DNA from: a virus
Length of the DNA stretch: 43,236 nucleotides
Reading direction: 5' to 3' (one strand)
Virus record (IMG/VR): IMGVR_UViG_3300021057_000008
Coordinates: 1-43,236 of that record
Below are positions 1 through 43,236 of the stretch, piece after piece; the first letter of the stretch is position 1; each line of letters starts with the position of its first letter. Below the pieces are notes generated by a model. It did not search any database and was not told the origin of the DNA. It saw only the letters and a list, made by a program, of their open reading frames with translations. The position numbers and the translations under genes were made by a program.

Positions 1-126
1 TCGAACTGGGAGCGCGGCATGGCGCTGCCGCCGCGCGCCAAGGCGCCCCAGCTCGCCGAGGTCCTCGGCATTCCGCGCGGGCGCTACCTCGAGGCCTGGC
101 GCGAGTATGTCGACGCATCGGCGAGG
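1..126. repeat. Terminal direct repeat marking a circular molecule
   Basis: Bases 1-126 are identical to 43111-43236. The repeat lies inside a coding gene that reads through the join without a frameshift, so it is best explained as the overlap left when a circular or circularly permuted molecule is assembled, not as two biological copies. The unique sequence is therefore about 43,110 bases. A true 126-base terminal redundancy is possible but less likely, because the repeat ends fall at arbitrary places within the gene. Confidence 0.9.
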
Positions 127-171
127 GAGCATTGGAAGGCGATGAGGGCGGAGTTTGAGGAACGGGCATGA
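1..171 (+). CDS. XRE-type helix-turn-helix protein, C-terminal part (continues from 42991)
   Basis: These are the last 56 codons of the gene that starts at 42991 and runs off the right end. The frame is continuous across the join (82 codons on the right, then 127-171 here after the repeated 126 bases), giving a 96-residue protein. This part holds the end of the helix-turn-helix (SNWERG) and a helical tail rich in Glu and Arg. The stop overlaps the start of the next gene as ATGA at 168-171, which suggests translational coupling. It is probably a small regulator of the rightward early operon, Cro-like by position. Confidence 0.85.
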   Translation, partial: SNWERGMALPPRAKAPQLAEVLGIPRGRYLEAWREYVDASAREHWKAMRAEFEERA

Positions 172-365
172 CCGCGACCGAAGTCAAGTGCCGCTTCTGC
201 GGCCGCCCACTCCACGGCAAGCGCAGCGTCGAGCGCGGCGCCGGACCGCGCTGCCTGCGCAAGGCCGAAGCGAGCCACGAGGCGCTGGAGAGGCTCGGGA
301 ACCGGCCGCTGTTCCAGGATCGTATCGGCACGACCGAAAGCTGTTTGTCACAGAGGAAGCAATGA
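168..365 (+). CDS. DUF6011-like small zinc-binding protein
   Basis: A 65-residue protein with CRFCGRPL near the N-terminus (Cys8, Cys11) and a GAGPRC segment (Cys29) followed by basic residues. This spacing is typical of the DUF6011 family, short treble-clef-like zinc proteins common in phage and actinobacterial genomes with no established function. The C-terminal third looks unstructured. It overlaps the upstream regulator by four bases (ATGA) and the downstream gene by four bases (ATGA at 362-365), so all are probably translated from one mRNA. Confidence 0.7.
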   Translation: MTATEVKCRFCGRPLHGKRSVERGAGPRCLRKAEASHEALERLGNRPLFQDRIGTTESCLSQRKQ

Positions 366-595
366 GCAAGGATCAGGCCCCAGAAAGGGGGTCAACTGGA
401 CGCCGTAGGGACAAGATCGCCTGGACCTACGAGGAGGCAGCTGAGGCCATGGGCATCAGCGTGCGTCACCTTCGCACGCTCGTCCGCCGCTTCAAGATGC
501 CGTACGTCCCGATGGGGCGATCGATCCGTTTCCTGCCGGAAGACTGCGAGGCGTGGCTCCTTCAGCGCAGAAAGAGAGCCATCAATGTTTCGTGA
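362..595 (+). CDS. Excisionase-like / MerR-type winged helix protein
   Basis: A 77-residue protein. After about 20 basic and polar residues comes a HTH_17-type domain: WTYEEAAEAMGISVRHLRTL (helix-turn-helix) followed by VPMGRSIRFLPEDCEAWL, the usual pattern of phage Xis and plasmid AlpA-like proteins (turn, beta hairpin, then helix). It starts at an ATGA overlap with the upstream gene and its end overlaps the integrase start by 11 bases. Position directly before the integrase supports a role as recombination directionality factor that bends attP and attL/attR DNA. It could instead be a transcriptional regulator. Confidence 0.75.
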   Translation: MSKDQAPERGSTGRRRDKIAWTYEEAAEAMGISVRHLRTLVRRFKMPYVPMGRSIRFLPEDCEAWLLQRRKRAINVS

Positions 596-1703
596 CCGAG
601 ACGGCTGGCGCGTGCAGTGGCGCGTCGGCGCCAAGCGTCACTCGAGAAAGTTCGACAGCAAGAGAGAAGCCCAGCGCTTTGAGGTGGAGCTCAAGGCTGG
701 GCGCGTATCAAGAGCCGAGAGAGAACCCGTCGACCTCACGTTCGCGGAGTTCGCCGATCGGTGGATGCGAGACTACTGCAAGAGAGAGAAGGCGCAAAGC
801 CAGTGGTACGCAGACGAGTCGACGCTCAGGATCCACATCCTGCCCGTCTTCGGCGCGATGCGGCTGCGCGAGATCACGAAGGTCGACGTCGCGGGCTTCC
901 GCGAGCGACTCAGGGACTCCAAGCATCCGAAGACCGGAGCGCCGCTGAAGCCCAAGACCGTCAACCTCGTCCTGGCGACGCTGAAGCGCATGCTCGCCGT
1001 CGCCGTCGACTGGGACCTCCTGCCCGTGAACCCTGCCCATGGGATCTCGGCGGTCAAGGTGCCCGAGCAGCCGTTCTACTACTGGACGGCGGTGGAGAGG
1101 GACCGCTTCCTCCGCTTCGCCAGGCACGAGGACCCGGCGTTCGCCGACCTCGTCCTTGTCGCGGCGCACACGGGACTTCGGCTCGGCGAGCTCGCAGGGC
1201 TCCAGGTGGCCCAGGTCGACTTCGAGAGGCGCCTCATCCGGGTCGACGCGACCTACTGCTTCCGGGCGCGCCAGCGCCTCGAGCGGACGAAGACGGGGCG
1301 CATGGGCTACGTGCCCATGAACGAGCCCACCTTTGAGGCCCTGGCCGACCGCCGGCTCGCGGCAACGTTTGCCCCGGTCTTCCCGCCCGAGCTCTTCCGC
1401 CATGCCCCGCAGAGGCTCAGGCGGCTGGCCAAGCGGGCAGGCGTGCGCCCGATCCCCTTCCACGGGCTCAGGCACACGTGCGCTTCGATCATGGTGATGG
1501 ATGGGGTTCCGCTCTACACCGTGCAGCGGATGCTGCGGCACGCCTCGCCGATCATGACTCAGCGCTATGCCCACCTGGCCGACGATCAGCTTCACGAGGC
1601 CGCTTCTCGACTCGTGGCACGCAGCGCTGGCACGCAGCATGCCGAAGAGGGCGGAAACTTGAGGTCGATCAAGGCGATCGGTGGAGCCGTAGGCCGGATT
1701 TGA
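585..1703 (+). CDS. int: Tyrosine integrase (site-specific recombinase)
   Basis: A 372-residue tyrosine recombinase that would insert the phage DNA into the host chromosome. Residues 1-45 resemble the arm-binding domain, 50-150 a SAM-like core-binding domain, and 165-345 the catalytic domain. Catalytic residues visible are Arg199 (TGLRLGEL), Lys236 (TKTGRMG), His293 and Arg296 (HGLRH), His319 (LRHAS) and nucleophile Tyr328 (TQRYAHL). The full set is present and the length is normal. The C-terminus is odd: the last eight codons coincide with DNA resembling a tRNA 3' end, the likely attP core. Integration would therefore separate the gene from its native stop codon and replace its last residues with whatever lies at attB. 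Confidence 0.95.
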   Translation: MFRDRDGWRVQWRVGAKRHSRKFDSKREAQRFEVELKAGRVSRAEREPVDLTFAEFADRWMRDYCKREKAQSQWYADESTLRIHILPVFGAMRLREITKVDVAGFRERLRDSKHPKTGAPLKPKTVNLVLATLKRMLAVAVDWDLLPVNPAHGISAVKVPEQPFYYWTAVERDRFLRFARHEDPAFADLVLVAAHTGLRLGELAGLQVAQVDFERRLIRVDATYCFRARQRLERTKTGRMGYVPMNEPTFEALADRRLAATFAPVFPPELFRHAPQRLRRLAKRAGVRPIPFHGLRHTCASIMVMDGVPLYTVQRMLRHASPIMTQRYAHLADDQLHEAASRLVARSAGTQHAEEGGNLRSIKAIGGAVGRI

Positions 1704-1709
1704 ACCGCC
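1682..1709. other. attP: Probable attP core: tRNA 3'-end-like sequence
   Basis: Read on the minus strand, these bases give a five-base T-stem strand, the T-loop TTCAAAT, the complementary T-stem strand (four of five pairs form), a seven-base acceptor strand CTACGGC, discriminator T, and CCA. No anticodon arm or 5' acceptor strand follows within 80 bases, so this is only a tRNA 3' fragment. Phage integrases very often recombine at tRNA 3' ends, with attP beside int. Here it overlaps the int stop codon at 1701-1703. The acceptor strand with U73 would suit a Thr- or Gly-type tRNA, but the isotype cannot be fixed. Confidence 0.65.
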
Positions 1710-1923
1710 CAGCGGTACCAAGGGCAAGTACGCAAGTTCGCTTCAACACCTAGAGCGCCAAAGGACACGCGGCGCAAGCTCTCCGGCAGGGAGCGGCACG
1801 AAACGGCAGGAAGAGGACGCGAAGGCACGCGTCTGGCACGCGCCGAGTCCTGTGCGCGCGGCTGGACGAGATGGGCAATACCAGCTGCCTCAAGGCTGCC
1901 CCAAGGTGAGTGGGCCTTCCTCG

Positions 1924-2002
1924 TTTTGGTAGGCTAGAGGAGGTCCAACCCAAACATTGTCTTGAGGGCTCCACGCCGTGGGGCCCTCTCTTTTGGTAGG
2001 CT
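1924..2002. repeat. Pair of 12-base direct repeats downstream of attP
   Basis: TTTTGGTAGGCT occurs at 1924-1935 and again at 1991-2002, 67 bases apart, flanking a terminator hairpin. The spacing and position beyond the presumed attP core would fit integrase or excisionase arm-type binding sites, although 240-300 bases is rather far. Each also contains a TTGGTA hexamer that could act as a -35 element. Neither role can be decided from sequence. Confidence 0.45.
1964..1994 (+). terminator. Rho-independent terminator after the integrase operon
   Basis: An 11-base-pair stem (1964-1974 with 1978-1988, one G-T pair) closes a GCC loop and is followed by TCTTTT. It is well placed to end the rightward early transcript that carries replication, excisionase and integrase genes. 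Confidence 0.75.
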
Positions 2003-2035
2003 GGTGGGGCGTCTCTGTTCAGACTAAGTCTCGGG

Positions 2036-2059
2036 AGGGCTCTGCTTCGGCGGAGCCTT
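2036..2059. other. UUCG-capped hairpin
   Basis: A 10-base-pair stem (2036-2045 with 2050-2059, two G-T pairs) is closed by a TTCG tetraloop. No clear T-run follows (CTGATTAAA), so it is either a weak terminator or the first element of the structured region that begins about ten bases further on. Confidence 0.5.
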
Positions 2060-2065
2060 CTGATT

Positions 2066-2340
2066 AAATGGCCCCGGGAGCGACGCCGCTGGAACCCAAA
2101 ACCTTCTGGCAGGAAGGGAATCCCGTGCTAGCGGGCGGTCGCTCCCACCGGTAGAGAGTAGAAGACGCGGCGGCGTGGGAAGCTGGAGAGAGGCCGAATA
2201 AACACCGGTCCTCGGAAATGGGGTGGAAATCCTCGCTCTCCTGGAGACACGCCTAGCATTCAGGCTGGGGACTTAGACCGGGTAAGAGTCGAGCACGACT
2301 GCACCCCAATCGGCGCGGTTGCCCTGTAACACGGGAGGCC
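2066..2340 (+). ncRNA. Candidate structured non-coding RNA
   Basis: This stretch has no convincing gene but shows nested complementary segments. A first domain pairs 2076-2084 with 2138-2146 (GGGAGCGAC/GTCGCTCCC) and 2086-2090 with 2130-2134, enclosing a hairpin 2102-2106/2113-2117. A second domain pairs 2172-2177 with 2248-2253 (GGCGTG/CACGCC), 2185-2190 with 2236-2241 (GGAGAG/CTCTCC), 2191-2193 with 2231-2233, and 2203-2206 with 2222-2225. A third hairpin is 2307-2311/2317-2321. I do not recognise conserved cores of tmRNA, RNase P, 6S RNA, group I or group II introns, or a known riboswitch. Strand is assumed from the neighbouring genes. Chance folding of GC-rich DNA is the main alternative. 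Confidence 0.4.
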
Positions 2341-2574
2341 CGACGACGAGGCCGGCAACGGCAACGAAGGTACCGGCGAGTAGGAAGGCCCAGAGCCGGA
2401 GTAGCGCCCGGCCCGCGTCACCGGTGGATGTCCGAGTTTGTCAGTTTGCCCGATCCACCCGGGCGCCCTACGCTAGATCTAGAGATCTCCCCCTCACAAC
2501 CAACGGTGCGTCGTATTGGAGCCCGAGCCGCGTCCTTCACCGCGTGCCCGGGCTCCGGTGCAAAGGATTCTGCG
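2341..2574. other. Intergenic stretch without a recognised gene
   Basis: An open frame extends upstream from the next gene to 2428, but its residues there (Pro, Ser and Arg-rich, no family pattern) and the strong ribosome binding site at 2575 argue that this part is untranslated. Together with the structured segment it makes an unusually long non-coding gap, about 870 bases, in a genome where genes otherwise overlap. I see no tRNA or clear promoter in it. Confidence 0.5.
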
Positions 2575-2904
2575 ATGGAGCAGAGGGAGCCTCATGCCGA
2601 GGGGGGATTGAGCACGAAGCTGCTGTTGGCTCTGGCGATCTCGGCCGGAGGCGGGAGCGCCGGCGTAGACGCCATTCTCGCCGCCATCCGACCTCAGGGG
2701 AGCGCCGAGGTCGCCGGCGCGATCAACTCCCTCCAGCGGTCCATGGAAGAGCAGAACAAGCTCTTTGCCACCGAGATCCGGGAGCTCCGGCGCGAGCTCG
2801 TCGAGGTCACGCAGGGGATGGCCGTCGGCGAGACCGTCGACCGGGAGCACGATCGCCGCATCGGAAAATTGGAGACAGATAGGGTCCGCCCGCATAAGAA
2901 TTGA
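2575..2904 (+). CDS. Small membrane protein with coiled coil
   Basis: A 109-residue protein of unrecognised family. After a polar N-terminus there is one hydrophobic segment at about residues 13-32 (LSTKLLLALAISAGGG), then a long helix rich in Glu, Arg and Leu (about 45-95) likely to form a coiled coil. The ATG at 2575 is chosen because AAAGGA lies seven bases upstream; the frame is open to 2428 but without a better start. Architecture resembles XhlA-type or other small phage membrane proteins, but its position far from the lysozyme gives no support for a lysis role. Confidence 0.6.
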   Translation: MEQREPHAEGGLSTKLLLALAISAGGGSAGVDAILAAIRPQGSAEVAGAINSLQRSMEEQNKLFATEIRELRRELVEVTQGMAVGETVDREHDRRIGKLETDRVRPHKN

Positions 2905-2995
2905 GCAGAGACTCAATCTCAAAGCTCAAGCCTGACGCAATCGTCAAGGTGGCAGCGGTGCAGGATGCGCCGCTGGATGGCTAGGAAGGCCACGA

Positions 2996-3103
2996 ATGTT
3001 CTGGTGCCTATGCGCGGATCATCTCCGCGCCTGCATCGCCACCGGCGTCACGCTCCTCGTGGTCCTCCTCGGCATCGTCATCTCTGCGGCGGGGAGGGAC
3101 TGA
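2996..3103 (+). CDS. Very small single-span membrane protein
   Basis: A 35-residue frame from ATG 2996 with AGGAAGG six bases upstream. It reads a short Cys-containing N-terminus and then a hydrophobic segment (ATGVTLLVVLLGIVISAAG), i.e. one transmembrane helix. The stop overlaps the next start as TGATG at 3101-3105, typical translational coupling. No family is recognisable at this length. Coding is supported by the ribosome binding site, the coupling and the clean membrane helix. Confidence 0.55.
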   Translation: MFWCLCADHLRACIATGVTLLVVLLGIVISAAGRD

Positions 3104-3420
3104 TGCGCGCGGTGGGCGAGACCGTTGGGCTTGCAGAAGTGCAGGACTGCGAGCCGGCCAAGGCCGAGTGCCTCCCTTGGGGATACCTCGCCAACGAAGC
3201 GGCGCGCCGCATGTGGATGCGGGTTGAGCACTTCCTCGCCGAGAACCCGACGCGCACCGCCCAGTACGCCTGCGCCAAGCTCGGTATCCCGAAAGAGGAG
3301 TACGAAACGGCGCGAAAGCTCATGGTGGGCGACGCTTGGACCTTCGGCGAGGCCGACAAGATCCGAGACGGGGACGCTATCACCGGTGGTCGACGCAAAC
3401 CCAGGCGCTCACGCCGCTAA
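3103..3420 (+). CDS. Hypothetical protein
   Basis: A 105-residue soluble protein of unrecognised family. The start at 3103 is preceded by GGGAGGG and overlaps the stop of the tiny membrane protein gene. The middle is predicted helical (NEAARRMWMRVEHFLAENPT) and the C-terminus is strongly basic (RRKPRRSRR), which could bind nucleic acid. Nothing nearby suggests a specific role. Confidence 0.6.
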   Translation: MRAVGETVGLAEVQDCEPAKAECLPWGYLANEAARRMWMRVEHFLAENPTRTAQYACAKLGIPKEEYETARKLMVGDAWTFGEADKIRDGDAITGGRRKPRRSRR

Positions 3421-3441
3421 GACTAGGATAGTCGTCTTCCC

Positions 3442-3636
3442 ATGCGCCTTGAAAAATTCGTTCTCGATGGCAAGACCGGACTCAGAATCACCACGCTCTG
3501 GGGAGTGCGCATTCACCTCACTGCGGAGGAGGTCAGGACGCTCTGCGTTGAGTTGCCAGATCTCTATCCGGAGCACTTCCCCGCCCTTGCTGCGGTCGAG
3601 GTAGCGGGCACGACGTCGGAGGACAGGGGCCTATGA
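3442..3636 (+). CDS. Hypothetical protein
   Basis: A 64-residue protein without a recognised domain. It alternates short beta-like and helical segments (KFVLDGKTGLRITTLWGVRIHLTAEEV compressed into about 30 residues). The stop overlaps the start of the dehydrogenase-like gene by four bases (ATGA at 3633-3636), so the two are probably co-translated. No strong ribosome binding site is visible upstream. Confidence 0.5.
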   Translation: MRLEKFVLDGKTGLRITTLWGVRIHLTAEEVRTLCVELPDLYPEHFPALAAVEVAGTTSEDRGL

Positions 3637-4505
3637 CGAGCAGGAAGCGCGTTGGCATCGTCGGGTACGGGTACGTCGGCAGGGCGATGTGGAACTTCTT
3701 TCGGCTCCACTACGACGTTGTGGTCTACGACCCAGCATATCCTCGCGATGCCGAGACCGGCCTTACCAGAGAAGGCGCGCAATGGGTTGACCAAGCCGGC
3801 ATCAACCGCTGCGATTTGGCGGTCGTCTGCGTGCCGACCCCTCAGAGCGAAAGCGGGGCCTGCAACACCTCTATCGTTGAGCACACCGTCCGTTGGCTCG
3901 AGACACCACTCATCCTTCTGAAGTCGACCGTCGCCATCGGTACGACCGATCGCCTCCGCGCCGAGACCGGTAAGCGGATCGTTTTCTCCCCGGAGTACTG
4001 CGGCGAGTCAAGCTACTGGACGCCGTACCGTTTCCATACCGAGGTCAAAGAGACGCCGTTCTTCACCTTCGGCGGCGCCCCCGAGGACACCTCGGTCTGT
4101 GTCGACTTCTTCCTAAAGGTCGCCGGCCCCGTGAAGACCTATCGCCAGACTTCGGCCAAGGCGGCCGAGATGGCGAAGTACATGGAGAACACGTTCTACG
4201 CGGCCAAGATTACGTTCTGCTACGAGATGGCGACGCTGTGCGCGAACGCCGGGATCGACTTCAACGAGGTCAGAGAGCTGTGGCTCCTCGACCCGCGCAT
4301 CAACCCAATGCATACGGCGGTCTTCGCCGAGAACAATAAGCCGTTCTCCGGGAAGTGCCTTCCGAAGGACCTAGCTGCCCTGATCGCCTTCGCTGAGGAG
4401 AGCGGCTACGCGCCGGAGTTCCTGCGTGAGGTCGCGAGCTCGAATGAGCGCATTGGGCGGATTCGCTCTAGTCAGCAGGCGTCTTCTTCCTCGACGACCG
4501 GCTGA
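3633..4505 (+). CDS. Short UDP-glucose/GDP-mannose dehydrogenase-like protein
   Basis: A 290-residue protein of the family that oxidises nucleotide sugars to uronic acids in two NAD-dependent steps. Visible are the Rossmann GIVGYGYVG (8-16), the FSPEYCGE segment (118-125), the catalytic Lys/Asn region EMAKYMEN (Lys182, Asn186) and the nucleophile motif SGKCLPKD with Cys242. Typical enzymes have over 400 residues; this one stops after the central helix and lacks most of the C-terminal UDP-sugar-binding domain. That could mean altered substrate use or a partial enzyme. Its 3' end overlaps the convergent regulator gene by 34 bases. It may supply a sugar for the glycosylation genes at 15-27 kb. 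Confidence 0.8.
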   Translation: MTSRKRVGIVGYGYVGRAMWNFFRLHYDVVVYDPAYPRDAETGLTREGAQWVDQAGINRCDLAVVCVPTPQSESGACNTSIVEHTVRWLETPLILLKSTVAIGTTDRLRAETGKRIVFSPEYCGESSYWTPYRFHTEVKETPFFTFGGAPEDTSVCVDFFLKVAGPVKTYRQTSAKAAEMAKYMENTFYAAKITFCYEMATLCANAGIDFNEVRELWLLDPRINPMHTAVFAENNKPFSGKCLPKDLAALIAFAEESGYAPEFLREVASSNERIGRIRSSQQASSSSTTG

Positions 4506-4651
4506 AACGAGATACCGGCCTTGCGAAGCCACTGCGACACGTTGCCGTGCGTGTGCTGCTTGGCGTTCTCCGCGATAGCGGCGCGCTCGGCCTCGCTGAC
4601 CTTGATGATGATAGTGCGACTGCGGCGCGGCGATTCCAAGGGGTAGTCCAT
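4472..4651 (-). CDS. Ribbon-helix-helix regulator
   Basis: A 59-residue protein on the opposite strand, between the dehydrogenase-like and small terminase genes. It has a beta strand (SRTIIIKVS) followed by two helices (EAERAAIAENAKQH and NVSQWLRKAGI), the MetJ/Arc fold pattern. The ATG at 4651 has GGAG about nine bases upstream; a longer frame to 4732 is less likely. A 5-base inverted repeat (GGGTA/TACCC, 4641-4645 and 4652-4656) straddles its start and could be an operator. Its divergence from the late operon suggests that it controls its own promoter and the terminase promoter. Confidence 0.65.
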   Translation of the reverse strand: MDYPLESPRRSRTIIIKVSEAERAAIAENAKQHTHGNVSQWLRKAGISFQPVVEEEDAC

Positions 4652-4669
4652 TACCCGTCGACTCCGATT

Positions 4670-4699
4670 TTGGCTGTAAAGCTGTTGTGGCGATATGCT
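4670..4699 (+). promoter_or_regulatory. Putative promoter for the terminase/late operon
   Basis: TTGGCT (4670-4675) and TATGCT (4694-4699) are separated by 18 bases, a reasonable sigma-70-type pair upstream of the GTG start at 4740. On the minus strand, TTGCCT and TATAAC 18 bases apart lie in the same gap and could serve the divergent regulator. Overlapping divergent promoters next to a ribbon-helix-helix gene would allow cross-control. Confidence 0.4.
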
Positions 4700-4739
4700 T
4701 TGGTTATAGAACGCAAGCAAGTGTGGAGGCAAAGATCTC

Positions 4740-5111
4740 GTGGCTAAGACCGGCCGCCCACCTGTTACTGTCGACGGTCAGAAGCTCAAGGCGCTCCTAC
4801 GTCTCAACCCGACGCTCGAGGACGTCGCCGCCTTCTTCGAATGCTCCGTGGACACGATCTCGCGCCATATCCGCAAGGAACACGACCTCACTTTTGCGGA
4901 GTTTCGGGACCAAAATATGGTCCATACCCGCCTAAACATAGTGCGCAAGGCGGTTCAGAAGGCCGAGGGAGGCGACAACGTGATGCTGATCTTCTGCCTC
5001 AAGAACCTCTGCGGCTGGCGCGATCGCCACGAGGTCGACAGCAAGGTCTCCGTGGAGTCGCTGCAGTCGCAGCTGGTCAGGGCGATTGAGGGGACGGAGA
5101 AGGCGGGATAA
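4740..5111 (+). CDS. terS: Terminase small subunit-like protein
   Basis: A 123-residue protein with GTG start and GGAGG ten bases upstream. An N-terminal helix-turn-helix (TLEDVAAFFECSVDTISRHI, about 27-46) is followed by a helix and the segment NVMLIFCLKNLCGWRDRHEV, which is characteristic of small terminase-like proteins that bind the packaging site and direct the large subunit. Two genes later comes the large terminase, with a methyltransferase inserted between. It could alternatively be a plain DNA-binding protein, but both order and motif favour terminase. Confidence 0.75.
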   Translation: MAKTGRPPVTVDGQKLKALLRLNPTLEDVAAFFECSVDTISRHIRKEHDLTFAEFRDQNMVHTRLNIVRKAVQKAEGGDNVMLIFCLKNLCGWRDRHEVDSKVSVESLQSQLVRAIEGTEKAG

Positions 5112-5175
5112 TGGGGGCCGCTAAGAAGGCGTCCCAAAACTAACTGAGTCTCCGCAAACAAACTGGAGCGCGTGC

Positions 5176-6018
5176 ATGCAAGATATCATCAAAGATTCAT
5201 ACACGCTGATGCTTGGGGATTGCCTTGAGCGGATGCGGGAGATTCCGGACGGGAGTGTGGACATGGTTTTCGCTGACTTGCCTTACGGCACCACCCAGTG
5301 TCGCTGGGATGTAATGATTCCCTTTGAGCCGCTATGGAAGGAGTATTGGCGGGTTTCGAAACCTGCCGGGGTTGTTGCGCTATTCGGCAGCGAGCCCTTC
5401 AGCAGCCAGTTGCGGAACAGTCAGCTTGAGCATTTCAAGTATGACTGGATATGGGACAAGGCCAACCCTTCGGGGTTCCAGTTGGCCAAGAAAATCCCAA
5501 TGAAACAGCACGAGATTATCTCTGTTTTTTACCGAACAGCTGGAGCCTATACCCCACAGACAGAGCCCAAAGCGAAGCCAAGAAAGACTCGACACTACGG
5601 CAAGTCATCCGAAGTCTCGCCGCTCCGACACGTTAGTGCAGAAAACCACGAAGTGGCTGTGTCGTACCCGAAGACGATTTTGCGGTTCTCCAATGCTGAC
5701 CGGAGGAACCGGCTGCACCCCACACAAAAGCCCGTTGATTTGCTTGAGTACATCATCCGCTCATACACGCAGCCAGGCCAGGTTGTTCTCGATAACACCA
5801 TGGGTTCTGGTTCCGCTGGGGTAGCGGCCCTGAACACTGGACGGCGGTTCGTCGGCATCGAGAAGGAACTCAATTACTTCGAGGTTGCAGCGAAGCGGAT
5901 GGCCGAGTCGCTCGCTCAATCCGCCGGTACCACATCAGGCACGCCGCAAACTCCAGCAGGCCCTGATGATTCTGCACCTTCCGCTCATAGCGTATCCGCA
6001 GTCCCCGGTAATTGTTGA
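5176..6018 (+). CDS. DNA adenine-type methyltransferase (N6/N4 family, beta order)
   Basis: A 280-residue S-adenosylmethionine-dependent DNA methyltransferase of the N6_N4_Mtase family. The catalytic motif ADLPYGTTQCRWD (DLPY at 34-37) lies near the N-terminus. HPTQKP (181-186) and the AdoMet-binding DNTMGSGSAG (206-215) are near the C-terminus, the motif order of the beta class. DLPY suggests adenine rather than cytosine methylation. The last 35 residues are Ser/Thr/Pro-rich and probably disordered. No restriction gene is adjacent, so it is an orphan enzyme, perhaps protecting phage DNA from host restriction. Its base and codon use is visibly more AT-rich than its neighbours, suggesting recent transfer. 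Confidence 0.9.
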   Translation: MQDIIKDSYTLMLGDCLERMREIPDGSVDMVFADLPYGTTQCRWDVMIPFEPLWKEYWRVSKPAGVVALFGSEPFSSQLRNSQLEHFKYDWIWDKANPSGFQLAKKIPMKQHEIISVFYRTAGAYTPQTEPKAKPRKTRHYGKSSEVSPLRHVSAENHEVAVSYPKTILRFSNADRRNRLHPTQKPVDLLEYIIRSYTQPGQVVLDNTMGSGSAGVAALNTGRRFVGIEKELNYFEVAAKRMAESLAQSAGTTSGTPQTPAGPDDSAPSAHSVSAVPGNC

Positions 6019-6036
6019 ACCAGGCGATTTTGGGAG

Positions 6037-6195
6037 ATGTCCTTCCACTGGAAGCTCTTCCTGGTCACCTTCTTTGGGTTGCCTGTCGCCAGATGGGCAT
6101 CAGAGATTCAGCGCCATGACGAGCATATGAGGGTGCACCGAGTCCAGATCGAGGCTTGTCGCGATGCATTGGCTGTGCCAAGGATGACGAAGTGA
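6037..6195 (+). CDS. Small protein with hydrophobic N-terminus
   Basis: A 52-residue frame (ATG 6037 to TGA 6195) between the methyltransferase and the next gene. The N-terminus WKLFLVTFFGLPVARW could be a short membrane anchor; the rest is charged and helical. GGGAG sits directly against the ATG, closer than usual, so the start is uncertain. Base composition resembles the methyltransferase, so it may have arrived with it. Low confidence. Confidence 0.35.
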   Translation: MSFHWKLFLVTFFGLPVARWASEIQRHDEHMRVHRVQIEACRDALAVPRMTK

Positions 6196-6217
6196 TCTCG
6201 AAGCGTGGGGGGTAGGC

Positions 6218-6541
6218 GTGATCTTTGCGTCTTGGTTTCGTCGTGACCTCCCTCGCCGGTGGTTCTATGTGTCATTTTTCTGCACTGGAAACGACGGGAA
6301 TGAGGGGATCTCGGAGGCGACGCTAGGTGTCGACAATGCTCCACACCACGAGGGCAAGCCTCTCGCGACCATTCTGCATGAGTTGGAAAATGTACTGGGC
6401 TACCAGGCTGTGCGCATCATGTGGTGCGAAGAAATCACCAAACTTCAGCAAATGATGATTGCTGAGCGCCACAAGGTGCCAGGCGGCCGATACGCCGAGC
6501 ACAGCAAGCGACTCGATAATGAACGTGATCGACAAACTTAG
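6218..6541 (+). CDS. Hypothetical protein upstream of large terminase
   Basis: A 107-residue protein starting with GTG at 6218 after a GGGGGGTAG stretch. The N-terminal part reads WFYVSFFCTGNDGNEG, beta-strand-like, then a helical C-terminal half. The pattern suggests a small soluble alpha-beta protein; I do not recognise the family. Its end overlaps the terminase start by 23 bases. Composition is again less GC-rich than the structural genes, so it may belong to the same insertion as the methyltransferase. Confidence 0.5.
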   Translation: MIFASWFRRDLPRRWFYVSFFCTGNDGNEGISEATLGVDNAPHHEGKPLATILHELENVLGYQAVRIMWCEEITKLQQMMIAERHKVPGGRYAEHSKRLDNERDRQT

Positions 6542-7976
6542 CGATCCCGCCTGGCGCCTCGCCCACCTTTACAAGATCACCGACAAGGCCTCGCGGCTTC
6601 GGACCTACGCGCCAAACACCGTCCAGAAGCTGATCCATGCCAGCCAGTCCAAGCGCAAGGTCACGCTCAAGGCTCGCCAGTTCGGGATCACGACCGACGC
6701 CGTGCTCCGGCGCTTCGACTCCTGCATCTGGAACCGCAACAAGACGGTCTGCATCCTCGCCCACAAGCAGGACGTCCTCGACAAGATCTTCGGCATCGTG
6801 AAGACCGCGTACAAGAACCTGCCCGAGCAGCTAAGGCCCGTCCTCGATAAGGGTGGCGGCAGCAAGTACGAGTACCGCTTCCCCGAACTCAACTCCGTCA
6901 TCTACACGACGCTCGAGGTCCGCGGCGGCACGATCCACGAGTTGCACGTCTCGGAGGCAGCCTTCATTCCGAAGGCGCGTATAGACGCCACGCTACAGGC
7001 TGTTCCCATCGACGGGATCGTCGAATTTGAGTCGACGCCGAATGGCTTGAACCATTTCTACGACCTGTGGGGGGAGACGGGAGATGGCTACGAGCGCTTC
7101 TTCTTTCCGTGGTTCTTCCACCACGAGTATCGGATTCCCGTGGGCGTCTCGTTCTCCCTTACTGACGAGGAGCAGAGGCTTTCGGCATTTGCCTCTACTA
7201 GGTACAACGTCGCGCTCAGCCATGAGCAGATCGCTTTCCGCAGAGCCAAGATCAAGGAACTAGGACCACGCGTCTTTCAGCAGGAGTACCCGGAGGACGA
7301 TCAGAGCTGCTTCCTTGCTAGCGGTAGCAATCCGTTCGACACGGCGAAGCTCAAAGCCAAGGCACAGGAAGCGTCCGGCGACTGTACGGTGAAGGACGGG
7401 ATTCGTATATACGAACCCTTCGACAAGTCACTTACCTATGTCATCGGAGCCGACGTCGCCGAGGGCGTCCGGTCCGACTACTCGGTGGCGACCTGCTTCT
7501 GCGTCGAGACAAAGCGCGAGGTGGCGTTCTTCCGGGGCCATCTCTCGCCGTCGGAGTTCGCCGACAAGATCCACCAGATGGGAAAGCTCTATTCCCGGGC
7601 CCACATCTGGCCGCAGGTGATCGTCGAGCGCAATAACCATGGCCACGCCGTGATCCTGAAGCTTACCGAGGTGCTGCGGTATCCGGGGCTTTGGGTGGCG
7701 CCTGACGAGAGGATCGGCCACCTTACGACGTCGCTGACGCGTCCCCTTCTCGTCGACACCTTTGTCGAGGCGATCGACAGCGACCTGTTCGCGATGCGCA
7801 GCCGCGAGACTTTTGCCGAATGTCTTACCCTCGTCGATAATAACGGCAAGATCGAAGCCGAAGACGGCAAGCACGACGACTGCGTCATCGCCGCCGCCTT
7901 AGCGGTCAAGCTGGCGCTCGAGCGTCTACCGAGGGTCAACATCTACAAGAACATCGAGACTAAGGTCTTGGTTTAG
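6519..7976 (+). CDS. terL: Terminase large subunit
   Basis: A 485-residue packaging motor, ATPase plus nuclease. The Walker A variant KARQFGITT is at 51-59, Walker B-like HELHVSEAAF at 140-149 with Glu146, and the coupling ESTPNG at 171-176. In the RNase H-like nuclease, candidate metal ligands are Asp312 (IGADVAEG), Glu370 (VERNN) and Asp453/Asp454 (KHDDCVIAAA). The start at 6519 is preferred over an earlier in-frame start at 6459 because the ATPase family begins close to MNVIDKL. The order terS, terL, portal-MuF fits a Mu-like packaging module. Confidence 0.93.
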   Translation: MNVIDKLSDPAWRLAHLYKITDKASRLRTYAPNTVQKLIHASQSKRKVTLKARQFGITTDAVLRRFDSCIWNRNKTVCILAHKQDVLDKIFGIVKTAYKNLPEQLRPVLDKGGGSKYEYRFPELNSVIYTTLEVRGGTIHELHVSEAAFIPKARIDATLQAVPIDGIVEFESTPNGLNHFYDLWGETGDGYERFFFPWFFHHEYRIPVGVSFSLTDEEQRLSAFASTRYNVALSHEQIAFRRAKIKELGPRVFQQEYPEDDQSCFLASGSNPFDTAKLKAKAQEASGDCTVKDGIRIYEPFDKSLTYVIGADVAEGVRSDYSVATCFCVETKREVAFFRGHLSPSEFADKIHQMGKLYSRAHIWPQVIVERNNHGHAVILKLTEVLRYPGLWVAPDERIGHLTTSLTRPLLVDTFVEAIDSDLFAMRSRETFAECLTLVDNNGKIEAEDGKHDDCVIAAALAVKLALERLPRVNIYKNIETKVLV

Positions 7977-8211
7977 CCGCGGGCATGTCGTCACGGCTCT
8001 CGTAGGGATAGGGTGCTCCAAAACGCTCAGACCATTCCTTCTCGAACGCTTTGGAGCAGGCATCGCACAAGCTTACTTCGTCAGGGTCGTCATGACCGGG
8101 AGCATTGACCGGGTGCTCGCTAACTAGCCCGCGCGAATGCGGGAAGTAGTGTCCGCACCGGTAGCAGGTGAAGGCTGCGCCGCAGGGCCTTCCGTGTCCG
8201 ATTTCAGCCAT
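7960..8211 (-). CDS. Small zinc-binding protein on the opposite strand
   Basis: An 83-residue protein with two Cys pairs, CYRC (about 16-19) and CDAC (about 49-52), separated by a His-containing loop, a typical zinc-ribbon arrangement, followed by an Asp/Glu-rich helix. It runs against the structural operon and overlaps the end of the terminase gene by 17 bases. No ribosome binding site is visible, but a TATTATATA run ends seven bases before its ATG, so the transcript could be leaderless. Role unknown; expression from the lysogen is conceivable. Confidence 0.55.
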   Translation of the reverse strand: MAEIGHGRPCGAAFTCYRCGHYFPHSRGLVSEHPVNAPGHDDPDEVSLCDACSKAFEKEWSERFGAPYPYESRDDMPAAKPRP

Positions 8212-8229
8212 ACAGAAGGTATATAATAA

Positions 8230-10452
8230 ATGGCCGCAGATCTAAAGCCCGTCGACAAGGAGCAGGCCAAACCCTCCAAGCCCGCCAGGGCCTTTCGCTC
8301 CGACTCCGACAATCCCATTCTGAATCTGATTGATGGCGAGCTCGAGAAGACGGCCGCCATGACGGCCGTAGATCCGGACAGCCAGTACAACCCCTGGAAT
8401 CCGGACGACCTCTACCAGAAAGAGGGCAACTACTCCGTCTACGAAGACATGATGAAGGACGATCAGGTCTCGGTCGCTATGGCCGTAAAGAAGGACCTAA
8501 TCATCGGCTCGGGCTGGCATATCGCCTGCGAGGAAGAGGACCAAGACGAGATCAAGGCAGACCTTGAGGTCGCCCTCGGCGAGGACATCGAGACCTCCTT
8601 CGACGATTGCCTCTCCGACATCCTGACGGCCTATGACATCGGTTTCAGCGTCACCGAGAAGCAATTCAAGACGCGCGACGACGGCACGGTCACGCTCAAG
8701 GCGCTCAAGACGCGCAACCCCATCTCCTGGCTCCTCCACCAGGACAAGTTTGGAAATGTCGTCCGCTACGAGCAGCAGGGAACGACACGAGAGTTCGCGG
8801 ACATCGACCCGAACTCCATCATTCACTTCGTCAACGCCCCGCGCTACGGCAAGCCCTACGGCACGAGCGACCTCCGCGCAGCCTACGCGGCGTACTTCAT
8901 CAAAAAGCAGATCATCCGTTTCTACGCAATCTTCCTTGAGAAGGCCGCGTCACCGACACCGGTCGCCAAGTACGATCGCAACATCGCGCAAGATTCCGAG
9001 ATCCAGAAGCTCCACGACACGATCAAGAAGCTGCAGACCTCGTCGGCCCTCACGATCCCGAAGGATCTCGAGGTCGAGTTCCTGGAGCAGAAGGGCAACA
9101 GCGGCGATACCTATATCAACGGCATCAACATGTTCAACATGTTCATCGGCCGCGCCCTCTTCGTGCCGGACCTTCTGGGCTTCTCCGGCGGCGAGATCTC
9201 CGGTGGCAGCTACGCGCTCGGCGAGCACCAGCTCAAAGTCTTCTTCAAGCACATCTGGCGGCGCCGGCGCAGCCTCGAGAACCTGATCAACGCGCACATC
9301 GTGAAGCCGATCGTCACGTGGAACCACGGCTTCCTCGACAACTACCCCAAGTTCAAGCTCAACCCCATCGACGAGAGTGTGGCGACCGAGAACGCCAAGC
9401 TCTGGCTCGAAGCCGTCAAGGGCAAGGCATGGAAGCCCTCCCTTGAGGAGATCAATAGCTTTAAGCGCATCATCGACTTCCCGGAGACCTCGGAAGAGGA
9501 GTGGGAAGAGCAGCAGCAGGACGCCATCGAAGAGGCAGCGGCGATGGCCGAGACGCTCAAGGGTGGCGAGCCCAAAGCGGACGAGGAGAAGAACGCCGCG
9601 CCGCCGGCCAAGGAAGACAAAGAGGCCTTCGCCAAGGCCTATAACTTGCCGGACGGCGATTACCATAAAAAGACCAACTTCCGCGCCATCGAGAAGCAGC
9701 TCGACAGCAACCTCGACCTCTTCCTGGCCAAGACCTCGCCTCTGATAAAGAGCGTCATCGACGGCTTCGCGGCACGCCTCCGCAAGCTCAACCTCTCCAA
9801 CGCTCAGAAGCTTGAGAGCCTAGAGAAGCTCGCGCTACCCAAGGCCGACCTCAAGCGCCTCGAGAAGCTGCTCGACAGCTCTTTCGCCGAAGCCTTCGAT
9901 CGCTCGCGCGAGATGGCGCACGGCGAGATCTTCAAGACCACCTTCGCCGTGCAGCCGGCACCGGAGTTCCTGAAGACGCTCGAGGAGGAGGACTACAACT
10001 TCATCCGTGACTGGGAATACCAGCTAACCAAGAAGGCCCGCACCGAGATCATCGCTGCCGTGAAGGACGGGCGCCCGATCTCGTCCGTGATCGACATCAT
10101 GGCTGGCGAAGGCGCGACCGAGGCCGCAGCGGCCGTCGAGCGCTACGCTCGCACCAAGTTCACCGAGGTGACGAATAAAGGGCGCCTTGACTATTTCAAG
10201 AGCACAGGTGTCGTCGGGGCGTACCAGTACTCAGCAGTGCTTGACGCACAGACGACCCACATCTGCCGCGGCCTTCACAGCAAGGTCTTCAAGGCGGGTA
10301 CCGAGCCCGTCCCCCCGCTCCACTTCAACTGCCGCTCGCTTCTGATCCCGATCACGAACTTCGAGGTGTGGAAGCCCGACACCAAGGTCGGCGGCAAGAA
10401 CATCGACGACTTTATCGAAGAGAACAAGGGAAGGGGCTTCCCGCGTGGGTGA
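8230..10452 (+). CDS. Portal protein fused to MuF head morphogenesis domain
   Basis: A 740-residue fusion. Residues 1 to about 450 match the DUF935 (Mu gp29-type) portal, the ring through which DNA enters and leaves the head. Recognisable pieces are the SGWHI segment after an N-terminal helix, YDIGFSVTEK, and FVPDLLGFSGGEISGG near 310. An acidic low-complexity linker (about 420-470) leads to a helical region and then the MuF-type domain (about 560-715), marked by VLDAQTTHICRGLHS near 670 and PLHFNCRS near 700. MuF proteins are minor head proteins; fusion to portal in one chain is less common than separate genes. No toxin domain follows the MuF part. Confidence 0.9.
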   Translation: MAADLKPVDKEQAKPSKPARAFRSDSDNPILNLIDGELEKTAAMTAVDPDSQYNPWNPDDLYQKEGNYSVYEDMMKDDQVSVAMAVKKDLIIGSGWHIACEEEDQDEIKADLEVALGEDIETSFDDCLSDILTAYDIGFSVTEKQFKTRDDGTVTLKALKTRNPISWLLHQDKFGNVVRYEQQGTTREFADIDPNSIIHFVNAPRYGKPYGTSDLRAAYAAYFIKKQIIRFYAIFLEKAASPTPVAKYDRNIAQDSEIQKLHDTIKKLQTSSALTIPKDLEVEFLEQKGNSGDTYINGINMFNMFIGRALFVPDLLGFSGGEISGGSYALGEHQLKVFFKHIWRRRRSLENLINAHIVKPIVTWNHGFLDNYPKFKLNPIDESVATENAKLWLEAVKGKAWKPSLEEINSFKRIIDFPETSEEEWEEQQQDAIEEAAAMAETLKGGEPKADEEKNAAPPAKEDKEAFAKAYNLPDGDYHKKTNFRAIEKQLDSNLDLFLAKTSPLIKSVIDGFAARLRKLNLSNAQKLESLEKLALPKADLKRLEKLLDSSFAEAFDRSREMAHGEIFKTTFAVQPAPEFLKTLEEEDYNFIRDWEYQLTKKARTEIIAAVKDGRPISSVIDIMAGEGATEAAAAVERYARTKFTEVTNKGRLDYFKSTGVVGAYQYSAVLDAQTTHICRGLHSKVFKAGTEPVPPLHFNCRSLLIPITNFEVWKPDTKVGGKNIDDFIEENKGRGFPRG

Positions 10453-10594
10453 CAACCAGAACCCGTGGGAGGTGATGACAGAGTCACTCGCCGCGATCCT
10501 GGAGTGTCTACATAAGGGCCACGAGATCCAGGAGAAGACGCTCGAGAAGCTCAACCTCTGCCTCGAAGAGCTCAAGAAGATCAAAAAGGTATAG
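10445..10594 (+). CDS. Small coiled-coil protein
   Basis: A 49-residue protein starting with GTG at 10445, with GGAAGGGG upstream and an 8-base overlap with the portal gene. From about residue 10 it is one continuous amphipathic helix with Leu and Glu/Lys heptad spacing (ILECLHKGHEIQEKTLEKLN). It could be a small structural adaptor or chaperone. An internal ATG at 10475 is a possible alternative start. Confidence 0.55.
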   Translation: MGDNQNPWEVMTESLAAILECLHKGHEIQEKTLEKLNLCLEELKKIKKV

Positions 10595-10603
10595 GAGACG
10601 GCC

Positions 10604-11911
10604 ATGCCCCTTTCGAGCCAGATGCACGTTCCCGCACTGATGGGCGAGGACGAGCACTCGATCAGATACGGCTGCGCACCCGAGGAGTACGAAGCCGAAG
10701 GCCACGAGACGAAGGACATGGACGGGGTCCTCGTCACGATGGCCAGGCGCAAGGGCGACGGCGCTATGGGCGTCGTGGCGTGCGAGTTTATGAAGCCCGC
10801 TTTCGACACCGACAAGGCCCATGCCTGGTTGGCCGCTCAGAAGTTCTCAATTGAGCCGGCCGACCTGCATGCGGTCAAAGACGTGGAGATCTTCTCCACC
10901 GGTCTTTGGAACGGAAAGCAGATCACCGACCAAGATCTCGACCGGATCGTCGAGGCCTACCACTCAACGAGGGGGACGGTTGCTCCGTTCCTGAAGCTAG
11001 GCCACGACGAGGACCAAAAGCTTCTGCAGCAGGATGGTCTCCCGGCGGCCGGCTGGGTGGAGAATGTCCGCAAGGTCGGCTCGAAGCTCGTCGCGGACTT
11101 CGTCGACATCCCGAAGAAGATCTATCAGCTCATATCGAACCGGGCCTACCGGAAGGTAAGCTGCGAGATCTACAACAACGTAAATATCGACGGCGCGACC
11201 TACCCCAAAATGCTTGGGGCCGTAGCGCTCCTGGGTTCCGACCTCCCGGGCGTGCTGAACTTGAGCGACATCCTCTCGCTCTACTCGCGACCCAGCCATG
11301 CGCCGTCCATTGCAAAATTTGCGAGGTCCGAGGCGGCCGCTATAATTAGTTCAGTAGACATCCACACAAATCGCGAGGACGGCATGTCGCAGGAAGTCGA
11401 CGCGTACAAAGCCAAGCTCGAGCAAGCCGAGAAAGACGTGGGGGACCTGAAAGAGCAGGCCGCCGCCGCTCAAGCTGAGGTCGAGAAGTATAAGAAGGAA
11501 GCCGAGGAGGCGCGTACCAAGGCCGCCGAAGCCGCCGCCAAGGAAGAGGCCGCGAGGGTCGACGCCTTCGTGACCGAGCTGCAAGGCGAGAAGCTCTGCA
11601 GCAAGGCTATGGCGCCCATGGTCAAAGAGCTCATGGGTCCCGAGAAGGAGACCTATGCGATCGGCGAGAACACGGCGGCTACCAAGCGCGACCTCCTGAA
11701 GGAGATCCTGAAGGGCGCCAAGGAAGCCTCCAAGGTCAACTTCAGCGAGACGACCAAGGACGAGAAGGCGGCCGACAAGCCCGACCTCGAGGCCGAAGTC
11801 GAGAAGTACGCCAAGGACAACAAGGTCTCCTTCGGCGCCGCGTATCGCGCGGTGACCCGCGGCAAGGACCTCGCGGCCAAGGCCATGTACCAAGAAGAAA
11901 TGGACGCCTAA
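10604..11911 (+). CDS. Head maturation protease / scaffold (Mu I-like)
   Basis: A 435-residue protein. Residues about 90-235 match the Mu gpI-like prohead protease, with WNGKQITDQDLDRIVEAY and the PAAGWVENVRKVGSKLVADF segment typical of that family. Residues 261-345 are a Glu/Lys/Ala-rich coiled coil, the scaffolding part on which the prohead assembles before being cleaved. The C-terminal 90 residues are helical. It precedes decoration and major capsid genes as in Mu-like heads. An internal promoter and in-frame start (11384) could produce the scaffold alone, as Mu Z and lambda Nu3 do. Confidence 0.85.
   Translation: MPLSSQMHVPALMGEDEHSIRYGCAPEEYEAEGHETKDMDGVLVTMARRKGDGAMGVVACEFMKPAFDTDKAHAWLAAQKFSIEPADLHAVKDVEIFSTGLWNGKQITDQDLDRIVEAYHSTRGTVAPFLKLGHDEDQKLLQQDGLPAAGWVENVRKVGSKLVADFVDIPKKIYQLISNRAYRKVSCEIYNNVNIDGATYPKMLGAVALLGSDLPGVLNLSDILSLYSRPSHAPSIAKFARSEAAAIISSVDIHTNREDGMSQEVDAYKAKLEQAEKDVGDLKEQAAAAQAEVEKYKKEAEEARTKAAEAAAKEEAARVDAFVTELQGEKLCSKAMAPMVKELMGPEKETYAIGENTAATKRDLLKEILKGAKEASKVNFSETTKDEKAADKPDLEAEVEKYAKDNKVSFGAAYRAVTRGKDLAAKAMYQEEMDA
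11319..11346 (+). promoter_or_regulatory. Internal promoter inside the protease gene
   Basis: TTGCGA (11319-11324) and a perfect TATAAT (11341-11346) are 16 bases apart. This is 38 bases upstream of an in-frame ATG with a ribosome binding site. In such GC-rich coding DNA a TATAAT at correct spacing is unusual. It would give extra transcripts for scaffold, decoration and capsid proteins, which are needed in large amounts. Confidence 0.5.
11384..11911 (+). CDS. Predicted internal start: free scaffold protein
   Basis: The ATG at 11384 (Met261 of the protease-scaffold) lies in frame and has GAGGA five bases upstream. Translation from here gives a 175-residue protein consisting of the coiled-coil scaffold and the C-terminal helices without the protease. 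Nested scaffold genes are well known in lambda (Nu3 in C) and Mu (Z in I). This entry is inferred from the start signals and the domain boundary. Confidence 0.5.
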   Translation: MSQEVDAYKAKLEQAEKDVGDLKEQAAAAQAEVEKYKKEAEEARTKAAEAAAKEEAARVDAFVTELQGEKLCSKAMAPMVKELMGPEKETYAIGENTAATKRDLLKEILKGAKEASKVNFSETTKDEKAADKPDLEAEVEKYAKDNKVSFGAAYRAVTRGKDLAAKAMYQEEMDA

Positions 11912-11926
11912 CAGAGGGGATCACCG

Positions 11927-12319
11927 ATGTCTGGACCTCTTGTTCTTAGCTTCAAAGTTGCTACGACCCTCGCCGCCTGGCGCGTGGTCGCTGCCGTTTC
12001 GGGTACCGCCGACAAGGTGCAGTATCCCGAGACCACGCAAAAGCTGCCGTTCGGCATCACCATCGACGACGTCAAGGACACGACCTCGTCGATCCCGGTT
12101 CAGGTGAACGGCATCGCCAAGCTCCTCTTCAACGACACGGTGACGACGGGCCTCTTGGTTGCCTACGACACCAGCGGCCGCGGCGTGCCCTTCACGCCGG
12201 CGAACACGAGCTCGGCCTTGACGCTGCCGACGGGCGTCATCGGGACCCTTGTCGGTCCTTCGGTCGCGGCGACTGCCACGATTGCGAACGTCCTCATCTG
12301 TCCTCAACTCATGCGCTAA
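11927..12319 (+). CDS. Probable capsid decoration (cement) protein
   Basis: A 130-residue beta-rich, Ala/Thr/Val-rich protein with GAGGGG upstream. It sits between the protease/scaffold and the major capsid gene, where Mu-like and many siphophage genomes keep a DUF2190-type or other head-stabilising protein. The sequence (TADKVQYPETTQKLPFGITI and following) fits such small beta proteins that coat the capsid exterior. Family assignment is by position and composition, not by a diagnostic motif. Confidence 0.7.
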   Translation: MSGPLVLSFKVATTLAAWRVVAAVSGTADKVQYPETTQKLPFGITIDDVKDTTSSIPVQVNGIAKLLFNDTVTTGLLVAYDTSGRGVPFTPANTSSALTLPTGVIGTLVGPSVAATATIANVLICPQLMR

Positions 12320-12335
12320 GGAAGGGTGATACACC

Positions 12336-13241
12336 ATGCCTTTGAGAAGCCAGCAACACGTCGACCAGCTCCTCAGCCAGGTGTCGGTCAAATACTCGCC
12401 CTCCGGCCTTATCGGGATGCAGGTCTTCCCGGAAGTTCCGGTCAAGAAGGACTCGGACCTCTACCGGATCTACACCCGCAATTTCCGCATTCCGGAGACC
12501 AAGCGGGCCAACAAGGCGGTGGCGCGCGAGCACCAGTTCGAAGTCACGACGGCGTCCTACTCGCTCGAGTACCACGCGCTGAAGGACTACGTGTCGGACA
12601 ACGACGCCGACAACTACGACGTCGCGGACCTCCGCGCCGACACGACCGAGGAGCTGACGGAGAAGATCCTTCTCCGCCTGGAGAAGACGGTCGCCGACCT
12701 CTTCACGTCGACCAACTGGTCGCTTAACGTCTCGCTGGCCGCCGCCAACGCCTTCTCGGCGAACACCACGGTTTCGAACCCGATCCCGGTGTTTGACACT
12801 GCGGCGACCACGATCCTGAACAACGGCGGCTTCAAGCCGAACTTCGCGGTGATCCCGCGCGACGGCTTCGTCGCGATCAAGAACCACATGTCGGTTCTCG
12901 ACCGTACGAAGTACACGTCGTCCGACATGACGCCCGAGATGCTGAAGGGTCTCTTTGACCTCGAAGACATCCTGATCGCCAATGGCTCGTACGACACGGC
13001 CGCCGAGGGCGTGGCCTCGAGCATCAGCCAGATCTGGCCCGACCACTGCTTCGTCGGCTACAAGCCCGAGCGCGCGAGCCCGCTCAAGCCGTCGTCCGGC
13101 TATGTCTTCCGCCGCGCCACGCCGATGGTCCGCCGCTGGCGGGTCGAGGAGCGCGAGTCCGAGGCGATCGAGGTCCAGATGAAGTACCAGCCGAAGGTCG
13201 TCGCCTCGCTCTCGGGCTACCTGATCAAGGACGTCACCTGA
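12336..13241 (+). CDS. Major capsid protein
   Basis: A 301-residue protein with a strong ribosome binding site (AAGGAAGGG). It starts with a short helix (QQHVDQLLSQVSVKY) and contains the RIPETKRANKA and FVGYKPERASP segments. Size, composition and its place after protease and decoration genes identify it as the HK97-fold capsid subunit of this phage, in the family often annotated as major capsid protein E-like or Mu-like. It ends before a strong terminator, which suggests that its transcript level is separated from that of the connector genes. Confidence 0.85.
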   Translation: MPLRSQQHVDQLLSQVSVKYSPSGLIGMQVFPEVPVKKDSDLYRIYTRNFRIPETKRANKAVAREHQFEVTTASYSLEYHALKDYVSDNDADNYDVADLRADTTEELTEKILLRLEKTVADLFTSTNWSLNVSLAAANAFSANTTVSNPIPVFDTAATTILNNGGFKPNFAVIPRDGFVAIKNHMSVLDRTKYTSSDMTPEMLKGLFDLEDILIANGSYDTAAEGVASSISQIWPDHCFVGYKPERASPLKPSSGYVFRRATPMVRRWRVEERESEAIEVQMKYQPKVVASLSGYLIKDVT

Positions 13242-13278
13242 TAAGGCGTCCTTGTTAAAGGCATGCTGTTAATACAGA

Positions 13279-13306
13279 ATAGAGGGGAGAAATCCCCTCT
13301 ATTTTT
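13279..13306 (+). terminator. Strong terminator after the capsid gene
   Basis: A 10-base-pair stem (13279-13288 with 13293-13302) closed by a GAAA tetraloop runs into five T residues. It lies 40 bases after the capsid stop, inside the structural operon. Partial read-through would give much more capsid mRNA than connector and tail mRNA. Confidence 0.85.
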
Positions 13307-13321
13307 CTTAGGAGACAAGGC

Positions 13322-13558
13322 ATGGACGCCAAGTCGCCCGCGCAGAGCGCTAGCCCCGGCCGCGCCTCAGAAGCCGACCTCTACCACGAGCGCCAAGCCC
13401 GCAAGCGTGGACCGAAGCCGAAGGGCAAAGAGTCGTTCCACCTCGTCGACGGCGGCAAGGTCGTGAAGAAGACCGTATCGCCAAGCGGCAACGAGTACTC
13501 GGTCTACATAGGCACACGCAAGGAGTGTGACAAAGCGGGCATCGTCTACCAGAAGTAG
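13322..13558 (+). CDS. Small hypothetical protein after capsid gene
   Basis: A 78-residue protein with TTAGGAG upstream. The N-terminal half is basic and low-complexity (ARKRGPKPKGKES), the C-terminal half is beta-like (GNEYSVYIGTRKECDKAG). It lies between the capsid and the connector gene, so it may be a minor head component. No family recognised. Confidence 0.55.
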   Translation: MDAKSPAQSASPGRASEADLYHERQARKRGPKPKGKESFHLVDGGKVVKKTVSPSGNEYSVYIGTRKECDKAGIVYQK

Positions 13559-13567
13559 GGGCGCTAG

Positions 13568-14044
13568 ATGGGGACCTACGCGACGACCACCTCTTTCTCC
13601 ACTTGGCTCATCGGCACCACGATGGACTCGGCCACGACCTCGCTCGTAGGCCAGTGCATCACGTGGGCTGAGAACGAGATCAACAAGAAGCTCGCGAAGC
13701 GCTACGACATCTCGTCCTTTCAGACGACGGTTCCGCCGCACGTGCGCGGGATGTGCGAGCAGCTCGCCACAGGCCTTTTCTACCGGCACAACGCGCGCGG
13801 CGGGAAAGACGGCCTGGCACGAGCGAAAGAGTTCATCGACCCGGTCACCAAGAACCTCGAAGAGCTGGCCAAGGGGATGCTCGAGCTCGTTAACACGGCC
13901 GGATCGCTGATCACGCCCCGCGGCTCCGCCAAGGGCGTTCTCTCGAGCACGAGCGACTACACCTCGACGTTTGGCGAGGACGATCCGCTTAGCTGGGTCA
14001 TCGACCCCGACAAGCTCGACGACATCTCTAGCGATAGGGACTAA
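13568..14044 (+). CDS. Head-tail connector / head completion protein
   Basis: A 158-residue, mostly helical protein. The segment LVGQCITWAENEINKKLAKRYDI resembles the DUF1320 / Mu gp36-like and gp6-type connectors that form a ring beneath the portal. It follows the capsid and precedes the G-like morphogenesis gene, the standard order. Specific family assignment is tentative. Confidence 0.65.
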   Translation: MGTYATTTSFSTWLIGTTMDSATTSLVGQCITWAENEINKKLAKRYDISSFQTTVPPHVRGMCEQLATGLFYRHNARGGKDGLARAKEFIDPVTKNLEELAKGMLELVNTAGSLITPRGSAKGVLSSTSDYTSTFGEDDPLSWVIDPDKLDDISSDRD

Positions 14045-14049
14045 GCCCC

Positions 14050-14523
14050 GTGGCCAGCATCCAGGCCGAGGTCACCCTCAAGGACGCCGACGTCCGTCGC
14101 CATCTCGACGGCCTGACGACGCGCGAAGGCCAGATCTCTTCCCGCGACCGCGCCATCGTTGGCATCCTCTCTGCCATCGTCTTCCGAGACGTCATGCGTC
14201 ACTTCGAGCGCCAGGAAGGACCAGAAGGTCCCTGGCGCGGCTGGAGCCCGAGCTACACGCGCTATCTGTCCTCGATCGGAAGGCGCGGCAACAAGATCCT
14301 GCAGTTCAGCGGACGACTTCGTAACGCCTTCCAGCCGACGAACGTCAAGACTTCGGTCGAGGGCATTACGTGGTTTAACCCGGCCAAGACGGCCAAGGGG
14401 TTCCCCTATGCCGCAGCGCACGACGAGGGCCAGGGGCGCCTCCCGATGCGGAAATTCATGTGGCTCTCGGGCGAAGCGCTCTCCGATATGGAGACCGAAG
14501 TCCTCAAATTCTTAGAGTCGTGA
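14050..14523 (+). CDS. Phage virion morphogenesis protein (Mu G-like)
   Basis: A 157-residue protein with GTG start. It shows the pattern of the tail-completion / virion morphogenesis family (Mu gpG, P2 gpS): a helical start, RHFERQEGPEGPWRGWSPSY near 57-76, LQFSGRLRNAF near 89-99, and YAAAHDEGQGRLPMRKFMWL near the end. Members are needed to finish heads and tails before joining. Confidence 0.8.
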   Translation: MASIQAEVTLKDADVRRHLDGLTTREGQISSRDRAIVGILSAIVFRDVMRHFERQEGPEGPWRGWSPSYTRYLSSIGRRGNKILQFSGRLRNAFQPTNVKTSVEGITWFNPAKTAKGFPYAAAHDEGQGRLPMRKFMWLSGEALSDMETEVLKFLES

Positions 14524-14527
14524 GTCA

Positions 14528-14656
14528 ATGGCCGATATCCTCGTCGCTTGTGTCGTTCTGGGGTTCTATGCGCTGATCGAAACGATCAGTGATGGCCTAG
14601 ACCGACGCACATGTCGCCGACTGTTCAAGGAACGAGCCCGTGGCCGTCAATCTTAG
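14528..14656 (+). CDS. Very small membrane protein
   Basis: A 42-residue frame starting five bases after the stop of the G-like gene. The first 20 residues are hydrophobic (ADILVACVVLGFYALIETI), the rest strongly basic, so a single-span protein with a positive cytoplasmic tail. There is no obvious ribosome binding site, and expression may rely on coupling to the upstream gene. It overlaps the next gene by 17 bases. Confidence 0.4.
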   Translation: MADILVACVVLGFYALIETISDGLDRRTCRRLFKERARGRQS

Positions 14657-15134
14657 CAACATCAAGTCTCAGCTTAAGTCGATCCTCGACACGGCCAATA
14701 CGTCGACGGCGGCCTTCGACTTGTCGACGGGCCTCAATACGCGCGTCGCCCAGGTCTTCAAGGTGAACCCGGCGCGCATCATGCCGCAGGCGAGTCTTTT
14801 CCCCTGGGTCACCCTCTTTGTCGACAAGAAGGACGTCGAGCACGAGACCATTGCCGTCAACCAGCTCAACGCCAAACGTCGGGGCGACCTCACGGTGAGC
14901 GTCGTCGGAGCCGTTTGGGAAACCGTCGTCTCAAGCGTTACCGAGGACGAGGCCGACGAGAACATCGAGATCCTGATGGAGAACATCGAAGAGATCATTC
15001 GCCGCAACTTCAAGCTGAACAACACCGTGTCGTGGTCAAAGGTCGAGGACGTGAGCTACCACTCGCTGCCGCTCGACGAGCAGACCCAGATGCGGATCGG
15101 CGTCCTATCCCTGAATTGCCGGGTCGACTACTGA
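14640..15134 (+). CDS. Probable tail terminator / tail completion protein
   Basis: A 164-residue protein with GTG start. It has a helix-strand layout with ASLFPWVTLFVDKKDVEH and MRIGVLSLNCRVDY at the end, as in the small alpha-beta proteins (lambda gpU type, Mu gp37-like) that cap the tail tube and join it to the head. Assignment rests on size and position between the G-like gene and the tail tube. Confidence 0.65.
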   Translation: MAVNLSNIKSQLKSILDTANTSTAAFDLSTGLNTRVAQVFKVNPARIMPQASLFPWVTLFVDKKDVEHETIAVNQLNAKRRGDLTVSVVGAVWETVVSSVTEDEADENIEILMENIEEIIRRNFKLNNTVSWSKVEDVSYHSLPLDEQTQMRIGVLSLNCRVDY

Positions 15135-15163
15135 GTTTGGTGAGTATCAAGGGAGCGAACCGA

Positions 15164-16159
15164 GTGAGCCAAGAGCAGCACGAGCTAGACGTAGTAGCGC
15201 AGTCGAGGGCGGCCTATGGCCAGTGGTGCAAGCAGTGGCGCGAGCACGCCAAGCAACACGCGCGCTACAAAATGCGGGACCTCCTCGACTTTCAGAACAT
15301 CGGTGTCGGCAAGGCGTGCCTTGTCATCGCCAATGGCTATAGCTTCGAGCAGAACATCGAGACCATCCGCAAGTACCAGGGGAACGTCGATATCCTCTGC
15401 GTCGACAAGTGCCTGGCCCACTGCCTCCAGAACGGGATCGTTCCGACCTACTGCCTTGTCTGCGATGCCAATGTCTCGGCCGAGAAGTACCTCGAGCCCG
15501 TGAAGGACCAGCTCCAGAACACGACGCTTCTGATCAACGTCTGCGCTAATCCGAAGTGGTCGGGCCAGGGCAATTGGAAGGACACCTATTTCTTTGTCAA
15601 TAAGGACGTCCTGAAGTCCGAGCGCGAGTTCATGGCCCTCTCGGGCTGCCCGAACGTCATCCCCGCCGGGACCAACGTCAGTAACGCCGCCATCGTTATG
15701 CTGACGCAGTGCGACGAGACCGGTCGCAAGAACTTCTTTGGCTACGACAAGCTCTTGATGATCGGCTTCGACTACTCGTGGGGCGAAGAGAGCTACTACG
15801 CCTTCGACAAGACAGGCAGCGGCAAGCGCAACTATATGAAGTCGGTCTATTGCTTCAACCTCGCCGGCGAGATGGTCTATACGTCGCCGAACCTCCTCTT
15901 CTCGGCCAAGTGGATCGAGAAGTATGTCGGCGTCTTCAAGATTCCCGCCATCCAATGCAGCCGGTCCTCGGTCGTCAGGGGCCACAAGGTCGGCAACCTC
16001 GCCGAGCAGATGCAGTACCGCTACAAGCCCGAAGATGCGAAAGAGGTCATCTCGTTGCTAGAATATCGACGAGAGTACGAAGCCAAGATCTCTGGGATTA
16101 ACCGGCGGATCCTCGATATCGGCCGGGACCATTTCAAACAGCTTATAAGGACGACCTAA
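15164..16159 (+). CDS. DUF115 / Maf-like protein (putative glycosyltransferase-related)
   Basis: A 331-residue protein starting with GTG 15164, GGGAG eight bases upstream. It matches the DUF115 (MptE-like, Maf_flag10) Rossmann family: KACLVIANGYSFE (50-62), then VDILCVDKCLAHCLQNGIVP and YCLVCDA (97-102), then VIPAGTNVSNAAI and MIGFDYSWGEESYY. Maf proteins of this family transfer nonulosonic acids to Ser/Thr of flagellin. It is inserted in the virion operon between the tail terminator and the tail tube, stopping two bases before the tube gene. A role in glycosylating a virion protein is inference. Other DUF115 proteins are pterin kinases. Confidence 0.75.
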   Translation: MSQEQHELDVVAQSRAAYGQWCKQWREHAKQHARYKMRDLLDFQNIGVGKACLVIANGYSFEQNIETIRKYQGNVDILCVDKCLAHCLQNGIVPTYCLVCDANVSAEKYLEPVKDQLQNTTLLINVCANPKWSGQGNWKDTYFFVNKDVLKSEREFMALSGCPNVIPAGTNVSNAAIVMLTQCDETGRKNFFGYDKLLMIGFDYSWGEESYYAFDKTGSGKRNYMKSVYCFNLAGEMVYTSPNLLFSAKWIEKYVGVFKIPAIQCSRSSVVRGHKVGNLAEQMQYRYKPEDAKEVISLLEYRREYEAKISGINRRILDIGRDHFKQLIRTT

Positions 16160-16160
16160 C

Positions 16161-17207
16161 ATGGCAGTAGGCGATACCGCCCTGTTTTCCGGGGAAAGCT
16201 ACCTGGGGTTCGGCCGCGAGACGACTTACGGCACGTACGCGACGGCCGGGGCGGGCCTCGACTTCCTGTCGGCGTCGATCAAGACCATCAAGGACTCGAA
16301 AATCCTTGAGCAGGTCGAGCGCAAGCGAACCATGTCCAAGGCCTTCTCGCTCGGGAAGACGGTCGAGGGTGAGGTCGAGGCGTATCTGGCGCCCGAAGTC
16401 ACCGCCATGGGCTTTATCCTTCAGAACGCCTTCGGCGGAACGGTGACGAGCGCGACAGCGACCGGCGAGACCGCCGGCGGGGCCGCCTTTACGCACACGT
16501 TTAGCGAAGGGTCGATGGACCAGACGTACAAGGCGCTTTCGGTCAACCATCGCAAGGGACCGTCGTCCGGCGGCAAGGTCTGGCGCTACAGCGGCGGGCG
16601 CGTCAATAGCCTCGCCCTGACGGCCGAGCTCGACGAGCCCCTCAAGATGAACGTTGGCCTGATCTTCAAGGACTCGACGCAGCAGTCGGACGACATCGAG
16701 TCGCTGATGACGGCAACCGCCTTTGAGGTGCTGAGCTTCGCCAACGGCCGCTTCTCGGTCGAGAGCAACTTTGCCAGCCTGACCTCGACGAGCTTCTGGC
16801 ACGTCCAGAGCATCAACTTCGCCCTCAACAACAACCTGAAGAACGACAACCTGGCCCGCAGGATCGGCTCGGACGTCCTGTCCGTCCTCCCGGTCGGTGT
16901 TCAGAGCTATGAGCTGTCGTGCCAGATTCGCTTCGATACGACGACGGCCTACGACGCCATGATCAACGCCACGGAACTCGCAGCAGAGTTCGAGTTCCAA
17001 GGCACGACGATGACCACTTCGGTGATCAAGCGCGGCCTCAAGGTTCAATTCCAGAAGCTCGTCGTGAAGGACGCGGGAGACCCGGAAATCAGCGGGCCGG
17101 ACGATGTCCTTGTCTCGACCGTAGTCTTCAACGTCCTGCGCGACGAATCTGCGGCGGGATATGCCGTCCGGGCGCTACTTACCAACAACGTCACGAGCTA
17201 CGCGTAA
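16161..17207 (+). CDS. Major tail tube protein
   Basis: A 348-residue protein with AAGGA upstream. It starts LFSGESYLGFGRETTYGTYA, the usual opening of the long siphophage tail tube proteins, and is rich in beta strands, Thr, Ser and Asn. Subunits stack into hexameric rings that form the tube. The position directly before the frameshifting chaperone pair and the tape measure confirms the role. Its stop overlaps the next start (TAATG). Confidence 0.85.
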   Translation: MAVGDTALFSGESYLGFGRETTYGTYATAGAGLDFLSASIKTIKDSKILEQVERKRTMSKAFSLGKTVEGEVEAYLAPEVTAMGFILQNAFGGTVTSATATGETAGGAAFTHTFSEGSMDQTYKALSVNHRKGPSSGGKVWRYSGGRVNSLALTAELDEPLKMNVGLIFKDSTQQSDDIESLMTATAFEVLSFANGRFSVESNFASLTSTSFWHVQSINFALNNNLKNDNLARRIGSDVLSVLPVGVQSYELSCQIRFDTTTAYDAMINATELAAEFEFQGTTMTTSVIKRGLKVQFQKLVVKDAGDPEISGPDDVLVSTVVFNVLRDESAAGYAVRALLTNNVTSYA

Positions 17208-17593
17208 TGCCCTTGTTCGGGTTCCTTCAGCGAAAAGAGGTGGGGCTTCAGGACTACCTCCGGAAGACGAAGCGCGTCGTCATCAATGGCGTACGCTTCG
17301 AGATCAAGAGGATCACCATCGAGGACCACCTCGCGGGCCTCAACGTCATCCTGAAGCTCCACGATCTCTATAAACGCGAGAAGCCCGACCTCGCGGCTGC
17401 AGGCGAAGACGCCGCGAAGATCCGAAAGTTCATGCGGGACTTCATCTTCGCAGGCGTTGTCCGCCCCAAGCTTTCGATGAAGAATCCGCCGGAAGAAGGC
17501 GCCATCCACGTCGACGAGGTTACGGCCGATGCCGACTTGGCTCAGAAGCTCTGCGTTGCGATTCTCGAGCACGGCTACGGAAAAAAAAACTAA
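17207..17593 (+). CDS. Tail assembly chaperone, short form (G-like)
   Basis: A 128-residue acidic helical protein between the tail tube and the tape measure genes. This is the place of lambda gpG, which keeps the tape measure protein soluble and recruits tube subunits. The frame ends GYGKKN followed by a stop inside a run of nine A residues (17581-17589), where some ribosomes are expected to slip back one base. Its own family is not obvious from motifs, as is usual for this fast-evolving gene. Confidence 0.8.
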   Translation: MPLFGFLQRKEVGLQDYLRKTKRVVINGVRFEIKRITIEDHLAGLNVILKLHDLYKREKPDLAAAGEDAAKIRKFMRDFIFAGVVRPKLSMKNPPEEGAIHVDEVTADADLAQKLCVAILEHGYGKKN

Positions 17594-17787
17594 GCACCCG
17601 TAGCGTCAGCAAGCAGCGCGCCCTTGAGCTGGACTTCCTCGCTCGCCGATATGGCTGCCTTCCCTCCTCCCTTATAAAATCCTCTCTAGCGGACTATCAG
17701 CTCGATCTCTTTGTAGCCTCCGTCGCCGTTGAAGAAGAGCGACGCCAGGCGGCCAAGGGAAACCTCGCCCTACGGAAGGGGCGATAG
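17207..17787 (+). CDS. Tail assembly chaperone, frameshifted long form (GT-like)
   Basis: A -1 shift at AAAAAAC (17584-17590) reads CTA AGC ACC and continues open to TAG 17785-17787, 21 bases before the tape measure start. The product has about 193 residues. The added 64 residues (ALELDFLARRYGCLPSSLIK then a charged helix) look like a real protein and resemble the T half of lambda gpGT, which binds the tube subunit. Without the shift this 190-base stretch would be an empty gap. Confidence 0.8.
17581..17590 (+). other. Slippery sequence for programmed -1 frameshift
   Basis: Nine A residues then C, ending directly at the TAA of the zero frame (17591-17593). It contains the X-XXY-YYZ heptamer A-AAA-AAC in the correct phase, and A-AAA-AAA three bases earlier. 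Both tRNALys pairs could re-pair after slipping. Confidence 0.8.
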
Positions 17788-17808
17788 ACGCCATAGGATG
17801 GCAATGCC

Positions 17809-20112
17809 ATGACGAAGAAGAGCGAAGCGACACTCCTCCTCAAGATCAAGACCGAGGGCAAGGAGAAGCTCGACGAGGTCAAAAAGGGGTTCGGCGCGCT
17901 GGCCGACTCCGTGGCGCTGAATGCCGGGAAGGCCGTAGCGGCGGTCGTAGGCGTCACGACAGCCATGGCAGCCCTGGTTGTGAAGTCGGAGAAGTTCGAG
18001 CAGGTCAAGCAGGCCTTCACTTCGCTGGCGACGTCGCAGGGCAAAGATGCCGACGCCATCCTGGCCAAGATGAAGGAAATGACCGACGGCATGGTCAGCA
18101 GCATGGACCTGATGGTCGCTGCGAACAAAGCCATCCTGCTCGGCCTACCAGTCGACAAGTTCCCGGAGATGCTGAAGATCGCGAAGGCTGCCTCCGAGGC
18201 GACCGGCGAGTCGATGCAGTTCATGCTCGACTCCGTCGTGACGGCACTCGGCCGACAGTCGAAGCTGATCCTCGACAACCTCGGTATCATGATCGATGTT
18301 GAAAAGGCATACGACAAGTACGCCAAGACGCTCGGCAAGACGAGTGAGCAGCTGACCGAAGCCGAGAAGAAGCAGGCCTTTATCAACGAGGCTCTGGCGA
18401 TCGGTCTGGCCAACTCCGAGGCGATGGGGGCGGCGAACGAGAACCAGGCCAAGACGTGGGCCAGGCTCAAGGTTCAGTTCGAAGAGTCGGCGATTGCCAT
18501 CGGCAACAAGATGACGCCGGCGATCGCCGAGCTGTTCGCGGGACTAAGTCGGATCTTCGAAACAGTGAAGAAGATCACCGAGTCGGAGGCCTTCCTCGCC
18601 TTCGGCAATGTCCTTGCGCACAGCGTCAAGTTTGCGACCAACGCCCTCGAGGGCATGGTCCTGCAGCTGCAGAAGTCCTTTGAGTACCTGCGAGTCGTCT
18701 GGAACGCCGCGACGTTCGACAAGGACGACATGAATCAGGCCTTAAAGAACATCGATGAGATCAACAAGAAGCTAGAAGACAACGAAAAGGGACTGGCGGC
18801 CGCTCACGCGAAAATCCAGGAGGAGTACAACCGGAAGCGTGTCGAACTCGCCATTGCCGCCGGCAAAGAGATCGCCGCTGAGGACGCGGACCTTGCCCGC
18901 AAGATCAACGACGAGCGGATGGAGCAGCAGTTCGCCAAGGACGCCGCCATTGAGCGGGCGAGCCGCCAGCGACTCGAGGAAGAGAAGAGGCAAGAATCCA
19001 AGAACGCCAGGACCATCCGCAGCACGCGTGTCGTCGAGCACACCTCGACGCTCGGCGAACTCAGGGAGATGGACGAAGAGGCCTTTGCCGCGGAACTCGA
19101 GCGCCAGGCGGAGGTAGAAGAAGAGCGCAACCAGATCAGAGCCGAAGGGTCCGAGCGCGCTGCCGAGATCTACAAGGAGCTTCTGTATGAGGCCGGACAG
19201 CAGACGTCGACCTTCCTGAGCTCCGGCTTTCAAGGGGTCGCGCAGTCGGGTGTATCGGCCCTAACCGAAATCTTCCTTCCCAGATTTGGCCAAGCCGCCG
19301 GACAGATGTTTGCGCTTCTGTCGCAGGACTCGAACCAGTTTCTAGAGTCCATCAACACCCTCTTCAGTACCCAGTTTCTCGACAACATAGCGAACAATAT
19401 CCCCGTTCTCTTTGAGCGGCTGAGCGAGGCACTGCCGGGGCTCATTGACAAGATCTCCGAACGTTTGCCTGACATCGTGACGCGCCTGGTCGAGGCGCTG
19501 ATCGAGCACAGCCCGCGCATCGCGATCGCGCTTGGAACTGCGTTCTCGAAACCTGAGTTCTACGAGCGCATGGTCCTTGGTATCGCCAATGGCTTCGCCA
19601 ACGGGGTTCGCGATGGAGCCAAGGACCTCCATTCGATCTTCTCAGACGCAATGAGAAAGGCCTGGGAAGACGTGAAGGGTATGTTCTCGATCGACATTTC
19701 TGCCGGGGGCGGCGGCGGCGGAGGTGGGGGGCCGTTCTCGAAAAAGCCCACCGCGTCTAATCCGCTCGGGCTTGCCGCCGGCGGCATCGTTGGCGGCCAG
19801 AAGCCGGTCTATGCCTCGGGCGGCCGCCTCATCGACTTTATGCCGCGCGGAACGGACACCGTGCCGGCGATGCTGACGCCAGGGGAGTTTGTCGTGAACG
19901 CGGCGGCCACTCGGCAGAACCGCGGAGACCTGGAGGCCATCAACAGTGGAGGGAGCGCGGGGGGCGGGCCGGTGACGATCAACTTGACGGTCAACGGCGG
20001 CCTCATGGGCGACCAGAAGACAGCCCGCGAGTTTGCCAAGGCCATGGACTCGGAGCTCCTGAAGCTCCGCCAGACCAATCAAAGCGTCGCGTTCGACAAA
20101 GCAGTCTTTTGA
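17809..20112 (+). CDS. Tape measure protein
   Basis: A 767-residue protein. It has an N-terminal helical region with a hydrophobic segment (GKAVAAVVGVTTAMAALVV, about 40-60), long coiled-coil helices (about 300-480) rich in Glu, Lys, Arg and Ala, further hydrophobic helices (about 480-610), a Gly run (about 630-640), and the C-terminal GGIVGG and DTVPAMLTPGEFVVN motifs seen in many tape measures. It sets tail length; at about 0.15 nm per residue this predicts a tail near 115 nm, which fits a long siphovirus-type tail. Confidence 0.92.
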   Translation: MTKKSEATLLLKIKTEGKEKLDEVKKGFGALADSVALNAGKAVAAVVGVTTAMAALVVKSEKFEQVKQAFTSLATSQGKDADAILAKMKEMTDGMVSSMDLMVAANKAILLGLPVDKFPEMLKIAKAASEATGESMQFMLDSVVTALGRQSKLILDNLGIMIDVEKAYDKYAKTLGKTSEQLTEAEKKQAFINEALAIGLANSEAMGAANENQAKTWARLKVQFEESAIAIGNKMTPAIAELFAGLSRIFETVKKITESEAFLAFGNVLAHSVKFATNALEGMVLQLQKSFEYLRVVWNAATFDKDDMNQALKNIDEINKKLEDNEKGLAAAHAKIQEEYNRKRVELAIAAGKEIAAEDADLARKINDERMEQQFAKDAAIERASRQRLEEEKRQESKNARTIRSTRVVEHTSTLGELREMDEEAFAAELERQAEVEEERNQIRAEGSERAAEIYKELLYEAGQQTSTFLSSGFQGVAQSGVSALTEIFLPRFGQAAGQMFALLSQDSNQFLESINTLFSTQFLDNIANNIPVLFERLSEALPGLIDKISERLPDIVTRLVEALIEHSPRIAIALGTAFSKPEFYERMVLGIANGFANGVRDGAKDLHSIFSDAMRKAWEDVKGMFSIDISAGGGGGGGGGPFSKKPTASNPLGLAAGGIVGGQKPVYASGGRLIDFMPRGTDTVPAMLTPGEFVVNAAATRQNRGDLEAINSGGSAGGGPVTINLTVNGGLMGDQKTAREFAKAMDSELLKLRQTNQSVAFDKAVF

Positions 20113-20122
20113 GGGGACGCCG

Positions 20123-20902
20123 ATGGAGCTTCTTCGAGCCAACTTCGTCAATACGACCACTGCGATCAGTGTCATCAACAATACGGCGTCGGCGTCAAAC
20201 CTTCTGAACTCGGACACGAGGTTTCAGTACTTTACCGACCAGATGAACGACGACGCCACCACGGCTGCGATCACGATTAGCTTCACGCAGACGACGACTG
20301 TCGACCGGATCGCATTGGTAAACCACAACTGGAAGGCGTTCACGATCTTCTACAACGGATCGACCGCCAACACTCTCAACCTGACGGCAACGTCCAATAC
20401 GACGACGTCCGACTACAGCTCGAATTCCGACACCTCGCACTACTTTCGGTTCGCTCCGATCAACGCCGTTACGATCAGCATCCATGCGAAGTCGACCATC
20501 GTGGCGAATCAAAATAAGTACCTTGGCTACGTCGTTGTCTCGGAAAAGCTGACGAACTTCGGCGGACGGATCCCATCGGCCAACAGGTATCAGCCGGTCC
20601 TGGACTCACAAGGCGTCGTTCACAGGCTCTCCGATGGCGGAACCCGCATCCAGACGATCGAGGACAAGTGGAGCGTCAATATGGCGTTCGACTACCTCAC
20701 CGAGGACGTGCGCGATGAACTGAAAGAAATCTTCGACGACCACGAGGAGCTTGTCTTTGCGCCGTTCGGTACGACCACGGGATGGGACGCTGTGATCTTT
20801 CCCTGTGTCTGGGAGGGCGGCTTCGAATTCTTCCGCTATAGCGACAATGCTAGCGAGGCGGGATTCAGCGGCGGGATCAAGCTGAGGGAGACGCCGTTTT
20901 GA
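20123..20902 (+). CDS. Distal tail / minor tail protein
   Basis: A 259-residue beta-rich protein directly after the tape measure, with GAGGGGA upstream. The N-terminal half is Thr/Asn/Ser-rich and has a discoidin-like feel (VDRIALVNHNWKAFTIFYNG); the C-terminal part (WSVNMAFDYLTEDVRDELKE and VWEGGFEFFRYSDNA) looks like a tail-tip domain. Position fits a distal tail (Dit-like) protein that joins the tube to the tip. Confidence 0.65.
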   Translation: MELLRANFVNTTTAISVINNTASASNLLNSDTRFQYFTDQMNDDATTAAITISFTQTTTVDRIALVNHNWKAFTIFYNGSTANTLNLTATSNTTTSDYSSNSDTSHYFRFAPINAVTISIHAKSTIVANQNKYLGYVVVSEKLTNFGGRIPSANRYQPVLDSQGVVHRLSDGGTRIQTIEDKWSVNMAFDYLTEDVRDELKEIFDDHEELVFAPFGTTTGWDAVIFPCVWEGGFEFFRYSDNASEAGFSGGIKLRETPF

Positions 20903-22287
20903 GCCGTGTGACACCCACTCTGTGGGACTTGGACAACTGGGATGAGATGCTGTGGAGTCCGACTTCGGACATCAAGCAGCAGATCAAGCGGCCACACAGC
21001 TGGGTCTTGCGGAAGGCCTACATCAAGCGTCGAGATGCCGTCTCGGGCCTATTCGAGGCGAACTGGTTCGAGGTCACCAACGATGTGAAGCGTTGGGGCT
21101 CAATCAACACCGACATCGACGTCGAGAAGCTCGGCCGACTCTCCTTCTCGGGCCTTCAGCTCGTGATGGCCAACATCAATGGCAGCTACAACCCGGAAGA
21201 CAACGAGGACAGTCTCTGGAGTGGCTACGCTAACCAGCAGCGCTCGCTCGTTAAGCTCGAACTCGGCTTCTACCACCGCTGGCTAGGGAGCGATGGCGTC
21301 TATCGCATGGACGTCGTCCCCGAGGACCCGACTGTGTTTGTCGGGATCATCTCCGGCGACATGGGCGCCTCAGACGAGAACGAGGTTGTGCTCAACGTAC
21401 AGCCTCTGTCGCAGATATTCCGCGACTTTCCGGCTCACTTGATTACGGGTTACACCAGCACCGGAGTCTCGGCCAGCCAGTACATGGAAATGCTGCGTGA
21501 CCAGACGGACGGCTCCGGGAGCTTCATTTTCCGACCGTTCTTCAACAACACGACGAGCTACTGGGAGATCACCTCTACTAGCCACGTCTATGCAAATCTA
21601 AGCACCAGTACGGCCGACGATCTCTATCAGATGACCGTGTGGGATGTCGTAGAGAAGCTGGGGCAGTGCGAGAACTACGTCGCGTACATCTCACCGACTG
21701 GAAAATTCAGGTGGGTTCCGAAGACGGAGGGTGCCTCGGCGACATTCTCCTTCTTCGGTGTCGGCTACGCGCCGGACACCGAGTACGGCCACACGATCAA
21801 GCGGATCTTCCGTTACGGCAAGAAGCTCACGAACTTCTATTCGCGCGTGGCCGTGAAATTTCAGAACACGAACTCCAGTGCGGCGTTCGTCAACACTGGT
21901 CTGTCGTTCGCCGTGAGCGGCTCGAACACCGCCTGGAACCTCGGGCATCGAACGTTCTCGGTCGAGAACTTTTGGATCCCGAACAGCGCCGCCGCCGCCA
22001 GCATCGCCGGCGCGATCTTCGACCAGGTCTCCTCGCTCAAGGAGGAGATCAACTTCTCGACCTCGCTCGTTCCCCACCTGAACCTGCTAGACCGAGTGAA
22101 CATCACCTACGATGCGACCGACTTCTCGACTCGAAACGAGTTTTGGGACATCGGCGACTGGGATGACATCACTTGGGATGCCTCCCGTGGCGATGCAATC
22201 GTTTTGCAAAACGCTGCCTTTAAAGTAATATCGATCAATATAAATCTCGATAATCTGGAGTCGCGCTTCGTCTGTCGTAAGCTTTGA
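20899..22287 (+). CDS. Tail tip hub / tail-associated protein
   Basis: A 462-residue protein starting at TTG 20899 (four-base overlap with the previous stop) or at GTG 20908. It begins WDLDNWDEMLWSP and repeats a similar motif near the end (WDIGDWDDITWD). The middle has the mixed beta pattern of hub proteins (gp27-like / Tal N-terminus), including VLNVQPLSQIFRDFP. It probably closes the tail tip and carries the fibres. No peptidase motif is visible. Confidence 0.65.
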   Translation: MSRVTPTLWDLDNWDEMLWSPTSDIKQQIKRPHSWVLRKAYIKRRDAVSGLFEANWFEVTNDVKRWGSINTDIDVEKLGRLSFSGLQLVMANINGSYNPEDNEDSLWSGYANQQRSLVKLELGFYHRWLGSDGVYRMDVVPEDPTVFVGIISGDMGASDENEVVLNVQPLSQIFRDFPAHLITGYTSTGVSASQYMEMLRDQTDGSGSFIFRPFFNNTTSYWEITSTSHVYANLSTSTADDLYQMTVWDVVEKLGQCENYVAYISPTGKFRWVPKTEGASATFSFFGVGYAPDTEYGHTIKRIFRYGKKLTNFYSRVAVKFQNTNSSAAFVNTGLSFAVSGSNTAWNLGHRTFSVENFWIPNSAAAASIAGAIFDQVSSLKEEINFSTSLVPHLNLLDRVNITYDATDFSTRNEFWDIGDWDDITWDASRGDAIVLQNAAFKVISININLDNLESRFVCRKL

Positions 22288-22316
22288 TGGATAAAGCGCA
22301 ATAATCTCCGGTCTCT

Positions 22317-22331
22317 AGGCCATGATGGCCT
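22317..22331. repeat. 15-base palindrome before the sugar cassette
   Basis: AGGCCATGATGGCCT is a perfect odd palindrome in the 68-base gap between the tail hub gene and the radical SAM gene. It could be an operator or a small hairpin; there is no T-run, so it is not an intrinsic terminator. It marks the upstream border of the sugar genes. Confidence 0.4.
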
Positions 22332-22355
22332 GGCAGTAGAGCCAAGGACGGTTGA

Positions 22356-23312
22356 ATGGGAAAAGCTCCGCTAGAGCCCTATCGGGCCTATCGCGAAAAG
22401 TACCTCAATGCCCCGAGCCTGGGCCTCACTGTCCCGGTCGACATCTCGCTCGAGCTGTCGAGCTTCTGCAACCAGCACTGTGGCTACTGTTACCACGCCG
22501 ACAAGAAGAACCTGCCCTTCAAGCAGCAATTCATGCTGCCAGAGACGATCAAGAAGATCCTGCGGCAGGCAGCTGATCTAGGCGTCCACTCGGTCAAGTT
22601 CAACTGGCGCGGCGAGTCGACGATGAACCCCTTTTTCGGGGCCGCGACCGCCATGGCGAAGGGCCTGGCCGCTGGCGCGACCTTTATCGACCGCCTGACC
22701 AACTCGAACTTCAAGTTCGACACCAAGCGGGACGACATTTTCAAAGGCCTCTGTGACCAGACTAAGGTCAAGGTCAGCTATGACTCGTTCCGACCCGAGG
22801 TCTTTGAGCGGCAAAGAGCAGGCGGGGATCACGCCCTAACGACCGCCAATATTGACCGCTTCTACAACTGGCCTGGCCGCGACAACGTCCTCGTTATCCA
22901 GGCCGTGAGGACTCGCCTCAACGCCAACGAGGACATCGAGGGCGAGGCCAAGAAGCGCTGGCCCGCAGCCCTGATCTCGATCCGAGACATGGTCGAGGGT
23001 CGGGTCGCGAAGGACCTCTCGGCGATCAAGCACCGGGAGCGCGACTACTCGGAGCGCCAGTCCTGCATCCAGGCCCACGCGCGTCTGATCTTCGATTGGG
23101 ACGGTACGGCGGTGGCCTGCTGCCCGGACATCCGCCAGGAGCTCAAGCTCGGTAACATCCGCGACATGACGGTCTCTGAGATTTTCAACTCGGAAGCCGC
23201 CAAGCGCCTGCGCGAGGACCTGCTGTCGCTCAAGGCCTTCGAGCGTTCGCCGTGTAAGAACTGCTCGAGCTTCGAGACGTACAAGGGCTTTACGCCTTCC
23301 TGGGGATCGTAG
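22356..23312 (+). CDS. Radical SAM enzyme with SPASM-like C-terminus
   Basis: A 318-residue protein with AAGGAC upstream. The radical SAM cluster motif CNQHCGYC gives Cys38, Cys42 and Cys45 (CX3CX2C). GESTMNP (86-92) corresponds to the GE motif. The C-terminal region has Cys237, Cys255, Cys256, Cys300 and Cys303 in the arrangement CIQAH...ACCPD...LGNIRD...EIFNS...SPCKNC, a SPASM/twitch auxiliary cluster domain. Such enzymes modify peptides or small molecules, including sugars. Being first of the sugar cassette, it may remodel a sugar or nucleotide sugar; the substrate is unknown. Confidence 0.88.
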   Translation: MGKAPLEPYRAYREKYLNAPSLGLTVPVDISLELSSFCNQHCGYCYHADKKNLPFKQQFMLPETIKKILRQAADLGVHSVKFNWRGESTMNPFFGAATAMAKGLAAGATFIDRLTNSNFKFDTKRDDIFKGLCDQTKVKVSYDSFRPEVFERQRAGGDHALTTANIDRFYNWPGRDNVLVIQAVRTRLNANEDIEGEAKKRWPAALISIRDMVEGRVAKDLSAIKHRERDYSERQSCIQAHARLIFDWDGTAVACCPDIRQELKLGNIRDMTVSEIFNSEAAKRLREDLLSLKAFERSPCKNCSSFETYKGFTPSWGS

Positions 23313-23313
23313 C

Positions 23314-24678
23314 GTGGTGGCTAAGACCGGCATCGTCGTGTGCTCGCGCACCGATTCGCAGCGGCTACCGAACAAGCCCTTCATCAAGATCAAGGGCAAG
23401 TATCTACTCGCCTACCTACTCGATCGCCTGCTTGCGACGGGGCTATCGGTCTATCTCGCTGTGCCGGACGATGAGGTGGAGACCTATCGCAGGAACCTAG
23501 CGCTGTATCTCGACGGCAAGACCGTCTTTCTCTTTGGTGGCGTAAGGGGCGACCCGCTCAAGCGAATGCACGACGCCGCCGAGCACTACGATCTTGATCA
23601 CATCATCCGAGTCAACCACGACAAGATCTTTATCAACTACAAACAGGTCGATCACTTCCTTCACTACTACCTCGAGAACCGCAACGACTACCTCTATTCG
23701 ACGAACTTCATCCCGGGAATGGGGTTCGAGATCTTCTCCCGGGATGTCCTGGTGCGTGCCCACCAAACGTTCAAGGACGTTGAGCACATCAGTTACGCGG
23801 TGGAGTCAGTAGCTCGTTCGGTTACGAATCTCACCCTCTTTCCGTATAGCCGCACCTGGCTCAGTCGCCGCAAGCCCAACTCGGGACTGCGTCTCTTGAT
23901 CGACTATCCCGAGGACGTGGAACAGATCTCTCGCGTCATCTCCAAGGCGGGGACTGATTGCGGCATTACTGGCATCGTCGATGTCATTGACAACGCGCCG
24001 CAAGCCAACTCACTTCCCGACGTGACGGTCTACACGTGCAGCTACGAAGACGTCGAGTACCTCGACCGCTGCGCGCAGAGTGTTCTTGGCCAGTCGCTTC
24101 CGAGCTTCGAGTACCTGCTGCTAGATGACGGGTCCGTTCGCACGCCGGTCCACAAGCACATGGAACGGTATCGGAAGGACCCCAGGGTCCATGTCGTCCG
24201 AAATCAGGCCAACCGGGGACTCGCGAGCTCTTCGAACGTCGCCAACGCAATGGCGAGAGGGCGCTATGTCATCCGTCTCGACGCGGATGACTACTTTGTG
24301 GACGAGAAGGTGCTGGAGCGCATGGTGCGCTACATGGACCAGACCAACGTCGATATCCTCTATCCCCACAACTACAAGAACGGGCGGATTCAGGAGGGCT
24401 GCGAGCAGCACCATGTCGGCGGCTCGATGTTCAAGAAGCGAACGCTCGACTATCTGCGCTTCACCGACAGTCTCCGCCACTTCGAGGGCCTCGACCTCTA
24501 CCGCCGTGCGATGTTGGCCGGCCGAAAGATCGGCTACTTCACGGAGCCCACGTTCTACTATCGCCAGCGCAGCGGCTCTCTAAGCAAGAGCTGCACCGAA
24601 GAGCGTCTGGAGGTCGCGCGCAAGATCGAAGAGGGAATTTTGGGCGAAGAACTGGTTGGGGTGCGTCGTGCGCTCTGA
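23314..24678 (+). CDS. Cytidylyltransferase (SpsF/NeuA-like) fused to family 2 glycosyltransferase
   Basis: A 454-residue two-domain protein. Residues 1-230 match the CTP-transferase family of SpsF and CMP-nonulosonic acid synthetases: CSRTDSQRLPNK (10-21, Arg12 and Lys21 for phosphates) and RVNHDKIFI near 99-107 in place of RxTxDxPxI. Residues 236-454 are a GT-A family 2 glycosyltransferase with DVTVYTCSYED, DDGS (271-274) and the metal-binding DADD (323-326). A single chain could both activate a sugar with CTP and transfer it. GTG start at 23314, one base after the previous stop. Confidence 0.88.
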   Translation: MVAKTGIVVCSRTDSQRLPNKPFIKIKGKYLLAYLLDRLLATGLSVYLAVPDDEVETYRRNLALYLDGKTVFLFGGVRGDPLKRMHDAAEHYDLDHIIRVNHDKIFINYKQVDHFLHYYLENRNDYLYSTNFIPGMGFEIFSRDVLVRAHQTFKDVEHISYAVESVARSVTNLTLFPYSRTWLSRRKPNSGLRLLIDYPEDVEQISRVISKAGTDCGITGIVDVIDNAPQANSLPDVTVYTCSYEDVEYLDRCAQSVLGQSLPSFEYLLLDDGSVRTPVHKHMERYRKDPRVHVVRNQANRGLASSSNVANAMARGRYVIRLDADDYFVDEKVLERMVRYMDQTNVDILYPHNYKNGRIQEGCEQHHVGGSMFKKRTLDYLRFTDSLRHFEGLDLYRRAMLAGRKIGYFTEPTFYYRQRSGSLSKSCTEERLEVARKIEEGILGEELVGVRRAL

Positions 24679-25027
24679 AGCAATCGACATCCTGAAGCTC
24701 TATGCCGGAGGCTCGCACAGCGAGTGGAACGCTTTCCTGAGCAGGGCTCTCGACAGTGACGACGTCCCGGGGCTCACGGATGTGCTGCGGCGCCTCCAGA
24801 TGGGTATGGACGACCTCGTTCGGCAGAAGCTCAACACCGAGCGGGTCAATGTCCTCTTCCTTCGGCTCCAGCGGTCGGTCGAGAACACGCTGCGGGATAT
24901 CCACCGGAAGAAGTACGCTAACCCGCTCTATACAAGCTCCGACAAGGCCCTCCACCGGGACCACCTGGAGGACAAGCGTAGAAAGCAGCGCGAACTGGAG
25001 ACCTTCCTCAGAAAGGTTCGATACTAA
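24668..25027 (+). CDS. Hypothetical helical protein in sugar cassette
   Basis: A 119-residue, highly charged helical protein. Start GTG 24668 overlaps the glycosyltransferase stop by 11 bases; an earlier TTG at 24656 is possible. Segments such as LRRLQMGMDDLVRQKLNTERV and DKRRKQRELETFLRKVRY suggest helices that may pair with a partner. It has no recognised family. The TAATG overlap with the next gene shows that it belongs to the cassette operon. Confidence 0.55.
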   Translation: MRSEAIDILKLYAGGSHSEWNAFLSRALDSDDVPGLTDVLRRLQMGMDDLVRQKLNTERVNVLFLRLQRSVENTLRDIHRKKYANPLYTSSDKALHRDHLEDKRRKQRELETFLRKVRY

Positions 25028-25323
25028 TGTCTGACAAGGTTAAGCGGATCCCGTCATATGGAAAGAACACCGAGGAAGAGAGACTCAAAGCTCACAGGGA
25101 ATGGTTCGAAAACGAATGGCCGACAACCCGTGAGCTGATCCAGAATTTCCTGAACTCTCTGCCAGGTAAGGCCTCCCTTGTCTTCCAGCCGACAAGCGGA
25201 ACCACGACGGTTCTGATGTGCACGTCTGGTCTACCGCTAGCGGATTCGATTGGCCTCCTTGAGTGGGCGAAGAATGACTTGTGCGCTGGTATGGTCGCTC
25301 ACCGCCTACGAGACGGCCGATGA
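25027..25323 (+). CDS. Hypothetical protein in sugar cassette
   Basis: A 98-residue protein of unrecognised family, soluble, with a charged N-terminal half (NTEEERLKAHREWFENEWP) and a Ser/Thr/Leu-rich C-terminal half. It overlaps both neighbours (TAATG at 25025-25029 and ATGA at 25320-25323), so it is translated as part of the sugar cassette. No catalytic motif is evident. Confidence 0.5.
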   Translation: MSDKVKRIPSYGKNTEEERLKAHREWFENEWPTTRELIQNFLNSLPGKASLVFQPTSGTTTVLMCTSGLPLADSIGLLEWAKNDLCAGMVAHRLRDGR

Positions 25324-26045
25324 TTACGGGCCTCATCGCCGAAATCGGCAACCATCACTTCGGGGACATTGGCAAGGCAAGAGAGCTGATTCGAGCGGCT
25401 CGAGACTGCGGTGCTGCCTACGCCAAGTTTCAGGCCATTGACCCCGAAACCTTCACCGGCGGCTCTATGCCGCGTGACTTCTATTGGCAGTGTGACCTCG
25501 GCCTCGATGGCTACTTGAGCCTTGAGGACTACGGCCGCCAGCTGGGCATTCCCGTCTTCTTCTCGGTCTTCGGTCCGAAGTATGAGGCACTGAAGACATA
25601 CTGGCCTGGCAAGCCCTACAAGATCGCAGGCGGGCAGTTCGGCTCGATGTCAGACGCAGAACTCAAGACATGGAACGACCAGGATCGGAATCCTGTCATC
25701 GTTTCTGTCCCTAGCGGCAGTGCCTCGCACCTTTGGAAGAACAGGGACGTCATGACGAATATGCACGTCATGTACGTCACGCCCTACCTTCCCGAACGGG
25801 TCGAGTTCTTCGAGATCTTCGAATACGAGGACGCGCTCCACAGGTCTGTCGGCTACTCCGACCACTGCCGTGGCGTCATAAGCTGCCTAATCGCAATCGA
25901 CGACTTTGGCTGCCGGCTGATCGAAAAGCACTTCAACCTCTTCGGCAGGCAGTCGTTTCAAGGCCGAGTCTACAGAGACTCCATCCACGCAGCGAGCGCG
26001 CCCGAGCTGACGCGCTTGGCTACCCATCTTTCGAACGCGAGGTAA
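25320..26045 (+). CDS. Short NeuB-like (sialic acid synthase family) protein
   Basis: A 241-residue protein of the NeuB barrel family, which condenses a hexosamine (ManNAc type) with phosphoenolpyruvate to make nine-carbon nonulosonic acids. Hallmarks are LIAEIGNHHFGDIGKA (5-20), AKFQAIDPETF (35-45), KIAGG (101-105), GYSDHCRGV (178-186) and LIEKHFNL (200-207). The usual C-terminal SAF (antifreeze-like) domain of about 60-70 residues, which covers the active site in the dimer partner, is missing, and parts of the barrel are short. Activity is therefore uncertain. Start at ATG 25320 is fixed by the ATGA overlap and family alignment. Confidence 0.85.
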   Translation: MITGLIAEIGNHHFGDIGKARELIRAARDCGAAYAKFQAIDPETFTGGSMPRDFYWQCDLGLDGYLSLEDYGRQLGIPVFFSVFGPKYEALKTYWPGKPYKIAGGQFGSMSDAELKTWNDQDRNPVIVSVPSGSASHLWKNRDVMTNMHVMYVTPYLPERVEFFEIFEYEDALHRSVGYSDHCRGVISCLIAIDDFGCRLIEKHFNLFGRQSFQGRVYRDSIHAASAPELTRLATHLSNAR

Positions 26046-26051
26046 CCGAGG

Positions 26052-27368
26052 GTGCAATGCCCAATCTGCAGATCCGCAGCGACCAAATGGACGAACGTCG
26101 ACAAATTCCGGCAGAAGCCCGAAGGCATGTCCCTATGCGAGGCATGCGGGTTTATCAGCTATCCAGACCGCTACAAGTCGAAATCCGAAATCATCGACTA
26201 CTACAAAAAGGAGTATCGCTCCGCTCCGCAGGTCGGGAGCATCTATACGGGCGAGCGAAAGATTCAGTACCACGCCCACTTCCTCGCCGAACTCTTCAAC
26301 GAATGGCGCGCTTCAGGTCGGAAGGACATCGTAATCACCGACGTTGGATCGGCCTTCGGACTGTTCCTAAACTGGGCGAGACACCAGCTCCCCGGTGCGG
26401 ACGTTGTTGGCGTCGAGCTGACGACCTCGTACGTCCGCAATGCGTGGCACCTCTTCCAGATCAAGTCCCTCGACGAGTTCGATGACAGCCGCAAGTACGA
26501 CCTGATTTCGTCGTACAAGAGCCTCGAGCACATCCTCGACCCGGATATCGAGCTGCGCCGCTACATCTCGTGCCTCAAGGAGGACGGCGTCCTCTACCTG
26601 TCCGTTCCGCTGTGGTTCGAGCAGATGAAGAATTTCGGCCAGCAGGGATTCGACATCGAGTACTACTACAGCCCAAATCACATCAATACCTGGACCCGCA
26701 AGCACTTCGAGGGCTTGATCAAGGTGTGCGGCGGAGAGGTGGTCAAGAGGAACGACACCTATTACGAAGCAACATACCTCGTGAAGCGCAACGACTCCCT
26801 GCGCTCGGACGACAGGTCTCCACTCCACGAGTCGCCGGCGACGATCAGAGGTCACCTGGAGCGCCTCTTTGAAGCCTCGGAAGCTTTTCAGGTGGGCGAC
26901 TTCTCGAAGGTGATCGATCGTTGGCCCAATTGCCCGCCAGCGTGGTCGGCGCACTACGAAATGAACCGCAAGAGCTTCCACGAGCGAGGGTTCGAGGGCA
27001 TCTACAAAGACTTCTGCTTACCCGCCATCGCCGCATGCGAGAACGATGCCGACGCGCACTATCTGACGGCGGATATCTGCGCCCGCTACGGCCAATACGA
27101 AAAGGCTATAGGCCATCTGGACACAGCGAATCGTCTCCGCCCCAATGGGCCACACGTGTTCGGTCTGCTGATGAACTGCTTCCGAGCGCTAGGCAAAATT
27201 TCGAAGGACGAGGACGCCAGGCTAAAATTCTATGAGCAGTCCAGGAGGTGCGCGAAGATCCTCGGAGACATCTCCACCCAGCACAAGGGTGAAGCGATGA
27301 CTTGGATGATGTTCGACAACGCCAATGTCCCAACGCCTTGGGAGCAGAGCACGTCATGTCATTCCTGA
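26052..27368 (+). CDS. Zinc-ribbon SAM methyltransferase with helical-repeat tail
   Basis: A 438-residue protein with GTG start. A zinc ribbon (Cys3, Cys6, Cys29, Cys32) precedes a class I methyltransferase: motif I VITDVGSAFGLFL (94-106), acidic VGVEL near 119-123 and SLEHILDP (157-164), as in sugar C-methyltransferases and Methyltransf_23 proteins. About 290-438 is helical and tetratricopeptide-like (DADAHYLTADICARYGQYEK), perhaps for protein binding. It might methylate a sugar or a protein. Its 3' end overlaps the start of the tail fibre-like gene by 13 bases, which ties the cassette to that protein. Confidence 0.8.
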   Translation: MQCPICRSAATKWTNVDKFRQKPEGMSLCEACGFISYPDRYKSKSEIIDYYKKEYRSAPQVGSIYTGERKIQYHAHFLAELFNEWRASGRKDIVITDVGSAFGLFLNWARHQLPGADVVGVELTTSYVRNAWHLFQIKSLDEFDDSRKYDLISSYKSLEHILDPDIELRRYISCLKEDGVLYLSVPLWFEQMKNFGQQGFDIEYYYSPNHINTWTRKHFEGLIKVCGGEVVKRNDTYYEATYLVKRNDSLRSDDRSPLHESPATIRGHLERLFEASEAFQVGDFSKVIDRWPNCPPAWSAHYEMNRKSFHERGFEGIYKDFCLPAIAACENDADAHYLTADICARYGQYEKAIGHLDTANRLRPNGPHVFGLLMNCFRALGKISKDEDARLKFYEQSRRCAKILGDISTQHKGEAMTWMMFDNANVPTPWEQSTSCHS

Positions 27369-28492
27369 GCGTCAGCGCCTACACGGTCTTTGCTCCGAAC
27401 ACCAAGGCCAAGAGCGCCGAGGTGAACGCAAACAACGCCGTGAACGTGGCGTTCTTCAATACGATCACGAGCGACATACTGATCGGCTCGGCATGGCAGA
27501 AGATAGCGAGCACAGCGGCGAGTCACACGATCACTGGCTCAGATTCGATCCGGACTCTGTTCGTCAACGTCAACACCAGCGCTGGCTACACGGTTTTCCT
27601 GCCGACGGCGGCCGGAAGCACGCATCGGATGCTGACGATCAAGAATACGGGCGCTACGACCGGAACACTGACAATTGATGGCGCCGGGTCGGAAACGATC
27701 GATGGCACCACGACTGTTGCGCTCGGCGCCCAGTACGATTCCGCAACGCTTCACTGCGACGGCACGCAGTGGCACACATTGGGCCGATCTCTCCAGGCGA
27801 CCAGCGCCCTCAGCGGACTTGTTAGGACGTTCGCTCCCAGACATACGGCGAGGGTCAAGACAGCGGCTGGTGACTACACCATTCTCGACACCGACGGATT
27901 TGAGGTCTTTCTCGGGACGCATACTTCCACGCAAACCTTCACTCTTCCCACCCCTGGGAACAACACCGGTCGCGTGTTTCTCTTTAAGAAGACGGCCGGC
28001 GGCGGGTCTCTCACGGTGTCTCCGTCGTCCGGGACGATCGATGGTGTCAGCTCGATCGCGATCTACTCGCAGAATGCGACCGTTCAGGTCGTCTGCGATG
28101 GAACCAACTTCTATACGACCGGTCTGATGTCGGAGAGCGGGACGTACACGCCCACGCTCACGAACGGCAGCAACGTCGCCGCCAGTACACCGCGGGCGTG
28201 TCAGTACCTTCGTGTAGGGAACACGGTCACCATATCGGGACAGTTGGACGTAGACCCGACGGCGGCTGCAGCTACGGGTACAGAGATCGGCATCTCTTTG
28301 CCCATTGCCTCAGACTTTGCAAACTCCTTCCAGTGCGGCGGCGCCGGCAGCAGTGGCGACCAAGTCTCCGGGACAGCGGAGTCGATGCGGATCTCGGCCG
28401 ACTCAACCAACAACCGAGCGGCAATGGCTTGGCTGTCCCAGACCACATCAAACCACACCGTCTACTTTACGTTCACGTACCTGATCGTCTGA
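27356..28492 (+). CDS. Tail fibre / receptor-binding-like protein
   Basis: A 378-residue beta-rich protein very high in Thr, Ser, Gly, Ala and Asn. After a short N-terminal segment (FLSVSAYTVFAPNTKAKSAEVNAN) it shows two repeats of a motif on the theme FVNVNTSAGYTVFLPTAAGS / TSTQTFTLPTPGNNTGRVF with following SGTIDG or GSETIDG turns, typical of phage fibre shafts. The C-terminal 110 residues form a separate beta domain (GTYTPTLTNGSNV to the end), a candidate receptor-binding tip. The Ser/Thr richness would suit O-glycosylation. It is the last virion-type gene before the lysis region. Confidence 0.75.
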   Translation: MSFLSVSAYTVFAPNTKAKSAEVNANNAVNVAFFNTITSDILIGSAWQKIASTAASHTITGSDSIRTLFVNVNTSAGYTVFLPTAAGSTHRMLTIKNTGATTGTLTIDGAGSETIDGTTTVALGAQYDSATLHCDGTQWHTLGRSLQATSALSGLVRTFAPRHTARVKTAAGDYTILDTDGFEVFLGTHTSTQTFTLPTPGNNTGRVFLFKKTAGGGSLTVSPSSGTIDGVSSIAIYSQNATVQVVCDGTNFYTTGLMSESGTYTPTLTNGSNVAASTPRACQYLRVGNTVTISGQLDVDPTAAAATGTEIGISLPIASDFANSFQCGGAGSSGDQVSGTAESMRISADSTNNRAAMAWLSQTTSNHTVYFTFTYLIV

Positions 28493-28529
28493 CCGCAGCA
28501 GATTCGTTCAACACGAAAAGGATCCTAGG

Positions 28530-29417
28530 ATGGGATTCCCTTTTGTGCCGAGGGGCCCAGGATGGGCTTTCCTCGGCGCCCTCGCTCTCGTTGTCTCGTG
28601 CGGCCAGATCCCCCGCCACAAAGAGAAGCCGGCCACGCCTCGAGACGAGCGGGTCGAGCTGCTCTTAGCGCGTCTTGAGGGAGAGCGGCTGGAGCTCGCT
28701 GCGGCGTCGGATCCCTTTACGGGCTGGCCGTCGGCGACCGACTGCGACGGGCTCCTATGGGCCGGACTTGCAGCGGCCGCGGGTCAGTCGGTTGATCTCG
28801 AGCTCGCCGAGTATAGCCCTGGCGAAATGCACCGGCGCCCGAGGCCGCCCTGCTGGGACGGCGAGGACAAGGGTAGCAAGAGCACGATCTCGCGCGACAT
28901 GCTGACCGGCTACCTCTACGCCACGTGGCGCAGGAAGGACGGACACGCGGCGCAGCGCCTAGCGGAATACGGCGAGCGGCACGATTGGGTCATGGGCGGC
29001 GGCGACCGCTCTCGCACCGACATGCGCGCCAACCTCAAAGGCCTCCTCGGGCGCATGCTAGCCGCCCTCACCAGTGATCGTCCGGAGTACCGCTTTCTAC
29101 CCGCTCTCTACGTGCCCGGCGGCGCCGACTATGAGCGGCATATCGCCGTGCTCGGGGTCTTGCTTCAGGGCGAAGTCGCCGGCGGCATCCAGCACGACAT
29201 GTTTCTAACGCTGAAGGGCAACGCCGAGGACAACCCGCAGGACGCCCTCTTTCAAGCGGCCTACGGCGTCTACACCGGGGACATGGGGCCTGCTCTCGAC
29301 CTCTTGCTCAATCCGGCCTACGCGCCGCCCAAATACGTGCGTGGAGCCGAAGAGGTCTACAAGCTCGTCCACTTCGTCTTTGCAGCGGACACGGTCGTCC
29401 GCCGCTTTCAAATCTAG
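28530..29417 (+). CDS. Phage lipoprotein (295 residues)
   Basis: AAAAGGA precedes the ATG. The N-terminus has a hydrophobic stretch (GWAFLGALALVVSCG) ending in the lipobox VVSC, Cys24, so a lipid-anchored exported protein is likely. The mature part is soluble, with a Cys-containing segment (SATDCDGLLWAGLA), DMLTGYLYATWRR and HDWVMGGGDRSRTDM. I do not recognise the family. It lies between the tail fibre and lysis genes, so it may be made late, either attached to the tail or acting at the cell envelope of the infected cell. Confidence 0.7.
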   Translation: MGFPFVPRGPGWAFLGALALVVSCGQIPRHKEKPATPRDERVELLLARLEGERLELAAASDPFTGWPSATDCDGLLWAGLAAAAGQSVDLELAEYSPGEMHRRPRPPCWDGEDKGSKSTISRDMLTGYLYATWRRKDGHAAQRLAEYGERHDWVMGGGDRSRTDMRANLKGLLGRMLAALTSDRPEYRFLPALYVPGGADYERHIAVLGVLLQGEVAGGIQHDMFLTLKGNAEDNPQDALFQAAYGVYTGDMGPALDLLLNPAYAPPKYVRGAEEVYKLVHFVFAADTVVRRFQI

Positions 29418-29430
29418 GGAGGGATACCCC

Positions 29431-29724
29431 ATGGCTCTCGGGATTAAAGAAACGCTCGACGTCCTCGTAGCAGCGGAATCGACCTTCGACGGCGTCATTG
29501 CAGCCTGCGCCGACCGCAAGCTCGGCATCCTCGACCTCCGCCATGCGTTGGGGCCGGTGAAGGCTCAGGCCGAGGCGGTGCGCGGCGTCAAGCTCGTGCC
29601 GGCCGAGATGAAGGATCTCGACGCCGCCGAGGTTGAGACCCTGGTGACGAAGCTCGCCACCTGCACCACGAAGGCGCTTGAGGCCTTCACGGCGCTCACG
29701 GAGACCCTCGGCCAGGCCGCCTGA
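29431..29724 (+). CDS. Hypothetical helical protein
   Basis: A 97-residue protein starting at ATG 29431 with GGGAGGG upstream. Almost all helical, alternating Ala/Leu/Val with acidic and basic residues (KETLDVLVAAESTFDGVIAA). Similar small helical proteins are found near the tail or lysis genes of several phages, with no known function. No transmembrane segment. Confidence 0.6.
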   Translation: MALGIKETLDVLVAAESTFDGVIAACADRKLGILDLRHALGPVKAQAEAVRGVKLVPAEMKDLDAAEVETLVTKLATCTTKALEAFTALTETLGQAA

Positions 29725-29816
29725 TCTCGTCCCAAGTTTCCTGCGCCCCTCGCGCCCGCTCCGGCCCGGCGCGCGGGCGCCTCATCGCCCACGACAAGCG
29801 AAAGGAGGATCTCGCC

Positions 29817-29858
29817 ATGCTGCCTGTTGTCGAGAACGTCAAGGTGGTGCCGCTGTGA
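29817..29858 (+). CDS. 13-codon leader peptide
   Basis: A tiny frame MLPVVENVKVVPL with an excellent ribosome binding site (AAAGGAGG, about seven bases upstream). Its stop overlaps the GTG of the next gene as GTGA (29855-29858). The next gene has no separate strong site, so this peptide probably serves to load ribosomes for it by coupling. Confidence 0.45.
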   Translation: MLPVVENVKVVPL

Positions 29859-30055
29859 CCAAGAAGCCCGAGGGCTGCGTCGACTTCAAGATCTACCTCA
29901 AGGCCGACCTTGCCGAGCGGTTCGCGGCTCAGTGCGAGCGGGTCGGCTGGAAGAAGTCTCCACTCGCCGCGCTGCTCATCGAGGCTTGGACCGAGGAGAA
30001 CGAGCTGGCCGAACGCGATCAGAACGGGGGGGCGACATGCCGCAAGCAACCCTGA
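29855..30055 (+). CDS. Small protein, possibly ribbon-helix-helix-like
   Basis: A 66-residue protein with GTG start coupled to the leader peptide. A short strand (CVDFKIYLKADLAERF) followed by two helices resembles a ribbon-helix-helix pattern but is not diagnostic. The C-terminus is charged and overlaps the next gene by 19 bases. Located just before the membrane and lysozyme genes. Confidence 0.5.
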   Translation: MTKKPEGCVDFKIYLKADLAERFAAQCERVGWKKSPLAALLIEAWTEENELAERDQNGGATCRKQP

Positions 30056-30276
30056 CCGTCTGGATCATCGTCGCCTTCGTCGCGGCGATCACCGCGGTCG
30101 ACGTCTGGCTGCTTGCGAGTCGCGGCTACAAGGCGACGATCTCGTGGACGCTGAAGACCTGGGGCCAGCGCTTCAGCGTGATCCCGTTCCTGTTTGGGCT
30201 GCTGGCTGGTCACCTATTTTTCGAGAACGATCCACCTGAGGAGGAGTGCAATGCGCATCAAGTACAAGGCCCCTGA
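30037..30276 (+). CDS. Two-span membrane protein, holin candidate
   Basis: A 79-residue protein with two hydrophobic segments: VWIIVAFVAAITAVDVWLL (about 8-26) and VIPFLFGLLAGHLFF (about 49-63), joined by a basic loop (KATISWTLKTWGQR). This small two-span type is common in phage lysis regions. It is a holin candidate because it lies four genes before the lysozyme, but many related small membrane proteins have no proven role. Confidence 0.6.
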   Translation: MPQATLTVWIIVAFVAAITAVDVWLLASRGYKATISWTLKTWGQRFSVIPFLFGLLAGHLFFENDPPEEECNAHQVQGP

Positions 30277-30418
30277 GCAGTTCTTCTACCGCCGCTTCTG
30301 GCGCGTAACCGAGTTCCGCGACGACCCGACCTCGGGCGGCTGGTTCGCGAAGAACAAGGCCGGCAAGGCGCTCTACCTGCCGCCGGGGATGGTCGTCATC
30401 GTCGTCGGGGGGAAGTGA
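30251..30418 (+). CDS. Small basic hypothetical protein
   Basis: A 55-residue protein with GAGGAGG upstream and a 26-base overlap with the holin candidate. Basic and aromatic N-terminus (KYKAPEQFFYRRFWRV) and a hydrophobic C-terminus (LYLPPGMVVIVVGGK). Family unknown. It belongs to the lysis-region gene string. Confidence 0.5.
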   Translation: MRIKYKAPEQFFYRRFWRVTEFRDDPTSGGWFAKNKAGKALYLPPGMVVIVVGGK

Positions 30419-30421
30419 ATC

Positions 30422-30691
30422 ATGGTCGCTCTGATTCCGCTCTTCGTGGCGATTATTCAACTCATCATCAAGCTGCCGGAGCTCGCCGCGTTCTTCGAGC
30501 GCATCTTCGGCAAGTGGGAGCGCCTCTCGCCGCTCAAGGTGGCGCGTGAGATCCCGAAGCTGCGGGACGCCTGCAAAGCCAAGCTCGAGTCGCTTAACCT
30601 CAACGCCACCGAAAAGACCACGCTCGGCGAGGTCTGCCCGCTCTTCGCCTACGAGACGGACTTTGACGAGCGCCGCGGCATCGCAGCTTGA
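30422..30691 (+). CDS. Membrane-anchored small protein, possible holin or spanin
   Basis: An 89-residue protein with an N-terminal hydrophobic segment (ALIPLFVAIIQLIIKL, about 3-18) and a soluble, helical, Cys-containing rest. It lies directly before the lysozyme gene. One N-terminal anchor plus a periplasmic or cytoplasmic helix would fit an inner-membrane spanin or a pinholin-like protein; there is no lipoprotein partner embedded in it. Confidence 0.5.
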   Translation: MVALIPLFVAIIQLIIKLPELAAFFERIFGKWERLSPLKVAREIPKLRDACKAKLESLNLNATEKTTLGEVCPLFAYETDFDERRGIAA

Positions 30692-30759
30692 ACAATCAGG
30701 GGTCAGCCGCGTGCGTGGGGGAGCGCACGTGGCTGGCCCCGTCCTTTCCGGGGGAACTG

Positions 30760-31203
30760 ATGAAGCTCAGCAAGGCCGGCATCGCGATGCTGAAGAGCTT
30801 CGAGGGCTGCGAGCTCAAGGCCTACATCTGCCCCGGCGGCGTCACCACGATTGGATACGGCCATACGGGTGAGCACGTTTACCCCGGCATGGAGATCGAC
30901 GAGCGCACGGCGGAGAAGCTTCTGCTGCACGATGTGCGCAAGTTCGAGAGCGGCGTTACCCGATACTGCGACGGCGTGCCGCTGCAGCAGTGGCATTTCG
31001 ACGCGCTCGTGTCGCTTGCCTTCAATATCGGACTCGACGCCTTCCGGGAGTCGACTCTGCTTAAGCGTCTGCGGTCCGGGGATTTCCTGGGGGCCGCCGA
31101 TCAGTTCCTGGTCTGGAATAGGTCGGGCGGGCGGGTTGTCAGGGGGCTCAAGAAGCGCCGCGAAGCCGAGCGCGGCTTCTTCCTTTCTGGCACGCACAGC
31201 TAG
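30760..31203 (+). CDS. Endolysin: phage lysozyme (GH24)
   Basis: A 147-residue T4-type lysozyme that cuts the glycan strands of peptidoglycan at the end of infection. Catalytic Glu15 (KSFEGCEL), Cys24 in place of the usual Asp (AYICPGG) and Thr30 (TTIGYGHT) keep the spacing of T4 Glu11-Asp20-Thr26. The E-C-T form is a known active variant of this family. There is no signal or anchor sequence, so export needs a holin. ATG 30760 with GGGGGAACTG is preferred to TTG 30688. Its end overlaps the first gene of the opposite-strand operon by four bases. Confidence 0.92.
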   Translation: MKLSKAGIAMLKSFEGCELKAYICPGGVTTIGYGHTGEHVYPGMEIDERTAEKLLLHDVRKFESGVTRYCDGVPLQQWHFDALVSLAFNIGLDAFRESTLLKRLRSGDFLGAADQFLVWNRSGGRVVRGLKKRREAERGFFLSGTHS

Positions 31204-31448
31204 AAATTTGCGTGTCCGCAGCGCGGTAGGTAGTGCGTAAGCTGCACGTGCGTTACCTTCTGGGCCCAGCGTGGTAGCGGAAGAGCCCTGACAGCGTACT
31301 CGACCTCGTGCGGCAGGTGCTCGCTCCTTTGGGCGTGGACCATGATCGTGCCGTCTTCGAACGTGATCCGTCCTGCGTGGCGGTCGCGCCGGAAGACACG
31401 ATACCAGCAGAGAACCGGCGTCGTGCCGGCGTAGGGCGAGGAGTTCAT
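31200..31448 (-). CDS. Hypothetical protein, end of leftward operon
   Basis: An 82-residue protein, last gene of the leftward early operon. Beta-like segments (TTPVLCWYRVFRR, GRITFEDGTIMVHA) and a basic C-terminus with His and Cys. A CGGAG site is about nine bases upstream of ATG 31448. The stop regions of this gene and lysozyme meet tail to tail. Family unknown. Confidence 0.5.
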   Translation of the reverse strand: MNSSPYAGTTPVLCWYRVFRRDRHAGRITFEDGTIMVHAQRSEHLPHEVEYAVRALPLPRWAQKVTHVQLTHYLPRCGHANF

Positions 31449-31486
31449 CCATGATCTCCGGAGGATTTTTGTCAGTATAACTGGGT

Positions 31487-31828
31487 TCAGCTCTCGAAGG
31501 GGAACACGACTTCTCGCCAGCGGACGCCGGGCGCCGCGGGATTTAGCTGCATGAGTGGTCCCCAAGCGAACTCAAGTGCGGCCACGACGGCCTCTTCCTG
31601 CTCCTCTGTAAGAACGCGTCCCCATCCGGACAGCATCAAGGCCGCGTGGCCAAGCTCGTGCCAGAAAGTCAGCCAGACCTGGTGCGCGGACTTGTTCCGC
31701 GTCTTAGAAATTCGAATTATCTTTTCCTCAGGACAGAAGTCGCCAAAGTCCTGCGGGTCTTCGAGCTCCTTCAGGTAGCGGACCGGGATGCAGTGCGAGT
31801 TTAGAGGCACCAGAACAGGCACCCGCAT
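31487..31828 (-). CDS. Small HExxH metallopeptidase-like protein
   Basis: A 113-residue protein with the zinc motif FWHELGHAAL (His57, Glu58, His61) and an acidic segment EEQEEAVV (75-82) that could give the third ligand. This is the layout of ImmA/IrrE-type peptidases, some of which cleave phage or element repressors to trigger induction. Start ATG 31828 overlaps the stop of the exonuclease gene (ATGA). No repressor gene is next to it; the XRE repressor is 7.5 kb away, so a role in induction is only a suggestion. It could instead be a minimal SprT- or zincin-like protein. Confidence 0.65.
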   Translation of the reverse strand: MRVPVLVPLNSHCIPVRYLKELEDPQDFGDFCPEEKIIRISKTRNKSAHQVWLTFWHELGHAALMLSGWGRVLTEEQEEAVVAALEFAWGPLMQLNPAAPGVRWREVVFPFES

Positions 31829-32631
31829 CACCGGGTCCTCGCGTGAAGGGAAGCACGCTTCTCCTTCGAGAAGGCGTTTTTCCGGTCTCTGGACTCGGCG
31901 CCACATGCCCGACACCGGTAGCGCTGGAACTTCCCGGTCTCGGTATAGAACCAACCCTGCTTCTTGAAGTCGGCGCCGCCGCACCGGCAAATGTGCGTGG
32001 CATCGTCGTGGTAGAGGTTGAAGTTGACCGCGCCATCCCAGGGCGCGAGCTTTAGCCAGAGTTCCTCGAGCGCCAGGACGTCGCGCCGGTTGTAGCGCTC
32101 CATCTCGGTCCAAGCCGACAGCTTGCCGGCAAGGCAGGAGCGCCAGAGCTCGAAGCCGGGGAAGCGCCCATGCTTGAGCTTCCGGTACTTCCGACAGATC
32201 TTGTCGCTCATGTACTCCAGCTTGTTGCTCGTGAAGCCGAAGTGGCGCTTTGCGATCTCGAGCGTGTCGATGTGCTTGAAGCTCGAGGGAGGCTGGAAGC
32301 CATTCAAGAGAAAGCGGGCGAAGAGCTTCTTTTGGTCGAAGTTCTTGCCGTTCTGCGTGACCACGACGTCAGCCGCATCGAGGAGTTCCCAGAGCGCTCT
32401 CAGGATGGCGCCATCGTCCTCGATGTTCTCGGCAAACCGCTGATCCATGTACATGACGTCGGGCGCGTGTAGCCACTTGGCAGCCCAACTGAGGACGTAC
32501 CAGTCCGTATGGACCTGGTTCAGAGCGACGTTGTTCTCCCAGAGTCGCCACACGTAGGCGAGGAGCGGCGCCGTCTCGATGTCGAACAAGAGGACTTTGG
32601 GTCCAGCCGCGAGATCGGAGGAACGGGCCAT
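31828..32631 (-). CDS. DnaQ-like 3'-5' exonuclease with zinc ribbon
   Basis: A 267-residue RNase H-fold exonuclease of the DEDDy type: LLFDIETAP (Asp17, Glu19), QNGKNFDQKKL (Asp99) and YNRRDVLALEEL (Tyr180, Asp184). The C-terminal part carries a zinc ribbon (Cys215, Cys217, Cys240, Cys243). The ATG at 32631 has GGAAGGA upstream and is preferred to 32646. In the early operon with a RecT-like gene it probably processes DNA ends or takes part in replication. Confidence 0.85.
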   Translation of the reverse strand: MARSSDLAAGPKVLLFDIETAPLLAYVWRLWENNVALNQVHTDWYVLSWAAKWLHAPDVMYMDQRFAENIEDDGAILRALWELLDAADVVVTQNGKNFDQKKLFARFLLNGFQPPSSFKHIDTLEIAKRHFGFTSNKLEYMSDKICRKYRKLKHGRFPGFELWRSCLAGKLSAWTEMERYNRRDVLALEELWLKLAPWDGAVNFNLYHDDATHICRCGGADFKKQGWFYTETGKFQRYRCRACGAESRDRKNAFSKEKRASLHARTR

Positions 32632-32749
32632 CGTCGATCCTTCCATGGATCGGCGGTGAATGCTGCGGGGGAGAGCCTTGGTGGTAGTTTAGCAGCCGGA
32701 AGGCGTGGAAGGCTTGGGCTGTCCGAATTTGTCCGGGTATCGCCCTCCG

Positions 32750-32902
32750 TCAGGAGGACACGGCCTCGCGCTCGTAGCGCACCCGCCCCGTGGCGAGGTC
32801 GGAAAGATTGATACCCACATCAAGGGCCGCGACGCAGAGGTCGGCGGCGACGGTCTCGCCGAGGTAGAAGCCTTCGGGGGTCCAGAAGCTGAAGCGGGCC
32901 AT
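32750..32902 (-). CDS. Small hypothetical protein (50 residues)
   Basis: A short frame with GAAGGGAGAACAGC directly before its ATG at 32902. It reads ARFSFWTPEGFYLGETVAAD and then a helix, ending in basic and Ser residues. No family is recognised. Good ribosome binding site and protein-like composition support it. Confidence 0.5.
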   Translation of the reverse strand: MARFSFWTPEGFYLGETVAADLCVAALDVGINLSDLATGRVRYEREAVSS

Positions 32903-32928
32903 GCTGTTCTCCCTTCGCTATCGGTTCC

Positions 32929-33231
32929 TCAAACGATGCTTTTCTTCGCCATCTCCTGTCGCAGCCTCTCGTGGATCCAGGTCTTGATCAGCGCCTGGCG
33001 CGTGATGCCGATTTGATCCGACGCCTCGTCGAGCGCCTTCACCACCCAGAGCGGGAAGTCGACGTTGACGCGCTGCGTGACCTTCTCGGGATCGGTATCG
33101 TCGCTCACGTCGCCGCGGTCGAAGGCCTCCGCGATCTCGTCGCTCGACGTTGGCGGCGGCTTCTTCTTGACCGCCTTCTTCTTAGAAACCATAGTCCGCT
33201 CGCTCTTTTCATGGCCGCACTCGAATGCCAC
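32929..33231 (-). CDS. CopG/BrnA-like ribbon-helix-helix protein
   Basis: A 100-residue protein with GTG start and a near-perfect AAGGAGGG upstream. After a Lys-rich N-terminus comes DVSDDTDPEKVTQRVNVDFP and LWVVKALDEASDQIGITRQALIKTWIHERL, the pattern of BrnA/CopG antitoxins and related regulators (strand, then two helices). No BrnT-type toxin gene lies on either side. It is therefore either an orphan antitoxin that could neutralise host toxins, or a phage regulator. Confidence 0.7.
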   Translation of the reverse strand: MAFECGHEKSERTMVSKKKAVKKKPPPTSSDEIAEAFDRGDVSDDTDPEKVTQRVNVDFPLWVVKALDEASDQIGITRQALIKTWIHERLRQEMAKKSIV

Positions 33232-33320
33232 ACTATTCCCTCCTTTTGTATACCATATCGGGAGAGAAATGGCGCCACTTTAGCGAAATCGCGTAAGCCG
33301 CGAATGCCGCGCGCGAATAC

Positions 33321-33653
33321 TCAGTCCCAGGGCGCGTCGAGCTTGCGCGCGGGCGAGGGCGGAGGAGGGGGCTTGGGCGGCACGTAGCGTGCCCGCTCCT
33401 CGGCCTCGAGCTCTTTCAGGTAGGGCGCCAGCTCGTCCCGGACGGCAAGTGGCAAGCTCTCCCAGCTCGGATGGCGCGCCAGCAGACTCGCCACCTCGCG
33501 GACACGCGACCGCAGCGTCTCGACGAGACGCTCAGCGCCGGCGACCTTGTAGTAGAGCTCGAGCGCGACGCGGGACTTCTCGCGGTAGCGCCCGAGGGCC
33601 TCGCGTGCGACCTTGAGCCGGTCCAGGATGTCGTCGAAGTGACGAGGGTCCAT
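33321..33653 (-). CDS. Hypothetical helical protein with Pro-rich tail
   Basis: A 110-residue protein. Residues 1-80 form long helices with Leu/Arg/Glu heptads (RLVETLRSRVREVASLLARH), likely a coiled coil. The C-terminus has a run of prolines (PPKPPPPPSPARK). Function unknown. Confidence 0.5.
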   Translation of the reverse strand: MDPRHFDDILDRLKVAREALGRYREKSRVALELYYKVAGAERLVETLRSRVREVASLLARHPSWESLPLAVRDELAPYLKELEAEERARYVPPKPPPPPSPARKLDAPWD

Positions 33654-33722
33654 CGCTCGAGCGTAGCATCGGGGCAGGCGCTGGCGGCCCTGGGGATAAC
33701 TATTTTCCTGTGGATAGCTTTC

Positions 33723-33854
33723 TCATCGAGCGCGGCGCCCCTGCCGCCACACGCACCACGCGACCCCGAGGAGCCCACCGATCGCGAGGATGCACGCGTG
33801 CCAGAGGACGAGGAAGAGCATTGCTTGCCGATCGAGCCAGTGCGCCAGGCTCAC
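33723..33854 (-). CDS. Very small membrane protein (43 residues)
   Basis: GTG start at 33854 overlaps the upstream stop (GTGA); AAGGGAG lies six to seven bases before it. One hydrophobic span (LFLVLWHACILAIGGLLGVA) is followed by a basic tail (RQGRRAR). Typical of the many small membrane proteins of phage early operons; role unknown. Confidence 0.5.
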   Translation of the reverse strand: MSLAHWLDRQAMLFLVLWHACILAIGGLLGVAWCVWRQGRRAR

Positions 33855-34213
33855 TTCCCGCTCCCTTTGCGCCAGGCTTCGACGGCCTTCTTGAAGGCGG
33901 CATAGGTCACGTCGCTACCAGCATCGTCGTCGGTGTAGACGAAGGCTTCGGCCGCCTTGCAAACGTCTTCTGCTAGCTTGAGGCGCTTGGCGGAGTCGTC
34001 GGCGAGGGCTTGGGCGGCGTCTCTTTGCTTCTCGGTGTCGTCTAGGTCGTCCATGGCTTCCGAGTAGACTTGCACTTGCTTCTCGACTAGCGCCCTCAAC
34101 CGCCGCACGTCGGCGATGAGACTCCGCATGCAGCTTCTGGCGGCGAGCGTGGAGAACCGCTGAGACGTGGAGAACGCTTCAATCTCCCGCAGCTCCTCGT
34201 CGGAGAGGGTCAT
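33851..34213 (-). CDS. Hypothetical coiled-coil protein
   Basis: A 120-residue protein, helical throughout, with a central coiled coil (EAMDDLDDTEKQRDAAQALA). One of a string of overlapping small genes on this strand (ATGA at 34210-34213 upstream, GTGA downstream). No family recognised. Confidence 0.5.
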   Translation of the reverse strand: MTLSDEELREIEAFSTSQRFSTLAARSCMRSLIADVRRLRALVEKQVQVYSEAMDDLDDTEKQRDAAQALADDSAKRLKLAEDVCKAAEAFVYTDDDAGSDVTYAAFKKAVEAWRKGSGK

Positions 34214-34479
34214 GGCGACTCCTCAATGATCGGATTGAGCGTGCAGCCTGACGGGCAATCTCGGCCCTTCGCCTCGCGAAAGTTCTGGTAGCTACCGCCG
34301 CAGTTTAGGCACCGCTCGTACTCGCTGATCTCGGAAAGACGGCTGCCCCAATAGAGCTTCCACGTCTCGGGGTCGATCGACTGGACATATTCGTTGAAGG
34401 TCCGGATTTGCTCCTCCGCCGAGGCGCGAGAGACGCCCACGTGAACCCAGCCGCATGCGTTACATGTCCTGAGACTCAC
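34210..34479 (-). CDS. Small zinc-finger protein
   Basis: An 89-residue protein with a Cys pair CNAC near the start (6-9) and a second pair CLNC (about 57-60) plus two later Cys (DCPSGC). The arrangement suggests one zinc site with an intervening helix (SAEEQIRTFNEYVQS). Overlaps both neighbours by four bases. Function unknown. Confidence 0.55.
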   Translation of the reverse strand: MSLRTCNACGWVHVGVSRASAEEQIRTFNEYVQSIDPETWKLYWGSRLSEISEYERCLNCGGSYQNFREAKGRDCPSGCTLNPIIEESP

Positions 34480-34835
34480 CTCTCCCCCTTCCCGGCATCG
34501 AGGTCGGCGATGGATCGTTCAAACCGCTCCGTGTACTGGGACGCTATGCCGAGACCAACAGGCCAGTTCTTAGCCGTCTCCAAGTAGGCGCGCACGTCCT
34601 CCGCCACGCCCCGGAGCTTCTCCAGCTCCGCCACGACGCTCTCGTAGACCTCGTTCTCTACCGTGTTCTCGTTGACGTGGTGCTCGATCTTGGCGAGGGC
34701 GCTCCTGATCTCGGAGTTCTCCGACCGCAGCGCGGCGAGGGCGTCGGCTAGCTCGTTGATGATGTCTCCGGAGCCGTACTTGTCGTCCCGACCGTACGTC
34801 CGAGATAGCCTGATCAACTCCTCAACGCTTCGCAT
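34476..34835 (-). CDS. Hypothetical coiled-coil protein
   Basis: A 119-residue helical protein starting at ATG 34835 with GGGAGAGGG upstream. Heptad-like segments (INELADALAALRSENSEIRS, VVAELEKLRGVAEDVRAYLE) predict coiled coils. Similar in style to the other helical proteins of this operon but not an obvious paralogue. Confidence 0.5.
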   Translation of the reverse strand: MRSVEELIRLSRTYGRDDKYGSGDIINELADALAALRSENSEIRSALAKIEHHVNENTVENEVYESVVAELEKLRGVAEDVRAYLETAKNWPVGLGIASQYTERFERSIADLDAGKGER

Positions 34836-35052
34836 CGTCCCTCTCCCGCATCCACTCACTCCACTCCGCAAAGCGAAGGAGCCACGCTGCAATGCGTCGG
34901 CATTCCCCTGGCGTGTGCCCACCCTGCAAGTCAAAGTAGGCTCGCAACGGATCTGAATCCCCTGCCTCAGACCACGCACTATTAAATCCGCCGTAGAGAA
35001 CCAGAGGCCGCGGCTTCCGCGGCGCCTTCTTCTTGGGGGCCTTAGGCATCAT
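34822..35052 (-). CDS. Small protein, first of a tandem paralogue pair
   Basis: A 76-residue protein beginning MMPKAPKKKAPRKP, basic, then YFDLQGGHTPGECRRIAAWL and ending EWSEWMRERDDAKR. The next gene upstream (35042-35266) has the same beginning and the same C-terminal helix, so the two arose by tandem duplication. A start at 35049 is equally possible. It overlaps its paralogue by 11 bases. Function unknown; the Lys-rich start may bind nucleic acid. Confidence 0.55.
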   Translation of the reverse strand: MMPKAPKKKAPRKPRPLVLYGGFNSAWSEAGDSDPLRAYFDLQGGHTPGECRRIAAWLLRFAEWSEWMRERDDAKR

Positions 35053-35266
35053 CCCTCTCCCGCTTCCACTCGGCCCAGGCGGCGAAGCTCAGTAGCCACG
35101 CCGCAAGGCGGCGGGCCTCGGCGGGCGATCCGCCTCGAATCTGAAGGTCGCACCAGAATTGATACTCCGAGCTGTCTCGAAAGACCCTCGCCCACATCGG
35201 GTCGATCAGTTGGCCGAAGTTCTGCGGCTTCCGCGGCACCGTCTTCTTCTTGGGGGCCTTAGGCAT
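35042..35266 (-). CDS. Small protein, second of a tandem paralogue pair
   Basis: A 74-residue paralogue of the product of 34822-35052. Shared features are the MPKAPKKK start, a middle with FW/YF and LQ..GG.. and the end ARRLAAWLLSFAAWAEWKRE. The middle is diverged (QNFGQLIDPMWARVFRDSSE here). Two related small proteins side by side suggest either dosage or divergent targets. Confidence 0.55.
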   Translation of the reverse strand: MPKAPKKKTVPRKPQNFGQLIDPMWARVFRDSSEYQFWCDLQIRGGSPAEARRLAAWLLSFAAWAEWKRERDDA

Positions 35267-35516
35267 CGGGGGAGCCTTGGAGGCGCGCATCGCACGCCGC
35301 ACACCTTGTCGCCTCGGGACGACACACCATCTCCAGCCCATCGAAGGTGCGCCAGCGCTTGCCGTCGAACGACGTGTAGACTCCAGGACGATGCCAGTAG
35401 CGAGTGCCGCAGCCGCTGCACATCCCGCGCGCCAGAACGACCTTGTAGCCGCCGCAGACGGAGCACCCGGTCTCCGCCTCTGGATCGCAGGCCTGGCACG
35501 GGATCTGGTCATTCAT
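35259..35516 (-). CDS. Cysteine-rich zinc-binding protein
   Basis: An 85-residue protein with four CxxC pairs: CQAC, CSVC, CSGC and CAAC. The first three resemble a DnaJ-like or double zinc-ribbon arrangement. A short beta region lies between (RYWHRPGVYTSFDGKRWRTF). GAGG is nine bases upstream of ATG 35516. Likely binds two zinc ions; the role is unknown. Confidence 0.6.
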   Translation of the reverse strand: MNDQIPCQACDPEAETGCSVCGGYKVVLARGMCSGCGTRYWHRPGVYTSFDGKRWRTFDGLEMVCRPEATRCAACDARLQGSPDA

Positions 35517-35760
35517 CGTCAGCCTCAAGAGCGGAGAGGGCGGTATGCAGCCGCTCGGCCTCGGAGATGGAGCACGGCGCGGTCCCGTACTTTGCCATCC
35601 ACTTGTCGATCTCTTTGGCAGCCTCGATGACCTGGAGCATCTTGAGCACGCGGGGGGGGGAGAAGGTGGAGACGAAACGGTCGTCACAAATCGTCCAGGC
35701 GCCTGTTTCAAAGTTAGTGACGCATGCCTCCGCAATCCGCCGCATCTCGACGAGCTTCAT
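35509..35760 (-). CDS. Hypothetical protein
   Basis: An 83-residue protein. ATG 35760 is chosen because it overlaps the upstream stop as ATGA; GTG 35775 is possible. It reads EMRRIAEACVTNFETGAWTI then helices (VIEAAKEIDKWMAKYG, SEAERLHTALSALE). A small alpha-beta protein of unknown family, which looks related in style to phage DUFs that bind or modify small molecules. Confidence 0.5.
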   Translation of the reverse strand: MKLVEMRRIAEACVTNFETGAWTICDDRFVSTFSPPRVLKMLQVIEAAKEIDKWMAKYGTAPCSISEAERLHTALSALEADDE

Positions 35761-35867
35761 GCCCGATGCGCCCACGCAAACGCCGCCATGCTCAGGAGCA
35801 ACGCCACGCCGAGCAGGTGCAACGCATACGGCCCCACCACCTCAACGCTCCGCAAGATCACCAGCAT
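35757..35867 (-). CDS. Very small membrane protein (36 residues)
   Basis: ATG 35867 has GGAGGTGAG immediately upstream. Most of the peptide is hydrophobic (YALHLLGVALLLSMAAFAWA), one membrane span with a short charged N-terminal part. Coupled to the next gene by ATGA. Confidence 0.5.
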   Translation of the reverse strand: MLVILRSVEVVGPYALHLLGVALLLSMAAFAWAHRA

Positions 35868-36002
35868 CTCACCTCCGACTGCAGGAAAAGGACGGCCCGT
35901 CCGGGATAGCGCGATGGAGTGAGGAGGGCGCATCGGACGGGCCGCGTGACGGACTCTGCCTCCCATACGTTTCCCCCGGGAGGCGAGCGACATAGAGCAG
36001 GG

Positions 36003-36212
36003 TCAAGTCTTGACCTCAGTGCCAACGGCGGGCGAGACCTTCGCAAGTAGCGCGCGCACTGCGCAGTCCTTCGCCTCGAGCAACTTCCGCAGCGCAACGG
36101 TGCGCTCGGGGTTGCGCGGCAATTCCGCGTGGATCTTCTCGGCGAGCTCACCGAATGGCCGGCTGACGACCTGGAGGTGTTCCGGAAGATGCGCATAGCT
36201 GAAGAACTGCAT
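36003..36212 (-). CDS. Conserved phage protein of the FFSYAHLPEHLQ type
   Basis: A 69-residue protein with the pattern QFFSYAHLPEHLQVVSRPF followed by ELAEKIHAELPRNPERTVAL and RKLLEAKDCAVRALL. This short helical protein recurs in many phages, with closely similar sentences of sequence, but has no assigned function. Start ATG 36212 is chosen by family length; a frame extends upstream through the hexamer repeat as Ala-Thr repeats, which is an artefact of the repeat. Confidence 0.7.
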   Translation of the reverse strand: MQFFSYAHLPEHLQVVSRPFGELAEKIHAELPRNPERTVALRKLLEAKDCAVRALLAKVSPAVGTEVKT

Positions 36213-36255
36213 CAAAAATTCGCGTTCCAATGTCTTCTCCTCCGCAATGGAAGCC

Positions 36256-36507
36256 TTAGCCGTAGCCGTCGCCGTCGCCGTAGCCGTTGCCGTTGCCGTT
36301 GCCGTAGCCGTAGCCGAAGCCGTAGCCGTTGCCGTTGCCGTTGCCGTCGCCGTAGCCGTAGCCGTTGCCGTTGCCGTCGCCGTTGCCGTCGCCGTTGCCG
36401 TCGCCGTTGCCGTCGCCGTAGCCGTAGCCGTCGCCGTCGCCGTAGCCGAAGCGAACACCGAACCCTTCCGGGTCCGGTGTCGGAAGAACCTTCGGGGCAG
36501 CGCTCAT
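36256..36507 (-). CDS. Glycine-rich repeat protein (X-Gly)32
   Basis: An 83-residue protein. The first 19 residues (SAAPKVLPTPDPEGFGVR) are unique; the remaining 64 are 32 X-Gly dipeptides where X is Tyr, Asp, Asn or Phe only. The DNA is a tandem 6-base repeat and the protein ends three bases after it. The start at 36507 overlaps the upstream stop (ATGA at 36504-36507). Such Gly-Tyr/Asp/Asn chains are flexible and often self-associating. Because the repeat unit is six bases, gain or loss of units would keep the frame. Confidence 0.6.
   Translation of the reverse strand: MSAAPKVLPTPDPEGFGVRFGYGDGDGYGYGDGNGDGNGDGNGDGNGNGYGYGDGNGNGNGYGFGYGYGNGNGNGYGDGDGYG
36259..36450. repeat. 32-unit hexanucleotide tandem repeat
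   Basis: On the plus strand every unit is GCCG followed by TA, TC, TT or AA; 32 units without interruption (192 bases). Only the last two positions vary, and all units keep phase. It lies inside the glycine-rich gene on the minus strand. All six frames are open across it, which explains several long but spurious frames. Confidence 0.95.
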
Positions 36508-36749
36508 ACGCGGTCCCACTTCTCCGAGCATTGCAACCGCGCCACGATTGTGAGTTCGTGGAACGTCATCTCGGGAGTCGGATCGAGAACGGTGTTGGGG
36601 CGCGGGCCTTCCGAGGCTAGCTGGCCAAGGCCCTTTTCCGTCCCCCACCGGCGTACGACATGTCCGTTGCGGACATAGCACTGAGAGCCGTCCTGCGAGA
36701 AATCACCGACCACGACCCAACCGCGCTGCAAAATCACAATGTGCTTCAA
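36504..36749 (-). CDS. Conserved small phage protein
   Basis: An 81-residue protein beginning at TTG 36749 with GAGGAG nine bases upstream. It reads HIVILQRGWVVVGDFSQDGS and then VRRWGTEKGLGQLASEGPRP, a pattern (beta hairpin, WGT..GLG) I associate with a small phage protein that recurs in several groups and has no known role. It ends in a helix with one Cys. It heads the short gene pair with the glycine-rich protein. Confidence 0.6.
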   Translation of the reverse strand: MKHIVILQRGWVVVGDFSQDGSQCYVRNGHVVRRWGTEKGLGQLASEGPRPNTVLDPTPEMTFHELTIVARLQCSEKWDRV

Positions 36750-36779
36750 GCCTCAGGTCTCCTCTTTCGTTTCTTTTGG

Positions 36780-36813
36780 AAAAACCCCGCAGGCAGTCCG
36801 GCGGCCTGCGGGG
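36780..36813 (-). terminator. Minus-strand rho-independent terminator
   Basis: A perfect 10-base-pair stem (CCCCGCAGGC at 36785-36794 with GCCTGCGGGG at 36804-36813), nine-base loop, followed on the minus strand by five T residues (AAAAA at 36780-36784). It divides the leftward operon into a proximal part (RecT, Gp157 and others) and a distal part. Confidence 0.85.
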
Positions 36814-36860
36814 CATGGATCAATCACTTTCTCGTCGCGGAGCCCGCCGGCTTTGTTGGG

Positions 36861-37079
36861 TCAATGCGTCGCCCTCCGATGCCAGGCCAGGTGGCACGCG
36901 GGGCACAACCACCGGACCGCAAGCGGTCGCAGGTAGTTGTCATGGTGCCCGACGAGCCGCCCGGGCTTGCCGCAGTCCTCGCAGCCGGCCGGCACACTGA
37001 ACCGACCCCAACGCTTCGCGCGGCGGTAGGCGCGGTGGGCGAGGCGCTTGAACTCGGGGGCTTCGGCGGAGTGAATCAC
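36861..37079 (-). CDS. HNH-like small zinc protein
   Basis: A 72-residue protein with GTG start at 37079. A helical N-terminus (EFKRLAHRAYRRAKRWGRF) leads into CEDCGK, VGHHDNYLRPLAVRWLC and PACHLAWHR. The Cys pairs plus HH.DY.PL pattern is typical of a compact HNH/treble-clef fold seen in phages. The catalytic His-Asn arrangement is partly present, so it may be a nuclease or simply a DNA-binding zinc protein. Confidence 0.65.
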   Translation of the reverse strand: MIHSAEAPEFKRLAHRAYRRAKRWGRFSVPAGCEDCGKPGRLVGHHDNYLRPLAVRWLCPACHLAWHRRATH

Positions 37080-37090
37080 GGCAGATCCCG

Positions 37091-37297
37091 TCACGGCCTC
37101 GACTCCTCCGCCCAGATCTGCGACCACAGCCGTTCGTACTGCGAGCAGCAGTGGTTCGCCGACGTGAAGACGCGTGCGTTGCGCGGCATCGTCGTCAGAG
37201 CGTCGGTCGCTTGCAGAACGGGGCACTCGGCCTCCTCGTCGAGATCGCGGTCGACGCTTTCCCAGAAGCGGCAGGTGGCGCACGTCTTCTCGTTCAC
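37091..37297 (-). CDS. Small Cys-rich hypothetical protein
   Basis: A 68-residue protein starting with GTG 37297 (GTGA overlap with the RecT-like stop, GGAGG ten bases upstream). CATCRFWE near the start, then a Cys and a Cys-Cys pair (NHCCSQYERL) towards the end: likely zinc-binding. The CxxCxxW start recurs in short phage proteins of unknown role. Confidence 0.55.
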   Translation of the reverse strand: MNEKTCATCRFWESVDRDLDEEAECPVLQATDALTTMPRNARVFTSANHCCSQYERLWSQIWAEESRP

Positions 37298-38154
37298 TGC
37301 GCCGTGACCTCCGCGATCACGGCGTGGATCTCGCCGCTCGGTCGGTTCACCATCTTCTTCAGCACGGTCTCCCAATGGTTCTCGGGAACCCGCTTGGCTC
37401 GGAGCTGCGCCATCGCAAGGCGCCGCTCGGGCTCCGTGCCCGTGAAGAGAACCCCGCCGCCGGTGCGCGGGCGTTCGCTTGAGGACGCGGGAGTATCGGC
37501 GGGCGGGCCTTCAAAGGGGACGTCGGTTGTCGCCTCGGACTCCTCGCGAGACTCTTGGCTCGTGGCGGACGGAGCGGGTGGCGTCGGTCGCGATGGCGTC
37601 ACGTCGATCGCTCCGTCCTCGCCGAGGCGAATGTCCGGGTCTATCTCTTCGGGCGTATAGCTGCATCCCATGATGCAGTCCGGGAAGACGCTGCGCGCCA
37701 TCTCCGAAATGCAACGGCTCCGGTACATCGCGCGCGGAAACTTGCGCCAGGTGTCCTTCACGAGCAGCTGCGCTGCCTCCGCATCGGCGCGCGTAAAGCT
37801 GAAAGTCGAGGGTGCATGTCCTGGTCGCGTCGCCTTGATCGTGCAGCCGTCCGCCTCGTAGCGCACATATTCGATCTTGGCGCCGGGACACTCGCGGTAG
37901 ATCAATGCCAGCATCAGCTCCGCCGAAATCGTCGGCTTGCCGTTGATGACATGGATGTGGCTGAAGGCCTGCATCGCAGGAATGCCTAGCTCGCGGCCCT
38001 TAAGCATGATCGTGACCGCCTGCTCGGGCGTCTTCACCGACACCGGGAGGAACCCAGAGCGAACGAGCATGCCCGCCTGTTCCTTCAGGATCGCCCAGGT
38101 GGACGGCGCGATATCGAACGAGGCCTGATGGGTACGAACGGTGAGAGCAGTCAT
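37294..38154 (-). CDS. recT: RecT-like single-strand annealing protein
   Basis: A 286-residue protein. The core has VKTPEQAVTIMLKGRELGIP, HIHVINGKPTISAELM and FSFTRADAEAAQLLVKDTWR followed by FPRAMYRSRCISEMARSVFPD, the pattern of RecT/Bet-type recombinases that anneal complementary single strands during phage replication and recombination. The C-terminal 100 residues are Ser/Thr/Pro-rich then helical. ATG 38154 overlaps the Gp157-like stop (ATGA) and is preferred to 38172. Confidence 0.85.
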   Translation of the reverse strand: MTALTVRTHQASFDIAPSTWAILKEQAGMLVRSGFLPVSVKTPEQAVTIMLKGRELGIPAMQAFSHIHVINGKPTISAELMLALIYRECPGAKIEYVRYEADGCTIKATRPGHAPSTFSFTRADAEAAQLLVKDTWRKFPRAMYRSRCISEMARSVFPDCIMGCSYTPEEIDPDIRLGEDGAIDVTPSRPTPPAPSATSQESREESEATTDVPFEGPPADTPASSSERPRTGGGVLFTGTEPERRLAMAQLRAKRVPENHWETVLKKMVNRPSGEIHAVIAEVTAQ

Positions 38155-38723
38155 GGCGTATTCGCCTCCCACTCATAAGAGCGCTGCAGTTCGAATCGGG
38201 CCGCAGATTTGGCCGCGGGGTCGGCGCCCTTAAGGCCCTTCGTCAGCGCGTTCTTGTCCCACTCCAGCTTTACGCGCACGTAGCTGCCATGTGTCATCAT
38301 GTCGTCATCCGTCGGCGCCGGCCTGAGCGGCACGCACCGGCACGACTCCTTCACCGCGAGCCGGAAGGCCCTGCCCGGGAGCTTCGTCACGGCGCCGGTC
38401 GCGATCTCGGCGAAGGCCTCGGCATCGAGGTTCTCCGCTTCGGCCTCGAGCTCGGCCGCCTTGTCGAGGTGAGGGCGCACTAGCTCCCGGATCGCGGCCG
38501 CCCCCCCGCGCAGCTCCTGGACGCCTAGCACGTGGTCATCCACCTTGCCAGGAAGGGCTGCAGCGAGCTCGGTCATGCGCTCCTTCGTCGCCTCGACCGC
38601 GCCCTCGTCAATCGCTCGGAGGAGCTGCAGAAGCTCCGCCAGCGACATGCGGGCCGGGTCCTTCATCGTGGCCCAGTAGGACTCCGGCGCGGGCACCGAT
38701 GCAAGTTGAGCTGTCGTCGTCAT
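38151..38723 (-). CDS. Siphovirus Gp157-like protein
   Basis: A 190-residue protein with GGGAGAGACC before ATG 38723. Residues 20-110 show the Gp157 pattern (SLAELLQLLRAIDEGAVEA, VQELRGGAAAIRELVRPHLD and a long coiled coil). The C-terminal 80 residues form a basic beta-rich region. Gp157 genes typically accompany RecT-like or Erf-like genes, as here; the protein was first noted in phages with altered resistance, but its biochemical role is unclear. Confidence 0.75.
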   Translation of the reverse strand: MTTTAQLASVPAPESYWATMKDPARMSLAELLQLLRAIDEGAVEATKERMTELAAALPGKVDDHVLGVQELRGGAAAIRELVRPHLDKAAELEAEAENLDAEAFAEIATGAVTKLPGRAFRLAVKESCRCVPLRPAPTDDDMMTHGSYVRVKLEWDKNALTKGLKGADPAAKSAARFELQRSYEWEANTP

Positions 38724-38914
38724 GGTCTCTCCCTCTCTGTTCTTTCGCGACGTCTCTCGGCCCGCCTCTCGTCGTCTTCGAGCTCGCGGGCGTGTTCGGA
38801 TAGCTTCCAGTCGAGGAGCACGGCGCAGTCGTGCGCGTGCTGCCAGGGGTCTGCGTGGGGGAGGAGGTCCATGGAACAGCTGCATTCGGGAACGAGCGGT
38901 CGTCGGCGGCGCAA
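38720..38914 (-). CDS. Small charged hypothetical protein
   Basis: A 64-residue protein, TTG start at 38914 with GGAGG nine bases upstream (ATG 38872 is an alternative). His-rich middle (LLPHADPWQHAHDCAVLLDW) and a C-terminal Arg/Glu helix. Its stop overlaps the Gp157-like start (ATGA). Function unknown. Confidence 0.45.
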   Translation of the reverse strand: MRRRRPLVPECSCSMDLLPHADPWQHAHDCAVLLDWKLSEHARELEDDERRAERRRERTERERP

Positions 38915-38919
38915 CGCGG

Positions 38920-39156
38920 TCAGCCTCCGCCGACTCGAGATGGGTGGCTAGCGATGAGGCTGCGACAGTAAGCGCTGAGCGTCTTCGCACGAGCGCGCCT
39001 CGCTTCTTCGATGAGCTGCTTCTTGAAGGCCGGCGACATACGGATGTGGACGTCCTGCTCTTTGTAGCGACTCGGCGAGTCAGGGCCTTGGTCAGGGTCA
39101 GGAGGGGGCGGAGAGGCTGTGTCGGTCTGCGCGTGGAGACATTGTGCTGCGGTCAT
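38920..39156 (-). CDS. Arc-like ribbon-helix-helix protein, first gene of leftward operon
   Basis: A 78-residue protein. The N-terminal 35 residues are polar and Pro-rich; then DVHIRMSPAFKKQLIEEARR and TLSAYCRSLIASH, i.e. strand-helix-helix like Arc or CopG regulators. It is the promoter-proximal gene of the leftward early operon, opposite the XRE repressor, so it may act like a Cro or early regulator. Confidence 0.65.
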   Translation of the reverse strand: MTAAQCLHAQTDTASPPPPDPDQGPDSPSRYKEQDVHIRMSPAFKKQLIEEARRARAKTLSAYCRSLIASHPSRVGGG

Positions 39157-39283
39157 GACGAAGCCCCTTTACGGAGCCGGCGTGTGCCGGTTTATTGCGG
39201 GGCGGGAGAAGCCAACCGGCGACCCCGCCCACGGCTCCCCAGGCGCCAGCCTAAGTCACCGATATCGACAAGCTATTGGGCAT

Positions 39284-39302
39284 CTATCCGTCACGGACTC
39301 GC
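39284..39302. promoter_or_regulatory. Candidate repressor operator, copy A
   Basis: CTATCCGTCACGGACTCGC matches the motif at 40885-40903 at 17 of 19 positions. It sits at about +1 to +19 of the putative leftward promoter. The copies occur only in the control gaps on either side of the repressor and lipoprotein genes, as far as I can see by eye. Confidence 0.5.
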
Positions 39303-39308
39303 GGATCC

Positions 39309-39337
39309 CTTCTAGCGGAGTCATTCGGTTAGCGCAA
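39309..39337 (-). promoter_or_regulatory. Putative leftward early promoter
   Basis: On the minus strand TTGCGC (39337-39332) and TAGAAG (39314-39309) are 17 bases apart, upstream of the leftward operon. A moderate match only. Transcription from it would start near 39302, beneath operator copy A. Confidence 0.35.
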
Positions 39338-39367
39338 ACAAAATCATTCAGGCTGGTCTAACACCCT

Positions 39368-39778
39368 ATGATCGCTAGTGCTTTCTCGCCTCCCAAGGTG
39401 CTATCAGAGCCCGGCCATTCTATTCGGCCGGAGCTAATGCCGGTGGGGCTGTTGGCCAAACGCCTTGGAGAGAACGCGAAGCGCATACGGGAGGCACGCG
39501 GCCTGTCGCTCAACGCCCTCGCGCGCAATGCGAAATTGTCGCCAGCCTACCTGCTCTCGATCGAGCGCGGCGAAAGTTGGCCCAGAGAGCCGAAGCTCAT
39601 CGCCCTAGGCCGGGCCCTCGGCGTCGATCCCGTCGTCCTTATGGCGGCGCACCTTCCGGAGAAGCCGGGGGTCGTTCTGGACATCGAGACGGCGCGCCAG
39701 CTCTTCGACAACCTGGGGATCCAGCTCGGTGCCGCCCGCGCCTCGAAGGGCAAGAAGGACCCCTCCGAAAAAGAGTAG
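39368..39778 (+). CDS. XRE-family repressor (prophage maintenance candidate)
   Basis: A 136-residue protein. Residues 28-90 form the helix-turn-helix domain: LAKRLGENAKRIREARGLSL, NALARNAKLSPAYLLSIERG, then helices. The C-terminal 45 residues are short and charged, with no peptidase (S24) domain, so it is not a LexA-type self-cleaving repressor. Opposite the leftward operon and upstream of the rightward one, it is the best candidate for the lysogeny repressor. ATG 39437 with CGGAG is an alternative start. Confidence 0.75.
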   Translation: MIASAFSPPKVLSEPGHSIRPELMPVGLLAKRLGENAKRIREARGLSLNALARNAKLSPAYLLSIERGESWPREPKLIALGRALGVDPVVLMAAHLPEKPGVVLDIETARQLFDNLGIQLGAARASKGKKDPSEKE

Positions 39779-40034
39779 CTCGACGTCTTCGATTTTCGCC
39801 GTCCAGAACTCCAGGTCCCACCCCCTGAGCGCTCCGCGCATTCGCGCCCGACCGATGGGCTGCGCGTCTTAGACTGGCTGACTGGCTGTTGTCACGGGGC
39901 CGGTGAATCCCTTTTCCGCGTTCTCTCCGAGGGAACTGCGTAAATTGGCGATACCAGCATGCTCGCCTAAACTTTTGGTCGTTGACCTCCGAAACGGCGG
40001 CGATGGTCGCATCAGCGGCCCGGGGAGGTACTCT
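39779..40034. other. Gap between repressor and lipoprotein genes
   Basis: A 256-base stretch with no convincing gene; its only strong signal is the promoter at 39945-39973. No intrinsic terminator is visible after the repressor. Confidence 0.5.
39945..39973 (+). promoter_or_regulatory. Promoter for the lipoprotein gene
   Basis: TTGGCG and TAAACT separated by exactly 17 bases, 61 bases before the lipoprotein ATG. No operator-like motif overlaps it, so it is likely active in the lysogen. Confidence 0.55.
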
Positions 40035-40742
40035 ATGCGATTTCTCGGCGGTGTGCTCCTGGCAATGGCGATCCTCGCGTGCGGCGAGGCGAAGCAAAAC
40101 GATGGCGACGATGCTCCCGCGGCGCAGTCGCCAACAGCTCCGGCGGAAGGTGACAAGCCAGCGACCGACGCTGCCGCTGCGGCGGCGGCTGCGGCGCTCG
40201 ACGAAGGTGAAAGGCAGCCCGCGACCGAGCTTGAAGGCATCTGGAAGACCAGCTGCATGTATCTCGACAACGGCATCAACACGAACGCAACCTTGACGTT
40301 CAAGGGCCTTCGGATGACCGTGGATTCGACGCTTTACTCCGACTCCAAGTGCTTGGCACCGCTCTCCACTGAGAAGCTTGAGCGAACCTTCGCAGTCGTA
40401 GGCGACGCTGAAGGCATCACGGACGTCAAGAAGATCAACTTCACACTGAGACGTCTCTCCGCCAAGCTCCTCTCCGCCGAGGTCGTCGCAGAAGCCAACG
40501 CCGAAGCGTATTATGGGATGACCAATTGGGTAGTGGGGGTGACGCAGGACGTCACGGACAAAGCACAGGACCCCGACTCTGCTCCGGCGAAGCGCGACGC
40601 CGTGACCTACACGATCGTCAAAGTCGAGGAGATTGGGACGATGAGGCGATACATCCCGGGCGACAACACGGTGCAGTCCGGAGAGACAGAAGCGGACCGG
40701 CCGACGACTCTCAGCACGACGGTCTACGCCGAGAAGCAGTGA
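40035..40742 (+). CDS. Lysogeny-expressed lipoprotein (lysogenic conversion candidate)
   Basis: A 235-residue protein with GGGGAGG seven bases upstream. Signal peptide MRFLGGVLLAMAILAC with lipobox ILAC (Cys16), then an Ala/Asp/Pro-rich linker including nine consecutive Ala, and a folded domain from about residue 68 (LEGIWKTSCMYLDNG, TLTFKGLRMTVDSTLYSDSK, FAVVGDAEG). Asp/Glu after Cys are absent (Gly-Glu-Ala), so sorting to the outer membrane is plausible. It has its own promoter next to the repressor, the usual place for genes that change the host surface or block superinfection. Function is inferred. Confidence 0.75.
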   Translation: MRFLGGVLLAMAILACGEAKQNDGDDAPAAQSPTAPAEGDKPATDAAAAAAAAALDEGERQPATELEGIWKTSCMYLDNGINTNATLTFKGLRMTVDSTLYSDSKCLAPLSTEKLERTFAVVGDAEGITDVKKINFTLRRLSAKLLSAEVVAEANAEAYYGMTNWVVGVTQDVTDKAQDPDSAPAKRDAVTYTIVKVEEIGTMRRYIPGDNTVQSGETEADRPTTLSTTVYAEKQ

Positions 40743-40995
40743 TCTAGCGGCCGCAAGAATCCGCTTGCGTGGGTTCTGGGAGGTCGCTAGATACGACCCA
40801 AGACCTAACCGCTCTTCGTTCGTCACGTACTCGCACCACTTGTTCGATCGATAGAAGCGGCCAGGTCTCTTTCCCTCGGGCATTCTATCCGTCACGTTCT
40901 CGCTTCACGTCCTCACAGGACTAGGAGCGGAACGCTGTGCATCCGTCGCTCGAAATCCCTTTAGCTAGAGCTCCGCAACGAGTCCGGAGGCCCGC
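40743..40995. other. Control region of the rightward early operon
   Basis: A 253-base gap before the replication gene. A weak hairpin (CGCAAG/CTTGCG near 40753-40770) without T-run follows the lipoprotein gene. Operator-like copies B, C and D lie at 40816-40916. I see no coding frame and no strong promoter consensus, so the early promoter may need an activator or lie under the repeats. Confidence 0.5.
40816..40916. promoter_or_regulatory. Candidate repressor operators, copies B, C and D
   Basis: CGTCACGTACTCGC (40821-40834) and CTATCCGTCACGTTCTCGC (40885-40903) repeat the motif of copy A, core CGTCACGnnCTCGC. A weaker match TCACGTCCTCAC follows at 40905-40916. Placement just upstream of the rightward operon mirrors copy A at the leftward operon, as expected for sites of one repressor that shuts off both. 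Confidence 0.5.
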
Positions 40996-41916
40996 ATGAC
41001 GGTCCTCCTGAAGTCCGATGCCTTCGCCCGCGCCGAGATCATCGACGCCGAGCTCGACTGGCCGCGCGGGCTCGCTGCCGGCCGGATCGCGAAGCTCTAC
41101 GAGGCCGCCCAGAAGGCCCGCAAGAGCGTTATCAAGCGCCGCCTCGTCCTCGAGTGGGCCTGCATCGAACCCGCCCACGCTGACCGCTTCATCGCCCTCT
41201 GCTGCTCCCGCAAGGAGCGCTCCGACGACGAGACCGACCACATCCACTTCCTCGAGCCCCGCAGCGATGATAGCTTCTTCATCGTAGGCAATCCCAAGCA
41301 GCTTCAGAAGTTGGACAACTTCATCCGCCGCGCCAGCGCAGGCGGGAAGGCGAAGGCCGCGAAAATGGCGGCCGAGCGCGAAGCTGCTGAGCACGAAGTT
41401 CTGCTTGAAGCAGAACTCGAAGCAGAGCCGGAAGCAGACGACAAGCAGTGCTTGAGCGCTGCTAAACCGCTGCCCTCTTCCTTTTCCTCTTCCTGTTCTT
41501 TGTCCTCTGCAGTCAAAGAGCGTCGCGTCACGGACGCGCCGGGCGCTTCTGGGGTCATCGCTCTCGTCCGTGACCCAGAGCCCCCCCCTCCCAAGCGAGC
41601 GCGGGCCGCACCCCGCTTCGATCCCCTCGACCGCGAGCTCGCCGCGTGCTTCCAGGCGCACATCGCGAGACACAACCCCGACGCCGTTCGGATCCACCGC
41701 GCCGACCTCGACGCCTGGGCGAACGTCTTCCGGCTCATGCGAGAGGCCGATGGGCTCTCGTACCGGCGGATCGGCGAGGTGATGCAATACGCCACCGGCG
41801 ACCCGTTCTGGAGCATCGCGATCCAGAGCCCTGCGAAGCTGCGCAAGCAATGGGACCGCCTAACTGCCGAGATGCGCCGCAAGGCGAAGAAGAACCGTGG
41901 AGGCTTTAAACTCTGA
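40996..41916 (+). CDS. Replication initiation / replisome organiser-like protein
   Basis: A 306-residue protein. The N-terminal 110 residues resemble the DNA-binding part of phage O-like organisers, ending FFIVGNPKQLQKLDNFIRRA (the GN motif). A Glu/Ala- and Ser-rich linker (about 115-200) follows. The C-terminal domain has WANVFRLMREADGLSYRRIG, then DPFWSIAIQSPAKLRKQWDR, the DnaT/organiser-like ending that contacts helicase loaders or DnaB. No helicase, primase or polymerase gene is present, so host enzymes are needed. First gene of the rightward early operon. Confidence 0.75.
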   Translation: MTVLLKSDAFARAEIIDAELDWPRGLAAGRIAKLYEAAQKARKSVIKRRLVLEWACIEPAHADRFIALCCSRKERSDDETDHIHFLEPRSDDSFFIVGNPKQLQKLDNFIRRASAGGKAKAAKMAAEREAAEHEVLLEAELEAEPEADDKQCLSAAKPLPSSFSSSCSLSSAVKERRVTDAPGASGVIALVRDPEPPPPKRARAAPRFDPLDRELAACFQAHIARHNPDAVRIHRADLDAWANVFRLMREADGLSYRRIGEVMQYATGDPFWSIAIQSPAKLRKQWDRLTAEMRRKAKKNRGGFKL

Positions 41917-42155
41917 TGCTCGCATTTCTAATCATCGTCGCCAGCATCGCGCTCGGGATCTTCCTCGCGAGCTTCGGCCACGCCGTCGCCATGGGCGCGA
42001 TGCGGGTCGCCTGCCAGCGCTGCATCCCACTCGTCCACCGGGACCGCGTCTATGCCGTCGTCGACATCACGGACCAGTGTCCGCCGCCCCCGCAGAGGCA
42101 CCCCAAGAAGCCTGCGCTTGTCGTGCCGCTGCGCAGACCGGAGGTGAGCCAGTGA
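41916..42155 (+). CDS. Small membrane protein
   Basis: A 79-residue protein, start overlapping the previous stop (TGATG). Hydrophobic N-terminus (LAFLIIVASIALGIFLASFG, about 2-21), then a soluble, basic and Pro-rich tail with two Cys pairs (CQRC). Role unknown. Confidence 0.55.
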   Translation: MLAFLIIVASIALGIFLASFGHAVAMGAMRVACQRCIPLVHRDRVYAVVDITDQCPPPPQRHPKKPALVVPLRRPEVSQ

Positions 42156-42388
42156 ACGCGGAGAAGCCGAAGGATTGTCCATGCTGCCGAAGCCGCAACA
42201 TCGGCCACTACAGCGACGACGACACGTTCCCGCCGCGCGTCGGCATCACGTGCCTCGACTGCGGGATCAGGACCGCGCCGGAGCTCGATCAGGCGAAGGC
42301 GCTACGGGTCTGGAACCGGAGGGAGAGAAAGAGGCGCGCCGAGGATTGGACGCGGAGCAATTGGCCGGAGGGAGGGAGGGATCTGTGA
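42152..42388 (+). CDS. Lar-like zinc-ribbon protein
   Basis: A 78-residue protein, GTG start, GGAGGTGAG upstream. CPCC near residue 9-12, ITCLDCGI at 32-39 and AKALRVWNRRE at 49-58 give the Lar family pattern (Cys pairs, then ...A...WNRR). In E. coli prophage Rac, Lar relieves type I restriction by raising modification. Whether this protein does so is unknown, but a defence role would suit an early gene. Confidence 0.7.
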   Translation: MNAEKPKDCPCCRSRNIGHYSDDDTFPPRVGITCLDCGIRTAPELDQAKALRVWNRRERKRRAEDWTRSNWPEGGRDL

Positions 42389-42606
42389 CCAAGCTAGTTC
42401 AAGTGCGGGTGGCGGTGGTGGTGAGCGAAAAGGGTGAGTGGTCCGCGCACGGCCACTCGGCAGACAAAGCCGACGAGAGCATGGGGACCGCCCTGGACTG
42501 CCTCGGGCCGGAGGGACCGCAGGAGCGCCGCTTCTGGCTCACTGCCCACCTGCCCGTCCCCGAGGCGGAGACGGTGAAGGCGACGGTGGAGGAGGCAGCG
42601 GAGTGA
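42385..42606 (+). CDS. Small hypothetical protein
   Basis: A 73-residue protein, GTG start coupled by GTGA to the previous gene, with GGAGGGAGGG upstream. Beta-strand pairs (KLVQVRVAVVVSEKGEWSAH, RRFWLTAHLPVPE) suggest a small compact beta fold. Family unknown. Confidence 0.5.
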   Translation: MTKLVQVRVAVVVSEKGEWSAHGHSADKADESMGTALDCLGPEGPQERRFWLTAHLPVPEAETVKATVEEAAE

Positions 42607-42794
42607 GAGTCCAAGTCCGTATCTACGACAACACCGGCCGTCGCATCGCCCACGAGGAGGAGACGGTGGCGCTCGACATCTCGCCGGAGGCAGCGCGGCA
42701 CCACGCGAGGATGGCGGCGAGGATGGCGGCGAGCGTAACGGCGGCGACGATCGCGGCGGGAGAGCCGGAGAGCGAAGAGAGGAGCGCGCCATGA
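42603..42794 (+). CDS. Small hypothetical protein
   Basis: A 63-residue protein with GTG start overlapping the previous stop. An N-terminal strand pair (VQVRIYDNTGRRIAHEEETV) and an Ala/Met-rich helix (AARHHARMAARMAASVTAAT). Coupled to its neighbours by four-base overlaps. Function unknown. Confidence 0.5.
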   Translation: MRVQVRIYDNTGRRIAHEEETVALDISPEAARHHARMAARMAASVTAATIAAGEPESEERSAP

Positions 42795-42994
42795 GCAAGG
42801 TCACACCCGCCGGCCTCGACGCCCTCGAGCGCGCCGTCGCCGAGCACCCGAACGTCTTTACGAGCGTCGCGCGCGAGACGCTGGGGGAGTTGATCAAGAT
42901 GGGGAGGACAACTCGCTTCCGCGTCGAGGGCGACACCTTCGTGATGGAGGACGTGACGGACGAGGTCTTGACGGAGAGGGAGGGGACGACATGA
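42791..42994 (+). CDS. Small hypothetical protein
   Basis: A 67-residue soluble protein with overlapping starts and stops on both sides (ATGA). Helical N-terminus (GLDALERAVAEHPNVFTSVA) and a short beta part (TTRFRVEGDTFVMEDVTDEV). Family unknown. Confidence 0.5.
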   Translation: MSKVTPAGLDALERAVAEHPNVFTSVARETLGELIKMGRTTRFRVEGDTFVMEDVTDEVLTEREGTT

Positions 42995-43236
42995 CCCCCC
43001 GCCAACGCTTCGGCCAGTTCCTCGCCACCGCGCGTCGCAAGGCCGGGCTCACGCAGAGCGACGTGGCGCGCGCTCTCGGCTACGACTTCGAGAACGCTCA
43101 GCAGCTCGCGTCGAACTGGGAGCGCGGCATGGCGCTGCCGCCGCGCGCCAAGGCGCCCCAGCTCGCCGAGGTCCTCGGCATTCCGCGCGGGCGCTACCTC
43201 GAGGCCTGGCGCGAGTATGTCGACGCATCGGCGAGG
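42991..43236 (+). CDS. XRE-type helix-turn-helix protein, N-terminal part (continues at 1)
   Basis: The first 82 codons of a 96-residue protein that ends at 171. The XRE domain is clear: RFGQFLATARRKAGLTQSDV then ARALGYDFENAQQLASNWE and an ALP..AKAPQLAEVLGIP helix pair. The ATG is coupled to the previous gene (ATGA). Because 43111-43236 repeats 1-126, this gene proves that the ends join. In the rightward early operon it probably acts as an early regulator. Confidence 0.85.
   Translation, partial: MTPRQRFGQFLATARRKAGLTQSDVARALGYDFENAQQLASNWERGMALPPRAKAPQLAEVLGIPRGRYLEAWREYVDASAR
43111..43236. repeat. Second copy of the terminal repeat
   Basis: Identical to bases 1-126; see the first copy. 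It begins at a codon boundary by chance and ends within the Ala-Arg codons of the XRE gene. Confidence 0.9.

Follow-up and report, generated by a model that had tools for sequence, protein, structure and literature searches.

Maf-dependent O-glycosylation of flagellin with nonulosonic acids (NulOs), as seen in Campylobacter, Aeromonas and Clostridium, is a cytosolic process that combines a NulO synthase, a cytidylyltransferase and a transferase with the PF01973 domain, and its genes adjoin that of a tube-forming structural protein. The donor range of these systems can span Neu5Ac and Kdo, both of which are transferred to Ser/Thr by the C. botulinum enzyme CbMaf (PMC11339370). Virion glycosylation is also described in mycobacteriophages, where phage glycosyltransferases O-glycosylate capsid/tail proteins (Freeman et al. 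2023, cited in PMC11256854 and PMC11652166). Two further systems share individual components with the locus described here, namely spsE/spsF of the Bacillus spore coat, which pair a NeuB-family synthase (SpsE) with a CTP-transferase that shares its Pfam family with that of the phage, and the phage GtrABC serotype-conversion systems, which feature a phage-encoded GT2 glycosyltransferase.

We analyzed a 43,236-base siphophage record (IMG/VR IMGVR_UViG_3300021057_000008; hereafter, the window), in which, on balance, we read the tail operon of the lineage as carrying a complete cytosolic, flagellin-style glycosylation module. Compared with the Maf systems, the phage genes neighbor those for a tail tube and fiber rather than flagellin; the PF01973 (DUF115) protein is the core domain alone; the synthase lacks a SAF domain or belongs to the DAHP-synthase (DAHPS) family; a GT2 domain is fused to the cytidylyltransferase; and a radical SAM/SPASM enzyme and a methyltransferase are always present. 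The proposed system shares phage-encoded virion glycosylation with the mycobacteriophages, but the genes and hosts differ, and PMC11256854 and PMC11652166 name only glycosyltransferases, with no sugar-making synthase or CMP activation, whereas the phage here would encode donor synthesis in its tail operon. The Bacillus pair serves the spore coat rather than a virion and has neither DUF115 nor a GT2 fusion. In contrast to GtrABC, this phage lacks a flippase or membrane GtrB, has its own predicted CMP-sugar synthesis and places these genes in the virion operon. Searches of the open-access literature for phages with DUF115/MptE-like proteins, or with nonulosonic-acid genes of their own, turned up no account of this system; it is likely a variant of virion glycosylation not previously described in that literature, with its chemistry as yet untested.

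A conserved cassette within the tail operon

The cassette follows the gene for tail protein g20899 (20899..22287; weak match to phrog_1887, tail), with all genes named here on the + strand. It comprises a radical SAM/SPASM enzyme (22356..23312; PF04055, E 1.9e-7; PF13186, E 2e-12), a fusion of a KdsB/SpsF-type cytidylyltransferase with a GT2 domain (23314..24678; PF02348, E 1.3e-16; PF00535, E 1.5e-24), the small protein u123 (24668..25027), a 98-aa orphan ORF (25027..25323), a NeuB-like ulosonic acid synthase (25320..26045; PF03102, E 2.9e-13) and a zinc-ribbon SAM methyltransferase with a TPR-like C-terminus (26052..27368; Methyltransf_23, PF13489, E 8e-14; TPR_2 weak). Next comes the tail fiber gene (27356..28492; phrog_20556, baseplate), identified further by its composition (27% Ser+Thr) and by an N-terminal motif common to the fiber genes flanking the cassette in relatives. 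About 6 kb away from the cassette lies the DUF115/MptE-like gene (15140..16159), most likely starting at GTG 15140 (TTG 15137 or GTG 15164 are also possible), and two bases beyond its end the tail tube gene begins (16161..17207; PF18906, Phage_tube_2, E 1.7e-28).

A preliminary description made from sequence alone had placed these cassette genes in one overlapping string whose last member overlaps the fiber start by 13 bases, with the DUF115/Maf-like gene before the tail tube. These claims held: family matches confirmed the presence, order and orientation of the named genes, and the methyltransferase stop (27368) lies 13 bases past the fiber ATG (27356). Its claim that a UDP-sugar dehydrogenase-like gene precedes the terminase also held, with a TerS-like ORF and a DNA methylase intervening before the large terminase at 6459. 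This dehydrogenase (3633..4505; PF00984, PF03721) is truncated in the window to 290 aa, without the UDP-binding domain. In two relatives it lies inside the cassette (L036:4407-5234, 63% identity; L046:10936-12183, full-length), and we class it as a recurring accessory. The "two small unknown proteins" of that description can now be told apart. u123, most likely starting at GTG 24668 (119/123 aa), is present in 21 of 22 related cassettes, and its AlphaFold (AF2) model is all-helical (pLDDT 90), with no family match for the protein and no PDB fold match for the model. The 98-aa ORF has no family match and no equivalent in the related cassettes.

The same cassette recurs in fixed gene order in 24 related records, and several lines of evidence show that it is a core part of the lineage's tail operon rather than a stray insertion, its order recurring beyond chance. 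First, one set of relatives was picked by alignment of the upstream tail gene g20899, an unbiased marker, rather than by cassette genes; all 18 of its records that extend 8 kb or more downstream contain the radical SAM enzyme, the CTP-transferase/GT2 fusion and a NeuB or DAHPS. Second, a fiber gene adjoins the cassette in 20/20 records as well as in the window, and DUF115 precedes the tail tube in every related record with coverage. Third, in one record (L072) the whole block is inverted as a unit. We also considered horizontal cargo, and rejected this reading because the GC content of the cassette (0.56–0.61) equals that of the tail genes and its genes, conserved to the same degree as the tail genes, diverge in step with them. 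A promoter scan across the operon gave no signal beyond chance.

Outside this lineage, no match to DUF115, NeuB, the radical SAM enzyme or the methyltransferase was found among phage isolates, where the GT2 part matched only generic phage glycosyltransferases. A single-sequence viral scan with the cytidylyltransferase–GT2 fusion and a search of PLSDB plasmids gave no match, and GTDB genomes scanned with the radical SAM and DUF115 alignments yielded no relative, leaving the host unidentified.

Proposed synthesis and activation of the sugar

The NeuB-like protein most likely starts at ATG 25320, in an ATGA overlap with the preceding stop, giving 241 aa that end after the barrel, with no match to the SAF (antifreeze-like) domain. 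Its PDB relatives are PseI (8h2c), SiaC and SpsE. The window protein and most relatives keep E21, K49, H195 and H217 (alignment numbering, ORF from 25281), the catalytic Glu/Lys and two metal-binding His. The missing SAF domain, which in known NeuB helps bind the aldose, counts against the favored reading.

In relatives, the NeuB slot is often filled by a DAHPS-family enzyme (PF00793, E about 1e-43), such that 24/24 retain at least one of the two, and computation shows that NeuB and DAHPS have been swapped at least four times on the tail-gene tree. One record (L049) carries both, and its NeuB has lost the E25/H215/H236 equivalents, from which we infer a dead copy beside the DAHPS-family enzyme. 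Full-length DAHPS-family members conserve the Cys/His/Glu/Asp metal site (GPC or GSC, SHG, VE.H and SD) and are nearer to DAHP synthase (E 8e-70) than to KDO8P synthase (5e-20); in 14/14 the erythrose-4-phosphate motif KPRTSP is replaced by RAGTYP or RAGTFP. Both synthase families make 3-deoxy-ulosonic acids by condensing PEP with an aldose, and the cassette therefore most likely makes a CMP-ulosonate, the activated form of an acidic sugar resembling sialic acid, a product inferred without biochemical or mass-spectrometric evidence. A point against this reading is that no aldose-making enzyme (2-epimerase, aminotransferase and the like) was recognized in the cassette, so that the host has to supply the aldose.

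The fusion protein conserves the RxxSxRxPxK motif, D103, LDADD and D394, with S15, R17, P19 and K21 invariant, and its PDB relatives include the cytidylyltransferase 6oew, KdsB and chondroitin synthase. In the radical SAM enzyme, CxxxCxxC (C38/C42/C45) and C237/255/256/300/303 are invariant in 24 records, as are the N-terminal CxxC/CxxC of the methyltransferase (C3/C6/C29/C32) and its G99/A101/G103. Action of the radical SAM enzyme on a short leader peptide was considered and dropped, the preceding gene being a fiber or, in the window, g20899. The preliminary description had named loss of catalytic residues across homologs, or homologs lying mainly outside virion operons, as grounds for refuting its view that the phage makes or activates a sugar and decorates its own tail; neither was observed, the residues being invariant over 24 records and the relatives found lying inside the virion operon. 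Because the slot swaps two families of the same product class while the catalytic motifs are all conserved, the synthesis and activation part of that view is strongly supported, with the enzymes yet to be assayed.

The Maf-like protein and the predicted acceptor

The DUF115 protein scores 54.7 bits against PF01973 (E 1.3e-14; curated cut-off 34.6), and profile comparison matches it to Maf (5mu5, E 4.7e-5). Its AF2 model (pLDDT 89) establishes the fold computationally: the best Foldseek match in the PDB is the Maf flagellin glycosyltransferase 5mu5 (E 3.6e-11, TMq 0.58), followed by HPPK (8sd5, E 2.6e-5) and then the sialyltransferase ST8SiaIII, and we predict a Maf-type (GT29-like) glycosyltransferase. 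At 341 aa against the 632-residue target (TMt 0.33), it corresponds to the central domain alone, without the flanking N- and C-terminal domains of whole Maf (about 630 aa). The GxGPSxD-like motif is modified to NGYSFE, with G68, S70 and E72 invariant in 24 records; like the lack of flanking domains, this modification counts against the favored reading. The breadth of donors used by CbMaf is what the synthase swap would require of such an enzyme.

The DUF115 fold also serves as a pterin pyrophosphokinase. A cofactor or aromatic module, with DUF115 as 6-hydroxymethylpterin pyrophosphokinase (MptE/HPPK) and the DAHPS-like enzyme feeding chorismate/folate, could draw on the naming of PF01973 for MptE, the second-ranked HPPK match and the proximity of the relatives' synthase to DAHP synthase. 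We consider it very unlikely: the free replacement of DAHPS by NeuB would be senseless for folate, KPRTSP is altered in all 14, DUF115 fits Maf far better than HPPK, and the cassette also contains a CTP-transferase and a GT2.

In the favored glycosylation reading, the NeuB-like or, elsewhere in the lineage, DAHPS-family enzyme would condense PEP with an aldose into a 3-deoxy-2-ulosonic acid, which the cytidylyltransferase domain would convert to a CMP sugar for transfer by the Maf-like protein onto Ser/Thr of a virion protein (tail tube and/or fiber) encoded in the same late operon. The fused GT2 may extend the glycan, using UDP-uronate that the UDP-sugar dehydrogenase would supply in phages that have one, and the methyltransferase and radical SAM enzyme may tailor the sugar or acceptor. 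GT2 enzymes are not known to use CMP-sugars, which obscures the logic of the fusion and counts against this reading. A virion target is inferred because the Maf-like gene always lies beside the tube and the cassette beside the fiber, and because the cassette has no membrane or lipid-carrier enzymes (no transmembrane segments; maximum 19-residue hydropathy 1.47). The claim that the sugar decorates the phage's own tail thus remains the best inference and is not shown, with tube or fiber undecided and no biochemical or mass-spectrometric support for a protein acceptor or virion location; that it hides the phage from host recognition or tunes adsorption is still speculation.

The alternative raised in the preliminary description, in which the CMP-ulosonate is added to a host surface glycan (LPS, capsule or glycolipid), altering phage receptors or blocking superinfection, remains possible and less favored. 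Loci for surface polysaccharides typically contain NeuB, KdsB-type and GT2 enzymes, the GT2 part weakly matches GtrB O-antigen conversion proteins in PHROG, and the phage encodes an integrase, making lysogenic conversion conceivable. Against this, the cassette has no GtrA flippase, membrane-spanning or lipid-carrier enzyme; its genes keep their place inside the virion operon in 24 records, and a prophage keeps that operon silent; its constant partner is a Maf-type protein glycosyltransferase at the tube gene; and its neighbors are fiber rather than immunity genes.

Alternatively, two functions might coexist, with DUF115 drawing on a CMP sugar of the host to glycosylate a virion protein, be it the tube or another, and the cassette GT2 modifying the fiber with a glycan of the uronic acid type. 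The 6 kb separation, the intact GT2 (DxD) whose best PDB relatives are GlcA/GlcNAc-polymerizing enzymes, and the recurrent UDP-sugar dehydrogenase speak for this. We judge it unlikely, as DUF115 and the cassette are both present in every record spanning both, and their distances correlate (r 0.50), though this is true of all operon genes.

A bolder form of the virion-glycosylation reading is that the tail is to this lineage what the flagellum is to bacteria: the phage would produce a CMP-ulosonic acid of its own, perhaps a previously unseen sugar that a re-purposed DAHP synthase forms from a non-phosphorylated aldose, with Maf-type O-glycosylation of the tube or fiber obligatory for assembly and synthase exchange switching the sugar in evolution; taken jointly, we lean slightly against these propositions. 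Few phages have been shown to glycosylate their virions, and here the core tail genes of an uncultivated lineage of tailed phages appear to encode the making of the donor, its activation and its transfer. With two different synthase families exchanged repeatedly in a single slot, nature has provided an experiment in glycan switching, and the exchange yields a testable prediction of what Maf-type enzymes accept. If the reading is true, the lineage would be a source of compact soluble enzymes for putting sialic-acid-like sugars on proteins.

The cassette and its gene models

The 43,236-base IMG/VR virus record is a siphophage genome. It encodes an integrase (585-1703), the large terminase and, among its virion proteins, a portal-MuF fusion, the capsid, the tail tube (16161-17207) and the tape measure. 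The fusion is one 740-aa ORF (8230-10452) combining a Portal_Mu portal protein with a Mu F-like head morphogenesis domain, and it has an equally long match in relatives. A TerS-like ORF and the large terminase gene flank an N6_N4_Mtase DNA methylase (5176-6018); a tRNA-His called by ARAGORN within the head protease ORF (10733-10810) is probably a false positive.

The preliminary description had proposed that a sugar made or activated by the phage decorates its own tail fibre or tube. Every element it named proved real and correctly placed, including the 13-base overlap between the methyltransferase (stop 27368) and the fibre gene (ATG 27356). Two gene models were corrected: NeuB probably starts at ATG 25320, at an ATGA junction, and its product consists of a TIM barrel alone; the 98-aa ORF (25027-25323) between NeuB and u123, a small all-helical protein (24668-25027), is an orphan with a relative in no related cassette. 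Directly after the fibre gene, an unassigned protein (28530-29417) with a lipoprotein-like N-terminus (GALALVVSCG) is possibly a cell-surface or exclusion protein.

Conservation across related phages

A single-sequence NeuB query recovered one related contig; many more came from searches with the capsid, DUF115, radical SAM and tail proteins. The relatives display a single gene order: completion gene, DUF115 (PF01973; 15140-16159 in the window), tail tube, small gene, tape measure, two tail proteins, a variable fibre block, and then the cassette (22356-27368) of radical SAM enzyme, cytidylyltransferase-GT2 glycosyltransferase fusion (CTP/GT2), u123, synthase and methyltransferase. Among records fetched with the tail protein g20899 (20899-22287), a query itself built from lineage members, the cassette is present in 18/18 with at least 8 kb downstream, and DUF115 in every one extending upstream of the tube. 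As the relatives are metagenomic fragments, absence was judged only where the stretch was covered. These patterns, together with the common gene order, mark the system as a lineage core module. The alternative, that the cassette is cargo, was rejected given the one shared architecture and its presence in all covered records.

We found u123 in 21/22 cassettes. One record is otherwise collinear with the entire cassette inverted as a block (L072:11721-18661, minus strand). Several relatives carry HNH/NUMOD4 homing-endonuclease genes inside the cassette (L087:16386-16889, with related ORFs in records L065 at 16455 and L049 at 13347). Searches of phage isolates with DUF115, NeuB, the radical SAM enzyme and the methyltransferase found no match, and GTDB genomes and plasmids yielded no host.

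Across 24 records, mean pairwise identity was 0.53 for DUF115 and the tube, 0.55 for radical SAM, and 0.43 for CTP/GT2 and the methyltransferase; cassette-gene distances correlated with tube distances (r 0.44-0.56, permutation p 0.0005). Catalytic residues were invariant in the 24-record alignments, the equivalences for NeuB, DAHPS and GT2 resting on motif position and general knowledge rather than on solved complexes of these proteins. Loss of catalytic residues, or homologues lying mostly outside virion operons, would have refuted the proposal. Neither occurred: the residues are invariant and, among the relatives recovered, the genes stay within the virion operon. On the evidence of sequence and models only, the original observation is thus real, conserved and stronger than was visible from a single sequence.

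Exchange of the synthase

The synthase slot holds NeuB (PF03102) in the window, the related records G001, G006 and G002, and others; in many other relatives its occupant belongs to the DAHP/KDO8P synthase family (PF00793, E about 1e-43). No record lacks both: 24/24 keep one or the other, and two of them, L049 and L052, have the pair. In the L049 NeuB (12649-13335) the general Glu is gone, IAE having become IAN, as are the two metal-binding His (SDH is now KDK, and EKH is EKN). The DAHPS-type enzyme beside it keeps its metal site; we infer that this NeuB is a relic of a synthase swap. In L052 the motifs of both enzymes are intact. Mapped onto a tree built from four tail-operon proteins, the NeuB/DAHPS label switches 5 times, with at least 4 switches forced by well-supported branches. 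The two families share a reaction type, PEP plus aldose to 3-deoxy-2-ulosonate. Judged from sequence alone, functional replacement of one synthase by the other is the simplest reading.

The DAHPS-type enzymes are closer to DAHP synthase than to KDO8P synthase, and in all of those from relatives RAGTYP or RAGTFP replaces the KPRTSP motif. In DAHP synthases the Arg of KPRTSP holds the phosphate of the substrate; with the motif replaced, these enzymes probably use an altered substrate. It might even be a non-phosphorylated one which, if true, would agree with NeuB.

Proposed activation and transfer, and candidate acceptors

The cytidylyltransferase domain retains the RxxSxRxPxK signature and the conserved Asp, and resembles KdsB and SpsF-type enzymes. 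Acting on the synthase product, it would furnish a CMP-ulosonate. The fused GT2 domain is intact and, with a UDP-sugar dehydrogenase, may add a uronic acid. Such a dehydrogenase lies inside the cassette in the related records L036 and L050 (with an epimerase) and L046. The window copy (3633-4505) is 18 kb from the cassette; given these placements and its 63% identity to the L036 copy, it plausibly belongs to the system despite the distance.

A DUF115 model built with 15 phage sequences (pLDDT 89, pTM 0.85) had as its best PDB hit the Magnetospirillum Maf glycosyltransferase (E 3.6e-11), then an archaeal HPPK (2.6e-5), followed by human sialyltransferases with marginal E-values (3e-3, probability 0.96). 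Among viral models the top matches were DUF115 proteins from uncultured phages, including one with 55% identity. Maf enzymes transfer CMP-nonulosonates onto flagellin Ser/Thr. The C. botulinum Maf takes both Neu5Ac and Kdo (PMC11339370), by analogy the breadth that the NeuB/DAHPS exchange would require.

DUF115 adjoins the tail tube in every record with coverage. In 20/20 relatives the radical SAM gene has a fibre gene, marked by a conserved N-terminal motif, either directly ahead of it or one gene removed; downstream of the methyltransferase, the window and the related record L043 have a fibre with a related N-terminus. At 27%, the window fibre has the highest Ser+Thr content. Gene position and Ser+Thr content thus point to tube and fibre as possible acceptors, the acceptor itself being unidentified. 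The rival role, in a lipid-linked surface glycan, is argued against by the absence of membrane segments from all cassette proteins.

The phage DUF115 lacks the full-length Maf architecture and has no flagellin neighbour; having tested for both, we do not class the system as a Maf flagellin system proper. Rather, we infer from sequence and models a system that would operate on the principle of Maf-type flagellin glycosylation, transferred to the tail operon of a phage.
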